In this document: positions 1 to 49,456 of the stretch, in pieces | How positions within the stretch are numbered: the first letter of the stretch is position 1 | Layout: the number at the start of each line of letters is the position of its first letter | Source of the DNA: Dehalococcoidia bacterium | Lineage (GTDB): Bacteria > Chloroflexota > Dehalococcoidia > SZUA-161 | Assembly: GCA_011174795.1 (NCBI GenBank) | Contig: DUEY01000036.1 | Span: 1 to 49,456 of the forward strand | Length of the DNA: 49,456 nucleotides | Reading direction: 5' to 3' | Notes under the pieces: model-generated | What the model was told of the DNA's origin: nothing | The model's database searches: none | What the model saw: only the letters and a program-made list of their open reading frames with translations | Position numbers and translations under genes: made by a program

Positions 1-584
1 AATTCTTCTTCAAGCTCATAGAGGTCCGAGTTATTAAACTGTGTGGCGAGATTCACGTGAGCCGTATCGAAACAGTAACGCAGCGGAGTGAATTCCTTGA
101 GCGCCGCGCTCAGGAACTCGATGTTGATCAGTCTGCTCTGGCCCACGCCCTCTATATGGATTGGTATTTTTTTCTTCAAGCTGAGTTCGGCGAGCTGTTC
201 GCAGCTCTTCCAGGCGATTGACTCCAGTTTATCCTCGCTTTCGCCCGATTCATCCGATGCCGGCGAAGGGAAGTGCACCACCACGTATTCAGGCCCGTAC
301 TCCTCAGCATGCTCCATGGTCAGCATAATCATCTTCATCGTCAAATCCCGCTTATCCTCATCCACATCGCAAAGAAAAGACCAAGTCGGAGGCTGAGGAT
401 ACCAGTCAAGCTGTATCAGGGGAGCATGTATGCTCCAGTCCAGCTTATGATGCTCTATCAGGCGTTCTAGCTCGGGAAGGTCCTCCTCCGGTAGGTTGTA
501 GAACTCCCCGCGGTTAAGACCGTTGCCGATTACCATCTCGTCGAAGCGGGCAAGATCGTGGCAGTGAAAGCCGAGGTTACTCAT
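1..584 (-). CDS. Sugar phosphate isomerase/epimerase-like TIM barrel protein (3'-truncated by window edge)
   Basis: Reading the minus strand from an ATG at 584 gives an open frame of 194 codons that runs off the left edge without a stop, so the C-terminus is missing. The translation starts MSNLGFHCHDLARF and carries motifs of the xylose isomerase-like TIM barrel (AP_endonuc_2) superfamily: an early HAPLIQLD stretch, EYVVVHFPSP near residue 100, PIHIEGVG near 145 and CFDTAHVNLA near 178. The Glu, Asp and His residues in these strands are typical metal ligands of the fold. Members are sugar isomerases, epimerases or endonuclease IV; I cannot choose a substrate. The start overlaps the aroC stop by 8 bases (ATGAGTAA), which suggests translational coupling at the end of the alaS-aroC gene run. 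Confidence 0.75.
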   Translation of the reverse strand, partial: MSNLGFHCHDLARFDEMVIGNGLNRGEFYNLPEEDLPELERLIEHHKLDWSIHAPLIQLDWYPQPPTWSFLCDVDEDKRDLTMKMIMLTMEHAEEYGPEYVVVHFPSPASDESGESEDKLESIAWKSCEQLAELSLKKKIPIHIEGVGQSRLINIEFLSAALKEFTPLRYCFDTAHVNLATQFNNSDLYELEEE

Positions 585-1743
585 TCTGACTTCTGGGACC
601 TATCGTGTCTAAATAGCCTTTATAATTGCGCACCAACTCCGAAATGTGGTCGCCGCCAAACTTCTCCACCACCGCTTCAGCAAGGACGAGAGCGAGCATT
701 GCCTCCCCGATGATCCCGGCAGCTGGAACCACACAGACGTCGCTTCGTTCGACGTGAGCCTCAACTTCCTTGCCCGTCCTTAAATCCACCGAGGGCAGGG
801 GTTTCGTCAGGGTCGGAATCGGCTTAACCGCGGCGCGGACAACTATGGGCTCGCCGTTGCTTATGCCTCCCTCGATACCTCCAGCCCGGTTCGTGGCATG
901 ATGCCACAGACCTTTTTTATCTGTCTCAATTATATCGTGAACCTGAGAGCCATGGACGTTTGCCACAGTAAAACCCGACCCGCTCTCCACGCCTTTCACT
1001 GCATTGATGCTCATCATCGCCTGGGCTATCCTGCCATCGAGCCTGCGGTCCCAGTGAGCGTGGCTTCCTAGCCCGATGGGCACTCCATCGGCAATAACCT
1101 CGAAGACGCCACCGACGCTATCTCCTGCATCTTTGGCTTCATCTATAGCCACCATCATGATCCGCTCGGTCTCGCTGTCGATACAGCGCACAGGCGACTT
1201 TTCCACTATCGACCAGTCTATGGGATCGATCCGCTTGCTCCAGCATCCACCGATGCAAACGGTGTAACTGTGGAGCTCAATGCCCAACTCCTTAAGCAAC
1301 CTTCGGGCAACGGCGCCGGCGGCAACGCGGCTTGCTGTCTCCCGGGCGCTGGCGCGCTCCAGAATGGGACGGACGTCGTCAAGGCCATACTTAATAGCCC
1401 CCGCCAGGTCAGCGTGACCCGGGCGGAGCTGAGTCAGCGGCTCGACCTCCTGCTCCACCGGCGAGATGCTCATTATCTGCTGCCAGTTCTCCCAGTCGAG
1501 GTTCGGGATCAGGAGGGATAGAGGGCTGCCTATAGTAAGGCCTTGGCGCACCCCGGACAGGATTTCAGCACGGTCCTGCTCGATATCCATGCGCTCTCCC
1601 CTGCCATAGCCACACTGGCGTCGAGCAAGGTGACCGGCTATGTAGTCCTCGTCCAGAGGCAGCCCCGCGGGCATCCCCTCTATAATGACCACCAGCCCCT
1701 TGCCATGCGATTCACCCGCCGTTAGAAACCGAAACATCCCCAT
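577..1743 (-). CDS. aroC: Chorismate synthase
   Basis: 388 residues, the usual length for the family. The enzyme converts 5-enolpyruvylshikimate-3-phosphate to chorismate using reduced FMN, the last common step of aromatic amino acid synthesis, in the cytosol. The N-terminal signature FLTAGESHGKGL (residues 6-17), the RRQCGYGRGERMDIE segment (residues 41-55), RPGHADLAG and ERASARETASRVAAG are family hallmarks, as is GGIEGGISNG later on. It follows the DUF2007 gene by three bases and overlaps the next gene, so it sits inside a tightly packed minus-strand operon together with aroE. Start ATG at 1743 is preferred, although a second ATG two codons later is possible. Confidence 0.97.
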   Translation of the reverse strand: MGMFRFLTAGESHGKGLVVIIEGMPAGLPLDEDYIAGHLARRQCGYGRGERMDIEQDRAEILSGVRQGLTIGSPLSLLIPNLDWENWQQIMSISPVEQEVEPLTQLRPGHADLAGAIKYGLDDVRPILERASARETASRVAAGAVARRLLKELGIELHSYTVCIGGCWSKRIDPIDWSIVEKSPVRCIDSETERIMMVAIDEAKDAGDSVGGVFEVIADGVPIGLGSHAHWDRRLDGRIAQAMMSINAVKGVESGSGFTVANVHGSQVHDIIETDKKGLWHHATNRAGGIEGGISNGEPIVVRAAVKPIPTLTKPLPSVDLRTGKEVEAHVERSDVCVVPAAGIIGEAMLALVLAEAVVEKFGGDHISELVRNYKGYLDTIGPRSQNE

Positions 1744-1746
1744 ATC

Positions 1747-2007
1747 TCACTCTTCTATATATGTGTTTTCACGGATAGACTCCGCCCCAATCCTGACCTC
1801 AGATATAATCTTCCTAGCCAGTTCGGCATGATCCTGCCTTACAAGCACACGTATCTCGCCGATCATGGGAGGCCCGAAAGCCCCTCCCAGCAATTGACCG
1901 TATGTCTCAGCGCTAATTATGGCAGGTATACCTTCATTCTCAAGTATCGACTTGATTAACTCGGCATCCATCCTGCTCGTCGCGCTGTACACCTTTAACG
2001 TTTTCAC
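1747..2007 (-). CDS. DUF2007 small protein
   Basis: 86 residues. The sequence begins MKTLKVYSATSRMDAELIKSIL and continues with EGIPAIISAE and EIRVLVRQDHAELARKII, the pattern of the DUF2007 family (putative signal-transducing or PII-like fold proteins, function unproven). Secondary structure looks like beta-alpha-beta: a short strand, a helix carrying the DAELIKSIL motif, then strand, loop and a C-terminal helix. It is soluble, with no signal or membrane segment. It lies three bases upstream of aroC and is therefore probably co-transcribed with shikimate genes, but nothing in the sequence ties it to that pathway. Confidence 0.8.
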   Translation of the reverse strand: MKTLKVYSATSRMDAELIKSILENEGIPAIISAETYGQLLGGAFGPPMIGEIRVLVRQDHAELARKIISEVRIGAESIRENTYIEE

Positions 2008-2027
2008 ACTACCCCAGCTTCGTTAAT

Positions 2028-2086
2028 CCGTTCGTCCTGAGCCTGTCGAAGGGCCGTTTATGGTTCGACAAGCTCACCACGAACGG
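2028..2086. repeat. Intergenic inverted repeat (REP-like hairpin)
   Basis: Two 25-base arms (2028-2052 and 2062-2086) form an imperfect hairpin with a 9-base loop. Arm 1 begins CCGTTCGTCCTGAGC and the reverse complement of arm 2 begins CCGTTCGTGGTGAGC; the arms differ at only about five positions. No T-run follows on either side, so it is not a classic terminator. Elements with the cores CCTGAGCCTGTCGAA and GGTGAGCTTGTCGAA are, from memory, dispersed intergenic repeats in many environmental bacterial genomes. I see only this copy here. Confidence 0.75.
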
Positions 2087-2092
2087 CATCAT

Positions 2093-3028
2093 TTATCCCA
2101 GAGCCCTTTTCGCGGCATCCATCATTATGTCAACTGGAGCTCCCTTACCCGTCCAGAGCTCAAACGAGTCTGCACCCTGATATACCAGCATGGCAAGCCC
2201 GTTGAGAGTGCGCGCACCTGCCTCCCTCGCCTGCCTGAGAAGCTCTGTCTCTATAGGATTATACACTACATCGTAGACCAGCGCTCCCCCTGGTATGAGC
2301 TTAGCCTCAAGAGGCGATTGCCCCTCGGTCGCACTGTGCTTCATCCCCACCGGGGTGCAGTTGACCAGAAGGTCACAGCCCGCCAGCACCTCACCAAACT
2401 GAGGGTCGTCTGCAGAGAGCGCCATTACCTCCGGAGACGGCCATGACCCCGCCCCCAGCGAGGCTACCCCCCCCACGTCGGGAGCGTCGATACAGCTTCG
2501 TGGAGGCGGCCCCTGGTTGCGCGCCAAGCTTGCCTCTAGGTCCGACGCCAGCGCTCGGGCCCTCTCTATAATAATATCCGTGAGAAATAGCGATTTCATC
2601 CCCGCCCTTGCCAGAGCGAAGCTCGCCGATCGCGCCACGCCGCCGGAGCCAAGGAGCACCGCGCTCCTGCCTTCAGGGTCGAAGCCTCCCTCCTGGCGCA
2701 ACGCTTTTAAGAACCCGCCGGCATCGGTGTTATAGCCGATGAGCCTGCCGCCCCGGTTCACGACAGTGTTCAGCGACCCGATCTCCCGGACAAGGTCATC
2801 CAAGTCGTCCATCAGGGGCACCAACGACTCCTTGTGGGGCACGGTGACATTCGCCCCCACCGTTTCAGGACGTCGCAGCCGCTCCACAACCGCCCCCAGT
2901 TCTGCCGGCGCTGTATCCCACAGCTCGTAGCGTATATCAAGCCTGTAATGGTCGAAGGCAGCCTGCTGCAGCATCGGCGAGATCGAATGCTGTATCCCAT
3001 GCCCTATTAAGCCGGCGTATCTCGTCAT
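2093..3028 (-). CDS. aroE: Shikimate 5-dehydrogenase
   Basis: Reduces 3-dehydroshikimate to shikimate with NADPH. Start chosen at ATG 3028 (MTRYAGLIGHGIQHSISP, 311 residues) because AGGTG lies 8 bases upstream; an in-frame upstream ATG at 3061 lacks a ribosome site. Seen motifs: the substrate SISP serines, NVTVPHKE with the catalytic Lys, NTDAGGF with the catalytic Asp, the GSGGVARSA Rossmann loop, and VYNPIETELLRQAREAGARTLNGLAMLVYQG at the C-terminus. The NADP domain carries an extra stretch of about 35 to 40 residues around GPPPRSCIDAPDVGG, which makes the protein longer than the usual 270-290 residues. It lies between ruvX and DUF2007 on the same strand. Confidence 0.95.
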   Translation of the reverse strand: MTRYAGLIGHGIQHSISPMLQQAAFDHYRLDIRYELWDTAPAELGAVVERLRRPETVGANVTVPHKESLVPLMDDLDDLVREIGSLNTVVNRGGRLIGYNTDAGGFLKALRQEGGFDPEGRSAVLLGSGGVARSASFALARAGMKSLFLTDIIIERARALASDLEASLARNQGPPPRSCIDAPDVGGVASLGAGSWPSPEVMALSADDPQFGEVLAGCDLLVNCTPVGMKHSATEGQSPLEAKLIPGGALVYDVVYNPIETELLRQAREAGARTLNGLAMLVYQGADSFELWTGKGAPVDIMMDAAKRALG

Positions 3029-3157
3029 GGCAAGAACACCTGTCTGTAAGCGCTCAGCCATCAGCTTTCAGTGAATACCTGATTGCTGAATGCTGTATGC
3101 TTAAATAAGAAAAGAGCCAGAGCTGAGATTAAGTCTGAGCAACAGCCCGAATACGGC

Positions 3158-3589
3158 TTAATCCTGACTGGTCGTATCGCTTCTCTCGCTGTCAAGGTAG
3201 CCCTGCAGGATAAGCGCTGCCGCCACGGAGTCAAGCCGCTTCTTCCTCTTATCCCGCTTCATCCCCGCCTCCACCAGCGCACGCTCAGCCTCAACCGTGG
3301 AGAACCGCTCATCCCAGGTCAGGACAGGAATCTCGGTGCATTCTGCCAGCGAATCAGCGAAAGCCTGGACTTTCCGCGCCTGCGAGCCCAAGCTGCCATC
3401 CAGCGAACGCGGCAGCCCGATAACGATGCGCTCAGCCTCGTGCTCCCGGGCAAGAGCGATGACCTGCTCTATAGCATCAACCTCCGACTTACTCTCGATA
3501 ACGGTGAGTGCGCTCGCCATGATTCCCAGGGGGTCGCTGAGTGCCACGCCAATCCGCTTCTCCCCAACGTCGAGCCCCAGCATACGCAC
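3158..3589 (-). CDS. ruvX: Putative pre-16S rRNA nuclease / Holliday junction resolvase-like YqgF
   Basis: 143 residues, typical YqgF/RuvX length, RNase H-like fold. The N-terminus MRMLGLDVGEKRIGVALSD holds the first catalytic Asp; ERIVIGLPRSLDGSLG and VLTWDERFSTVEAE supply the other conserved acidic positions, and the C-terminal DSVAAALILQGYLD contains the final Asp. Family members trim the 5' end of 16S rRNA in E. coli and have been proposed as resolvases. It starts two bases after the alaS stop; the alaS-ruvX pair is a common bacterial arrangement and supports the assignment. Confidence 0.93.
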   Translation of the reverse strand: MRMLGLDVGEKRIGVALSDPLGIMASALTVIESKSEVDAIEQVIALAREHEAERIVIGLPRSLDGSLGSQARKVQAFADSLAECTEIPVLTWDERFSTVEAERALVEAGMKRDKRKKRLDSVAAALILQGYLDSERSDTTSQD

Positions 3590-3591
3590 TG

Positions 3592-6225
3592 CTATATCTT
3601 CTCCCTCACCAGCTTAGCCACCACCTTAAGCGCCTGTTCTGTCTTGCCCTTATCCTTGCCCCCACCCTGCCCCAGGTGGGGCCTGCCACCGCCACTGCCA
3701 CCAGCTTCCCCGGCAACAGCTTTCACAATCTCACCCGCATGCAGCCCTCGCTCGACGAGGTCGGAGGTCACCATCGCTAGAAAGGTGGGCCTGCCGGCAC
3801 ATACAGCGCCCAGCACGATGACCGCGCTGCCCAGACGCTCCCTCAATATATCGCCCATATGACGCATGACATCAATATTTGAGGCGGAGACTTTAGCTGC
3901 CAGCACTGAAACGCCGTTTACCGACTCTACCTCAGCCAGCAGCGAGTCGGCTGTCTCCCTGGACAACTGACGCTCCAGGGCAACAGCGCGTTTGCGCTCG
4001 GTATCGAGCTCGCCGAGAATGCCATCGAGCTTATCTTCAACCTCGGCAGCGGGCACCTGAAGCAGGTGGGCTATTTTCTGCAGCGCTTCAACACGCTCCT
4101 CTATTAGCTTCTCCGCCCTTCGCCCCGTCACCGCCTCGATGCGGCGCATCCCAGAGCCGATGCTTCCCTCGCTGAGCACATGGAAAAGGCCGATATCGCC
4201 AGTGCGGTCGACGTGAGTGCCCCCGCATACCTCCATGCTCACAGGCGACCTGCTTCCACCGATTCTCACCACCCTGACCACGTCACCGTACTTCTCGCCG
4301 AAGAGCGCTATCGCCCCTTCAGCCACCGCCTGCTTATGAGGCATCTCCCGCTTGGTCACCGGCAGGTTGCGGCGAATGCCCTCATTGACTATCCGTTGTA
4401 TACGGCTCAACTCCTCCGGCAGCACCGGTGCTTCCTGGGTGAAGTCGAACCTGAAGTGGTCGGGAGCCACCAATGAGCCCATCTGGCGCACGTGGCTGCC
4501 CAGAACCTGGCGCAGCGCAGCTTGCAGCAGGTGGGTGGTCGTATGGTTGCGTGCGATATCGAGACGGCGCGACTTATCAACCGCCGCGGTTATGTCCTCG
4601 CCTTCAAATATCTCCCCCTTAGTTACCGTCCCCAGGTGCACCACGATATCCTCACCTGCCCATACCGTATCGCTGACAGCTATTCGTCCTTTACCGCCAA
4701 TAAGCTCACCTGTATCAGCCACCTGACCGCCCATCTCGGCATAGAAGGGTGTCCGGTCCAGGACAACCTCGACCTGCTGTCCCTTGCGGGCAACATCGAC
4801 GGTGCCGCCGTCAGCCGCCAGGCTGATGACCCTCGCCTTGCAGCGAGTACGCCCATAGCCGACGAACTCTGTGGGCGGCAGCGACATCGAAGCGTAGTCC
4901 ACACCTGTTTCCCTGTCGCCCAGCGTGAATTTATGCGCCGCCCGCGCGCGCTCCCGCTGCTTCCCCATCTCCTTCTCAAATCCCTCAAGGTCAACCGACA
5001 GCCCGTTCTCAGCAGCAACCTCCGTGGTCAGCTCGGCGGGGAAGCCATAGGTGTCGTAGAGCCTGAATACATCTTCACCGGAAACCTTTCCCTCCATTCT
5101 CTTCCTCGCTTGCTCCATAACCTGGCCGAGTATTTTTAAACCTGTATCAAGTGTTTCGGCAAACCTTGCTTCCTCAATATTGATTGTCCTGACAACAAGG
5201 TCACAGTTCGCCACCAGTTCGGCGTAGACGCGATCCATGCTGGTAATGACCACTTCGGCTATATCCAAGAGGAATGGCTGCTCCAGCCCCAGCGTCCTGC
5301 CCAAGAGGGCAGCACGTCTCAGCACCCGCCGCAGTACGTATCCCCTCCCCTCGTTCGAGGGAATGACACCGTCCGCTATCAGGAAGGTCGCCGCCCGACC
5401 GTGCTCCACCACTATCCTCATCGCCCGGTCGGTTTTTTCATCCTCACCATATCTATAACCCGTTAAATCAGCTACTTTCTGCACAATGGGGGCGAAGAGA
5501 TCGGTCTCGTAAAAAGAACGCTTGCCCTGGAGCACTGCCGCCGTCCGCTCCAGCCCCATCCCGGTATCGATATTCTTATTAGGCAGCGGCGTGCGCTTGC
5601 CACCGGCGTTCTGGTAGAACTCAGTAAAAACGAGGTTCCAAATTTCCAGGAAACGCCCGCAATCGCAGGCAGGCGAGCAGCCAAGACCGCAGGCGAACTC
5701 CTCACCCATATCGTAATGAATCTCGCTGCACGGCCCGCAGGGACCTGTCTCGCCGGCGGGACCCCAGAAATTGTCCTCCTCGCCGCAGCGGGAAATACGC
5801 TCCGCCTCCACTCCCACGTCCCGCCAGTGGCCGAAGGACTCATCGTCATCAAGGAATATGGTAATCCACAGCCTCTCCCGGGGAATCCTGAGCCAGTCGA
5901 GGACGAATTCCCAGGCCCAGGCAATAGCCTCCTTCTTGAAGTAGTCGCCGACGCTGAAGTTGCCCAGCATCTCGAAGAAGGTAAGGTGCTTGAGATTGCC
6001 CACCGAGTCCATGTCGGTCGTGCGGAAGCACTTCTGACACGACGCCAACCGCGGTGAGGGCGGTACTGCCTCGCCGGTAAAATAGGGCTTGAACTGGACC
6101 ATGCCCGCGCTGGTCAGGAGGAGCGTGGGGTCCCCCAGGGGTATGAGGGAGGAACTGGGCACAATGCTATGCCCCTTCCCCTCAAAAAAAAGGAGAAACT
6201 TCTCCCTGAGTTCATCGCCTGTCAT
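3592..6225 (-). CDS. alaS: Alanyl-tRNA synthetase
   Basis: Attaches alanine to tRNA-Ala. 877 residues from ATG 6225 (MTGDELREKFLLFFEGKGH), chosen because GGAG lies five bases upstream; a GTG two codons earlier overlaps the ribosome site. The class II catalytic core occupies roughly residues 1-240 (TSAGMVQFKPYF, RLASCQKCFRTTD), followed by a tRNA-recognition region. The editing domain shows HTTTH near residue 560 and CGGTH near 665, the zinc ligands that clear mischarged Ser/Gly. The C-terminal C-Ala part has the Gly-rich GEAGGSGGGRPHLGQGGG segment. A CXCXXCXC-like cluster, CGLGCSPACDCGRF, near residue 180 is an additional zinc-binding feature seen in some AlaRS. Confidence 0.98.
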   Translation of the reverse strand: MTGDELREKFLLFFEGKGHSIVPSSSLIPLGDPTLLLTSAGMVQFKPYFTGEAVPPSPRLASCQKCFRTTDMDSVGNLKHLTFFEMLGNFSVGDYFKKEAIAWAWEFVLDWLRIPRERLWITIFLDDDESFGHWRDVGVEAERISRCGEEDNFWGPAGETGPCGPCSEIHYDMGEEFACGLGCSPACDCGRFLEIWNLVFTEFYQNAGGKRTPLPNKNIDTGMGLERTAAVLQGKRSFYETDLFAPIVQKVADLTGYRYGEDEKTDRAMRIVVEHGRAATFLIADGVIPSNEGRGYVLRRVLRRAALLGRTLGLEQPFLLDIAEVVITSMDRVYAELVANCDLVVRTINIEEARFAETLDTGLKILGQVMEQARKRMEGKVSGEDVFRLYDTYGFPAELTTEVAAENGLSVDLEGFEKEMGKQRERARAAHKFTLGDRETGVDYASMSLPPTEFVGYGRTRCKARVISLAADGGTVDVARKGQQVEVVLDRTPFYAEMGGQVADTGELIGGKGRIAVSDTVWAGEDIVVHLGTVTKGEIFEGEDITAAVDKSRRLDIARNHTTTHLLQAALRQVLGSHVRQMGSLVAPDHFRFDFTQEAPVLPEELSRIQRIVNEGIRRNLPVTKREMPHKQAVAEGAIALFGEKYGDVVRVVRIGGSRSPVSMEVCGGTHVDRTGDIGLFHVLSEGSIGSGMRRIEAVTGRRAEKLIEERVEALQKIAHLLQVPAAEVEDKLDGILGELDTERKRAVALERQLSRETADSLLAEVESVNGVSVLAAKVSASNIDVMRHMGDILRERLGSAVIVLGAVCAGRPTFLAMVTSDLVERGLHAGEIVKAVAGEAGGSGGGRPHLGQGGGKDKGKTEQALKVVAKLVREKI

Positions 6226-6264
6226 TTTCACTCCAGAAAATCCGCTTCCCTAATACCTTTTGCG

Positions 6265-6293
6265 ATTGTAGACCATGTCCCAATTCATGTCAA
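6265..6293 (-). promoter_or_regulatory. Sigma-70-type promoter for the alaS-ruvX-aroE-aroC run
   Basis: On the minus strand TTGACA (6293-6288) and TACAAT (6270-6265) are separated by exactly 17 bases. The -10 box lies about 40 bases ahead of the alaS start, leaving a short leader that contains the GGAG ribosome site. No T-box-like structure fits in that space. Confidence 0.75.
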
Positions 6294-6318
6294 TTTGGCG
6301 CAGCCAAGCCACATCAAG

Positions 6319-6347
6319 TTGACAATACAGGGTGGATATGCTAAATT
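6319..6347 (+). promoter_or_regulatory. Sigma-70-type promoter for the GT20 gene
   Basis: TTGACA (6319-6324), a 17-base spacer, then TAAATT (6342-6347). The expected transcription start, about seven bases downstream, coincides with the ATG at 6354, so the message may be leaderless. It is divergent from the alaS promoter, with about 25 bases between the two -35 boxes. Confidence 0.6.
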
Positions 6348-6353
6348 TCAGCT

Positions 6354-7898
6354 ATGGCAGCCTCTTCTAAGTATAATCAACATTGCAGCTATCTCATCGA
6401 CCTATGCCAGGAATTGCTCGCCGAAAGGCGTCTTATCCTCGTGAGCAATCGAGGCCCTGTCGAATACCGGGTGGGCCAGGACGGGGCGCTGCACCTGAAC
6501 CGGGGCAGCGGAGGGGTTGTAACCGCCCTCAGCGCTATCAGCAGGTATGTGGAGCTTACCTGGATCGCCAGTTCTATGGGAGAAGGAGACCGCAAGGTTG
6601 CTGCCCAGCATGATGGGCGCTTCCCGGTCCAGCTCCCGGGGCAGAATCTTTACCTTCGATTCGTTACCACCCCCAGGAATGTCTACCATAAATACTACAA
6701 TCTGTTCTGTAACCCCCTGATCTGGTTCCTCCAGCATTACATGTGGAACTCACCCTATACCCCCAACTTAGATGCCAAGGTCTACGATGCCTGGGAGAAC
6801 GGGTATGTTGCCGTGAACCGTGCCTTCGCTGAAGCTACGATCGCTGAAGCAGCAGATGACAAGACCCCTCCCTTCGTCATGATACATGACTACCAGCTTT
6901 ACCTGGTCGGCGGATATATTCGCCGCCACATGCCCCAGGCTATTCTCCAGCACTTCATCCACATCCCCTGGCCTGCCTCCAGCTACTGGCACCTCTTCCC
7001 CGAGCAGATGCGCCGGGCGATCCTGCAAAGCCTCTGCGCTGTCGACATCGTGGGGTTACAAACCAAACGCGACGTCCACCACTTCCTGCACAGTTGCGAG
7101 ATATTTCTCGACGGCGCCAAAGTCGATTATGAGAACAACACCATAGCCTATGAGGGGCGCCAGACCAAGGTTGCATCGTATCCTGTATCCGTGGATATCG
7201 CTACACTGCAGAGGCTCTCCCAATCCCCCAGGGTTCAGAACTACGAGGAAAAGCTGCGCCCTCACCTCGGTGAACATACCATCGTGAGAGTCGACCGAGC
7301 AGAGCCGAGCAAGAACATCATCCGCGGCTTGAGAGCCTTCGATATCGTGCTGGAGCGTTATCCTGCCCTGCTGAACAGGGTAAAGATGTTATGCTTCCTA
7401 GTCCCGTCCCGTTCCGGGATACGGCAGTACCAGAGATACACCCAGGATATATTCGATTCCGTTGAAGCGATCAATGCCAAGTATGGAACCGAAAGCTGGC
7501 AGCCGATAACGGTATTCTACGAGAATAACTATGCCCAGGCTATTGCAGGGATGCGTCTCTGCGACGTGCTCATGGTAAATCCCGTTATCGACGGCATGAA
7601 CCTAGTAGCCAAGGAAGGGCCTGTCGTCAGCGCCAACCACAGCGTTCTCATTTTATCGGAGTCCGCCGGCGCCCATGAGCAACTGCGGGATAACGCTGTA
7701 TCAGTAGCGCCTGCAGATGTGGAGGGGACAGCCCGAACACTGTATAAGGCGCTAACCATGGACGAAACAGAGCGGAAAATGAGAGCCGAGGGACTAAAAA
7801 AAACGATCGAAAGGGAAGATATCACCAGGTGGATGTACCACCAGTTCCACGACCTCAGGGAGCTGGCCTGCCAGCTACCTCTGCTGCTACTCGTTTGA
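6354..7898 (+). CDS. otsA: Alpha,alpha-trehalose-phosphate synthase (GT20 family)
   Basis: 514 residues, retaining GT-B fold. It would transfer glucose from a nucleotide sugar to glucose 6-phosphate. Seen motifs: VSNRGPVEYR with the GSGG loop (residues 30-55), the YYNLFCNPLIWFLQHY segment, MIHDYQLYLVGGYIR (catalytic-region His; HDYQL instead of HDYHL), FIHIPWPASSYW, VDRAEPSKNI with the Arg/Lys phosphate pair, and DGMNLVAKE for the donor site. The neighbouring trehalose-phosphatase gene supports trehalose synthesis, a compatible solute. Glucosylglycerol-phosphate synthase and related GT20 enzymes are alternatives, since the acceptor region differs from E. coli OtsA. No Shine-Dalgarno sequence precedes the ATG. 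The last 44 bases overlap the converging phosphatase gene. Confidence 0.85.
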   Translation: MAASSKYNQHCSYLIDLCQELLAERRLILVSNRGPVEYRVGQDGALHLNRGSGGVVTALSAISRYVELTWIASSMGEGDRKVAAQHDGRFPVQLPGQNLYLRFVTTPRNVYHKYYNLFCNPLIWFLQHYMWNSPYTPNLDAKVYDAWENGYVAVNRAFAEATIAEAADDKTPPFVMIHDYQLYLVGGYIRRHMPQAILQHFIHIPWPASSYWHLFPEQMRRAILQSLCAVDIVGLQTKRDVHHFLHSCEIFLDGAKVDYENNTIAYEGRQTKVASYPVSVDIATLQRLSQSPRVQNYEEKLRPHLGEHTIVRVDRAEPSKNIIRGLRAFDIVLERYPALLNRVKMLCFLVPSRSGIRQYQRYTQDIFDSVEAINAKYGTESWQPITVFYENNYAQAIAGMRLCDVLMVNPVIDGMNLVAKEGPVVSANHSVLILSESAGAHEQLRDNAVSVAPADVEGTARTLYKALTMDETERKMRAEGLKKTIEREDITRWMYHQFHDLRELACQLPLLLLV

Positions 7899-8664
7899 GA
7901 AAGCGTTCCACATCGCCCACTCCATTGAGAGTGAAATCGGCTTGCAGCATGACATCAGTGATCGTCTCCTCCCCCACAACCCCTATGCCGAGCCCCTTGA
8001 AAGGCAACGCACCATGGTGCAAGGCGACGAAGACATCGACATCGGTAACGTCATCACCCAGGTAAATCACCCCGCTTAAGCTGTGCTCTGCAATCAATGT
8101 ACGCACGGCGGTCCATTTGCTGACCTCCAGCGGCGGTCTGAGCTCGACCGTCATCTTCCCCTGGCTTACCCTCAGTCCGCTTTCCCTAACAAGCCCTGCT
8201 ACCGCTTTGTTGATGGCCCTCAAAGCCGCTTCCCGGTCGTGGCAGCGGCGGTAGTGAATGGATGCGGTAGGGCCCTTGTTCTCAAAAATAACTCCCTCTA
8301 TACAAATGAGACTGCTGAGCCGGTCGAGCACTGCCTCTACTTTCGCGGGATATTCCTCGGCATTGGGGACAAGCTCGACACTGCCTCCAACCCACCTCTC
8401 ATAGCCGTGATTGCCAATGTAAACAAGGTCGTCTATACCCACCATCCTCCTCGCCTCGGCAGCGGGTCGCCCCGAAACAGCAACGACGACAGCCAGGTAT
8501 CCAGCCAAGATAGCAAGGCTCTCCCGGCACACGGGAGAGACACCCGCCTCTGGGGGAGACGGCGCAATCTCGCTGATAGTACCATCGATATCGGTGAAGA
8601 GGCCCAAGGGAGTGAGCGATAATAGCTCCCGTACCGATTCAAAATGGTCGAAGAGATAGGGCAT
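7855..8664 (-). CDS. otsB: Trehalose-phosphatase (HAD superfamily)
   Basis: 269 residues. It removes phosphate from trehalose 6-phosphate, the second step after the GT20 enzyme. HAD motifs are clear: LFTDIDGTISEIA (residues 21-33, nucleophile Asp and acid/base Asp), VAVSGRPAAEARRMVG (motif II), and VIYLGDDVTDVDVF (motif IV metal Asp). YIGNHGYE and VELRPP are typical OtsB sequences. It converges on otsA and overlaps its 3' end by 44 bases, so the two genes are not one operon although they are functionally paired. The mscS gene lies 22 bases upstream on the same strand and may be co-transcribed, which would link two osmotic-stress functions. Confidence 0.92.
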   Translation of the reverse strand: MPYLFDHFESVRELLSLTPLGLFTDIDGTISEIAPSPPEAGVSPVCRESLAILAGYLAVVVAVSGRPAAEARRMVGIDDLVYIGNHGYERWVGGSVELVPNAEEYPAKVEAVLDRLSSLICIEGVIFENKGPTASIHYRRCHDREAALRAINKAVAGLVRESGLRVSQGKMTVELRPPLEVSKWTAVRTLIAEHSLSGVIYLGDDVTDVDVFVALHHGALPFKGLGIGVVGEETITDVMLQADFTLNGVGDVERFLKRVAAEVAGRPAP

Positions 8665-8686
8665 GGCTTACTTCTGCTGAAGGCTG

Positions 8687-9967
8687 CTAGCTCTCTCCCT
8701 CCCCTTCTTCCTCCTCAGGGGGAAGGACTTTTATCCTCGTTTTTCGTCGGGGAGCCTTGCCGGGAGGGCCCTCTTCTTTCACCGTCTTAGGCTTCTTGCC
8801 CACAGCACGTGCCACCCCCTCCGGCAATTGTTTGGGTTCATCGCCGAAATAGACCTTGGTATGGGGCCAGGGGATCTCGATCCCCTCCTTATCGAAAGCC
8901 TTCTTAATCCTCTTCCGCAACTCCCCCATCACCTCCCACTGCCTTATCGGCTTGGTATCTCCCAGTATCTTAATGTCGATCCCCGAATCGCCGAGCTTAT
9001 CCACCCGGAGCACCTGCGGCGGCTGCAAGAGTGCCTCACTCCAGTATTCTTCACCGGCCATCTCCTGCCCTACCCTGTTTATCACCTTGATAGCGTGATC
9101 AAGGTCTTCACCATACGCCACCGAGATATTGAGGTTGACCCTGGAGAACTCCTTGGTGTAGTTGCTGGCGACCTTGATCTCACCATTGGGCACCACGTGC
9201 ACTATGCCATCAAGGTCTCTAAGCACTGTCCTCCTGATGTTCACCTCCTCCACTATACCGGCGATGCCAGCTACCATTACCACATCACCCTTCCTGTACT
9301 GGTTCTCGATGATGATAAAAAGTCCGCTCAACACATCCTTGACTAAGCTCTGCGCGCCGAAGCCGATACCGATGCCGATGACGCCGGCGCCAGCCAGCAG
9401 GGGTCCGATATTTACACCCACCTCGGAGAGTATCATGAACCCTGCTATTACCCAGATGACTATTACGGCGAATTGAGTTAGGAAGTGGCTAAGGGTACCC
9501 GCCCTCTTCCTTTGCTCTTCACTGATGCGGCGTCTACGCCCGTATATGTGGGTCTCCACCACTTTGTGGATCAACCGCTTGAGGATTTGGTGGACAACAA
9601 CCGCTATGGCAATGATGATGGCAATGCGAACTCCATGACTCCCCAGCCAGTCGACAACGGTTTCTCCAACAGGAGATAGGTCCACCCCAAACCTGGGAAG
9701 AACTGTAAATACAGTAGCAGTGAGGATTAGCAGCGTCCCAAACCATAGAAAGAGCTGGGTTGTAGTATGCGATAGCTCCTTACGGTCTTTCTCGGTTCGG
9801 CCAGGCTTTGTCTTTATCACCACCCAGGAAACCACCCTGGGCGCTAATATCCTCAGCAGGATGTACGCCACAACGGCGACAGCAAGAGTAACAAGAAACC
9901 AGATACCCTGATCTGAAAACCAGTCCCCAGCCGATTCCCAATGGAAGTCTTGAGCAGGACCATCCAT
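8687..9967 (-). CDS. Small-conductance mechanosensitive channel, MscS family
   Basis: 426 residues. Five hydrophobic segments are visible: about residues 20-42, 70-90, 112-132, 160-182 and the pore helix region IGPLLAGAGVIGIGIGFGAQSLVKDVLSG, which has the small-residue packing pattern of MscS TM3. The following IENQYRKGDVVMVAGIAGIVEEV and DLDGIVHVVPNGEI segments form the cytoplasmic beta domain. A charged C-terminal tail of about 50 residues (Lys/Pro rich, ending EEEEGEGES) is beyond the usual MscS fold. The protein would release osmolytes on hypo-osmotic shock. It lies just upstream of otsB, which fits an osmotic theme. Confidence 0.93.
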   Translation of the reverse strand: MDGPAQDFHWESAGDWFSDQGIWFLVTLAVAVVAYILLRILAPRVVSWVVIKTKPGRTEKDRKELSHTTTQLFLWFGTLLILTATVFTVLPRFGVDLSPVGETVVDWLGSHGVRIAIIIAIAVVVHQILKRLIHKVVETHIYGRRRRISEEQRKRAGTLSHFLTQFAVIVIWVIAGFMILSEVGVNIGPLLAGAGVIGIGIGFGAQSLVKDVLSGLFIIIENQYRKGDVVMVAGIAGIVEEVNIRRTVLRDLDGIVHVVPNGEIKVASNYTKEFSRVNLNISVAYGEDLDHAIKVINRVGQEMAGEEYWSEALLQPPQVLRVDKLGDSGIDIKILGDTKPIRQWEVMGELRKRIKKAFDKEGIEIPWPHTKVYFGDEPKQLPEGVARAVGKKPKTVKEEGPPGKAPRRKTRIKVLPPEEEEGEGES

Positions 9968-10042
9968 AACCTATTGCCTCCGCGTGCGATATTCCAAGAG
10001 CGTGGGCACAGTATATCAGCAAGGCAGGGTCAGGGCAAGAGC

Positions 10043-10071
10043 TTGACTTAACATACGAGAGCATGTACAGT
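10043..10071 (+). promoter_or_regulatory. Possible promoter for the TrkA-C membrane protein
   Basis: TTGACT (10043-10048), a 17-base spacer and TACAGT (10066-10071). A TATAAT at 10105-10110 without a good -35 box is an alternative. Both lie upstream of the start at 10173. Confidence 0.35.
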
Positions 10072-10172
10072 TCAGTTATTCTAGTGTACACTCAGCTTCA
10101 GTAGTATAATATTCCACAGGTAATGGCTGCGAATCGGTCCATCCGATAAACGTGAACTGGGGGGTGTTGGAT

Positions 10173-10838
10173 ATGGCTTATGTAGGCATACTTATCATAG
10201 CGATACTCATCTCCTTCATTGTCGTACGTGTAGGGGGCTTGGCTTTACAGCTAACCGGCATGGAGCCCGATGTAGCCAGATTCCAGGCGCTGTCCGCCTT
10301 TTCAGGGACCGGCTTCACCACAACGGAAGCAGAGCGGGTTGTACGGCATAAAACGAGGCGGCGTATCGTGACAATCCTCATTATTCTGGGCAATGCCGGT
10401 CTGGTGGCGATAATAGCGACACTGGTTGCGTCTTTCACCAATGTAACGGGTTACGGCTGGTTTTTCGCACGACTCGGAATAATACTCGTCAGTATCTTCA
10501 TCCTCTACCGCCTGATAGTGACCAGCAGAATCGGCAATCGGGCTCTCTACTGGGTTAGAAAGCCTCTGATGAAGCGGATACTTATGGAAGCGCCGGCTAT
10601 CGAAGAAATATTCCATGCTGGAAAGGACTGGGGCATTATTCTCTTGACGATGAAGGAGAAATCGAAGGGTATCGGTATGACCCTTGCTGATGTCAAGGTC
10701 GAAGAGGGCATACTTGTTCTGGGTATAGACAGGGAAGAAGCTTTTATTCCCGAGCCAGAGCCCGAGGAGAAAATACAACAGGGGGACCGGCTACTGGTCT
10801 ACGCAAGCACGAAGTCGGCGAGAGAACTCCTGGCTTAA
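10173..10838 (+). CDS. Membrane protein with C-terminal TrkA-C (RCK-C) domain
   Basis: 221 residues from ATG 10173, chosen because GGGGGGTG lies about eight bases upstream; a GTG seven codons earlier is less likely. Three hydrophobic segments are visible (about residues 3-22, 72-95 and 103-122). The stretch FQALSAFSGTGFTTTEAERV resembles the pore-proximal signature of TrkH/KtrB-type cation transporters. The C-terminal part (ADVKVEEGILVLGIDREEAFI, then IQQGDRLLVYAS) is a TrkA-C domain, a regulatory ligand-binding fold. The protein may be a regulatory or accessory unit for ion transport. It has no Trk partner gene nearby. Confidence 0.75.
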   Translation: MAYVGILIIAILISFIVVRVGGLALQLTGMEPDVARFQALSAFSGTGFTTTEAERVVRHKTRRRIVTILIILGNAGLVAIIATLVASFTNVTGYGWFFARLGIILVSIFILYRLIVTSRIGNRALYWVRKPLMKRILMEAPAIEEIFHAGKDWGIILLTMKEKSKGIGMTLADVKVEEGILVLGIDREEAFIPEPEPEEKIQQGDRLLVYASTKSARELLA

Positions 10839-10853
10839 TACAGCGTTTTGCGA

Positions 10854-12200
10854 CTAACCGGTAGCAACCTGAGGCAGGTCTTTCACTGCCGCATCGATGC
10901 GCTCATCCGATGCTAACCTGTCCTCCACAGCCCCTTCGAGGAAGTCTTTAAAAATGGCAATGTCAAGGTTGCTATTAGTGCTCAGCAAAAACAGGATATT
11001 CTTCCGCTCCTTCCTCTCCTTGCAAGCCAGGGCTTCATCGACCACAGCCTTTATTGCGTACGAGGATTCGGGCGAAGGAACAAATCCTTCGGCACGCGCG
11101 AACTCTAGTCCTGCTTCGAAGGCCTGTCGCTGGGTATAGGTCTTCGCTTCTATCCGCTTCTCCCGGTACAGAGCGCTGACCAGCGGTGAGATACCATGGT
11201 AGCGCATCCCGCCAGCCCGAATATTAGGCGGAACATACCCGTGGCCGATGGTATACATCTTCAGTAACGGTGCAAATCCGTCAGAATCCGAGTAGTCATA
11301 GGCAAAACGTCCTTTTGAGAGGCTGGGAGCAGATGCTGTCTCAACAGCAATAAACCTGCCTCCTTCCTTGCGCTCATGGTAGAAGGGGAAAACCAGACCC
11401 CCAAAGCCACTGCCTCCCCCCACAGCACTTATACAGATGTCCGGCTGGGCACCAGCTTCTTTCATCTGAAGCCTGGCTTCTAGTCCGATAAGTGTCTGGT
11501 GCAGTATTACGTAGTTCATGACGGTACCCCAGGCAAACTTGGCGTCATCCCGCTTACTGGCCTCCTCAAATGCCTCACTTAAGGCAATACCGAGGCTGCC
11601 TGAAGAGTCCGGGTCCTGACTCAGCACCCTGCTACCCGTGCGGGTGCTCTCATTGGGGCTGGGCACCACTTCGGCCCCCAGTAGTTCCATAACGTAGCGT
11701 CCATACGCTCTCTCCTCGTAGCTGGCCCTGACCATATAGACCTTGCACTTGATATCGAAGTAATTGCAGGCTGCTGCCAGCGATGCCCCCCACTCCCCAT
11801 TGCCCGTAGCTGCAATGAGTTGTTTGGTCCCCTCATGGCTGGCATAGAAAGCCTGTACTACAGCGGTATTGAATTCGTAGCTTCCCGAAGGGCTGCCGCC
11901 CTCATACTTATAGAAGATGCGCGCCGGTGTTCCCAGCCTCTTCTCCAGCCTTTCCGCCCGATGAAGCGGCGTCGGCCGCCACTCTTTATACAGGTCGTGA
12001 AGCTCTCCGGGAATTTGCACCTCCCGTTTATCCTTCTCCAGTTCTTGCTCGATAATAGCATGAGAGGCTAAAGGCTCGAGGTCGTGAAAGCCCAGAGGAT
12101 AACCGCTCGGGCTCATCGGGGGTGCAACCTCAAACTCCAGGTCGGGGATGATGTTATACCATTTATCAGGCAGCTTCTTAATGTCAAGGGTCACTCTCAT
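10854..12200 (-). CDS. TrpB2-like PLP-fold protein lacking the catalytic lysine
   Basis: 448 residues that align along their length with the TrpB2 branch of tryptophan synthase beta: an N-terminal extension with KWYNIIPDL and PPMSPSGYPLG, then RPTPLHRAERLEKRLGTPARI, GLEA and the EGFVPSPESSYAIKAV motif near the C-terminus. The PLP site is altered. The segment that normally reads GSHKxNTA is GSYEFNTA, so His-Lys is Tyr108-Glu109 and the Schiff-base lysine is gone (codon at 11874-11876 reads GAA on the minus strand). The catalytic Glu of ETGAGQWG is Ala131 (ATGNGEWG), and the phosphate loop GGGSNF is GGGSGF. The frame is intact, so it looks like a maintained pseudoenzyme or a changed function rather than a decaying gene. 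No trpA or other trp gene is adjacent. Confidence 0.85.
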   Translation of the reverse strand: MRVTLDIKKLPDKWYNIIPDLEFEVAPPMSPSGYPLGFHDLEPLASHAIIEQELEKDKREVQIPGELHDLYKEWRPTPLHRAERLEKRLGTPARIFYKYEGGSPSGSYEFNTAVVQAFYASHEGTKQLIAATGNGEWGASLAAACNYFDIKCKVYMVRASYEERAYGRYVMELLGAEVVPSPNESTRTGSRVLSQDPDSSGSLGIALSEAFEEASKRDDAKFAWGTVMNYVILHQTLIGLEARLQMKEAGAQPDICISAVGGGSGFGGLVFPFYHERKEGGRFIAVETASAPSLSKGRFAYDYSDSDGFAPLLKMYTIGHGYVPPNIRAGGMRYHGISPLVSALYREKRIEAKTYTQRQAFEAGLEFARAEGFVPSPESSYAIKAVVDEALACKERKERKNILFLLSTNSNLDIAIFKDFLEGAVEDRLASDERIDAAVKDLPQVATG

Positions 12201-12267
12201 ATCGATTTACCTCCCCTAGCTGTTAACCACTCTGTATGACTAGGACGACATTATACCAGAAAAAAAG

Positions 12268-13344
12268 CTATTGAAGGCGAGGCCATTTCTTCATCTTATC
12301 GATATAGCCTATGAGCTTCTCTGGTTCTACGGCAAACGGTCTGACCCTCTTGACCTGACGGCGGCTCCACTCAATCCACCTTCTGGCCCAGAACCACGAC
12401 AGCGTAGCGATAATCACGATCCCTATGAAACCCAGTACGGAGAAATAGCCCCAGTGCCAATCCAACTCCGGCATGTAGTCAAAGTTCATGCCATAGATTC
12501 CTGCTATCAAAGTGAGCGGAATGAAGATGGTGGCTACCAGCGCCAGGATTCTCATGCTCTCATTCTGCCGGTTTGCCACGGACGACAGATGAGTGGCCAG
12601 CGCATTATCGGCCCTATCCCGCAGAGATTGTCCCAGGTCCTCGATCCGCACTATGTGATCGTATATATCTCGATAAAACAGCTGCGCCTCTTCCCTTATT
12701 ATCGGGAACTCGCGTCTGCTCAACCGGTTCAGAACCTCGCGCTGGGGAGCCATAACCCTGTGTATCCGCAGAATTGAACTCTTGAGCTTCAGAATCGCCT
12801 CCAGCGTCGATTGCCGCGGGCTGCGAATAACCTCCTCCTCAATCTCCGCAGCCACGTCGCCCATCTTGTCGATGGTGGGCAGCACGTTATCGATCAGGGC
12901 ATCAATCAAGACATAGGTTAAAAAGTCAGCCCCCCGTTTCATGGGGCGGCCATCATCTTCCACAAGCTTGACTATCGAATCAACGCTGTAAAGAGGATCG
13001 CTGTGGGTGCTGACAACAAAGTGGGGACCGAGGAATATTCCCAGTTCCGCTGTCTCCACGACGTCCGACTCTACCCTGTGATTGATGCCATGGACGATAA
13101 TATAGAGGTGGTCGCCGAAATCATCAATCTTCGGATAATGGATCAGTGGACTCACGCAGTCCTCGATAGCCAGATGATGGAAGCCGAAACTGCGTGCCAT
13201 GAACTCTCCATCCTCCTCGGTAACCCCGCAGATGTCCACCCACAGCAGTCCTTCCTTCGATTGAAAAGCTGCTCGAACCTCCTCCTCGCTGAGGCCACGC
13301 CGAAAATGACCATCGGGGCTTAAATGGTATGCCTTGTAGCTCAT
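12268..13344 (-). CDS. corA: CorA-family magnesium/cobalt transporter
   Basis: 358 residues. The soluble N-terminal domain (about 1-290) ends in the long stalk helix, followed by two transmembrane segments. The selectivity signature YGMNFDYMPELDWHWGY sits between them (GMN motif after the first TM; here MPEL-type loop). The sequence LVDICGVTEEDGEFMARSFGFHHLAIEDC is typical of the family start. It mediates channel-type uptake of divalent cations. The ribosome site GGGAGG lies seven bases upstream of ATG 13344. Upstream, between this gene and the SDR gene, is a small 7-bp hairpin at 13373-13389 without a T-run. Confidence 0.95.
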   Translation of the reverse strand: MSYKAYHLSPDGHFRRGLSEEEVRAAFQSKEGLLWVDICGVTEEDGEFMARSFGFHHLAIEDCVSPLIHYPKIDDFGDHLYIIVHGINHRVESDVVETAELGIFLGPHFVVSTHSDPLYSVDSIVKLVEDDGRPMKRGADFLTYVLIDALIDNVLPTIDKMGDVAAEIEEEVIRSPRQSTLEAILKLKSSILRIHRVMAPQREVLNRLSRREFPIIREEAQLFYRDIYDHIVRIEDLGQSLRDRADNALATHLSSVANRQNESMRILALVATIFIPLTLIAGIYGMNFDYMPELDWHWGYFSVLGFIGIVIIATLSWFWARRWIEWSRRQVKRVRPFAVEPEKLIGYIDKMKKWPRLQ

Positions 13345-13419
13345 AGCCTGCCTCCCTTTGTCCGGTTATTTTGCCTCACCCGGTGAGGCTATTTCTCCAT
13401 GCTGATAATCTGTACCGCC

Positions 13420-14226
13420 TTAGCCACCCGCAGACTGCACAAGGCCTTCCAGATACCGGGGAAGACCCATCAGCGACTGGCCACCATCCACGTAGAGTAT
13501 CTGGCCGGTAACCCAGTCGGCATACTCCGAGGCAAGAAACAGGGCTGCTTTGGCGATGTCCTCCGGCTGGCCGAATCTCCCCATGGGAGTTCGCTCTAGA
13601 AAGCCCGCATTGATAATGGGGAGATTATAGAACCCCTCGGTGATAGGTGTCATGGTCGACCCGGGACCGATAGCATTGACGTTGATTCCATGCGGCCCGA
13701 GCTCCTGTGCCGCTACCCTGGTGAACATGAGCAGCCCTCCCTTGGAGGCACAGTAGGCGGCGATTCCCGTGGTGGGCAGGATGGCATTAGTGGAGGCTAT
13801 GTTGATAATCTTTCCCTTCGTACCCTTCTCCAGCATAACCTTCGTCACCTCCCTGGTGCAGAGGAAAGCGCCCCTGAGGTTGAGGTCAACGACCTCGTCC
13901 CACTCGTGCGCTGCCATCTCCCAGAAGTAGTGCATCCCGCCACGTCCCGCGTTGTTGACTAGGATATCGATTACGCCGAACTTGCCGACAGCTTCGGCAA
14001 CCATCCTCACGATATCGTCCTCCTGAGAACAGTCGGCCGTAATTCCGTAGACGTTCTCACCGAAGCGTCCCTGCAACTCACGGACCTTCGCTTTCAGACC
14101 CTCACCGTTAATATCCGAGATAGCTACCTTGGCCCCTGCATCGAGGAACGCCTCCGCTATACCCAGCCCGATACCCTGTACACCTCCCGTAACCAGCGCC
14201 ACCCTGTCCGTAAGTTCGATACCCAT
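13420..14226 (-). CDS. Short-chain dehydrogenase/reductase (SDR)
   Basis: 268 residues from ATG 14226 (MGIELTDRVALVTGG); AAAGGAGGG lies seven bases upstream, and an in-frame TTG two codons earlier is not needed. Classical SDR motifs: TGGVQGIGLGIA (NAD(P) glycine motif, residues 13-24), NNAGRGG, the active-site Ser in NIASTNAI and YCASKG with Tyr and Lys. VTGQILYVDGGQSL is the usual C-terminal sequence. The substrate is not predictable. It is 34 bases downstream of the zinc dehydrogenase gene, so the two oxidoreductases probably share a transcript. Confidence 0.92.
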   Translation of the reverse strand: MGIELTDRVALVTGGVQGIGLGIAEAFLDAGAKVAISDINGEGLKAKVRELQGRFGENVYGITADCSQEDDIVRMVAEAVGKFGVIDILVNNAGRGGMHYFWEMAAHEWDEVVDLNLRGAFLCTREVTKVMLEKGTKGKIINIASTNAILPTTGIAAYCASKGGLLMFTRVAAQELGPHGINVNAIGPGSTMTPITEGFYNLPIINAGFLERTPMGRFGQPEDIAKAALFLASEYADWVTGQILYVDGGQSLMGLPRYLEGLVQSAGG

Positions 14227-14259
14227 CTTCAATCCCTCCTTTGATTTTTAATGATCACC

Positions 14260-15483
14260 TCATGTTAAATCGAACAGCACCTTTATGCTCTTGGTCGATT
14301 TCTTGTTCATACATGTCTTCAGCGCTTCTTTATACTGCTCGAGCCTGAATATATGGGTTATCAAAGGTTTGACATCGATCTTTTTATCTTTTAAAAGCTC
14401 GAGGAAAATGTCGAAGGTATGCACCTTTTGCCCTTTATATTCATTCGCTCCTATCGCCATTGAGCCCTTGAGCGAGATATCCCGTAACCATAGCGGAGAC
14501 CATTCGAACCGCTTCGGTGTATCAGCGCCGATGAGGATCACCTGCCCTTTCTCCCTGGTTAGCCTGAGGCTGGTCTCAATCGTATCGGCAGAGCCGACGC
14601 AGTCGTAAACAATATCGACGCCACCCATCAGAATCGGCTTGCCTCGTCTTACCTGGTAGACCTTCCCCCCGGTGATCTTGGCTACATCCTGGAATATCCC
14701 CGGTCCCGGCTCTACCACCTCATGAGCACCGAAGCTTACCGCGAGTTCTTTCTGGAACTCATGTCTCCCTGCAGCGACGACACAGCACTCCGGGTACAGC
14801 GTTCTCAATGCAATAATAGCGGAGAGGCCCAGCGTTCCGAGACCATAGACCAGTACTCTGTCGCCGGGGCGGGGAGGGTTCTGCATTATAGCATGCAATG
14901 ATACACCGAACGGATCCCCGAGCACTGCCTCCACGAAGCTTACCCCCTCGGGAATCTTGAAACACTGCGTGTGGTGCGCCACGACGAAAGGTGCAAACCC
15001 GCCGTTTACCTTACTGTTTGTACTGATTAGCAGTCCAGGCGGCAGGTTCCCTTCTGCGAAGTTACGGCAAAGGGCGGTATCGCCCTCCTGGCACGCCGGA
15101 CAGGGAGGGTCAATCCCCCTGGGAACGCATGAAAGCATAACGTAGATAAGCACCCGTTCCTCTTTATTTAAACCATCGACCTTTCGGCCTACTTCCTCCA
15201 CCGTTCCCACGATCTCGTGGCCCAGCACCATGGGAAAGCTTATAAATGGCTGGGTGGGATTGTCCAGACTGCCGTTCAGCAATATGGCGTGCATGTCACT
15301 GGCACAGATGCCGCAGTAGACCGTCCTCACCTTCACCCAATCGTGACCGGGCAGCTCGGGCTCCGGGATATCCGCATATCTCAGAGCCGAGAACCTGTCA
15401 AAATATGCCCCCTTGTAGAATGTTCCGAGTATCTTGCTGTAAGCCAGACGCGGTAGACTGAACTCGAACCTCAGCGCTTTCAT
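14260..15483 (-). CDS. Zinc-type medium-chain alcohol dehydrogenase-like protein
   Basis: 407 residues from ATG 15483 (MKALRFEFSLPRLAYSK); GGGGAGGG lies four bases upstream, making this start much better than any upstream codon. The MDR fold is clear: VYCGICASDMHAI (catalytic zinc Cys), MVLGHEIVGTVEEVG (zinc His/Glu), CPACQEGDTALC (structural zinc lobe with an enlarged loop including a CVPRGIDPP insertion), VYGLGTLGLSAI (NAD glycine motif), and DIVYDCVGSADTIE. The protein is longer than the usual 340-370 residues because of the N-terminal region and the zinc-lobe insertion. The substrate is unknown. It neighbours an SDR gene and a GT4 gene. Confidence 0.9.
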   Translation of the reverse strand: MKALRFEFSLPRLAYSKILGTFYKGAYFDRFSALRYADIPEPELPGHDWVKVRTVYCGICASDMHAILLNGSLDNPTQPFISFPMVLGHEIVGTVEEVGRKVDGLNKEERVLIYVMLSCVPRGIDPPCPACQEGDTALCRNFAEGNLPPGLLISTNSKVNGGFAPFVVAHHTQCFKIPEGVSFVEAVLGDPFGVSLHAIMQNPPRPGDRVLVYGLGTLGLSAIIALRTLYPECCVVAAGRHEFQKELAVSFGAHEVVEPGPGIFQDVAKITGGKVYQVRRGKPILMGGVDIVYDCVGSADTIETSLRLTREKGQVILIGADTPKRFEWSPLWLRDISLKGSMAIGANEYKGQKVHTFDIFLELLKDKKIDVKPLITHIFRLEQYKEALKTCMNKKSTKSIKVLFDLT

Positions 15484-15569
15484 ATTTCCCTCCCCTATGC
15501 TCTCCGGACTAAACCCTATGAGACTGATTAGATTGTCGATGCTCCCAGCGTCCCCAACCAACCAATGTG

Positions 15570-16676
15570 CTATAAGACTGCCTCATACTCGCTGATTATT
15601 TCTGATACCTTAAAATCCTCAGACCTTTTTCGTCCCGCACGCGCGATACCTGCCGAGAAGTCTTTATCATTCAAGAGACGCAATATAGCCTCTGACAGCG
15701 CCGTTTCATCATCCACCGGTACCAGCAAGCCGTTTATCCCGTCAGTAATAATCTCATCAGGGCCCGAGGGGCAGCGGGTAGAAATGACCGGGATGCCGCA
15801 GGTCATCGCCTCCAAAATCACCCAGGGCAAACCTTCCGTCAATGACGACAGGACAAAGATATCAGAGCGTGCCATATATTTATAGGGGTTCTTTTGAAAG
15901 CCGAGGAAATCTATCTTCCCATTGAGCCCGATACCAGAGGCAAGTTTCAACAGTGACTCCCTCTCTTTCCCGTCACCTAAAATTATCAAACGACAGGGGA
16001 GACTGCAGTTTACCCTGGCGAATGCCCTGAGCATAAGGGGATAGTTCTTCTGGACAACGAGCCGGCCTGCCGCAATAATCACCGGCATTTCCCTGGAAGT
16101 AAGCCAGGGATGATCGAACTCCTCACGAGCCATTTCAGATATATAATCGCCATCCGCCGGATTTTGGATGACCTTTATCATCCGGTGAGGAATATTAAAC
16201 CGGTTGATAAGATCATCAGCTACGCCATTCGAACAACAAACGACCACGTCTGCTTCCGGATAAAGACGGGGAATCGCCCAGATCTTGAGACGTCCCAGGA
16301 ACTCGTACTTCAGATTGATACTACTATGGCTTCGCTCATCTAGAACCAACTTTGGCTTGGCATGAGAAAGCTTCCTCGCCAATACGGAGACAAGGTTGGC
16401 GTAGTCAACAATGCTGAGCACGACATCAGGTTGCTCCTCTTGATACACGCGTGACAGCCGCCAGACAATTCTGGGCAGGTCCAGAAAATTTCCCTTATGT
16501 AAATAGATGACCTTGTTACCTTCCGGCTCAGGGAAACTATCATTTAAACCGGATAAGACAACAAGTATAGGCTCAAACCGCTGCCGGTCAAGATGCTGCA
16601 GTATTAACCATGCCAGCCGCTCCGCACCCCCGCATACAAGGGCAGCCGAGACAATCAGTACTTTTCTCCTGCTCAT
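15570..16676 (-). CDS. GT4-family glycosyltransferase
   Basis: 368 residues from ATG 16676 (MSRRKVLIVSAALVCGGAERL). The N-terminal GT-B domain has the GGAERLAW donor-side motif; the C-terminal domain has IIAAGRLVVQKNYPLMLRAFA (GRL and the basic residue of GT4 enzymes), LIILGDGKERESL and FVLSSLTEGLPWVILEAMTCGIPVIST with the EX7E catalytic pair. It transfers a sugar from a nucleotide donor to an unknown acceptor, probably glycan or lipid, at the cytoplasmic face of the membrane. There is no membrane segment. It sits between a DUF362 protein and an alcohol dehydrogenase; no other cell-envelope genes are present. Confidence 0.92.
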   Translation of the reverse strand: MSRRKVLIVSAALVCGGAERLAWLILQHLDRQRFEPILVVLSGLNDSFPEPEGNKVIYLHKGNFLDLPRIVWRLSRVYQEEQPDVVLSIVDYANLVSVLARKLSHAKPKLVLDERSHSSINLKYEFLGRLKIWAIPRLYPEADVVVCCSNGVADDLINRFNIPHRMIKVIQNPADGDYISEMAREEFDHPWLTSREMPVIIAAGRLVVQKNYPLMLRAFARVNCSLPCRLIILGDGKERESLLKLASGIGLNGKIDFLGFQKNPYKYMARSDIFVLSSLTEGLPWVILEAMTCGIPVISTRCPSGPDEIITDGINGLLVPVDDETALSEAILRLLNDKDFSAGIARAGRKRSEDFKVSEIISEYEAVL

Positions 16677-16756
16677 ATAGGCTTGTTCTCCCAAGAAATC
16701 AGCCTGCTTCGTGCACTGTTAACAGCAGCCGCCGCGCGAAGCTCTTGACAATCATT

Positions 16757-17908
16757 CTACTTCAGCGGGAAAAATATCCTGCCCAGCAGCGTATTACCTA
16801 TCGATACCGCCCCCTCGGAGCACATCTCCTGACAGCAGTAGCAGCGGATGCAGCGCCCGTATTTGTGTGTGGGCGTTCCAGACTTATCGCCTGTGTGCCA
16901 GTCCACAGCCTTGGGGGCGACGGGACACATCTCAACGCATATGCCGCAATTGGTGCACTTTTCTTTGTTAATAACCGGTCTCGGGCATATTCTGTCCCTC
17001 ATGAAACTCTTAACACGCCCGCTCTTGCGCGCTACGGGAGGCCGGCGCGCCACATGGAAATCCCTCGCTATAAATTCCTCTATATTCGCGCCGACCACCT
17101 CAATGTTCTCATAATGATACGTTCCCAGCCCCGACTCCTCTCCCGGCTTCGACGTCGGCACTATCTCGGGGTGGAGGTCGATTATCTTGCAGACTACCGA
17201 GTCGAGGGCAACAGGGTCTGTAGAGAATAGCATAACACCCAGTTTCTTGGGATTCCCACCCCTCGGACCGTTGCCATCCATTCCTACAATACCGTCCATG
17301 ATGTACAGGCGTGGTTTGACCAGGGCGGTCAAATCAACCAGCATCGTGGCGAAATCGTACGGGTCTGGCAACTTGAGATGGTACTGGCTCTTGAGAAGAC
17401 CGGGGATGCAACCGAATTGGTTCTTAATGGCGCCGGTATACCTGGTCAGCCCGTGCGTCTTGATCTTGGGCAGGCTGACGATGCCATCCGACTCCAGAAC
17501 GCCGTTGGCGATGACGAAGCTCTTTATTAAGAGCCCTTCCTTGTGACTAACGGACTTTCCATCAGCGAAATCTGCCTGTTCTATTCCCATTTCCTCAGCC
17601 GCCTGCTTCAGGTGAGACTTTTTCATATTCCTCCCAATCCCTCCGAAACACGGTGAATCGCCATAATATACCGTGGCACCAGCCTTCTGAAGCAGCCGCC
17701 CCGCAGCCTTGAACACCGCGGGGTGAGTGGTTACGCACTTGTCGGGATGAGAGCCGATAAGCACGTTCGGCTTGAGCACTATTCTCTCGCCTAGGCTCGC
17801 GAAATGCGTGACGCCTCCAAGGAGGTCGACACCTGCCTCAACGGCCTTGTCCACCTGGGCTTCGTCATACGTATCGCACCCTACCAGCGCTACCTTCGAT
17901 TTATTCAT
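16757..17908 (-). CDS. DUF362 protein with two C-terminal 4Fe-4S clusters
   Basis: 383 residues. The DUF362 domain (about 1-290) begins MNKSKVALVGCDTYDEAQV and contains VLKPNVLIGSHPDKCVTTHP, VYYGDSPCFGG and SLPKIKTHGLTRYTGAIKNQFGCIPG, the family pattern. The C-terminal part has two bacterial ferredoxin motifs, CTNCGICVEMCP and CIRCYCCQEMCSEGAV. It is a predicted cytosolic electron-transfer protein; DUF362 members are often annotated as uncharacterised iron-sulfur proteins. It lies upstream of the GT4 gene, with 80 bases between them. Confidence 0.9.
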   Translation of the reverse strand: MNKSKVALVGCDTYDEAQVDKAVEAGVDLLGGVTHFASLGERIVLKPNVLIGSHPDKCVTTHPAVFKAAGRLLQKAGATVYYGDSPCFGGIGRNMKKSHLKQAAEEMGIEQADFADGKSVSHKEGLLIKSFVIANGVLESDGIVSLPKIKTHGLTRYTGAIKNQFGCIPGLLKSQYHLKLPDPYDFATMLVDLTALVKPRLYIMDGIVGMDGNGPRGGNPKKLGVMLFSTDPVALDSVVCKIIDLHPEIVPTSKPGEESGLGTYHYENIEVVGANIEEFIARDFHVARRPPVARKSGRVKSFMRDRICPRPVINKEKCTNCGICVEMCPVAPKAVDWHTGDKSGTPTHKYGRCIRCYCCQEMCSEGAVSIGNTLLGRIFFPLK

Positions 17909-18091
17909 GATTCCTATCCAAACCCGAAGTTACTCCCGTCGGGCTATGACTGCTCCACCAACCATCAGTAGAGCACCCCGGCAAAGGTATAGCCAATTAT
18001 AGCCACCTGAGTTCTCGACTACAAGCTGTTGGATTAACGAGGGAACCGATTCACAACAGGCATTCAAGTAGTTAGAATAGGGAAAAGCTTA

Positions 18092-18120
18092 TTGAAATTA
18101 TCCGTGCGAGATAGCATAAT
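18092..18120 (+). promoter_or_regulatory. Promoter for the BKACE gene
   Basis: TTGAAA (18092-18097), a 17-base spacer and CATAAT (18115-18120), 29 bases ahead of the ATG at 18150. The wider gap 17909-18149 shows nothing else. Confidence 0.6.
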
Positions 18121-18149
18121 GCCTTACACTAATTGAAGATGGCAGAACG

Positions 18150-19028
18150 ATGAACCTCATAGTCAATTTCACTCCGACCGGTATGATACCAACAAAAGCG
18201 ATGACACCTTACGTCCCGGTAACCGTGCAGGAAATCATCGACGAGGTGCACGAAGCCGTTACTATAGGCATCACCATGGTTCATTTACATGCCCGCGATG
18301 AACAGACCGGCGAACCGACATACAAGGCTGAGGTTTACGGCGACATAATTGCCGGTATTCGCGAGTTCAGCAGCGACCTCGTGATAGCCGTTTCATTAAG
18401 CGGGCGCACCTTCACCGAGTTTGAAAAACGCGCCCAGCCGTTGCAGCTTGAGGGTGCGCTGAAGCCGGACATGGGCAGCCTGACCCTCAGCTCGGTGAAT
18501 TTCAACAAACAAACAAGCGTAAACTCCCCCGATATGATACAAGCGCTCGTCGATGAAATGAGGCTTCGTGGCATCACGCCCGAACTCGAGGCTTTCGATG
18601 CCGGCATGATTAACTACGCAAAGTATCTGGAGAGAAAGGGGTTGCTCGAGCCTCCTCACTATTTCAACCTGATACTGGGCAATATCGCCTGTGCGCAGGC
18701 CGACCTGCTGCATGTCAGCGTCATGCTCAATGACCTGCCACCGGACTCGCTCTGGAGCCTCGGCGGGGTTGGCGACGCCCAATTGATGATGAACTCAATC
18801 GCCATCGCCGCCGGCGGCGGCGTAAGGGTTGGCCTCGAGGACAACATCTGGTATGACCCGGCACGCACAAAGCTGGCACGCAACTCCGAGCTAATCCAGC
18901 GTATTCACAGAATCGCCGAGGCCAATCAGAGGGAGATTATGACGCCCGCCGAACTGAGAAGGCTTTTAGCACTGGAGGATGGGCAGGGGCACTACGGCCG
19001 AAAATATCAGGAGAGTGAAAGTTTTTAA
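18150..19028 (+). CDS. BKACE-family beta-keto acid cleavage enzyme (DUF849)
   Basis: 292 residues. Members condense a beta-keto acid with acetyl-CoA and split it to acetoacetate and a CoA ester; the founding member cleaves 3-keto-5-aminohexanoate in lysine fermentation. Zinc-binding TIM barrel motifs are visible: NFTPTGMIPTKAMTPYVPVTVQEI at the start, MVHLHARDEQTGEPTY with the two metal His, PDMGSLTLSSVNFNK, ELEAFDAGMI and GGGVRVGLEDNIWYDP. The actual substrate cannot be read from sequence, and no lysine fermentation genes are adjacent. It has its own promoter. The last four bases overlap the 3' end of the converging GNAT gene. Confidence 0.9.
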   Translation: MNLIVNFTPTGMIPTKAMTPYVPVTVQEIIDEVHEAVTIGITMVHLHARDEQTGEPTYKAEVYGDIIAGIREFSSDLVIAVSLSGRTFTEFEKRAQPLQLEGALKPDMGSLTLSSVNFNKQTSVNSPDMIQALVDEMRLRGITPELEAFDAGMINYAKYLERKGLLEPPHYFNLILGNIACAQADLLHVSVMLNDLPPDSLWSLGGVGDAQLMMNSIAIAAGGGVRVGLEDNIWYDPARTKLARNSELIQRIHRIAEANQREIMTPAELRRLLALEDGQGHYGRKYQESESF

Positions 19029-19711
19029 ACTGGCTCACCGGTTGGCACAATCGGTGTTTCCTTCCATGACTGCCGCCCCATTAACTTCAAGCGGCGCCCC
19101 CTGGCCAATAATTTAGGGCCAAATTTGGCGTGCACTTTGAGAGATGCGGTATTACTGGTTAATACCGAATTGCGTGTTGTCTTGATCCCCATTTCCCTGA
19201 GGAACTGGAATCTCCTGAAATAGACATATGCCATAAGCCCCTTGCCTCTGAACGCCGGTACCGTGTAGCTCCCCCCGGTACAGGCCTGACCGTTGGAGAA
19301 GTCCACTTTATACGGCACCGTATCAAAGGTCTTCCGAGCTTTCTCGCTGAAAGCAATCCAGCCGATGTGGGCGAACTCCTCGCCAACGAAACCACAGAAG
19401 CCTATGGCGCCCTTTTCCAGCTTCTCCTCGACATCGACCAAACGGCGCCTTAACTCGAATCCGGTAGCAGCCTCAAATTCACCAGCCTCTTTGTTAGTGC
19501 GAATGATATGCAGGGTAAAATTGTCGATTCTGGGGAGGAAGTCTGCTTCATCCCTTTCGATTAAGGTATGCTCGAAGATATAATAATGCGCATACTGGAA
19601 CACAAAACTTGCTACCCGATCATAAACGCGTGCTAGTAGCGGCCTCAATCCCTGGTACTTGTATATATCCCTCGCCCTCTTGACCAGCACTTTCAGTTCG
19701 TAAAAACTCAT
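19025..19711 (-). CDS. GNAT-fold acetyltransferase-like protein
   Basis: 228 residues, not assigned to a named family. The C-terminal half contains the GNAT acetyl-CoA signature: GGSYTVPAFRGKGLMAYVYFRRFQFLREMG (residues about 145-175, R/Q-x-x-G-x-G/A type loop RGKGLM), followed by the NTASLKVHAKFG segment with the Asn often seen in motif B. The N-terminal 60 residues are helical and basic (LKVLVKRARDIYKYQG). No signal or membrane segment. It converges with the BKACE gene with a four-base overlap. The acceptor substrate is unknown. Confidence 0.7.
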   Translation of the reverse strand: MSFYELKVLVKRARDIYKYQGLRPLLARVYDRVASFVFQYAHYYIFEHTLIERDEADFLPRIDNFTLHIIRTNKEAGEFEAATGFELRRRLVDVEEKLEKGAIGFCGFVGEEFAHIGWIAFSEKARKTFDTVPYKVDFSNGQACTGGSYTVPAFRGKGLMAYVYFRRFQFLREMGIKTTRNSVLTSNTASLKVHAKFGPKLLARGRRLKLMGRQSWKETPIVPTGEPV

Positions 19712-19765
19712 ATCGCTGTTTACTATCTTTCGTTACCGAACTCCCTTCGCATCCTCACGTCTATA

Positions 19766-21289
19766 CTATAGCTGCTCCCGCGAGCGGTACTGGAGCGCCT
19801 CGGCGAGGTTAGGTGCGCCGATAGTATCGGCACCGGCGAGGTCGGCGATGGTTCGCGCCAGCTTGAGGATGCGGTGGAAGGCGCGTGCCGAGAGGTGCAA
19901 CTGATTCATCGCCGTTTGGAGCAGGCTCTGGGCGGATGGCTCTACCTGGCAGAACTCGCGCACCTCCAGCGGGGTCATATCGGCATTGCAAACGAGCCTG
20001 GTGCCCTCCAAGCGCCGTTGCTGTACAGCGCGCGCTTCCTCAACCCTCTGCCTCACCGCCTCCGAGCCCTCACCCAGCCTGTCATCTGCGAGCTTCTCGT
20101 AGTCGATGCGGGGAACCTCAACAAAGATATCTATACGGTCGAGCAGCGGCCCGCTGATACGCTTCTGGTACCGTGAGACCATCATCGGTGTGCAGGTACA
20201 TTCCTTGACCGGGTCCCCGTAATACCCACAGGGACAGGGGTTCATTGCTCCGACAAGCATGAAGTTCGCAGGGAATGTGACGCTCCCTTGTGCTCTGCTG
20301 ATCGTTACAACCCTGTCCTCCATAGGCTGGCGCAGCACCTCGAGGTCGGCGTGTCCGAACTCGGGAAGCTCGTCAAGAAAGAGGACTCCGCGGTGGCTGA
20401 GGCTTATCTCGCCGGGTCTGGGGAAGCGCCCACCACCAACGAGTCCGGCATGGGATATGGTATAGTGCGGCGCCCGGAACGGGCGCTGCCTGATGAGTGG
20501 CGTGTCCTGTGGCAGGAGCCCGCTCACACTGTATATCTTGGTAACCTCAAGGGCCTCCCCGATGCCCATCCTAGGAAGGATGGAGGGCAAAGCCCGTGCC
20601 AGCAGGGTCTTGCCGCTTCCCGGCGGCCCCGTCATCACAACATTATGCCCTCCGGCGGCAGCCACCTCCAGCGCCCGCTTAACATGCTCCTGTCCCTTGA
20701 TGTGCGCCAAGTCGGTCGCCGGCCAAGGGGCTTCCTCAAACTCACCTTCGACATCGTCGGCACTATAGCAAGGAATAACCACCTCGCCGCGGAGATGGCT
20801 TACAAGCTGAGCTAGAGAGGACACGGGAATGATGTCAACACCCTGTATCAGGGAAGCCTCCTTGGCATCGGCGGCAGGGACGAAGACCGTGAATATGCCC
20901 TTCTCCCGGGCAAGCTCGACCATGGAGATGATGCCCTGGGTATGCCGCAGGTTGCCGTCGAGGGAGAGTTCGCCGAGGAAGAGCATCCCGGAAGCGTCGT
21001 TCGATATCTGCCCCGAGCCTAACAGTACGCCCACAGCAATGGGGAGGTCGTAGGCGGGGCCAGCCTTCTTGAGGTCGGCAGGGGCGAGGTTTACCGTTAT
21101 CCGCTTCGCGGGGAACCAGCACCCCGAGTTCCTGATAGCTGAGCGGACCCTCTCCCTGGCCTCCTGCACTGCAGTATCAGGCAGCCCTACCACCGTCGTT
21201 CGGGGCAATCCACCGGAGATATCGGTCTCTACCTCGACCTCCTGAGCGTCGAGTCCCACCACTGCAGCGGTTTTTACCTTGGCTAACAT
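19766..21289 (-). CDS. YifB/ComM-family Mg-chelatase-like AAA+ ATPase
   Basis: 507 residues from ATG 21289 (MLAKVKTAAVVGLDAQEVEVE). The start is set by a promoter whose -10 box lies at 21324-21329, which excludes the longer upstream frame. N-terminal S5-fold domain to about residue 170 (VGLPDTAVQEARERVRSAIRNSG, VNLAPADLKKAGPAYDLPIA), then an AAA+ core with GPPGSGKTLLARALPSILP (Walker A), LFLDELPEF (Walker B), NPCPCGYYGD (a CxCxYx-type zinc loop) and CTCTPMMVSRYQKRISGPLLDRIDI. The C-terminal lid ends ADTIGAPNLAEALQYR. ComM is a branch-migration helicase in natural transformation of some bacteria; in others the role is unknown. Confidence 0.93.
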   Translation of the reverse strand: MLAKVKTAAVVGLDAQEVEVETDISGGLPRTTVVGLPDTAVQEARERVRSAIRNSGCWFPAKRITVNLAPADLKKAGPAYDLPIAVGVLLGSGQISNDASGMLFLGELSLDGNLRHTQGIISMVELAREKGIFTVFVPAADAKEASLIQGVDIIPVSSLAQLVSHLRGEVVIPCYSADDVEGEFEEAPWPATDLAHIKGQEHVKRALEVAAAGGHNVVMTGPPGSGKTLLARALPSILPRMGIGEALEVTKIYSVSGLLPQDTPLIRQRPFRAPHYTISHAGLVGGGRFPRPGEISLSHRGVLFLDELPEFGHADLEVLRQPMEDRVVTISRAQGSVTFPANFMLVGAMNPCPCGYYGDPVKECTCTPMMVSRYQKRISGPLLDRIDIFVEVPRIDYEKLADDRLGEGSEAVRQRVEEARAVQQRRLEGTRLVCNADMTPLEVREFCQVEPSAQSLLQTAMNQLHLSARAFHRILKLARTIADLAGADTIGAPNLAEALQYRSREQL

Positions 21290-21323
21290 ACCTGAGAGCT
21301 TCGCTTTCGCATACTTGCGCCTC

Positions 21324-21352
21324 ATTATAGCAGGCAGAGAACCGCGGGACAA
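21324..21352 (-). promoter_or_regulatory. Promoter for the ComM-like gene
   Basis: On the minus strand TTGTCC (21352-21347), a 17-base spacer and a perfect TATAAT (21329-21324). The expected start near 21317 gives a leader of about 28 bases before ATG 21289. Confidence 0.65.
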
Positions 21353-21439
21353 ATATATGACCTTCTCCGAAAAGCGGAGGGTTCCAAGACGCTTGACAGC
21401 CATGGGACAGCACCATATCATCGGCACAGGCAGCCGGGC

Positions 21440-22207
21440 ATGAACACCTATGTTGCACGGGAATTCGACGTAGATTTCATCTACCTGGACTTCATCTTTA
21501 CCGCCATCTGGATAGTCCTTCTATGGCGGCAGAAGCATATGCTGGCGCTGAAGTTCGGGCTGGCAGGTGCCCTCATTACATTCCTCGCTGACGACGTGTG
21601 GATGTACCACATTCAGGAAACGCGTATCATAGATGCCCCTTTCAGCCCGGACCTCTACCTGGCGTGCGGCTCATTTACCGCCGGCATGGTGATGTTCTCC
21701 TATGTCATTGTCATGTTCAGCGCTACAAAGACGAGTACCAAGGTGCTCTGGACAGCATTTCTCTACCTCGGATGGGGCGCTATAGCGTTTCTCTCCCAGT
21801 GGATCCCTCTCGACGACCGCCTGATTACCATGGTACGTGATATGTCAGATATACCTGCGTTCCAAATCGGAATGGTGGTGGGAGGATATATCTTGCTGGT
21901 GATACTGAAATATAGGTGGAAATACATGAAGCCACTCACCTGGCCCCGCATAGCCTACCTGTTCCTCGTCGGATTCCTGATCATCTTCGCCATGGAATTC
22001 ACCCTTTGGATTTCAGGGATACGTCCCGCAGAAGGAGCGGTAGACGTACTGATCTTCAACAGCTTCATACAATTCAATGTCGGTATCCCGGTGTTGTACA
22101 TCGTATGGACTTTCATCACACGGGTAAGAACAATAGAACAACTCGGTCAAATCACCTCGGATACCCCGGCTGCCCCGGATAATGAAAAGGAGATTACGCT
22201 ATGCTAA
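21440..22207 (+). CDS. Uncharacterised seven-helix membrane protein
   Basis: 255 residues, family not recognised. Seven hydrophobic stretches are visible, around residues 13-32, 34-52, 70-92, 98-117, 140-157, 167-188 and 202-225, followed by a short polar tail. Charged residues in or beside helices (for example FLADDVWMYH after helix 2, MEFTLW in helix 6) could bind a ligand. No signal peptide, no cysteine pairs, no known transporter motif. Its last codons overlap the start of the following flavoprotein gene by seven bases, so the two are probably translated together. It is divergent from the ComM-like gene. Confidence 0.7.
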   Translation: MNTYVAREFDVDFIYLDFIFTAIWIVLLWRQKHMLALKFGLAGALITFLADDVWMYHIQETRIIDAPFSPDLYLACGSFTAGMVMFSYVIVMFSATKTSTKVLWTAFLYLGWGAIAFLSQWIPLDDRLITMVRDMSDIPAFQIGMVVGGYILLVILKYRWKYMKPLTWPRIAYLFLVGFLIIFAMEFTLWISGIRPAEGAVDVLIFNSFIQFNVGIPVLYIVWTFITRVRTIEQLGQITSDTPAAPDNEKEITLC

Positions 22208-23199
22208 GAACGAGAATATGTGATTTACTGGGAATCGAGTATCCTATCATCCAGGCGCCGATGAACTGGATTACCGGCGCTAACCTTGCAGCGGCTGTCT
22301 CTAACGCTGGCGGTCTGGGAACCCTCGGGCCGAACGCGGGAGCAACTGAGGTCACGGAGGATGTCGCTCTAACGGGGGAGAGGCTGCGGAGCGAAATAAG
22401 AAAGCTTAAGACTCTTACCCAGAAGCCCTTCGCCGTTAACTTCCCCATCGGCTTCGGTACAGTTAAGGATTTCGCCGACAGGTGCGTCGAGGTATCTCTG
22501 GAGGAGGATATACACGTGGCGATAACCTCGATGGGGAGCCCAAAGGTCTACACCAGCCGCTTCAGAGAAGCAGGGGTGAAGGTGTTTCACCTGGTAACCT
22601 CGGTGAGGTATGCGTTGAAGGCGGAGGAAGCCGGCGTCGATGCGGTCGTAGCCCAGGGTTTCGAGGCCGGCGGTCACAGCGGTGCTGACGAGCTGCCGAC
22701 CATGGTACTCGTCCCGCAGGTAGTCGATGCGGTGAAAATACCGGTGATCGCAGCCGGCGGCATCGCCGATGCCCGTGGAGTCGTCGCTGCCCTCGCCTTA
22801 GGCGCGGAGGCCGTCTATATGGGCACGCGGTTCCTCGCCACCCTTGAATGCGACGCCCACTCCAATTTGAAGCAAGCCGTGGTTGATGCAAACGACACCA
22901 GCACCATCGCCTGGGGCAAGAAGCTCGGGGTGGGAATCGGCAGGTCGCTTAAAAACGAGTTCATCGAAAAGTACATTGAGTTGGAGACCGGCGGCGCACC
23001 GCTTGAAGAGCTCGGCAATCATGTCCTCTATCACCCCATGCGGAACGCTCTGGTGCAGGGCGATATCGACACGTCCGAAGCACCATGCGGCGCCAACGCC
23101 GGCATGATTCACGATATAATGAGCGCGCGGGAAGTTATCGAAAACATAGTGGCAGAAGTGCCTGCCATCCTTGCCAAGCTCAATGAAAAACAGGTATAG
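22201..23199 (+). CDS. Nitronate monooxygenase / FabK-like FMN-dependent protein
   Basis: 332 residues, TIM barrel flavoprotein of the 2-nitropropane dioxygenase/FabK superfamily. Motifs: GIEYPIIQAPMNWITGANLAAAVSNAGGLGTLG at the start (FMN barrel), FAVNFPIGFGT, VVAQGFEAGGHSG near residue 155-167 (the GGH motif carrying the catalytic His of nitronate monooxygenases), VIAAGGIADARGVVAALALGAEAVYMGTRFL (phosphate-binding barrel loops). Class I nitronate monooxygenase is the simplest reading; enoyl-ACP reductase FabK and related dehydrogenases share the fold. It overlaps the upstream membrane protein gene by seven bases, an association I do not recognise from described systems. Confidence 0.88.
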   Translation: MLRTRICDLLGIEYPIIQAPMNWITGANLAAAVSNAGGLGTLGPNAGATEVTEDVALTGERLRSEIRKLKTLTQKPFAVNFPIGFGTVKDFADRCVEVSLEEDIHVAITSMGSPKVYTSRFREAGVKVFHLVTSVRYALKAEEAGVDAVVAQGFEAGGHSGADELPTMVLVPQVVDAVKIPVIAAGGIADARGVVAALALGAEAVYMGTRFLATLECDAHSNLKQAVVDANDTSTIAWGKKLGVGIGRSLKNEFIEKYIELETGGAPLEELGNHVLYHPMRNALVQGDIDTSEAPCGANAGMIHDIMSAREVIENIVAEVPAILAKLNEKQV

Positions 23200-23237
23200 C
23201 AGCCCCAGTTCAAGAAAGCAGCGTTACCAGCTATCTC

Positions 23238-23387
23238 TCAATCCGCTTTCTGCTTTTCCACGTCCTCTTTGAGCGTATCGAGTTCCCGCCGCAGCCTTCG
23301 GTGACGCTGGTGGACGAAAAATACGTAGCCGAAGATGACAGCCCATATGACGGTATACGCCGCAAAGAGGTAACTCAGATTATCCAT
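23238..23387 (-). CDS. ccmD: CcmD-like heme exporter small subunit
   Basis: 49 residues, MDNLSYLFAAYTVIWAVIFG followed by YVFFVHQRHRRLRRELDTLKEDVEKQKAD. One N-terminal transmembrane helix with a conserved aromatic (Tyr) and then a basic, charged cytoplasmic tail: the architecture of CcmD. It starts two bases after the ccmC stop codon, the expected position for ccmD. CcmD helps release holo-CcmE from the CcmABC complex. It was found by reading the gap after ccmC. Confidence 0.85.
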   Translation of the reverse strand: MDNLSYLFAAYTVIWAVIFGYVFFVHQRHRRLRRELDTLKEDVEKQKAD

Positions 23388-23389
23388 GG

Positions 23390-24076
23390 CTAATAATTCC
23401 TCCGATTCATTTTTGAATCCTTCAAATGCCTGACCTCAGCCTCCATGTTCCTCACCGATACGCTCCCTTTGAGCAGGATGATAAACAGTAATGTGAAAGC
23501 AGCAACGCTGACCAGCAGTGTCAGTAGCATAGATGATACGAGGTCGCCGACCAATGCCGGTGGATGGTGGGTCCGCCACAGGTGAATAGCCAGATAGACA
23601 ATAGGTACATCGATGAAGCCGACGATACCCAGAACCGCGGCGAATCTCGCCCCCCGGGATTCCTCGGTAGCAAAGCCGCGCACCAGTAGATAGGCAACGT
23701 ATGTCAGCCAGAGTACAAGGGTCGCTGTCAGCCGGGCATCCCACGTCCACCACACCCCCCATACAGGCCTTGCCCAGATAGGCCCTGTAATCAGAACCAG
23801 CGTGGTGAACACTACCCCAAGCTCCGCCGACGAGCGGGCAACAGTATCCCACCTGACATCCCGCTTCCAGAGGTAGAGGATGCTGCATATAAAGACCACG
23901 AAGAACGCCAGGAATGCGACCCAGGCCAGTGCCACATGGAAGTAGAATATACGCTGAACGTCGCCCATTGCCTCCTCCGTGGGCGCATATATGAATACCA
24001 GATAGAGGGCGGCTATCATCAGGGCACAGCCGAGCCCGAGCAGGATATTGCTCAGCATCACGCTCCTTTCCCTCAT
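23390..24076 (-). CDS. ccmC: Heme exporter/transfer protein CcmC
   Basis: 228 residues, six hydrophobic helices. The tryptophan-rich signature VWGVWWTWDARLTATLVLWL (residues about 112-131) is diagnostic, with QRIFYFHVALAWVAF (conserved His) near residue 45 and a second conserved His in VYLAIHLWRTHHP near 175. CcmC loads heme onto CcmE at the outer face of the membrane in system I cytochrome c maturation. Start ATG 24076 has GGAGG seven bases upstream; an internal ATG six codons later also has AAAGGAG. It follows ccmB by 37 bases. Confidence 0.96.
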   Translation of the reverse strand: MRERSVMLSNILLGLGCALMIAALYLVFIYAPTEEAMGDVQRIFYFHVALAWVAFLAFFVVFICSILYLWKRDVRWDTVARSSAELGVVFTTLVLITGPIWARPVWGVWWTWDARLTATLVLWLTYVAYLLVRGFATEESRGARFAAVLGIVGFIDVPIVYLAIHLWRTHHPPALVGDLVSSMLLTLLVSVAAFTLLFIILLKGSVSVRNMEAEVRHLKDSKMNRRNY

Positions 24077-24113
24077 CAGGCAACCTCCGTTATTAGCCGC
24101 GACTCCGCTGCTG

Positions 24114-24788
24114 CTACTCCTCGATAACGAACTCGAAGACCAACACCGATACTACCAGAAAGATGATATCGAAGGCTACTAGTATCTGAAGCCAGGTTGA
24201 CATATCGCTCCAGGCGCCGCCGTCCAGCACCACACCGGTGGCTTTTACCGCTGCGATCAGCACGGGAACGACAACAGGCAGGAAGAGTATAGGAAGCATT
24301 ATCTCCCGCGCCTTTGTATGAGCCGACAGCGCGGAAAACAGCGTGCCCACCGAAGTAAATCCCACCGTTGCCAGCACTATGATCAGTGCCAGCCTGGGTA
24401 AACACAAAGGCAGGTTGAAAAGGACGAGGAATATCGGCGTAATGATTGCTGCAACGACCAGCATGAAGGTGAAGCTGCCCGCCAGCTTCCCCAGATAAAT
24501 AACGTACCGCTCAACCGGGCAGAGCATCAATCCCTCGAGACTGGAGTTCTCTTTCTCTGTCGCAAAGGTATGGTTCAAGCCGAGCACCCCGGCGAAGGTG
24601 AAAGCCACCCATAGAATGCCAGGTGCAACGAGTCCTATAGTATCCTCCCCGGATTCAAAGGCGAAGTTGAAGATGACCACCACCAGCAGGGCAAAGACGA
24701 GAACCGATGTGGCAACTTCCTTGGTGCGGAGCTCCGAGAGGAGGTCTTTCCAGAAGATAGCGAAGACCCTGGTGAATAGTTCCCTCAT
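24114..24788 (-). CDS. ccmB: Heme exporter membrane subunit CcmB
   Basis: 224 residues with six hydrophobic segments and CcmB-type sequence: ELRTKEVATSVLVFALLVVVIFNFAF at the start, APGILWVAFTFAGVLGLNHTFATEKENSSLEGLMLCPVERYVIYLGKL, and LLPILFLPVVVPVLIAAVKAT. CcmB is the permease partner of the CcmA ATPase in the CcmABCD complex. The start overlaps the ccmA stop by four bases (ATGA), indicating translational coupling. Confidence 0.95.
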   Translation of the reverse strand: MRELFTRVFAIFWKDLLSELRTKEVATSVLVFALLVVVIFNFAFESGEDTIGLVAPGILWVAFTFAGVLGLNHTFATEKENSSLEGLMLCPVERYVIYLGKLAGSFTFMLVVAAIITPIFLVLFNLPLCLPRLALIIVLATVGFTSVGTLFSALSAHTKAREIMLPILFLPVVVPVLIAAVKATGVVLDGGAWSDMSTWLQILVAFDIIFLVVSVLVFEFVIEE

Positions 24789-25522
24789 CTCCTCATTCCC
24801 GTGCAGCGGTCGTAAATTTCCGGAAAAGCCGCTGCATCTATCTCCTGTTTTACCTCTTGATAGACGACCACGCCCTCGTGGAGAATCAGCACCTGGTCAG
24901 CGAGCTCTAGGCCGCGCGCCAAGTTGTGCGTGGTCATCACGACAGTGCGCTCCCCAGAGGTGAAGTGCTCCAGTACAGCTCGCATCATCACAGTGGCGTG
25001 GGGGTCAAGTCCTGTCTCCGGTTCATCGAGGAGCATGACCGGCGGATCATGGAGCACCGCCCTTGCTATGGCAACCCGCTGCTGCATGCCGCGTGACAGC
25101 GTCCCCACCCGGTCATGCAGCCGCGCTTTAAGCTGCACCTGAGAGATTACCTCCTCTATGCGCCGCTCCAGATTCGCGAGCCCATACATCTTGCCGTAGA
25201 ATCTCAGGTTCTCGCTAACCGTGAGATGAGGATACAGGAAGGTAGAATGGCTGACTACTCCCAACTTGCTGCGGCTCTGCTCGGGAGTCTTACGGATATC
25301 CAGACCATCCAGCAGCACGCTTCCGCCAGACGGCTTTGACAAGGTAGAGAGCAGTTTGATCAGTGTCGTCTTCCCCGCACCGTTAGGGCCGAAGACAGTA
25401 AGGTGGTCGCCCCGCTTAACCTTGAGGTCAATTCCCGCGAGAGCAGGTATATTGCCGAATGACTTAGCAAGCCCATGTGTCTCAATAGCCCATGGGGTAG
25501 GGGAAAGGTCACCTTCAGCCAC
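24785..25522 (-). CDS. ccmA: Heme exporter ATP-binding protein CcmA
   Basis: 245 residues. ABC ATPase with Walker A GPNGAGKTTLIKLLSTL, signature LSRGMQQRVAIARAVL, Walker B PVMLLDEPETGLDP and the switch His in VVMTTHNLARG. CcmA uses ATP to release heme-loaded CcmE. Start is GTG 25522: it overlaps the upstream stop (GTGGCTGA) and has GGGAG six bases upstream, whereas a GTG eight codons earlier would lie well inside the upstream gene. It belongs to the ccmE-F-(zinc ribbon)-(membrane protein)-A-B-C-D operon on the minus strand. Confidence 0.95.
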   Translation of the reverse strand: MAEGDLSPTPWAIETHGLAKSFGNIPALAGIDLKVKRGDHLTVFGPNGAGKTTLIKLLSTLSKPSGGSVLLDGLDIRKTPEQSRSKLGVVSHSTFLYPHLTVSENLRFYGKMYGLANLERRIEEVISQVQLKARLHDRVGTLSRGMQQRVAIARAVLHDPPVMLLDEPETGLDPHATVMMRAVLEHFTSGERTVVMTTHNLARGLELADQVLILHEGVVVYQEVKQEIDAAAFPEIYDRCTGMRR

Positions 25523-26678
25523 TGGTCTCTCCCTTACCTTTCTCACTACGCATCATTTCAAGCAACTGCGCCTTCTTCTCCGAACGCATCCGCCGATATG
25601 TATTTTCGTCGATTGCCCCTTGCTCAAACTCGTCATCCAGTTGAGCTATCTCCCTCAGCAATCGCTGCTTGTGCGTCTCGCTCTCCCTTTCCACGTGCGG
25701 CGTCGCCTTTATTCCCTTAACTCCCAAAACGGCGATAACGATAATGAGCAGAACAACAACGAGCCAGAGAATCACTGTAGTTGCATCGACTCCCCCTGAT
25801 ATGCGGGAAAGACGAATATCCAGATCAGTGCCACGGGGGAGTTCCTCTCCCTGAAGATGTATGAATTGCTCCCCGGTATCAGCCTCCACCGGCCCCGCCA
25901 GCGTCAACCGGTTGCTGGCAACCTCAACGTCATCACCCATAACCATAACATTGAAGCTGTCAGTGGGATAATTGACCTTAAGCAGAATGGTAGCATCGCC
26001 CGAACCAGAGAACGGCAGCCTGTACGAGTAACTCCACTCTCTATAGCCAGGCGGAAAAGGTAGAGTATCGGCAAATGTACTATTGCCCAGGAATATGCAG
26101 TCCTGTATTAAATCCTGCGGGGCCTCGAAATCAACCGCTCCCTGCGGTAGAGTGAAGACCAGCGTTCCGGTTCCTTCATCAGTGGCATTTTCCTCCGACC
26201 CGACATATGTCCGGTCGCCATCGTTCGAGAACATGAAGTATTCCGATACCCAGAGGCTACTATCTTCCATATATATGACTGCATGTGATTGAGCCACCCG
26301 AATAGTCTCATCGCTGGTCGTCGTTTCGCATACCGGCACCTCGACAAAGGTAATTGTCTCATTCTCTCCGAAAATAACCAGGCTATAGTAGTCCACGCCC
26401 AAGTAGTGAGCCGAGACCAGGTACTCATAGCCGGGACCAGTTTCAAGGCTGGAAAACGTAAATCCGCCCTGGTCATCGGTTACGGTGATTTTAATGTCTC
26501 CCAGCGCATCATCTACATAGGTAATCAAGAGAACATCGATACCGGATACGTTTCCACCCCCAGCGGTTCCATTGATTACCGTCCCATTGATTTCGCCATC
26601 CAGGGTGCCCTGGGCAATAGCCATCCCCGACAGACCTAAGAGGAACAGCACACTACATATGGCAACAAGTTTCCTCAT
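25515..26678 (-). CDS. Exported membrane-anchored protein of the ccm operon, function unknown
   Basis: 387 residues from ATG 26678, preceded by AAGGGA. N-terminal signal peptide (MRKLVAICSVLFLLGLSGMAIAQ), then a beta-rich extracytoplasmic region with a carboxypeptidase-regulatory-like fold: TVINGTAGGGNVSGIDVLLITY, TDDQGGFTFSSL. A single transmembrane helix lies at about residues 303-325 (VILWLVVVLLIIVIAVLGVKG), followed by a cytoplasmic tail with a SHOCT/CcmI-like helical segment (LLREIAQLDDEFEQGAIDENTYRRMRSEKKAQL). No CxxCH or thioredoxin motif. It sits between the zinc ribbon gene and ccmA, with overlap at the ccmA start. It might take part in apocytochrome handling, replacing CcmH/CcmI, but that is inference from position. 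Confidence 0.8.
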   Translation of the reverse strand: MRKLVAICSVLFLLGLSGMAIAQGTLDGEINGTVINGTAGGGNVSGIDVLLITYVDDALGDIKITVTDDQGGFTFSSLETGPGYEYLVSAHYLGVDYYSLVIFGENETITFVEVPVCETTTSDETIRVAQSHAVIYMEDSSLWVSEYFMFSNDGDRTYVGSEENATDEGTGTLVFTLPQGAVDFEAPQDLIQDCIFLGNSTFADTLPFPPGYREWSYSYRLPFSGSGDATILLKVNYPTDSFNVMVMGDDVEVASNRLTLAGPVEADTGEQFIHLQGEELPRGTDLDIRLSRISGGVDATTVILWLVVVLLIIVIAVLGVKGIKATPHVERESETHKQRLLREIAQLDDEFEQGAIDENTYRRMRSEKKAQLLEMMRSEKGKGETSG

Positions 26679-26695
26679 TGCTTCCCTTACAAGAC

Positions 26696-26953
26696 CTACG
26701 TACTTAGGCTCGCCCCACACTCAGAGCAAAATTTATCCCTCGAATCGCATCTCGCGCCGCAGCTCGGGCAGACCTTATCCACAACATCTTCCGCAGCTTC
26801 GCTGCGACCCTTTCGTAACGCCCGTATCCGCTTCTCCAGCTCCTCATCAAGAGCCTCATCTCCCGAAACACTCTTGGCTCTCGACCTGAAGAAGGGATAG
26901 GCAATAAAGATAGCCGCAATGAGACCTAATAGAATACCCAGTGGAACAGTCAT
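26696..26953 (-). CDS. Small membrane protein with zinc ribbon in the ccm operon
   Basis: 85 residues. One N-terminal membrane helix (MTVPLGILLGLIAAIFIAYPFF), a charged helix (DEELEKRIRALRKGRSEAAEDV) and a C-terminal zinc ribbon CPSCGARCDSRDKFCSECGASL with two CxxC pairs. The membrane-plus-helix half resembles the N-terminal part of CcmI-like proteins. Start overlaps the ccmF stop by four bases (ATGA), so it is co-translated with ccmF. Confidence 0.8.
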   Translation of the reverse strand: MTVPLGILLGLIAAIFIAYPFFRSRAKSVSGDEALDEELEKRIRALRKGRSEAAEDVVDKVCPSCGARCDSRDKFCSECGASLST

Positions 26954-28920
26954 GTTACACCCGCCTCAGAGCCAGACTGGCGCTTTCGATCAGGCCAGAA
27001 GGCTACGAGCCCTCCTAGAAGGAGAAACCCTCCCCCAACCCACATCCAGACAATCAGGGGATTGACTAGCACTCTGAAGGTAGCAGACTCGTCCCCCGGC
27101 TCAAAGCTGGTCCATGATAACGAGACGAACAAGTCCTCGGCAGGAGTGGTTCGAACCGCTACTTCGGCGAAGGGCTCCATCCAGCTAAACCAGTAGTTAT
27201 ACTCCGGCCGCACCGTATCGATGAGCTTGCCGTCCCTGCTTATAGAAAGAGAGGCAACGGCGCTCACTTTCGAGCTACCCTCCCGCATGTCTAGAGCATC
27301 ATATGACAACTCGTACTTCCCGACTGTCATCTCCTCCCCGATATCGAGCGTCTCCATACCTTCTAATCCGTAGAAGGATGAGCCGATGACGCCGAGTGTT
27401 ATTAGAATAATGCCTATATGAACTATAAATCCGCCGTACCGGGGCCTGTTACTCCCGATCAATCTAAGGAATGCCCCGGCATAATATCCCCCGGTAGCGC
27501 GCCGTCTTGCTCTCGTCCCCAGTAACCATTCCCGCATAATAGTGAAAAGCGGGAAGCCACATACCAGCGCTGCAAGGGCGTACCAGTTTCCGATGCCAGA
27601 AATGAGGACAGCTATAGCGATAATCACGGCTGGAAACAGGGTATACAATAAGTTCCATCCTATAGACTTCAACGATGCTTTCCGCCACCTTAACGTTGAG
27701 CAAACTCCCATGAAGAATACGAGGAAAAGCATAACAGGCCCGCATGACCAGTCGAAATAGTCTCGTTCCAGAGCTATCTCACTACCCCCCAGTCCCTCAA
27801 CAATCCGCGGCAGGATCACGCCTGTAATGATAAGGAATACAAGAACAAGGAATATGACGTTAGTGAGAAGGAAGGCGCCCTCCCTGGAGATAGGCGATAA
27901 TGGCTTATCTTCTTTCCCGAAATCCCTATGGCGAGCATAGAGCAGTACCACCGATCCTACCAGCGTAACCACGATAGCGCCCAGAATATAAGGAGGATAA
28001 TTCGAAGCGTAGAATCCGTGCAGCGGGGACTCGATACCGCCGTGCGTAATAAAGGGGCTAAGCAGGACAAAAATAAAGGTTACTATGATGAGCGCCAGCC
28101 CCCATGTGTGGAGATAATGTCGCTTTCGCAGCATCGCAACCGAGTGGAGAAAAGCAGTCCCCAACAGCCACGGCATCAGACCGGCATTCTCCACCGGGTC
28201 CCATGCCCAATACCCTCCCCAACCCAGCTCGATATATGACCACCACATTCCTACCAAGTTGCCTATGCCCAGCACACACCATGCAAAGAGAGTCCAGCGC
28301 CGGATTCCCCCAATCCACTCCATACCGGGACGACGGACTATAAGCGCTGCCATAACGAAAGCAAACACAACAGTGAATCCGGCAAAGCCCAGGTATAGCA
28401 ACGGGGGATGTATCAACATGCCGACATTCTGGAGAAGCGGGTTCAAGCCGAATCCATCCACGGGAGGGTAAGGATTCTCCTCGAACACGTTTACCACAAT
28501 CGTGACCAGCGCCAGGAAAAATGCCAGAATGACCGCAAGGATGGAGATAGCGCAGGGCGTAATCTGCTTGTAAGAATTATATTTCTGCAGCGCCAGCACA
28601 GCGGCGAACAACGAGAGCAACCATCCCCAGAAAAGAACCGAGCCAGCTTTATCGGCATACAAGGCGCTGAAAGCATATACCGCCGGAAGGTCTCTGCTGG
28701 CGTGTTCCGTTACTATCCTGAGGCTGAAATCCTTGCTCATAAAAGCATAGAGCATGGCCGCCATGGCCAAGGTATAAAGGACAGCAACTACGAGTAAACC
28801 GTTTCGAGCACTTGCAGTGAAGGCATGGGAACCACTGCGAGCTCCCCACGCTGAGGCTAGCGCGGTATATACAGCCGCTATAAAGCATAATATGAGGGCG
28901 ATATGCCCTGTATCTACCAT
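26950..28920 (-). CDS. ccmF: Cytochrome c heme lyase subunit CcmF
   Basis: 656 residues, at least a dozen hydrophobic helices. The heme-handling WWD-type signature GWGGYWAWDPVENAGLMPWLLGTAFLHS (residues about 232-259) is unmistakable, with flanking conserved His residues such as NVGMLIHPPLLYLGF and LLSPFITHGGIESPLHGFY. CcmF passes heme from CcmE to the CXXCH motifs of apocytochromes in the periplasm or pseudoperiplasm. It is followed by the zinc ribbon gene and preceded by ccmE with an eight-base gap. Confidence 0.97.
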   Translation of the reverse strand: MVDTGHIALILCFIAAVYTALASAWGARSGSHAFTASARNGLLVVAVLYTLAMAAMLYAFMSKDFSLRIVTEHASRDLPAVYAFSALYADKAGSVLFWGWLLSLFAAVLALQKYNSYKQITPCAISILAVILAFFLALVTIVVNVFEENPYPPVDGFGLNPLLQNVGMLIHPPLLYLGFAGFTVVFAFVMAALIVRRPGMEWIGGIRRWTLFAWCVLGIGNLVGMWWSYIELGWGGYWAWDPVENAGLMPWLLGTAFLHSVAMLRKRHYLHTWGLALIIVTFIFVLLSPFITHGGIESPLHGFYASNYPPYILGAIVVTLVGSVVLLYARHRDFGKEDKPLSPISREGAFLLTNVIFLVLVFLIITGVILPRIVEGLGGSEIALERDYFDWSCGPVMLFLVFFMGVCSTLRWRKASLKSIGWNLLYTLFPAVIIAIAVLISGIGNWYALAALVCGFPLFTIMREWLLGTRARRRATGGYYAGAFLRLIGSNRPRYGGFIVHIGIILITLGVIGSSFYGLEGMETLDIGEEMTVGKYELSYDALDMREGSSKVSAVASLSISRDGKLIDTVRPEYNYWFSWMEPFAEVAVRTTPAEDLFVSLSWTSFEPGDESATFRVLVNPLIVWMWVGGGFLLLGGLVAFWPDRKRQSGSEAGVT

Positions 28921-28928
28921 CTACTGTC

Positions 28929-29312
28929 TCATTCTTCAGGCACGTATTTCGAGGGGCATTTTAACAGAATACTCTCAGCTCGAAATATTCTATCGGAGTG
29001 ATATCTCCCCTCAACCATGACATCGGCGCCGGCCTTGAAGCCATCCGGCATGGCGCCTTTATAGATAACAGGCAAGCTGGCGTTTCCTTCAACAACGGAA
29101 AATCCAAGCTCAAGCTTCTCAGCATCCCACTCGATAGAGCCCTCAGTTACCTTTCCGGTCACCCTGATATTGGTATCGTAGGTATCACTGCCTTTGTCCA
29201 GAAGTTCACTCACTGTGACATAGTATATTGCCGAACTGCTCAGTGCCATGTAAATCAGGTAACCCACTGCGGCTACCAGAACGATACCCCCGATAAGATA
29301 TCTCTTTTTCAC
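28929..29312 (-). CDS. ccmE: Cytochrome c-type biogenesis heme chaperone CcmE, CXXXY variant
   Basis: 127 residues: an N-terminal membrane anchor (KKRYLIGGIVLVAAVGYLIYMAL) and an OB-fold domain (TNIRVTGKVTEGSIEWDAEKLELGFSVVEGNASLPVIYKGAMPDGFKAGADVMVEGRY-type sequence, residues about 50-112). The heme-attachment motif near the C-terminus is CPSKY (Cys-x3-Tyr) instead of the standard HxxxY, so heme would bind covalently through cysteine. CXXXY CcmE proteins are known from archaea, some sulfate reducers and Gram-positive bacteria and are reported to go with absence of CcmH, matching the lack of ccmG/ccmH here. It is the first gene of the minus-strand ccm operon. Confidence 0.94.
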   Translation of the reverse strand: MKKRYLIGGIVLVAAVGYLIYMALSSSAIYYVTVSELLDKGSDTYDTNIRVTGKVTEGSIEWDAEKLELGFSVVEGNASLPVIYKGAMPDGFKAGADVMVEGRYHSDRIFRAESILLKCPSKYVPEE

Positions 29313-29649
29313 GTCCTGTCACTCCAGGATGAAGCCGATAGTGTACCCATTTTAGCAAGATGGGGAGCCGCTGCCAAACACCGGTTCACAATTACGATAC
29401 CAGGTAAAGAATGTTAGAAATTTCCAGGCATTCGGCTTAAAAATAGTTGACACTCTATCTAAATTATAATATCATGGGCAGCGGTAAAAAGGATACCCGA
29501 GCGCTGTCTCGTTTATAATTAAGATAGTTAGCTAACCAGGGTATGGTAATAAGCTATGGCGCAATCATCGGTACGGGTCTCATAAGGAAACCGGCCGATG
29601 TTTATATATTCTGCAATTTTTATGGTAACACTTATTAGAGGAGGAATAT
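29313..29649. promoter_or_regulatory. Divergent intergenic region between ccmE and the rhodanese gene
   Basis: This AT-rich stretch of 337 bases holds no gene. The best plus-strand promoter is TTGACA (29447-29452), 17 bases, TATCAT (29470-29475); a further TATAAT at 29514-29519 lacks a -35 box. GTTAGCTAAC at 29527-29536 is a perfect 10-base palindrome, and half-sites ATACCC (29493-29498) and GGGTAT (29539-29544) resemble halves of the CsoR-like palindrome at 34625. The rhodanese ribosome site AGAGGAGG lies just before 29650. I could not find a convincing minus-strand promoter for ccmE. Confidence 0.55.
29447..29475 (+). promoter_or_regulatory. Promoter for the rhodanese/selenocytochrome operon
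   Basis: Perfect -35 TTGACA (29447-29452), 17-base spacer, -10 TATCAT (29470-29475, 5 of 6 consensus). The leader to the ATG at 29650 would be about 170 bases. Confidence 0.65.
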
Positions 29650-31557
29650 ATGGAAAGAAAATCATGGAGTAAGCTTGTATTGATAATAGCGTTAATGCTG
29701 CTGCTTATCAGCATGCCGCTACTCGCTGCCTGCGGGGGAGAGGAGGAGGAAGAGCCTACACCAACAGCTACAGCTGTGCCGACAGCTCCGCCAACAGCAG
29801 CAGTATCAGAGTTTGACGTAGTCAAAGACGCCGTTGCTGCATATGTCGCCGACAAGGCCGAAAACATCAAGGCAGGCGACCTCAACGACCTGATTAACTC
29901 CGGCGACGCGCCGTACCTCATCAGCCTTCGGAGCGCCGATGACTTCGCCAAGGGCCACATCACCGGCTCAGTTAATATAGCTTTCGGCGACCTGTTCAAG
30001 GCCGATACACTTGCTACCCTGCCCGACGAGGACATCGTTACCTACTGCTACACCGGACAGACAGCCTCCATGGCAGCCGCCCTGCTCGGTACTTTGGGAT
30101 ACGATGTCCAAAACCTGCTGCACGGTATGTGCTCCTGGACCAGCGACGAGACGGTACTCGCCGGCAAGTGCTTCAACCCCGCAGCAGACCAGAACGACTT
30201 CGCGGTCGAGACCACCGTCAACACAGCCACCGAGACCTACGACTACCCAACCCTAGATAACACCGCTTCCAACGACGAGGACGACATCCTCCAGGCTGCC
30301 GCCGCGTCTGTTTCAACGGCGTATATAACCGCGAGCGACCTCAACGACATGATCAACTCGGGCGATGCACCATTCATTATCAGCTGCCGCAGCGCTGAGG
30401 ACTATGCCAACGGGCATATCCCCGGTGCAGTCAACATCGGCATCGGCAGCATCGCCGATAACCTGGACAAGCTGCCCCCGGACGAGACAATCGTTGTATA
30501 CTGCTACACCGGCCATACCGCCGCCCAGGTAACCGCCCTACTCAACATGCTGGGCTACGACGCCAAGAGCCTCAAGTTCGGTATGTGCTCCTGGAGCAGC
30601 GACGAGACTGTACTCGCCGGCAAGTGCTTCGACCCCGCAAACGACCAGAACGACTTTACTGTCGCGGGCGGGGCAGTATCAGAATCAGAATTCGACGTAG
30701 TAAAAGATGCCGTCGCGGCATACGTGGCCTCCCCAGCCGCGAACATCAAGGCAGGCGACCTCAACGACCTCGTCACCGCCGATGAAGCACCCTACCTCAT
30801 CAGCCTTCGCAGCGCCGATGACTTCGCCAATGGGCATATCACCGGCTCAGTAAACATAGCTTTCGGCGACCTGTTCAAGACAACCACACTTGATACCCTG
30901 CCCGACGAGGACATCGTTACTTACTGCTACACAGGGCAGACAGCCTCCATGGCTACCGCACTGCTTGGTACTTTGGGATACGATGTCCAGAACCTGCTGC
31001 ACGGAATGTGCTCCTGGACCGGTGACGAGACGGTACTCGCCGGCAAGTGCTTCAACCCCGCAGCAGACCAGAACGACTTCGCGGTCGAGACCACCGCCAA
31101 TACAGCCACCGAGACCTACGACTACCCGACTCTCGATAACACCGCCTCCACCGATGAGGATGACATCCTCCAGGCTGCCGCCGCGTCTGTTTCAACGGCG
31201 TACATCACCGCCGGCGACCTCAATGACATGATTAACGACGATGAGGCGCCCTTCATCATCAGCTGCCGCAGCGCTGAGGACTACGCCAACGGGCATATCC
31301 CCGGCGCGGTCAACATCGGCATCGGCAGTATCGCCGACAACCTGGATAAGCTGCCTCTGGACGAGACAATCGTCGTATACTGCTACACCGGCCATACCGC
31401 CGCCCAGGTAACCGCCCTGCTCAACATGCTTGGCTACGATGCCAAGAGCCTCAAGTTCGGTATGTGCTCCTGGAGCAGCGACGAGTCAATAAACGCGGGC
31501 AAGTGCTTCGACCCCGCAAACGACCAGAACGACTTTATGTTCGACTCAGGGGCCTAG
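29650..31557 (+). CDS. Lipoprotein with four tandem rhodanese domains
   Basis: 635 residues. N-terminal lipoprotein signal ending LLAAC (Cys28), then an acidic and Thr/Pro-rich linker (EEEEEPTPTATAVPTAPP) to about residue 50. Four rhodanese domains follow, with active-site loops CYTGQTA (Cys133 and Cys426) and CYTGHTA (Cys285 and Cys578). Each domain adds two more cysteines, GMCSW and GKCFxP, about 25 and 40 residues on. The order is A-B-A-B: an A+B pair of 293 residues is duplicated exactly. Rhodanese Cys loops accept a sulfane sulfur or bind oxyanions of Se/As. The protein would be anchored outside the membrane. It is the first gene of the selenocytochrome cluster; in Geobacter a rhodanese-like lipoprotein (ExtH, from memory) neighbours the ExtKL cytochrome. 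Ribosome site AGGAGG. Confidence 0.93.
   Translation: MERKSWSKLVLIIALMLLLISMPLLAACGGEEEEEPTPTATAVPTAPPTAAVSEFDVVKDAVAAYVADKAENIKAGDLNDLINSGDAPYLISLRSADDFAKGHITGSVNIAFGDLFKADTLATLPDEDIVTYCYTGQTASMAAALLGTLGYDVQNLLHGMCSWTSDETVLAGKCFNPAADQNDFAVETTVNTATETYDYPTLDNTASNDEDDILQAAAASVSTAYITASDLNDMINSGDAPFIISCRSAEDYANGHIPGAVNIGIGSIADNLDKLPPDETIVVYCYTGHTAAQVTALLNMLGYDAKSLKFGMCSWSSDETVLAGKCFDPANDQNDFTVAGGAVSESEFDVVKDAVAAYVASPAANIKAGDLNDLVTADEAPYLISLRSADDFANGHITGSVNIAFGDLFKTTTLDTLPDEDIVTYCYTGQTASMATALLGTLGYDVQNLLHGMCSWTGDETVLAGKCFNPAADQNDFAVETTANTATETYDYPTLDNTASTDEDDILQAAAASVSTAYITAGDLNDMINDDEAPFIISCRSAEDYANGHIPGAVNIGIGSIADNLDKLPLDETIVVYCYTGHTAAQVTALLNMLGYDAKSLKFGMCSWSSDESINAGKCFDPANDQNDFMFDSGA
29812..31557 (+). 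repeat. Two-copy tandem duplication, period 879 bases, inside the rhodanese gene
   Basis: Copy 1 is 29812-30690 and copy 2 is 30691-31557. Active-site TGC codons lie at 30046 and 30925 and at 30502 and 31381, each 879 bases apart, so there is no net indel between them. Long stretches around the GKCFNP region and its flanks are identical in both copies, while other parts have many silent changes. Confidence 0.85.
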
Positions 31558-31593
31558 CGCTTATAGACAACATTGTGTAAAATTGGATAAATG

Positions 31594-31627
31594 GCCAGTG
31601 CAAGAGCTTCGAGGCTCTTGCACTGGC
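31594..31627 (+). terminator. Strong hairpin between rhodanese and cytochrome genes
   Basis: Perfect 14-bp stem (GCCAGTGCAAGAGC, 31594-31607, with 31614-31627) and a 6-base loop TTCGAG. There is no T-run after it, so it may be a partial terminator, an mRNA-stabilising 3' structure or a processing site rather than a full stop. Confidence 0.55.
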
Positions 31628-31664
31628 AGAGCATTATACAAAGCCTATGAAAAACGAGGCGGAT

Positions 31665-32972
31665 ATGAAAAGGTTATTCTTGCTAGCTATAGGGTTCCTT
31701 TTCCTGATTACATTCGCTGCCTCCGGCTGCATCGATGATGTTGTCAGTCCGTCCCCGGGAGTCGAGGTAATAAGCGCCTGCGTCACCTGCCATACCGACA
31801 AAGAGGTTCTCCAGGAGCTTGCCGTGGAAGAGGAAGAGGAGGAATCCGAGGCAACAACGGGTGAAGGCTGAGGGGGCGATTTGCCTCCGTTGGAGGCATG
31901 GGAAAAGGTCTACATCGACGGCGAGGATTTCCTCGAGGATACACACAACAAGATGGGCTGCGTGGTCTGCCACAGTGGAGATAACACGGCTGAAGACATG
32001 GAAAGCGCTCACATCGGCCTAATAGCCGACCCGTCCGAGGACAATTGCAACACCTGTCATAGAGAGATATTTGAAAAGAACGAGACCAGCCTTCACACCA
32101 CACTCAGCGGGTTCATATCAGCTCTTGAAGCAAGGGGCGGTAATCTTGAGGAGGGCTCCCCGCTCGCCACAGCCTTCGAGAACCACTGCCAGCAGTGTCA
32201 TCTCTCATGTGGTCAATGTCATGTCAGCCGGCCAGATGAGGCCGGCGGTGGTTTCCTGTCAGGTCACGAGTTCAAGAGTACACCGAATATGAAGAACAAC
32301 TGTGTCGCCTGCCACGGTTCCCGTGTCGGCGATGAATTCCTGGGTGAGAATGAAGGGGTTCCCAAAGACGTCCACAGGAAAAAGGGCATGCAGTGCTCAA
32401 GTTGTCACGGGCAGGAACTACACGGCTCCGGAGAGCTTGCCGAAAGTCGTTATCATACCACTACAGCGGTGAGTTGCACAGACGCAGGCTGTCACGATGA
32501 CCTCTATGACACCGCCGACAGTAACCCTCAGCACGAGCAGCACCTCGAAGACCTCGCCTGCCAAGTTTGCCATGCGGTCGATTATAAACACTGCTACAGT
32601 TGCCACGTAAGCATTGACGAGCAAGGCATACCCTGTCGAACCAGCGAGCCGTCAGTAATGGACTTCAAAATCGGGCTTAACCCCCTTAAGTCAGCCGAAA
32701 GGCCTTACGACTATGTGGTGCTGAGGCATGTGCCGACATGCCCTGACGAATGCGTCTACTACGGCGAGAATCTGCTTCCTGATTTCGATGCCCAGCCAAC
32801 CTGGAAGTATGCCACGCCGCATAATATCCAGCTGAACACTCCGCAAAACGCCAGTTGTGATTCCTGCCATGGTAACGCAGAGCTGTTCCTTACCGAGGAA
32901 GATTTGAGGCCCGGTGAGGTAGAGGCGAATCAAGGCGTGATAGTTCCAGAGATTCCTAATCCGTCATATTAA
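31665..32972 (+). CDS. Multiheme cytochrome c lipoprotein with predicted selenocysteine (TGA at 31869-31871)
   Basis: 435 residues if the in-frame TGA is read as Sec69. Start ATG 31665 has GAGGCGG five bases upstream (an ATG at 31647 has none). The signal peptide ends ASGC (Cys22, lipobox-like). Heme motifs: CVTCH before the TGA; CVVCH, CNTCH, CQQCH, CGQCH, CVACH, CSSCH, CQVCH, CYSCH, CDSCH and one CX4CH (CTDAGCH) after it, 11 in all. Sec lies after an acidic stretch in GEG-Sec-GGD, not in a CxxU motif. The part after TGA is in the same frame, has no signal peptide of its own and starts a hairpin 10 bases downstream (31882-31898), so reading through is favoured over two proteins or a broken gene. 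From memory, it resembles the multiheme (seleno)protein ExtKL. Next genes: Tat-exported ferredoxin and cytochrome b. Confidence 0.8.
31882..31898 (+). promoter_or_regulatory. Bacterial SECIS-like hairpin in the multiheme cytochrome gene
   Basis: Stem TGCCTCC (31882-31888) pairs perfectly with GGAGGCA (31892-31898), loop GTT. The loop starts 17 bases after the TGA (31869-31871) and has a G in its first position, as bacterial SECIS elements require. Confidence 0.7.
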
Positions 32973-32993
32973 AGAGATAATCAAGGTGAACAT

Positions 32994-33866
32994 ATGGAAC
33001 TGAAGCGACGGGATTTCCTGAAAATCTCTACGGGGGCTGCGGGCCTGGTTCTATTGCAGCCCTCCAATATTGATAAAGTATGCGAGGCTGCCGAGAATTC
33101 ATCCAATGAAGACCTGGCGATGCTGGTGGATGTGTCCAAATGCATCGGCTGCTGGTGGTGTTACGTTGCCTGCAAGCAGTACAATGGCCTCCCCGAAACA
33201 GCCACACCCAAACCCGATGACCCGCCGCCGCTTGCTCCTGACACATGGACAACGCTCTTCACAAAAAAGCAGGGCAACACGTGGAAGTTCAGAAAGCAAG
33301 CCTGCATGCACTGTACCGACGCAGCATGCGTAAATGTTTGTCCTACAGGGGCTCTCAGCCACAACAAGCTGGGATTTGTCCAGTACGAGCGAGACAAGTG
33401 CTCCGGCTGTGGATATTGCTCTCAGTATTGCCCCTTTGAGGTTCCCCAATTGCAGACCAACAAGGTAAGCGGTGACGCCCTGATGGATAAATGCACCTTC
33501 TGCATAGACCGTGTTACCAACGGACAGCAGACTGCCTGCTCGGAGGCCTGCCCGACGGGAGCGATTTCGTTCGGCAAACGCAAGGAACTGCTGGAGGAAG
33601 CCAGCACAAGATTAGCAGAACTACAAAAGACCAATCCCGATGCCTGCCTCTATGGTGCGAACGAGTTAGGCGGCCTGCATGTAATGTATATACTTGAAGA
33701 ATCTCCCGAAAAACAGGGCTTGCCAGCCGACCCGAAAGTACCAGCCGCCGCTATGGTGCACGATGTTTTCCAGTGGCTTGGGGTTGGGGCTGTAGCGGCA
33801 GTACTCGCCGGTTTCGGGCTGAATTACCTGGTCGCTCGGGCCAGGATAGCCAAAGAGGAGAAATAA
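32994..33866 (+). CDS. Tat-exported four-cluster iron-sulfur protein (FdnH-like)
   Basis: 290 residues. A twin-arginine signal MELKRRDFLKISTGAAGLVLLQ precedes the mature protein. Ferredoxin motifs for four 4Fe-4S clusters: CIGCWWCYVACK, CMHCTDAACVNVCP, CSGCGYCSQYCP and CTFCIDRVTNGQQTACSEACP. A C-terminal membrane helix (VGAVAAVLAGFGLNYLVARARI) would anchor it next to the cytochrome b. It is a paralogue of fdhB at 38385, but fdhB has no Tat signal of its own and travels with FdhA. This copy has no molybdenum catalytic subunit in its cluster, so its partner is likely the multiheme cytochrome 22 bases upstream. Direction of electron flow is unknown. Confidence 0.9.
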   Translation: MELKRRDFLKISTGAAGLVLLQPSNIDKVCEAAENSSNEDLAMLVDVSKCIGCWWCYVACKQYNGLPETATPKPDDPPPLAPDTWTTLFTKKQGNTWKFRKQACMHCTDAACVNVCPTGALSHNKLGFVQYERDKCSGCGYCSQYCPFEVPQLQTNKVSGDALMDKCTFCIDRVTNGQQTACSEACPTGAISFGKRKELLEEASTRLAELQKTNPDACLYGANELGGLHVMYILEESPEKQGLPADPKVPAAAMVHDVFQWLGVGAVAAVLAGFGLNYLVARARIAKEEK

Positions 33867-33868
33867 TC

Positions 33869-34516
33869 ATGGAAGCGCGAACGGTAGAGCGTTTTAAAAA
33901 GCGAACGATATGGTTCCACTGGATACACACAGCAGCCTTCCTGCTATTGATAATCACCGGCGCAATACTGTTTTTCCCCGGCTGTGGCGGTGCAGCTGCA
34001 GGGGGCGCTACCAGAATCATTCATCACATCGCCTCTGTCATATTCATAGGAGGAGCAATACTATACATCCCGTTGAACCCCAAGAGGGCGCTCCAGTTTG
34101 TAAAAGACACCCTCACCTGGGGCAAGGACGACATTGGCTGGCTCCTGGCAGCGCCGGACTACTACTTCGGAGGACCCGAGGATAAAATGCCTCCTCAAGG
34201 TCATATCAACACCGGTCAGAAGATGTGGCAGGCAGTCGTCCTGGGCACAGGTGTGGTGTTTCTGGTAACAGGAGCGATAATGTGGTTCGCCAGAGGCAGC
34301 ATATCGGAGGGTGTCTTCCAGTGGTGCATGGTCATACACGGTCTCGCCTTTATAGTCGCGCTTGCCATGCTTTTCGTACATATCTATCTGGGCGCTCTTC
34401 ATCCAAGAATGACTGAATCACTCCGCTCTATGCTAAATGGTAAGATTTCCCCAAAATATGCCAAGCATCACTACGGGAAATGGTACGAGGAGTCCTTAAA
34501 GGAAGAGAAGGACTAG
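33869..34516 (+). CDS. Membrane cytochrome b subunit (FdnI/FdhC-like)
   Basis: 215 residues from ATG 33869, two bases after the ferredoxin stop. Four hydrophobic helices and the family His residues: FHWIHTAAFLLLIITGAILF, IIHHIASVIFIGGAIL, VVLGTGVVFLVTGAIMWF and WCMVIHGLAFIVALAMLFVHIYLG. Conserved loop DDIGWLLAAPDYYFGGPEDKMPPQG and the C-terminal HYGKWYEE sequence. It would bind two hemes b and exchange electrons with the quinone pool. Clearly homologous to the 39196 protein of the FDH operon. Last gene of the cluster; a terminator follows at 34546. Confidence 0.92.
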   Translation: MEARTVERFKKRTIWFHWIHTAAFLLLIITGAILFFPGCGGAAAGGATRIIHHIASVIFIGGAILYIPLNPKRALQFVKDTLTWGKDDIGWLLAAPDYYFGGPEDKMPPQGHINTGQKMWQAVVLGTGVVFLVTGAIMWFARGSISEGVFQWCMVIHGLAFIVALAMLFVHIYLGALHPRMTESLRSMLNGKISPKYAKHHYGKWYEESLKEEKD

Positions 34517-34545
34517 CGGAGCTTAATTAGAATTCTCAACGTATA

Positions 34546-34579
34546 AACTGGAGCGGTAGTCCCGCTCCAGTTACTTTTT
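34546..34579 (+). terminator. Rho-independent terminator after the cytochrome b gene
   Basis: An 11-bp perfect stem (AACTGGAGCGG, 34546-34556, with 34562-34572), 5-base loop, then ACTTTTTA. It closes the rhodanese-selenocytochrome-ferredoxin-cytochrome b operon. Confidence 0.85.
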
Positions 34580-34624
34580 ACGGTACGCTTAGCCAGCATC
34601 AACTACAGTTGCTAGACTTCGAAC

Positions 34625-34643
34625 TATACCCTAGCAGGGTATA
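34625..34643. promoter_or_regulatory. CsoR-family operator-like palindrome
   Basis: TATACCC-TAGCA-GGGTATA, a perfect 7-bp inverted repeat around a 5-base centre. ATACCC...GGGTAT palindromes are typical CsoR/CstR-family sites. It lies downstream of the CsoR-like gene's stop codon and just after the terminator, so what it controls is not clear. Confidence 0.55.
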
Positions 34644-34677
34644 TACCGAATACAGTCTTTCAGGAGTAATCTGACCC

Positions 34678-34965
34678 TTACTGGTGCTCTCCGACACGTA
34701 CCCTACCCCAGATAGCAATTGCCTTTGCGAGCGACCTGACAGCTTCATCTCTGTCCTCGGGCCCGTCGCCGAAACAAAGCCTCATATAGTTATTCAGCAC
34801 CAGTGCGCCAACGCTATCGATGGCCGAACGGACAGCCACGAGTTGCGTTATCACATTCTCACACTCACGGCCCTCGTTGACCATTTTCTGAACGCCCCGC
34901 ACCTGCCCCTCTATTCTCCGCAGTCGCTTTGTTATTATATCTCTTGTTACTTCTTGCGGAACCAA
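34678..34965 (-). CDS. CsoR/CstR-family repressor (DUF156), possible persulfide sensor
   Basis: 95 residues, all helical. Family pattern: KRLRRIEGQVRGVQKMVNEGRECENVITQLVAVRSAIDSVGALVLNNYMRLC. The sensing positions are Cys35, Tyr60 and Cys64; the copper-CsoR set Cys-His-Cys has Tyr in place of His. Cys/Cys with a 29-residue spacing and no His is the CstR arrangement, which reacts with persulfides. It is next to a rhodanese-containing operon, which supports sulfur or selenium sensing. Start is TTG 34965 with GGAGG six bases upstream. A TATAAT -10 box (34998-35003, minus strand) lies beside a TACCCCCC tract, so autoregulation is likely. It is divergent from fdhA. Confidence 0.8.
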   Translation of the reverse strand: MVPQEVTRDIITKRLRRIEGQVRGVQKMVNEGRECENVITQLVAVRSAIDSVGALVLNNYMRLCFGDGPEDRDEAVRSLAKAIAIWGRVRVGEHQ

Positions 34966-34997
34966 TGTCGTCCTCCGAGTAAAAGCATCCTTATCCT

Positions 34998-35049
34998 ATT
35001 ATACCCCCCTATTGACAAGAATAGAAGCCCTATTTACCCTAAAAAGGGT
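34998..35049. promoter_or_regulatory. Operator/promoter region of the divergent repressor gene
   Basis: TATAAT on the minus strand (35003-34998) overlaps a G-tract, ATACCCCCC on the plus strand (35001-35009). TTGACA (35012-35017) with TACCCT 17 bases on (35035-35040) is a weak plus-strand promoter, and ACCCT-AAAA-AGGGT (35036-35049) is an inverted repeat over that -10 box. C/G-tract half-sites of this kind suit a CsoR-family repressor. Confidence 0.45.
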
Positions 35050-35065
35050 TACTGTGCTTGCTATA

Positions 35066-35095
35066 TTTACTTTAGGGGCGATATGTGGGTATAAT
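35066..35095 (+). promoter_or_regulatory. Promoter for the formate dehydrogenase operon
   Basis: TTTACT (35066-35071), an 18-base spacer and a perfect TATAAT (35090-35095). The leader to fdhA is about 50 bases and includes the ribosome site GAAGGAGG before ATG 35152. Confidence 0.5.
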
Positions 35096-35151
35096 TCCGC
35101 AGTCAGCCCCTTTAAACTGCCTTAATCTTGGCATAAAGAAGGAGGCAACTT

Positions 35152-38100
35152 ATGGAACTAAGCCGCAGGGAGTTTCTCAAAGCAAGCGGGGCAGGGATGG
35201 GGGGGCTTGTCCTGCTTGGTGCCATGGGTTCCGAAAAGGTTCCCAGAGCCATCCCCCTCAAAAAAGAACCCCTCGGTGAAACGTACACCATATGCTGCTA
35301 TTGCGGCGTCGGCTGTGGCGCACTCGCGACCGCTGCCGGCGGAAAGGTCATAAATGTCGAGGGGAATCCAGACCATCCCATCAACGAAGGTACCCTTTGC
35401 TCCAAAGGACAGGCATTGGCCCAGTTCCGAACTGTTGACGGGGAGGACAACCCCAACCGCCTGACCAAGCCTCTCTATCGCAGGGCTGGAGGAACAGCGT
35501 GGGAGGAAAAGAGCTGGGATTGGGCCATCACTGAAATCGCAAAGAGGATAAAGAAGACCAGGGATGATAACTGGATATCGACGGTAAACGTCGGCGGTAC
35601 CGACTACACGGTCAACCGCACCGATGCCATCGCTCACTTCGGCGGTGGCGAACTGGATAACGAAGAATGTTATCTCCTGGTCAAGTTGACCCGAGCTCTC
35701 GGGATGGTGTATATCGAACACTGCGCCCGAATATGACACTCCGCTACTGTAGCGGCTCTGGCAGAGTCGTTCGGCAGGGGAGCAATGACCAACCACTGGA
35801 TCGATCTCAGGAACTCCGACCGCATCATGATTATCGGCTCCAACGCGGCGGAGAACCACCCCATCTCCTTCAAGTGGGTCACTGCAGCGAAGGAACGCGG
35901 AGCGAAACTCATCAGCGTTGACCCGCGTTTCACCCGCACCTCATCCAAAGCCGATATCTACGCACCGATGAGGTCGGGATGCGACATCACGTTCATCGGC
36001 GGCATGATAAGGTACATCCTAGATGATATGCAGAAGTCAAGCCCGTCGGAGCGCGCTGAGAAGTACAACATGACCTATGTGACGCAGTACACCAACGCCG
36101 CTCTGATAATCAACAATAGCTTCGAGGGCGCTTTGGAATCCACCCATCCCGGGCTGTTCGGCGGGTATACCGCTTCCAAGAACGGGACTCCGGGAATCCT
36201 CGGTTCATATAACAAGTCAACCTGGAACTATGCGGACTCCACAACCCCTGCTTCAGACCCGGCGCTGGTGAATAATACATGGACCGCGTGGGAGGACCTG
36301 GACTCCAAATGCGTACTCAGGCTGCTTTGGGAGAACTACAAGGACTACACTCCTGAGAAGGTAGAGGAGATCACGGGATGTCCCAAGGATAAGTTCCTCG
36401 AGGTCGCTCAGACCTATGCGGAATCGGGAGCACCGGGCAAGGCAGGTACCATAATGTATGCCATGGGCACCACCCAGCATACCTATGGTACGCAGAATAT
36501 CAGAGGCTACGCCATCCTCCAGCTCCTGCTTGGTAATATCGGCATCGCCGGCGGCGGCATCAACGCACTGAGGGGGACGTCAAATGTACAGGGGTCCACC
36601 GATATGTGCCTCCTGTCCCATATCCTCCCCGGCTATCTGCAGGTGCCGATACATACAGACCAGAGCCTCGACGACTATATCGCCAGGGCTAAGAAAGGCA
36701 AAGATTTCATCACACCCCAGGGCCTGGCAGGCGATAAGTCGGCAAGCTGGTGGTGGTACAACGATGCCGACCCCAACTACAAGAAATACCTCGTCAGCAT
36801 GCTCAAGGCATGGTATGGTGATAACGCGACTGCGGCCAATGACTTCGGATTCAACTATCTGCCCAAGGTGACAAGCGGCGATGACTACACACACATCGGC
36901 ACCTTCGAGGCGGTGGCCGCTGGAATCGTCAAGGGTATGCTGGTATGGGGCCAGAACCCGGCAGTCGGCGGGCCTGACTCCGAAGGCGAGCGCAAAGCCC
37001 TGGAGAAGCTCGACTGGCTGGTGGTCAGCGACCTTTTCGAGACAGAGACAGCGGCCTTCTGGAAGAGAGGCGGAGCCAATCCGGGAAGTATTAATACAGA
37101 GGTCTTCCTGCTGCCTGCTGCATGCTCCTACGAAAAGCAGGGCAGCATCTCTAACAGCGGACGCTGGGCACAGTGGCGCTGGAAGGCCCTCGAGCCGATC
37201 GGACAGGCTAAACCCGACTTGGAGATCGTAGATGAACTGGCGCTCAAGCTCAAGGAACTCTACACCAGTGAGGGTGGAGAGTTCCCCGAGGCCATAACCA
37301 AGCTGTTCTGGGACTTCCGCGAGGGCGCTGCCGAGGCTGACCCGAATATAGCGGCTAAGGAGTTCAACGGCTACGACTGGACCACCAAGACCGCGCTCAC
37401 CAGCTTCGGCAATCTAAAGAGCGACGGTTCCACCTGCTCGGGCAACTGGCTCTACTGCGGCATGTTCGATGCAAATGGCAATAACAAGGCCAAGCAGCAC
37501 GACCCGGTTGACAAGAGCCTGAACCAGATCGGCCTCTATTCCGGCTGGACATGGTGCTGGCCCATAAACAGGCGCATAATCTATAACAGGGCCTCGGTTG
37601 ACCTCGATGGAGAGCCCTGGGACAAAGACCATCCCGTGATAAAGTGGACCGGTTCGATAACCAAATGGGCCGGTGACATCGCCGACGGCGGCTGGAATCC
37701 GATCAACCTCTCCGCTGAAGGTGCCAAGTACCTTCCCTTCATCATGCACCGTGAGGGTGTGGGGAGAATCTGGGGCGACGGCCGAGCCGAGGGACCTCTA
37801 CCTGTTGCTTACGAGCCATGGGAAAGCCCTCTGGAAACGAACCTGTTAACCGGTGTGGAAGATACAGAAGCTAATGGAACCCCGGGATTCAACGACCCCT
37901 GCTGCTACATCGGCAAGATGGAGATGGACGGCCAGGTCTGGAACGAAAGGGGAACCCCTGATAATTACCCCTACGTCGGCATGACCTACAGGCTGACGGA
38001 ACACTGGCAGGCGGGACAGATGACTCGCAACCTCCCCTGGCTCATCGAGCTCCAGCCGCAGCCGATCGCCGAGCTTGACCCGGTACTGGCAAGTCAGAAG

Positions 38101-38385
38101 GGAATCGAGAGCGGCGACATAGTCGAGGTAAGTACCGCCAGAGGCTCCATCGATGCAGTGGCCATAGTGACCAAGCGCTTCCAGCCACTGACAATCGGCG
38201 GTAAAACGGTCCACCACGTGGGGGTTCCCTGGCACTGGGGGTACACTGGCCAGTGTACAGGCATCAGTCCCAACGGGAGCAGCGGCAATGTGCTCACCCC
38301 GCACGTGGGGGATGCCAACACAACGATACCTGAATATAAAACCTTCCTGTGCAATATAAAGTACGTTAGGAAGGGAGGCGAATAA
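35152..38385 (+). CDS. fdhA: Formate dehydrogenase catalytic subunit, selenocysteine (TGA at 35734-35736)
   Basis: 1077 residues with Sec at codon 195, close to Sec196 of E. coli FdnG. Tat signal MELSRREFLKASGAGMGG; one 4Fe-4S site in YTICCYCGVGCGALATAAGG; Sec in HCARI-Sec-HSATVAAL, the standard active-site motif, then GRGAMTNHW directly after. Molybdo/tungsto-bis-MGD domains follow: VDPRFTRTSSKADIYAPMRSGCDITFI, GTTQHTYGTQNIRGYAILQLLLGNIG, and a C-terminal MGD-binding domain with SGDIVEVSTARGS. It oxidises formate to CO2 on the outer face of the membrane and passes electrons to FdhB and FdhC. A SECIS-like hairpin lies 14 bases after the TGA. The frame is continuous on both sides of the TGA, so the apparent split is recoding and not a mutation. 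Confidence 0.96.
35751..35771 (+). promoter_or_regulatory. SECIS-like hairpin in fdhA
   Basis: A 9-bp stem (35751-35759 with 35763-35771, including two G-U pairs) and loop GGC. The loop begins 23 bases after the TGA and has G in the first position. A second, shorter stem (35741-35755) overlaps it and is less well placed. Confidence 0.65.
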
Positions 38386-39194
38386 TGGCCAAAGCGATAC
38401 TGTACGACGCAACCAAGTGCACGGGCTGCCGGGGATGCCAAGTCGCTTGCAAGAACTGGAACGGTCTTGAGGCTGTTGAGACCTACAACTGGGGCAGCTA
38501 CGAAAACCCCAAAGATCTCTCCACCCAGACCTGGCTCAAGATGAGATTCATCGAGAAGGGCGGTACCGAAACAGACAACATGCGCTGGCTGTTCGCACGG
38601 CAATCCTGCATGCACTGCACTGACGCTGCTTGCGTGAAGGTATGCCCCACAGGAGCACTCCATATACGAACAGATGGATTCGTAGCCTTAGATAAGGATA
38701 AATGCACCAACTGCGGCTATTGCGTCGAGTTCTGTCCCTTCAGTATCCCCCGTCTCGATGCAAGTTTGATAAGCGGAATTGGAGATAAAGCCACTAAGTG
38801 CACTGCCTGTACCACAGCCGGTCTCAACCGTATCGACAACGGTTATCAGCCAGCCTGCGTTAACACCTGTCCCACCGGCGCCCTCACCTTCGGTGACCGG
38901 GAGACCCTTCTGTCAGCAGCACAGGATAAGGTGGCAGCCCTCAAGTCCAACAGCCATCCCAATGCCTACCTGTACGGCGAGAACGAGGTTGGCGGCACAC
39001 ACGTCCTCTACATCCTCGATGACACCCCTAAAGCCTACGGGTTGATTGAGGATCCGAAGGTTCCCGCCGCCGCTACCGCCTGGCAGGATATTATCAAGCC
39101 TCTCGGCTACGGCATAGTAGGCGTCGTGGGATTGGGGCTGATACTTAACATCATGGTGGCCCGCGCCAGGATAATCAGCAGGGAGGAGAAGTAA
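38385..39194 (+). CDS. fdhB: Formate dehydrogenase iron-sulfur subunit
   Basis: 269 residues. Four 4Fe-4S clusters: CTGCRGCQVACK, CMHCTDAACVKVCP, CTNCGYCVEFCP and CTACTTAGLNRIDNGYQPACVNTCP. One C-terminal membrane helix (GIVGVVGLGLILNIMVARARI). It passes electrons from FdhA to the cytochrome b. No signal peptide: it is expected to be exported bound to FdhA by the Tat system. The ATG shares one base with the fdhA stop (TAATG). Confidence 0.95.
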   Translation: MAKAILYDATKCTGCRGCQVACKNWNGLEAVETYNWGSYENPKDLSTQTWLKMRFIEKGGTETDNMRWLFARQSCMHCTDAACVKVCPTGALHIRTDGFVALDKDKCTNCGYCVEFCPFSIPRLDASLISGIGDKATKCTACTTAGLNRIDNGYQPACVNTCPTGALTFGDRETLLSAAQDKVAALKSNSHPNAYLYGENEVGGTHVLYILDDTPKAYGLIEDPKVPAAATAWQDIIKPLGYGIVGVVGLGLILNIMVARARIISREEK

Positions 39195-39195
39195 G

Positions 39196-39822
39196 ATGAA
39201 AGACATTGAACGGTTTCGCAAACGTGCCATATTCCACCACTGGTGGATCGTGCTCTGCTCCTTTCTTCTGGCGGTCACAGGGCTGTTCATGTTCATGGAA
39301 ACGCTTAGCCCTGGAGCCATGGGAGGATACAGCCGGATTATTCATCGATTCGCCGCTTTGGGCTTCGTAGCAGTGCCGATCATCTACTTCGTGCTCAACC
39401 CCAAGACCTCCCTGGAATGGCTCAAGGAAGCCTTTACCTGGAACACAGACGACATTGGCTGGCTTCAAGCTGCACCCGAGTACTATTTCGGAGGCCCTGA
39501 GGAGAATATGCCCCCTCAAGGCAGGTCGAACACAGGCCAGAAACTGTGGATGGTGGTAGTCATTATTACCGGCGTTGTCTTCGTCATTACCGGCGCCGTC
39601 ATGATGTTTTCTGGTGTCTCCGGAGTGGCGGTTATCCTCCACGATATCGCCTTCATCGCCGGTGGTGCCATGTTCCTGGTCCACTTCTTCCTGGCCGTGT
39701 TTCATCCTCGAATGTCAGAGGCTATGCGTTCGATGATTACAGGCAAGGCGTCAGAGGACTACGTCAAGAGCCATCACGGTAAGTGGTACGAGGAGGTTGT
39801 AGCAAAAGGAGAACAGTCATAG
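39196..39822 (+). CDS. fdhC: Formate dehydrogenase cytochrome b subunit
   Basis: 208 residues, four transmembrane helices with conserved His residues: IFHHWWIVLCSFLLAVTGLF, RIIHRFAALGFVAVPIIYFV, VVIITGVVFVITGAVMMF and HDIAFIAGGAMFLVHFFLAVFHP. Ligates two hemes b and reduces quinone at the cytoplasmic side. The DDIGWLQAAPEYYFGGPEENMPPQG loop is nearly the same as in the 33869 protein. Starts one base after fdhB. Confidence 0.94.
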   Translation: MKDIERFRKRAIFHHWWIVLCSFLLAVTGLFMFMETLSPGAMGGYSRIIHRFAALGFVAVPIIYFVLNPKTSLEWLKEAFTWNTDDIGWLQAAPEYYFGGPEENMPPQGRSNTGQKLWMVVVIITGVVFVITGAVMMFSGVSGVAVILHDIAFIAGGAMFLVHFFLAVFHPRMSEAMRSMITGKASEDYVKSHHGKWYEEVVAKGEQS

Positions 39823-39852
39823 AGGATTAAACGGCCGGGGATTGATTGGCTG

Positions 39853-40710
39853 GTGGGAGTTAACGAAAGGATTCTCGAGAAAATAGAGGGGTGGCAGCAG
39901 GAAGAGGGTTCGCTTCCGGAGGTTGTCGAGTTCTATAGAGACCTGCTGCGCGCTCAAGTTGAGGCGGTAGCATATATCCCTACCCCTCAACCGGATGCAA
40001 CCAAAGCTGAGATTGTAGCTCAGATTAGGCAGGGCGTTCCCGTACTGAAGTGGAATGCCCTGCCTTTCGATTGGTCTATCTTTCAGAACCTGTTCCAGAA
40101 AGTTGCTGCCATAATCAACGAACATACCGATTCCCCTTCCGACAACCTGAAGGCTGCCGCCGGTGATATCGCGTTCCTCAAGGAAGTTACCAAAGCATGG
40201 TATGAGAACTCATCGCTGTCACCTTTGGCAGAGCAGCAGAGCATCGATGAGGAACTCCTGGAATCGGCCATCCATTATGCCCTCAAGCCCTTTTTAGCTG
40301 CTCACGCAGAAGCGCTTATCGGGCTGGTTCCCCAGGAACAGTGGCGGCTCAGATATTGTCCCATCTGCGGGGGGAAGCCTGATTTCGCCTGCCTCGACAC
40401 GGAGAAAGGCGCAAGATGGCTGCTCTGCTCGCGCTGCGATACAGAATGGCTCTTCCAGCGACTGGAGTGCCCCTACTGCGGCAACAAGGACGGGGAAAAG
40501 CTGCACTATTTCTCCGACGATGAAGGCTTGTACCGCCTCTATGTATGCCAGCGATGTAAGAGCTACTTGAAGGCTATAGACCTGCGTCAAACGGAATCCG
40601 AGATACTGCCGCCCCTAGAGCGCGTAATGACTGCCGATATGGACAGGCAGGGACAGGAAAAAGGGTACAGGATGGGATGGGTCGGCACTGCATCGGACGA
40701 TAAGCGTTAG
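39853..40710 (+). CDS. fdhE: Formate dehydrogenase accessory protein FdhE
   Basis: 285 residues from GTG 39853. The C-terminal half has the FdhE zinc/iron-binding cysteines: CPICGGKPDFACLD, CSRCDTEWLFQRLECPYCGN and YVCQRCKSYLKAIDLR, i.e. four CxxC pairs. FdhE is a cytosolic quality-control chaperone binding the twin-arginine signal of Fdh catalytic subunits and needed for active periplasmic formate dehydrogenase. Placed after fdhC with a 30-base gap, the usual arrangement. No clear ribosome site is seen before the GTG, so the exact start is less certain. Confidence 0.93.
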   Translation: MGVNERILEKIEGWQQEEGSLPEVVEFYRDLLRAQVEAVAYIPTPQPDATKAEIVAQIRQGVPVLKWNALPFDWSIFQNLFQKVAAIINEHTDSPSDNLKAAAGDIAFLKEVTKAWYENSSLSPLAEQQSIDEELLESAIHYALKPFLAAHAEALIGLVPQEQWRLRYCPICGGKPDFACLDTEKGARWLLCSRCDTEWLFQRLECPYCGNKDGEKLHYFSDDEGLYRLYVCQRCKSYLKAIDLRQTESEILPPLERVMTADMDRQGQEKGYRMGWVGTASDDKR

Positions 40711-40848
40711 CGCCTGTTACCGGTGCTCCACCAAAGGTGCACTGTGACGCAGTAGAAGCATCACCCCTGATGAAGTATACTAAAGTAATGGAAATATGGC
40801 TCCTTTAGGACCAGCGCCTGAGGAGAAGAATGCGAGGAGTCGACCGGG

Positions 40849-41655
40849 ATGGAGCACACACTCAACGATTCATTGATAAAGGGTGCCACGCCTGATATAA
40901 TCTATACTCGCTTCTCATCCGGGAAGTGGGACAGTTCGTCAACCTCCGTGCCCAAAGAGATGGCGCTGACCATCTACATAGATAGCGAGGAACTGGTAAC
41001 TCTATTATGCACCCCGGTCAAGCTGAGCCAGCTGGTACTCGGGTTCCTGTATTCGGAGGGCATAATAACGGATAAGAACGATGTGGCGAGTATGCGTGTA
41101 TGTGAGGAGGAATCGCTGGCCGACGTCAAGCTGAGCAAACCGGGATTTAAGCCGCCAGAACGGCGCACTCTCTCATCAGGCTGCGGAGCAGGGGTGACCT
41201 TCTCGCCGAAGAGGCAGCCAGTGGAGTCAGACCTGGTGGTCAGCCCTGAAGATGTACTAGCTCTGATGAAGCAATTGAATGAGCAAGCGGAGCTGCACCG
41301 CTTCTGTGGCGGCGTGCATACCTCGGCACTGGGCGATACGAGTAAGCTGTTAGTAGTTGCCGAAGACATCGGAAGACATAATACGCTGGATAAAATCATG
41401 GGTGAATGCCTGATGATGGAGCTGCCAACCAGAGACGGGCTGCTGCTCACTACCGGACGCATCTCATCGGAGATGCTGTCGAAGGCCACAAGAATGGGGA
41501 CGCCCGTCGTTATCTCCCGCAGCTCGCCCACCGACAAATCGATTTCACTCGCCCAGGAACTGGGCATTACGCTGATCGGCTACGTGCGCGGCAACCGCTT
41601 ATCCGTCTACTCCCATGAGCAGCGGGTTCAAGGCGCACCTGGCCAAGAACACTGA
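40849..41655 (+). CDS. fdhD: Formate dehydrogenase accessory sulfurtransferase FdhD
   Basis: 268 residues. FdhD moves sulfur from a cysteine desulfurase to the molybdenum/MGD cofactor of FdhA. Motifs: LGFLYSEGII, RRTLSSGCGAGVTFS (the substrate loop, here with one Cys in SSGCGAG instead of the CxxC of E. coli FdhD), GGVHTSAL, VAEDIGRHNTLDKIMGE and LLTTGRISSEMLSKATRMGTPVVISRSSPT, ending LIGYVRGNRLSVYSHEQRV. About 140 bases separate it from fdhE; the interval shows no gene. Confidence 0.95.
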   Translation: MEHTLNDSLIKGATPDIIYTRFSSGKWDSSSTSVPKEMALTIYIDSEELVTLLCTPVKLSQLVLGFLYSEGIITDKNDVASMRVCEEESLADVKLSKPGFKPPERRTLSSGCGAGVTFSPKRQPVESDLVVSPEDVLALMKQLNEQAELHRFCGGVHTSALGDTSKLLVVAEDIGRHNTLDKIMGECLMMELPTRDGLLLTTGRISSEMLSKATRMGTPVVISRSSPTDKSISLAQELGITLIGYVRGNRLSVYSHEQRVQGAPGQEH

Positions 41656-41681
41656 AACCAGCACGTATATAGGGAGGAATC

Positions 41682-41954
41682 ATGCCAACTATTCATGGAT
41701 GGGAGGCCCTGGTAATCCTGGCAGTGGTACTTATCGTCTTCGGTGTGGGGAAACTGCCCCAAGTCGGAGGAGCACTGGGGAGAGGTCTCCGGGAGTTCCG
41801 CCGAGGAAAGTCCGGGCTGATAGAGGATGTACTGGAAGAGGACGAGGACGAGGTAGAGGAGAAACCCAAGCGTAAGAAGCCAGCCGCCAAGAAGAAGACC
41901 GCCACCAAGAAGACCACCAAGAAGCTAGCCGAAGGCAAGACGAAGAAAAAATAA
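41682..41954 (+). CDS. tatA: Sec-independent translocase TatA/E-like protein
   Basis: 90 residues. N-terminal membrane helix HGWEALVILAVVLIVFGVGKLPQVGG, the hinge FGVGKLPQVGGALGRGLREFR with an FG-KLP motif, then an amphipathic helix and a Lys/Ala-rich tail (KRKKPAAKKKTATKKTTKKLAEGKTKKK). TatA/E forms the protein-conducting element for folded, Tat-signal proteins; the FdhA and ferredoxin signals upstream are substrates. First of two TatA/B-type genes before tatC. Confidence 0.92.
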   Translation: MPTIHGWEALVILAVVLIVFGVGKLPQVGGALGRGLREFRRGKSGLIEDVLEEDEDEVEEKPKRKKPAAKKKTATKKTTKKLAEGKTKKK

Positions 41955-42061
41955 TACTATCCCCCAATAGCTTTATTAGTTGAAGGCGGTTACCCACATA
42001 GAAGACCTGCGTTTCTCTCCCGCCTCAGCTTTGAACGAACCCCCGGCAAGGTGAAGCAGAG

Positions 42062-42352
42062 ATGGAATTCTTTGGCATGGGCCCCCTGGAAATACTCCTT
42101 ATCCTGATGGTAGGACTTATAGTTCTGGGGCCCGGTAAGTTACCGCAGATAGCTCGAAGCCTCGGTAGAGGCATCGCCGCCTTCAGGAAAGCCACCATGG
42201 ATCTGACAACCGAAGTATCCAGAGAAATAGAAGAGCTGGAGAAAGAAGATGAAGAGGAAACCCGGGAATCCAAATGGCGCAGTGACGGTAAAACCGGCAA
42301 GGCAGCGAAACGTGAACCGAGCAACAGCACGAGGCGGGGCACCCGGAGGTGA
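42062..42352 (+). CDS. Second TatA/B-like translocase protein
   Basis: 96 residues. MEFFGMGPLEILLILMVGLIVLGPGKLPQIARSLGRGI is the TatA/B membrane helix and hinge (LGPGKLP, Pro in place of the TatA Val), followed by an acidic amphipathic helix (EVSREIEELEKEDEEE) and a polar tail. The GPGKLP hinge and longer acidic helix are more TatB-like. The stop overlaps the tatC start by four bases (GTGA). Confidence 0.9.
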   Translation: MEFFGMGPLEILLILMVGLIVLGPGKLPQIARSLGRGIAAFRKATMDLTTEVSREIEELEKEDEEETRESKWRSDGKTGKAAKREPSNSTRRGTRR

Positions 42353-43110
42353 GCAAAAACGACAAGGAGATGACATTCCTCAGTCATCTCGCCGAGCTTC
42401 GCCAGCGCCTGCTTAAATCACTCATTGTATTGGCAATTTCCATCGGTGTTTGCTGCATACCCCCAGTTACCAAAGGTATCATCAATTTCTTGAAAGCACC
42501 TGCACCCGAAGATTCTTTCAGCCCCATATATACCGAAATGCTGGGGGGAGTCACAGTCTACTTCAAGGTCGCGCTGATCAGCGGCGTTGTGCTCGCCCTG
42601 CCCTTTCTCGTCTACCAACTCATCATGTTCGTCTCCCCCGCACTTACCCGCCGTGAGAAGAAGTATGTATACATCGCCCTGCCCTGGGTAACGCTTATGT
42701 TTGCAGCGGGATTCGCCTTCGGGTACTACGTAGCAATGCCGCCAGCAACCAAGTTCCTGCTGACCTTTATGAGCGACCAAGCTACCCCAATGCCCACGAT
42801 CAATGATTATCTGTCACTGGCAACCAGGTTCCTTCTCGCCCTCGGGCTTGCCTTCGAGACACCGGTTGTAATAACCTTCCTAGCGAGGCTTGGCGTCGTT
42901 AAGCCAGAATGGCTTGCCAGCAAACGCAAATGGGCGATAGTGGTAGCTTTCATACTCGCCGCTATCATCACCCCCACCTTCGATCCAATCAATCAAAGCA
43001 TCGTCGCCTGTCCCATCATCATACTCTACGAGATGAGCATCCAGCTTTCTAAGATAGCCTATCGGAAGCGAGCCGAGGCTGCTGAATCCTCCGACTACCT
43101 CGAACGGTAG
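42349..43110 (+). CDS. tatC: Sec-independent protein translocase TatC
   Basis: 253 residues from GTG 42349, which overlaps the upstream stop. TatC signature at the start: KEMTFLSHLAELRQRLLKSLIVL, followed by six hydrophobic helices, with GGVTVYFKVALISGVVLALPFLVYQLIMFVSPALTRREKKY (the conserved cytoplasmic loop after helix 2) and FALGFAFETPVV-type sequence before helix 4. TatC recognises the twin-arginine signal. Its presence here with the two TatA/B proteins gives a complete translocase for FdhA and the multiheme-linked ferredoxin. Confidence 0.95.
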   Translation: MSKNDKEMTFLSHLAELRQRLLKSLIVLAISIGVCCIPPVTKGIINFLKAPAPEDSFSPIYTEMLGGVTVYFKVALISGVVLALPFLVYQLIMFVSPALTRREKKYVYIALPWVTLMFAAGFAFGYYVAMPPATKFLLTFMSDQATPMPTINDYLSLATRFLLALGLAFETPVVITFLARLGVVKPEWLASKRKWAIVVAFILAAIITPTFDPINQSIVACPIIILYEMSIQLSKIAYRKRAEAAESSDYLER

Positions 43111-43148
43111 AATTGCAATCGCCTCCATATGTGCTAAGATAATACCTC

Positions 43149-44549
43149 GTGAGCAACATACAAGGCGAGTTCCGCCGTCTCCCGAGCGTGGACAGGCTAA
43201 TGGCCGAGGACAGGGTCAGGGAGTTGCAAGATACCTATCCCCACGACCTGCTGGTAGACCTGATTCGACAGCAACTGGAACAGGAGCGTGCATCAATCGC
43301 CCTCGGCAATCCTTGCCCTTCTCTACATGAACTCGTAGAGTCGGTTTACGCCCAGGCGCAGGCGCTGGCATCAGCCAGCCCCAGCCCCGTGATAAATGCC
43401 ACCGGGGTCATACTCCACACTAACCTCGGCCGCGCACCGCTCAGCGAAGAAGCGCTCGCCGCCATGGAGCTGGCGAGCAAAGGTTACTGTGACCTCGAGT
43501 TCGAGCTCGACACTGGAATCAGGGGGCACCGCAATATCCATATCGAGCGTATGCTCTGCCAGCTAACGGGAGCCGAGGCCGCGCTGGTGGTGAACAACAA
43601 TGCCTCCGGCGTACTGCTCGGCCTTACCGCGCTCGCTAAGCGGAAAGAGGTAATCGTTTCCCGGGGGCAGGCGGTGGCTATCGGCGGCGGCTTTCGCATC
43701 CCGGAGGTAATGAGGCAGAGCGGTGCCAAACTGGTAGAGGTGGGCACCACCAACGTTACCTCTGCTCAGGATTTCGAACAGGCGATCAGCCCGCGGACGG
43801 CGGCGCTGCTGAGGGTCCACTCCAGCAACTTCAGGATAGTGGGGTTCACCGAGAGCGTTACCCTCGAGGAGTTGGTTGGACTGGGTAACCGTTACGACCT
43901 GCTTGTGCTCGATGACCTGGGCAGCGGCTGCCTGCTCGATACCACGTTGTTCGGCCTCGACCCCGAGCCCACAATGCAGCAAAGTATCTCGGCCGGCGCC
44001 GACCTTGCTTTCTCCTCAGGCGATAAGCTTCTCGGCGGGCCCCAGGCAGGGATAATAGTCGGTAAGAAACACCTCGTCGATAAGCTGAAGCGGCATCCCC
44101 TGGCGCGGGCGGCGCGAATCGATAAAACGAGGCTGGCAGGATTGAGAGCCACGCTCATTCCCTACCTGAAGGGGGAAGCGTTAGAGAAAATACCGGTGTG
44201 GCGCATGATAGCCACACCGCTCGACGAAATGGATAGGCGAGCCAAAAAGTGGGCGGGCGCGCTTGGCGACCTCGCCCAGGTGATAGACGGTGAGAGCATG
44301 GTCGGAGGAGGCAGCCTTCCCGGCGGCACACTGCCCACCAGGCTTGTCGCCATCGGCAAACAGGTTAAGAAGAGAGAGCGGAACACAGCGCAGCTAGTAG
44401 CCCAGAGCCTCAGGTTACAGGCTCCGCCTGTCGTGGGCCGGCTCAGTGGAAACGTTCTACTCCTCGACCCGCGTACCGTCCCCCCACAGGAAGACCAGGC
44501 TGTTATCGAGGCACTTCGCAGCGCAGTCGCCGGCATACAGTCTGGCTAA
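43149..44549 (+). CDS. selA: L-seryl-tRNA(Sec) selenium transferase SelA
   Basis: 466 residues from GTG 43149. SelA converts Ser-tRNA(Sec) to Sec-tRNA(Sec) with selenophosphate and PLP. Motifs: RRLPSVDRLMAEDRVREL at the start, NATGVILHTNLGRAPLSEEAL, CDLEFELDTGIRGHRNIHIERMLCQLTGAEAALVVNNNA, LVLDDLGSGCLLD and FSSGDKLLGGPQAGIIVG, whose Lys carries the PLP. The 38-base gap after tatC contains no terminator, so it may be part of the same transcript. It serves the two Sec-containing genes here. Confidence 0.97.
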   Translation: MSNIQGEFRRLPSVDRLMAEDRVRELQDTYPHDLLVDLIRQQLEQERASIALGNPCPSLHELVESVYAQAQALASASPSPVINATGVILHTNLGRAPLSEEALAAMELASKGYCDLEFELDTGIRGHRNIHIERMLCQLTGAEAALVVNNNASGVLLGLTALAKRKEVIVSRGQAVAIGGGFRIPEVMRQSGAKLVEVGTTNVTSAQDFEQAISPRTAALLRVHSSNFRIVGFTESVTLEELVGLGNRYDLLVLDDLGSGCLLDTTLFGLDPEPTMQQSISAGADLAFSSGDKLLGGPQAGIIVGKKHLVDKLKRHPLARAARIDKTRLAGLRATLIPYLKGEALEKIPVWRMIATPLDEMDRRAKKWAGALGDLAQVIDGESMVGGGSLPGGTLPTRLVAIGKQVKKRERNTAQLVAQSLRLQAPPVVGRLSGNVLLLDPRTVPPQEDQAVIEALRSAVAGIQSG

Positions 44550-44573
44550 AGCTCTGACTCCAGAGGAAGCCAC

Positions 44574-46439
44574 ATGTTTGTACTCGGCACCGCAGGGCAC
44601 GTGGACCACGGCAAATCGGTATTGGTTGAGGCATTGACCGGTATAGACCCCGACCGGCTCCGCGAGGAGAAAGAGCGGGGCATGACCATCGACCTCGGCT
44701 TCGCCTGGCTCAAGCTGCCCAGCGGACAGGAGGTAGGCATCGTCGACGTCCCCGGGCATGAGCATTTCATCAAGAACATGCTCGCCGGTGTCGGCGGAAT
44801 CGACATAGCCCTGCTCATCGTCGCCGCCAATGAAGGGGTAATGCCGCAAACGAGGGAACATCTCGACATCCTCAACCTGCTGGGAGTGAATAAAGGTATC
44901 GTAGTCATAACGAAAAAAGACCTGGTGGATGAAGAGTTGCTGAGCCTGGTCACCATGGAGATAGAAGAGCTGATAAGCTCTACCTCACTATCAGAAGCGC
45001 CCATCATCGCCGTATCCGCAGTAACGGGTGAGGGCTTGCCCGAACTTGTTGCCGCCATCGACAAGCTTCTATCCGCCACCCAGCCCCGAGCGGACACGGG
45101 CAGGCCGAGGTTACTTATAGACCGCGTCTTCACCATAGCCGGCTCGGGAACCGTGGTCACCGGGACGCTGATCGACGGCTCGTTGCAGGCGGGGCAGGAA
45201 GTTGAAATTGTGCCCTCAGGCTTGAAATCGCGCCTGCGGGGGCTGCAAACACACCAGACCCGCATCGATACCGCTGCCCCGGGAAGCAGGGTCGCCGCCA
45301 ACCTGACCGGCGTCGCTACCTCAGAACTCAAGCGGGGGGATGTGCTCACCAGGCCAGGCTGGCTGACCCCTACCACGATGGTAACCGCCAGGCTCCGCCT
45401 GCTTCTCTCGGTGAAGCGCCCGCTTCGCTACAACGCTTACGTCAGCCTCCACACGGGCTCCAGCGAGATGATGGCCAAGATCCGCCTGCTTGATACGGAT
45501 GAATTGAAGCCCGGAGAAGATGCCTGGGCTCAACTGACGCTCAACAAGCCAGTAGCGGTAGTCAAGGGAGACCGCTTTATAATCCGTTCTCCGCAGGATA
45601 CACTGGGCGGGGGCGAGATAGTCGAAGCACACACCAAACGGCATCGCCGCCACCGTAACGCTACCATTCAGAGCCTGGAGACCAAGGAGAAGGGCTCAGC
45701 GCAGGATGTTCTCATAGCCACCCTCGAGGCAAGCCAGCCCCAGGAGCTGGGAAAGCTCATCCTCAGCTGCGGTCTGCCCGATAAAGAGGCGAAGCAAGCA
45801 ATAGAAGGCCTGCGCCAAGACAAGATGGTAGTTGATATCGGTGTAGGAGAGCACCGTCTTCTCTTTACCGCTTCCGGCTGGGAAAGCTTGCTGGAAAACG
45901 TAAAGGCCGCGGTGCATGAATATCACCGCAGATTCCCGGCCCGGCCGGGGATACCCAGAGGGGAACTGGGCAATAAGGTGCAGCTACCCGCCGCCTATTT
46001 CACTACCACTTTGAACAAGCTCATCGACGAAGGCATCCTCATCGAGGAAGGTGGAGCCGTCCGTCTGCCCTCGCATCAAATCCAGCTTACCAGCGACCAG
46101 CAGGCTAAGGTCGATGCCTTCCTCGAATCCCTGGTGAAAAATCCCTACTCTCCGCCCACCGACCTTATGCCCGATGCTGACCTGCTCAACGTACTTGTCA
46201 AAGAGCGCCGCGTGGTCAAGGTGAGCGATGGCGTGGTTTTTTCCGCCTCAGCCTACGATGAAATGGTGAAGATAATAACTGAGCACATTAAGGAGCATGG
46301 TAAGATAACGCTGGCCGAGACACGGGACCTGCTTACCACCAGCCGCAAGTATGCCCAGGCCCTGCTGGAATACCTCGACCAGAAGAAAATAACCCGCCGT
46401 GTGGGTGACGAACGGGTACTGGGGCCGGGGAGTCATTAA
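44574..46439 (+). CDS. selB: Selenocysteine-specific elongation factor SelB
   Basis: 621 residues. EF-Tu-like GTPase start MFVLGTAGHVDHGKSVLVEALTG (G1), ERGMTIDLGFAWL (G2), DVPGHEHFIKNML (G3) and TKKDL (G4). Then two beta-barrel domains (RVFTIAGSGTVVTGTLIDGSLQAG), and four C-terminal winged helices, the last with LAETRDLLTTSRKYAQALLEYLDQKKITRRVGDERVLGP, that bind the SECIS hairpin. Length matches bacterial SelB. Begins 25 bases after selA. Ends 10 bases from the converging dockerin gene. Confidence 0.97.
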   Translation: MFVLGTAGHVDHGKSVLVEALTGIDPDRLREEKERGMTIDLGFAWLKLPSGQEVGIVDVPGHEHFIKNMLAGVGGIDIALLIVAANEGVMPQTREHLDILNLLGVNKGIVVITKKDLVDEELLSLVTMEIEELISSTSLSEAPIIAVSAVTGEGLPELVAAIDKLLSATQPRADTGRPRLLIDRVFTIAGSGTVVTGTLIDGSLQAGQEVEIVPSGLKSRLRGLQTHQTRIDTAAPGSRVAANLTGVATSELKRGDVLTRPGWLTPTTMVTARLRLLLSVKRPLRYNAYVSLHTGSSEMMAKIRLLDTDELKPGEDAWAQLTLNKPVAVVKGDRFIIRSPQDTLGGGEIVEAHTKRHRRHRNATIQSLETKEKGSAQDVLIATLEASQPQELGKLILSCGLPDKEAKQAIEGLRQDKMVVDIGVGEHRLLFTASGWESLLENVKAAVHEYHRRFPARPGIPRGELGNKVQLPAAYFTTTLNKLIDEGILIEEGGAVRLPSHQIQLTSDQQAKVDAFLESLVKNPYSPPTDLMPDADLLNVLVKERRVVKVSDGVVFSASAYDEMVKIITEHIKEHGKITLAETRDLLTTSRKYAQALLEYLDQKKITRRVGDERVLGPGSH

Positions 46440-46448
46440 GCAAGGGGT

Positions 46449-46781
46449 TTAGGGGCACCCCTCACCAAGGTGTTCCTGCACAAGCTCTATGTCCGACTCA
46501 TCGATCACGCCGTCCTCATTGACATCCGCCTCGATCCAGCCCGGGTCTCCCCTCTCCCCCCAGTGCTGCCCGATCACAAGCGAATCCATAGCATCCACGC
46601 AGCCGTCGCCGGTTATCTCCCAGCTACCATATACAGGTGTCGGCGTCGGCCCTGACTTGAACCCGTTTCCACCTGCGGGCGGATAGTATTGCCCCGGCCT
46701 ATCCCCACCCCCACATCCCGCAAGGCATAGAGGAAGTACTATTCCTACCAGCAGCACAACACGGAACATGAACCGCGTCAT
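46449..46781 (-). CDS. Small dockerin-domain lipoprotein
   Basis: 110 residues from ATG 46781 (MTRFMFRVVLLVGIVLP), preceded by AGAGGT; a longer frame would extend into tRNA-Sec and is rejected. Lipobox LAGC, then a short PPAGG/PTPT linker and a dockerin-type calcium-binding domain with two EF-hand-like loops: TGDGCVDAMDSL and DVNEDGVIDESDI, each followed by a helix (VIGQHWG, LVQEHLG). The mature protein is essentially just a dockerin. It would bind a cohesin-bearing partner on the cell surface, but no cohesin gene is in the window. Confidence 0.85.
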   Translation of the reverse strand: MTRFMFRVVLLVGIVLPLCLAGCGGGDRPGQYYPPAGGNGFKSGPTPTPVYGSWEITGDGCVDAMDSLVIGQHWGERGDPGWIEADVNEDGVIDESDIELVQEHLGEGCP

Positions 46782-46824
46782 ATTTACCTCTGTGTAGATA
46801 CCTTGAGAACTAGTGGCATAGTGA

Positions 46825-46921
46825 TGGCGGGAGCGAATGGGAGTCGAACCCACCAAGGACATTTCTGATGCCCCTCAACGGGTTTGAAGCCCGCGAGGCC
46901 CACCGGGACCCTGTCGCTCCC
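46825..46921 (-). tRNA. selC: tRNA-Sec, anticodon TCA
   Basis: 97 bases with the special bacterial tRNA-Sec shape: an 8-bp acceptor stem (GGGAGCGA with TCGCTCCC), 6-bp D stem (GGGTCC/GGGCCT with loop CGGT), anticodon loop CTTCAAA (plus 46883-46889, TCA at 46885-46887), a long variable arm, 5-bp T stem with loop TTCGACT, discriminator G and encoded CCA (46827-46825). It recodes the TGA codons of fdhA and the cytochrome. It lies next to selB but on the opposite strand, with the dockerin gene between. It has its own promoter at 46940-46968. Confidence 0.96.
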
Positions 46922-46939
46922 GCATAGGCAGGCAAATTT

Positions 46940-46968
46940 AGTATAAATCAACGCATCACCCAGCGCAA
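46940..46968 (-). promoter_or_regulatory. Promoter for tRNA-Sec
   Basis: On the minus strand TTGCGC (46968-46963), a 17-base spacer and TATACT (46945-46940). Start would be near 46933, a dozen bases ahead of the tRNA 5' end. The rest of the gap to 47132 holds only short hairpins. Confidence 0.6.
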
Positions 46969-47132
46969 TCACAGCTACTTTATGTAAACCATGCTCGCTG
47001 GTACGGAGTAGCGATAAAAGGGAAGCGAGCCGGACACAGTGTGCCGACTAACTACTCCTGCTCACATTCCGAATAAAGGAGGTTGATGTCCAACAGTTTG
47101 GCTGGACAGTAACACTTCCAGGGCGCCTGTCC

Positions 47133-47855
47133 CTACTGACAGCCTTCCCTTCCAGGCTCGCTCACCATTTTCCAGTTAAACCTCTGCCTGAACCGCTCCA
47201 GAATATCAATAGTCCTCATGCCGAACAGTCCGAGGAAAAATGCGTTTCCTACAGCGTGAAAGGTATCGAACCATATACTGTTGAACTGATATACCATAAA
47301 CGTCCTGAATGTGAGTGGATAGATGAATGAAGCCCAGTACCAAGTGTTGACGATCCAGCCATAGAGGTAACCCCCGGCGATTCCGAAAACCACCAGCCAT
47401 ATCCTCCCCAGGTTGAACCGCCTGAAGCAGGCGGCTAACACCCCGAGCAACCCCCAGGCCAGCATCTGGTAGGGTGTCCACGGCCCCTGACCGAGGAAGA
47501 AGTTTGATACAAGCGGCGTCAGCGCCCCAACCATGAAGCCCGCTACCGGCCCGAACACGTATCCAGAGCAGATTATAAGGTAGGTACACGGCTGCACGCC
47601 GGGTATAGCGGCAAATGGTATCCGGAGAACAGCGGATATGGTCCCCAGCATCGCCACCAGCGCTATCTCCTTGGAACTGACGGCTGCCGCCTCAAACTCG
47701 AAGAAAAAGGCTACAACTGCCAGGAAGGCAACTATGGTCGCAATCAGCCCCCAGTTGGCGAAAGGTGTCGACGAACTCGAGAACAGGATAGGCACAACAA
47801 GAGCAGCCACACCTAAGGCGAAAATCAACAGCAGGAACAAACGCCCCTTCTTCAC
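47133..47855 (-). CDS. ECF-type transporter S component (substrate-binding membrane protein)
   Basis: 240 residues from GTG 47855, which shares one base with the ATPase stop. Two N-terminal helices then the S-component core: SSKEIALVAMLGTISAVLRIPFAAIPGVQPCTYLIICSGYVFGPVAGFMVGALTPLVSNFFLGQGPWTPYQMLAWGLLG, the characteristic pattern of ECF S proteins, with about eight hydrophobic segments in total. It binds a vitamin or metal-containing ligand, which I cannot name from sequence; cobalamin or a precursor would suit such organisms. Its ATPase lies directly upstream in the same operon. A T component (EcfT) is not seen in the window. Confidence 0.85.
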   Translation of the reverse strand: MKKGRLFLLLIFALGVAALVVPILFSSSSTPFANWGLIATIVAFLAVVAFFFEFEAAAVSSKEIALVAMLGTISAVLRIPFAAIPGVQPCTYLIICSGYVFGPVAGFMVGALTPLVSNFFLGQGPWTPYQMLAWGLLGVLAACFRRFNLGRIWLVVFGIAGGYLYGWIVNTWYWASFIYPLTFRTFMVYQFNSIWFDTFHAVGNAFFLGLFGMRTIDILERFRQRFNWKMVSEPGREGCQ

Positions 47856-49456
47856 TACAGCACATCCAACGCTTCGTCAACTGTCAGTATGTTATTGGGT
47901 ACTCCATACCGTTCGAACGCCTGGACCAGACGGTTGATCTGGGGGGAGAAGAACAGTGCCCGGGAGAGAACCTCCCTTTTATTGCCGTCCACCACAACCC
48001 TGCCCTCACTGAGTAAGACGACTCTGTCTGCATACTCCGCTACCGTCTCCACATCATGGGTAACCAGGACCACCGTATTGCCCCGCTCCCGGTATTCATT
48101 GAGGAACTGCATCAGCTCGCTCTTGAGCCTGTATTCCATGCCTCTGGTGGGCTCATCGAGAATCAGTATCTCGGGTCTGGCGACAAGCACAGATGCCAGA
48201 GCGACCCGCTGCCGCTCACCACCGCTCAACGAGCGCGGGTAATGCCCTCGATATTCTTCCAGACGGAACATTTCCAGCATCTCACCGACACCGGCTGCTA
48301 TCTCCCCGCTATCCAATCCCCTGTTTTTCAGGATGAAGGATATTTCCTCCTCCACAGTATTGGCAAAGATATGGTCGTTCGGGTTCTGAAAAATAAAACC
48401 AACTTTACGCGCCAGTTCAGACACAGTCGCCTTTCTGATATCGACGCCGCATATCTTTACTTTCCCCCTCGTCGGCCTCAGCAGGCCGTTGATATGCTTG
48501 ACCAGCGTCGTCTTCCCGGAAGCGTTCCTGCCCATAACAGCGACGAATTCCCCCTCACACACCCGTAGGCTCACATCCTTCAAGGCGCTCATGCCCTCGG
48601 GATAGACATGCCACAGCCGCTCCATCTCGATAACGGGCTTGCCGTTGGCTCTCTGAGCATGAGTCATGGTGCCTTGGCCCACACCTCGAAAGATATCCTT
48701 CAACAGCGCCCTACCCTCCTTGACAGTCAAGGGAACATCGTCGATATTCACGCCCCTGCTTTTAAGCCCCTGCACCATCCTGACTATAGGCGGTACACCG
48801 ACACCGGCACTGGTTATATCTCCGTTAGCTAACACCGATTTGGGATTGCCATCGGCGGCTACCGTCCCTTCGTTCAACACTATCATGCGGTCCACGAGAT
48901 GGACAACCCTATCCAGCCGGTGTTCGATCAGTATGACCGTGATGCCCAGTTCATCGTTAAGGCGCTGTACAATGGAGAGCACCTCCTCAGCGCCCTTGGG
49001 GTCCAGCTCCGAGGTAGGCTCATCGAGAACCAGGATATCGGGATGCAGCGCCAGAACGGAGGCAATGACCACCTTCTGCTTCTCACCGCCGGATAGCTCG
49101 TGCACCGGCCTGTGGCGGAGATCGGATATCCCTAGGGTGTCCAGCGACTCCTCCACCCTCTTGGCTATGACATCCCGGGTAAAAGCGAGGTTCTCCAGCC
49201 CGAAAGCGATCTCACGTTCCACTTCCGTAGAAACGAGCTGGTTCTCCGGATCCTGGAAAACCATGCCCACCTTCGTTGCTAACTCCCTGGTGGCGTGCTT
49301 CATCACATCCAGCCCCTGCACCTGCACACTTCCCCCTATCCTTCCGCCATAGAAATGGGGAATCAGGCCGTTGAAGCAGCGACAGAGGCTGGACTTGCCG
49401 CAGCCGGAGGGGCCGGTCACAAGGACGAATTCCCCGTCACCGATATCGAGATTCAC
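47855..49456 (-). CDS. ECF transporter duplicated ATPase (two ABC domains, 5' end beyond window)
   Basis: 533 visible residues; the gene continues past 49456, where roughly 20-30 N-terminal residues (first strand) are missing. Two ABC domains in one chain. Domain 1: Walker A TGPSGCGKSSLCRC, signature LSGGEKQKVVIAS, Walker B LVLDEPTSELDPKG, switch VILIEHRLDR. Domain 2: MGRNASGKTTLVKHINGLL, LSGGERQRVALASVLV, LILDEPTRGMEYRLKSE, VVLVTHDVETVAEYADRV. This tandem EcfA1-EcfA2 fusion supplies ATP hydrolysis for ECF uptake. Directly upstream of the S component gene. Confidence 0.93.
   Translation of the reverse strand: MNLDIGDGEFVLVTGPSGCGKSSLCRCFNGLIPHFYGGRIGGSVQVQGLDVMKHATRELATKVGMVFQDPENQLVSTEVEREIAFGLENLAFTRDVIAKRVEESLDTLGISDLRHRPVHELSGGEKQKVVIASVLALHPDILVLDEPTSELDPKGAEEVLSIVQRLNDELGITVILIEHRLDRVVHLVDRMIVLNEGTVAADGNPKSVLANGDITSAGVGVPPIVRMVQGLKSRGVNIDDVPLTVKEGRALLKDIFRGVGQGTMTHAQRANGKPVIEMERLWHVYPEGMSALKDVSLRVCEGEFVAVMGRNASGKTTLVKHINGLLRPTRGKVKICGVDIRKATVSELARKVGFIFQNPNDHIFANTVEEEISFILKNRGLDSGEIAAGVGEMLEMFRLEEYRGHYPRSLSGGERQRVALASVLVARPEILILDEPTRGMEYRLKSELMQFLNEYRERGNTVVLVTHDVETVAEYADRVVLLSEGRVVVDGNKREVLSRALFFSPQINRLVQAFERYGVPNNILTVDEALDVL

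Follow-up and report, generated by a model that had tools for sequence, protein, structure and literature searches.

A probable TrpB2-derived pseudoenzyme subfamily without the cofactor lysine in one class of Chloroflexota

A TrpB2-like gene of a Dehalococcoidia bacterium (10854..12200, - strand) probably belongs to a conserved subfamily of TrpB2-derived pseudoenzymes found in one class of Chloroflexota. The gene lies in a 49,456-nucleotide stretch of contig DUEY01000036.1, the whole of which we refer to as the window. The family profile NF009057 names its product a PLP-dependent enzyme, which the sequence of the protein contradicts: the lysine that would carry the cofactor is replaced by glutamate, and the surrounding pocket has changed with it.

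Results

The window gene encodes a TrpB2-like protein

The open reading frame starts with ATG and remains open across 448 codons. A probable ribosome-binding site, AGGGGAGGT (12209..12217, - strand), is placed 8 bases before the ATG; a promoter scan upstream of the gene returned no sigma-70-type promoter, and a TATAAT at 12250-12255 on the - strand has no matching -35 box. The 448-residue product scored 560.3 bits against NF009057, above the curated TrpB2 family cut-off of 366, compared with 125.5 bits against the trpB model. Its score of 500.7 bits against TIGR01415 (trpB_rel) fell short of the curated cut-off of 518.85, and a 134-bit match to PF00291 assigned it to the fold type II PLP fold. 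By alignment, the nearest solved structures were 6hul, 4qys and 6hte, all of them TrpB2. A predicted model built on 19 aligned proteins (mean pLDDT 91.5) superimposed on 6hul_B with a Z score of 58.3 and an rmsd of 1.5 over 412 aligned residues, and the TrpB2 fold is thus predicted to be intact.

Alignment with the same three structures showed that E109 (codon GAA, 11874..11876; this and all following codons are on the - strand) sits on the lysine of GSHK, the PLP Schiff-base position, that A131 (11808..11810) sits on the indole-activating Glu of ETGAGQWG, and that G265 (11406..11408) sits on the Asn of GGGSN, converting the motif to GGGSG. The initial annotation had described a TrpB2-like protein of 448 open codons altered at these three catalytic positions, and codon reading and alignment bore this description out. 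It had also considered the rest of the fold intact. Its list of altered positions is incomplete: Q136E and the SGHG loop have changed too, as have R167G, S226T, H328R, L332M, H381Y, L224W and others, at positions nearly invariant among 127 canonical homologues (a set that leaves out 11 distant archaeal-type rows) and switched in the lysine-less group. Glu136 (11793..11795) replaces the Gln of GAGQWG, a residue shared, at two-decimal precision, by every one of the 127 canonical homologues, and the window protein reads ATGNGEWG here, with N134 preceding E136. Gly167 (11700..11702), Arg328 (11217..11219) and Tyr381 (11058..11060) occupy positions where canonical TrpB2 has an invariant Arg, His and His, respectively, and the SGHG motif has become STNS.

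Lysine-less homologues occur in nine genomes of one class

Nine of 147 distinct stop-free homologues were without the Schiff-base lysine and 138 kept it, in a count that drops matches with stops or covering fewer than about 400 query positions. The nine come from nine genomes of the same class, the window genome included, with six family codes; eight carry Glu at the lysine position and one carries Gln. The homologues from the eight other genomes are 53-70% identical to the window protein. Two of these, L034 and L035 (66% and 63% identity), were already found in a first scan of the collection. Genome searches within the window's order recovered these two again, so that with the window's own genome 3 of 18 carry the gene, and a sample of the class found it in 7 of 393, with new members in G389, G646, G325 and G455. 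A search of the order around G646 (151 genomes) contributed two further members, G693 and G694; no more came from searching the G389 order (15 genomes) or the G325 order (2 genomes). A phylum sample of 301 genomes contained no further high-scoring member; 30 of its matches were taken as loci, and all carry Lys except the window's own. When a profile of the nine was run against the 393 class genomes, the seven clade matches scored 772-874 bits and the next match 655. With 7 of the 393 class genomes carrying it, the gene is patchy in its distribution and hence dispensable for most relatives.

These data bear on one rival explanation for the missing lysine, namely a decaying gene or an assembly error in which the codon drifted away or was misread. 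Patchiness would suit this explanation, as would a pocket less conserved than that of canonical TrpB2 (see below), but it is hardly credible given nine intact frames in one clade, specific replacements common to that clade, and a dN/dS of 0.11 in the single well measurable pair. The substitutions are shared by L034 and L035, each from a public assembly of its own, and by genomes belonging to several other families, and an isolated mutation or sequencing error is ruled out in practice by the same replacements in nine genomes. The misread that the initial annotation had considered at 11874-11879 is excluded in practice; the close relatives with a normal HK motif that would have pointed to an isolated mutation were not found, as identity to the window protein is about 53% for the closest HK homologues and 70% for the closest lysine-less one; and its argument that drift would have left stops and frameshifts is supported by the intact frames and the low dN/dS of the G646/G693 pair. 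A clade was also found where it had suggested looking for one with Tyr-Glu at positions 108-109, although only the Glu is characteristic: Tyr108 (11877-11879) is present in just 3 of the 9 members.

Pocket residues were replaced in a shared pattern

Glu109 is the common feature of the clade, with G325 (locus L131) the sole member to carry Gln. Position 131 is Ala in 8 of 9 members and Gly in the G455 protein (L132). Position 136 is Glu in 8 of 9, L132 among them, and Asp in G325; the 109/136 pair thus reads K/Q in canonical proteins, E/E in eight members and Q/D in G325, and the two positions seem to change together. Position 265 is Gly or Ala in 8 of 9 members and remains Asn in L132, Arg328 is found in 7 of 8 members plus L132, and Tyr381 is found in all nine. 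Eight members all show one and the same replacement at each of positions 131, 224, 226, 332 and 381, and L132 has many of the same changes while keeping GGGSN, from which we read the replacement as coordinated rather than as random decay. Positions 407-410, by comparison, vary freely within the clade: the Ser of SGHG (Ser407) survives in the window protein, but 7 of the 9 members have another residue there.

The Asn of GGGSN and the Ser of SGHG are PLP contacts. Loss of the former, together with loss of the latter in 7 of 9 members, makes PLP binding unlikely, and judging by these residues clade proteins probably cannot bind PLP as TrpB does. It follows from TrpB chemistry that no internal aldimine would form without the Schiff-base lysine, so that ordinary tryptophan synthesis would not be possible. 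Likewise, the indole step would be lost without the catalytic Glu, whose role in this step of TrpB is described in PMC12727527. The initial annotation had proposed that lysine loss would halt normal PLP chemistry and leave a non-enzymatic or new role, a proposal supported by the occurrence of one clade under low dN/dS across the nine genomes and six family codes.

The clade has a single origin and is under purifying selection

A quick tree of 97 rows united the nine lysine-less proteins in one clade (SH-aLRT 99), and so did a more careful tree of 53 rows from which 37 active-site columns had been removed (100/98); the latter rules out that the single origin is an artefact of common pocket residues. 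The interior of the clade was less firmly branched, with several forks below 95 in the careful tree. The window protein grouped (89/82) with G389, which has another family code, and not with G305, whose family code it shares, a placement that may mean transfer or an old duplication followed by loss. G455 branched first. Its protein, L132, has K109E, Q136E, R167G, S226T, L228M, H328R, L332M, H381Y and Gly131 but keeps GGGSN, Leu224, Tyr222 and Ile207. Because this early-branching member has an intermediate set of residues, the order of changes is partly visible in the sequences: loss of the lysine together with several pocket changes came first, and the phosphate-loop change and L224W later.

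The clade protein is kept under purifying selection. The G646/G693 pair, the one well unsaturated comparison when most others were saturated or nearly so at synonymous sites, had a dS of 0.60, a dN of 0.065 and a dN/dS of 0.108. Among the eight core members, pairwise identity was 76% in pocket columns and 65% elsewhere, compared with 84.5% and 63% in 586 sets of canonical TrpB2 at matched background; pocket columns were picked from motif positions and not from structure, and the comparison is approximate. The pocket is partly relaxed relative to canonical TrpB2, yet remains above the rest of the protein, and lower conservation there is what would be expected if part of the old site had simply relaxed. 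Canonical proteins have 57 invariant (>=95%) pocket columns, of which all eight members retain 29; a further five have switched uniformly and the other 23 vary. Among the 74 canonical-invariant columns outside the pocket, the eight retain 51.

The window gene is an extra paralogue beside a normal trp cluster

On contig 21 the window's genome has a run of trpF, trpB1, trpA and a canonical trpB2 (trpF and trpA were named by eye, TrpA also by PF00290). With this normal cluster on another contig, the window gene is an extra paralogue, and a broken trpB of the normal operon is ruled out by this run. A normal trp operon had been expected by the initial annotation to indicate an isolated mutation; the operon does exist, but the gene at issue is additional to it. 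After the run (L128, G000:C21:6000-14922) come genes of the ArgK/MeaB-like GTPase, enoyl-CoA hydratase-like and SDR kinds, as judged by eye. Canonical TrpB2 is present in all nine clade genomes (partial in G455), and TrpB1 and TrpA are each present in 8 of 9; both were looked for and not found in G646, a genome that is 90% complete. G305 carries, alongside its lysine-less gene, a divergent TrpB2-like paralogue (L143, G305:C123:4268-5407) of about 30% identity with an intact lysine (GNHKANSA), ETTGNWG and GGGAN.

TrpB2 proteins are dimers. The lysine-less paralogue might pair with the cell's catalytic TrpB2 and raise or lower its activity, a rather unlikely arrangement in our estimation, though one for which every clade genome supplies a canonical partner (partial in G455) and the fold of the window protein is predicted to be intact. 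There is also precedent: activation by a dead paralogue is a known mechanism, and in trypanosomatids a catalytically dead deoxyhypusine synthase paralogue modulates its partner, according to PMC3663545. However, the lysine-less and canonical TrpB2 genes are unlinked, and most genomes of the class with a TrpB2 match have no pseudoenzyme at all.

The partner might instead be TrpA. In plants, a TSB-like protein turns on indole-glycerol-phosphate cleavage by TrpA so that indole is released, and a lysine-less protein that bound TrpA could by analogy do the same. The clade has the Glu-to-Ala change that is a hallmark of plant TSB-like in PMC12727527, where the catalytic Glu is replaced almost always by Ala; TrpA is encoded in 8 of 9 genomes; and 6hul, the structure matched best, shows TrpB2 in complex with TrpA. 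Nevertheless, we consider this distinctly unlikely. G646 keeps the lysine-less gene although no TrpA was found there, and the other change that marks the plant protein, Asp386 to Glu, is not mirrored here, as TrpB2 has Arg at this site, corresponding to R333, which every clade member keeps; for these two reasons the plant model is not simply transferable. Furthermore, TrpB2 proteins encoded outside operons were ranked the weakest TrpA binders in PMC1854888, and PMC12727527 assigns plant TSB-like to a different clade from TSB type II.

Ion and osmotic genes recur beside the lysine-less gene

A CorA-type Mg2+ transporter gene (12268..13344, - strand, PF01544) lies directly upstream of the window gene, and a gene for a TrkA_C-domain protein (10152..10838, + strand, PF02080) is its convergent neighbour. 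An MscS-type mechanosensitive channel gene (8687..9967, - strand, PF00924) and trehalose genes of the OtsA type (6354-7898, + strand, PF00982) and OtsB type (7855-8664, - strand, PF02358) follow within less than 6 kb. Similar neighbours recur in the clade: a CorA homologue adjoins the lysine-less gene in 4 of 9 loci (upstream on the same strand in the window genome, G000, and tail to tail in G325, G693 and G694), MscS is nearby in G000, G315 and G389, OtsA/OtsB in G000 and G389, and glucan phosphorylase in G455, G325 and G694. None of the five neighbour types was found at the G305 and G646 loci.

As controls from the same class, 23 canonical TrpB2 loci and 20 arbitrary loci contained no match to any of the five neighbour queries, in a comparison that is imperfect because most arbitrary loci come from single-contig genomes of narrow spread. 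CorA alone, present at 4 of the 9 clade loci and at none of the 43 control loci, gave a Fisher p of 0.0005, to be read with the caution that the four loci are not all independent, as those of G325, G693 and G694 may reflect one common inheritance. The neighbourhood signal was found after looking, and OtsA, OtsB, MscS and glucan phosphorylase were chosen as queries from the clade loci themselves. A further 78 canonical TrpB2 loci from many phyla likewise gave 0 for all five queries, which could miss distant homologues.

Other features of these loci deserve mention. Chorismate synthase and shikimate dehydrogenase genes (window 577-3061) lie about 10 kb or less from the lysine-less gene, and the pair is also found, as judged by eye, at L035 in G315 (1261-4568) with AlaRS and MscS; this region is a gene block shared within the order. 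In G389, an MscS domain and DUF5752 share one open frame (L133:14143-15534) beside OtsA/OtsB-type genes. Two open reading frames of the window (19025-19711 and 25515-26720, - strand; 228 and 401 aa) had no Pfam match at 1e-5.

The presence of CorA, a divalent-cation transporter, next to the gene in 4 of 9 loci could fit a PLP-free chemistry in which the former cofactor cavity has gained a new site, catalytic or metal-binding, made up of Glu109, Glu136 and Arg328. The co-variation of the 109/136 pair and the conservation of the new residues (E109 and E136 in 8 of 9, Y381 in 9 of 9) would agree with such a site. Yet residue 109 is Gln in G325 and no precedent was found in the open-licence literature, and we regard this as another improbable reading.

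Discussion

The most likely role for the lysine-less protein, as we infer it, is that of a regulatory or ligand-binding subunit. In the mechanism we propose, the TrpB2 fold would be kept while the cavity is rebuilt and made more acidic by E109 and E136, with R328 newly added. Such a cavity may bind a small ligand non-covalently. The protein would then act through contacts with other proteins, as a subunit that regulates or senses a ligand, and not as a PLP enzyme. The neighbouring genes suggest that its physiology may be ion or solute homeostasis. A bolder form of the idea, which we offer tentatively as a possibility, is that in one bacterial class a PLP enzyme fold has turned into a PLP-free ligand sensor or enzyme, with Lys to Glu, the loop Gln to Glu and the new Arg marking a new site tied to the divalent-cation or osmotic physiology of its CorA, MscS, trehalose and glucan neighbours.

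Searches of open-licence papers found no description of a bacterial TrpB paralogue without the cofactor lysine. Canonical TrpB2 (PDB 6hul and 4qys) resembles the window protein in full-length homology and predicted fold, and canonical members from the phylum reach about 53% identity to it. The window protein differs from them in lacking the Schiff-base Lys, the catalytic Glu, the loop Gln, Arg167, His328 and His381, in its altered GGGSN and SGHG motifs and in belonging to a clade of its own. A laboratory mutant of Salmonella TrpB, K87T (PDB 1ubs), also has the lysine replaced and the TrpB fold kept; that is a single engineered change, whereas the natural clade has many more pocket changes.

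Among known proteins, the plant TSB-like pseudoenzyme (Florean et al. 2025, PMC12727527) comes closest; it arose separately. According to that paper, TSB-like is a TrpB-family paralogue with Ala for the catalytic Glu and without tryptophan synthase activity, an activity expected to be absent from the window protein as well; the plant case further shows that a dead TrpB paralogue can persist for its effect on a partner. The same paper defines TSB-like by E190A and D386E, with lysine loss not among the features described in the sections consulted, and derives it from TSB, apart from TSB type II. The Glu replacement is shared by the bacterial clade (Ala or, in one member, Gly). The Asp386 change is not, and the bit scores place the window protein outside the canonical TSB lineage and on the TrpB2 branch, a separate origin. 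TSA activation is shown for the plant protein in this source; for the bacterial clade it is a candidate role by analogy. Together, these comparisons characterize the lysine-less clade as an independent bacterial TrpB-family pseudoenzyme from the TrpB2 branch in which the cofactor lysine itself has been lost and whose early-branching member, G455, records part of the order of changes. The clade is a tractable system for following the conversion of a cofactor-dependent enzyme to another use.

Follow-up and report, generated by a model that had tools for sequence, protein, structure and literature searches.

The gene described here, located on a 49,456-nucleotide stretch of DNA from a Dehalococcoidia bacterium (hereafter the window), almost certainly codes for an 11-heme c-type cytochrome lipoprotein with selenocysteine (Sec) inserted at residue 69. 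This reading is based on sequence comparison, above all on an in-frame TGA that 77 of 83 homologues, spread over at least two classes of Chloroflexota, share at a single homologous codon, and on a covarying hairpin just behind it. Additionally, good evidence, albeit from few independent losses, suggests that this Sec and a multi-domain rhodanese encoded next to it act together.

The reading frame opens with ATG at 31665 and closes with TAA at 32970-32972 (Table 1). As had been claimed in a sequence-only reading of the same DNA, its internal TGA (31869-31871) lies between the first heme motif and the ten others. The lipobox-like stretch LITFAASGC ends in C22 and is followed by ten CxxCH motifs at residues 39, 99, 128, 175, 182, 213, 244, 299, 310 and 398. 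Heme 8 (residue 271) is of CX4CH type here and in the nearest relative; since more distant relatives display CxxCH at this site, 11 hemes were counted. With an export signal and several CxxCH motifs, the protein passes as a multiheme c-type cytochrome. Ten histidines outside these motifs are well conserved (H94, H116, H144, H174, H201, H237, H253, H293, H355 and H386). Beyond the hemes and the lipobox, no conserved cysteine was found in the mature proteins of the family, which makes an intrachain selenylsulfide of the CxxU type unlikely. A sequence search of the PDB gave no match and the family profile a single weak one (E 1.6e-4), while an AlphaFold2 model built from five sequences reached a mean pLDDT of 30.6, too low for use; a plasmid search likewise yielded no match.

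Table 1 Features of the Sec cytochrome locus and of the Sec machinery, in window positions
Feature	Position	Strand	Basis
Four-domain rhodanese lipoprotein, lipobox LLAAC	29650..31557	+	PF00581, E 4.5e-69, four stretches; sequence; synteny
Predicted Sec 11-heme c-type cytochrome lipoprotein gene	31665..32972	+	435 aa with Sec; TGA read-through translation; 83 homologues
Signal peptide and lipobox-like MKRLFLLAIGFLFLITFAASGC, lipid-anchor Cys22	31665..31730	+	sequence; relatives with lipobox or N-terminal membrane anchor
Heme motif 1 (CVTCH)	31779..31793	+	invariant in alignment A5
In-frame TGA, predicted Sec69, motif TGEG-U-GGDLPPLEAW	31869..31871	+	TGA at homologous column in 77/83 homologues
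bSECIS hairpin TGCCTCC-GTT-GGAGGCA	31882..31898	+	covariation, 95.1% of cells paired; -11.5 kcal/mol; agrees with published bSECIS constraints
Heme motifs 2-11 (aa 99-402), heme 8 = CX4CH	31959..32870	+	
Tat-exported 4Fe-4S protein, HybA/FDH-beta type, putative electron partner	32994..33866	+	
Cytochrome b561-type membrane subunit (FDH-gamma-like), putative quinone module	33869..34516	+	TIGR01583 just below cut-off; ATG 33869
selA	43149..44549	+	TIGR00474, 535.6 bits, above cut-off
selB	44574..46439	+	TIGR00475, 373.5 bits, above cut-off
tRNA-Sec	46829..46921	-	ARAGORN; Rfam RF01852, 75.6 bits

The 83 usable homologues were obtained by sampling the class and the phylum as well as one further class, and nearly all of them stem from draft or metagenome assemblies. 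In one Chloroflexota class, probably Anaerolineae, a relative of the cytochrome is carried by 77 of the 396 genomes sampled. Already the initial full-length homologues, sharing 52-66% protein identity, retained the TGA among the matches listed, and the conserved codon usually stands in the context GxG-U-[GA][GA], as seen in most of the 77 sequences. Because the homologous codon is TGA in so many relatives, chance is excluded as its origin.

The hairpin predicted by the sequence-only reading was recovered in the same form, as a perfect 7-bp stem with loop GTT, starting 10 nt after the TGA and placing 17 nt between UGA and apical loop; it satisfies all constraints of the published bacterial SECIS model (PMC13188914). 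In the 77-row DNA alignment, pairing amounts to 95.1% of cells vs 41-54% for controls slid along the sequence. Both sides of a pair have changed in 32 cells, a result seen in 0 of 500 shuffles. Three pairs show such double changes, namely G-C to C-G or A-U, C-G to G-C and, for the apical pair, C-G to A-U. One of them is coupled to amino-acid changes (PPLEA vs APLEP), and RNA pairing thus appears to drive protein sequence. In two relatives (L130:8098-8157 and L140:6951-7010), the usual hairpin is lost, and in its place a hairpin with loop GGA has shifted to 20 nt after the TGA, which is an apparent case of SECIS turnover.

The same genome holds the full Sec set of selA, selB, selD and tRNA-Sec. 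Three of these genes had been placed near the cytochrome by the sequence-only reading, and they were indeed found about 11-15 kb downstream of it. selD resides elsewhere in the assembly (G000:C36:5960-6886, L170) and carries one in-frame TGA itself, so SelD is probably a selenoprotein. SelB scored above cut-off in 72 of the 80 genomes searched, nearly all of which carry the cytochrome or a distant relative. The window further contains a formate dehydrogenase alpha gene of the fdnG type (35152-38385) with an in-frame TGA (U195, 35734-35736) in the expected U-H context, followed by fdnH, fdnI, fdhE and fdhD; this gene thereby serves as an internal positive control of Sec usage.

That the protein is no selenoprotein at all, owing to a genuine stop or pseudogene, to two separate genes or to TGA being reassigned to another amino acid, is highly improbable. 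A TTG start does follow right after the TGA (ORF 31881-32972), and one relative reads TGG (Trp) at this codon. The part past the TGA, however, has no signal peptide of its own, as previously claimed, and relatives with a true stop and a separate downstream start plus signal, which had been named as the refuting case, were not seen among the homologues. Genetic-code reassignment was rejected, since fdhD, ccmF and ccmE in the window all terminate with TGA. The Trp form is recent and nested on the tree, and TGA and hairpin are kept together in the 77 homologues with compensatory change. Hence, the earlier claim of a Sec-containing 11-heme lipoprotein is well supported.

Sense codons do occur in the six remaining homologues, coding for Trp, Leu, His, Val (two) and Phe, the latter at or near a small deletion. 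Sense codons of this kind had been cited beforehand as a possible sign of sequencing error; they are read here as derived, the most divergent ones lacking the hairpin. On a quick tree, the Sec/sense label requires at least four changes; as 77 of the 83 tips have Sec, the sense codons are read as losses. Of the sense-codon members, only the recent Trp one still has an intact hairpin, which has decayed in the rest. The alignment proposed earlier for deciding between Sec and Cys confirmed the TGA, but cysteine appeared only in a seventh sense gene (G105), which is partial, frameshifted and not part of the 83; no intact Cys homologue was found. Cysteine homologues of bacterial selenoproteins are usual but not obligatory. 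The replacements by Trp, Leu and His indicate that the cytochrome persists without Sec. A simple tie between Sec loss and SelB loss was rejected, as joint loss fits only G774 and G105; SelB is retained in G786, G781, G827 and G972, so that Sec loss was not forced there by loss of the machinery. In one genome (L094, G965:C10), the gene occurs twice at a distance of about 4 kb: one copy has Sec and a rhodanese close by, whereas the other has lost the Sec motif and carries additional hemes. In three more distant relatives (L156, L157 and L158), the linker after heme 1 is shortened and the Sec motif missing, which suggests that the Sec loop may have been inserted or lost as one unit.

The sequence-only reading was silent on the best clue to function, the rhodanese encoded directly upstream of the cytochrome (29650-31557), whose active-site loops read CYTGxTA. 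Of the 70 TGA loci that could be evaluated, 69 are flanked by such a rhodanese gene, vs none of the three evaluable sense-codon loci (Fisher P 6e-5, kinship ignored and only three sense loci scored). It lies upstream of the cytochrome in the majority of clades, whereas one large clade has it downstream. In two genomes, G402 and G931, rhodanese and Sec cytochrome are fused in frame (L075:333-2489 and L102:3350-5206). Whole-genome searches of the sense-codon genomes G786, G774, G827 and G105 returned no multi-rhodanese relative, and in G781 and G972 only short single-domain rhodaneses. Within one genus, a TGA locus (L098) and a TGG locus (L091) are about 85% identical outside a gap of 1,226 bp, and the segment absent from L091 is the one holding the rhodanese gene in L098. 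A divergent Sec member (L076, G402:C524) with the motif ACKG-U-GGY has a cysteine three residues before Sec and no nearby rhodanese.

Quinone-linked modules are recognizable beside 40 of the 83 cytochrome loci and fall into three types: a Tat-exported Fe-S protein with or without cytochrome b, as in the window; an Fe-S protein with NrfD and a 13-heme cytochrome; and a 9-heme cytochrome with cytochrome b and an octaheme tetrathionate-reductase-like protein. As these modules resemble quinone-linked periplasmic systems, the Sec cytochrome probably exchanges electrons with the quinone pool. In the window, genes for cytochrome c maturation (CcmB, CcmC-like, CcmF/NrfE and CcmE; 23390-29312, minus strand) adjoin the rhodanese-cytochrome cluster.

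A possible mechanism, to which we give an even chance, is that the rhodanese passes a chalcogen to a lone selenolate beside heme 1 while the heme chain moves electrons. UGA is in all likelihood decoded as Sec by SelA, SelB and tRNA-Sec, directed by the hairpin just downstream, and Sec, which has no conserved partner cysteine, would occupy a Gly-rich loop that separates heme 1 from the remaining ones. The persulfide of the rhodanese would then donate one atom of sulfane sulfur (or selenium) to the selenolate. Quinol would feed the heme chain via the varying membrane modules, and the chain would reduce the bound atom off as sulfide or selenide, or act in the reverse, oxidizing direction. Sec would be the selenium counterpart of the catalytic cysteine in SoxA/TsdA cytochromes, with the rhodanese as sulfur carrier. 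With 11 hemes and only ten well-conserved histidines outside the motifs, Sec is a possible sixth ligand of one heme, by analogy with the cysteine in TsdA (PMC4423706). A tentative proposal which we hold possible goes further: catalysis would take place at the selenolate of Sec, perhaps bound to a heme, in a novel periplasmic oxidoreductase of sulfane sulfur or selenium, for which the rhodanese is an obligate carrier and cysteine no substitute.

Rather unlikely, in our view, is a purely structural or redox-tuning Sec (axial ligand or metal site) in a cytochrome of extracellular electron transfer, with the rhodanese serving cyanide detoxification or sulfur trafficking and leaving Sec untouched. 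Multiheme and cytochrome b genes do adjoin the locus, one Sec-less relative has histidine at the Sec column, and 11 hemes face only ten conserved histidines outside the motifs, so that one heme may use another ligand. Against such a role, the rhodanese is the one near-constant neighbour, is fused to the cytochrome in two genomes and is lost along with Sec. A role as reductase of selenite, tellurite or another oxyanion, on the model suggested for the Ext cluster of Geobacter and with a selenium-handling rhodanese, appears quite improbable. It could draw on the Geobacter precedent, where rhodanese ExtH is likewise joined to the predicted Sec cytochrome ExtKL and selenite/tellurite reduction is impaired in an extI mutant (PMC5877670), as well as on weak matches of the ExtM model in 19 of 28 members. 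These ExtM scores, however, probably reflect mostly heme motifs (19.4 bits for the window member at a cut-off of 800), and ExtKL itself is not matched.

Multiheme cytochromes with Sec are not new as a class of protein, since ExtKL and one octaheme protein are on record. Among the 119 prokaryotic selenoprotein families and subfamilies of a 2026 inventory (PMC13188914), no entry fits the window cytochrome, and a literature search for a Sec multiheme cytochrome in Chloroflexota found nothing. Its absence from the inventory may be due to the lack of intact Cys relatives, as searches coupling Sec to Cys homologues would overlook such a family. The joint inheritance of Sec cytochrome and rhodanese suggests that these widespread bacteria may respire sulfur or selenium in a so far uncharacterized, selenium-dependent way. 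At the same time, the joint loss of Sec and rhodanese offers a testable lead to the role of Sec in multiheme cytochromes, Geobacter ExtKL included.

One of the closest known systems is the Geobacter cluster extHIJKLMNOPQS, where the gene of a predicted Sec multiheme cytochrome is accompanied by those of a rhodanese, of Fe-S proteins and of a cytochrome b of quinone type (PMC5877670). The ExtKL membership assumed by the sequence-only reading is nevertheless not supported: the curated model NCBIfam NF040886 (cut-off 250 bits) matches none of the 28 members even at E up to 1 and has no hit in the genome either, and ExtKL identity was rejected on this basis. ExtKL is also described as a 5-heme protein in a cluster with porin and Rieske genes, whereas the window protein has 11 hemes and neither gene is among the adjacent ones examined. 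The parallel to the ExtH/ExtKL pairing is striking. Octaheme cytochromes of the tetrathionate reductase family (TIGR04315) are likewise multiheme c-type proteins, one being listed as a selenoprotein, and a TIGR04315-like protein is encoded beside the cytochrome in a number of relatives; the 11-heme family, in contrast, yields a match in only one of 28 members (E 0.036, below the 375-bit cut-off). Multi-domain rhodanese sulfurtransferases (PF00581) share the domain and its loops with the partner gene, which differs in coding for an exported lipoprotein that is co-inherited or fused with the Sec cytochrome. With SoxA/TsdA, finally, the proposed logic is shared, in that a chalcogen residue at a heme holds the sulfur intermediate (PMC4423706). 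There, the catalytic cysteine is a heme ligand, while ligation by Sec is hypothetical here, and the likeness carries no claim of homology.
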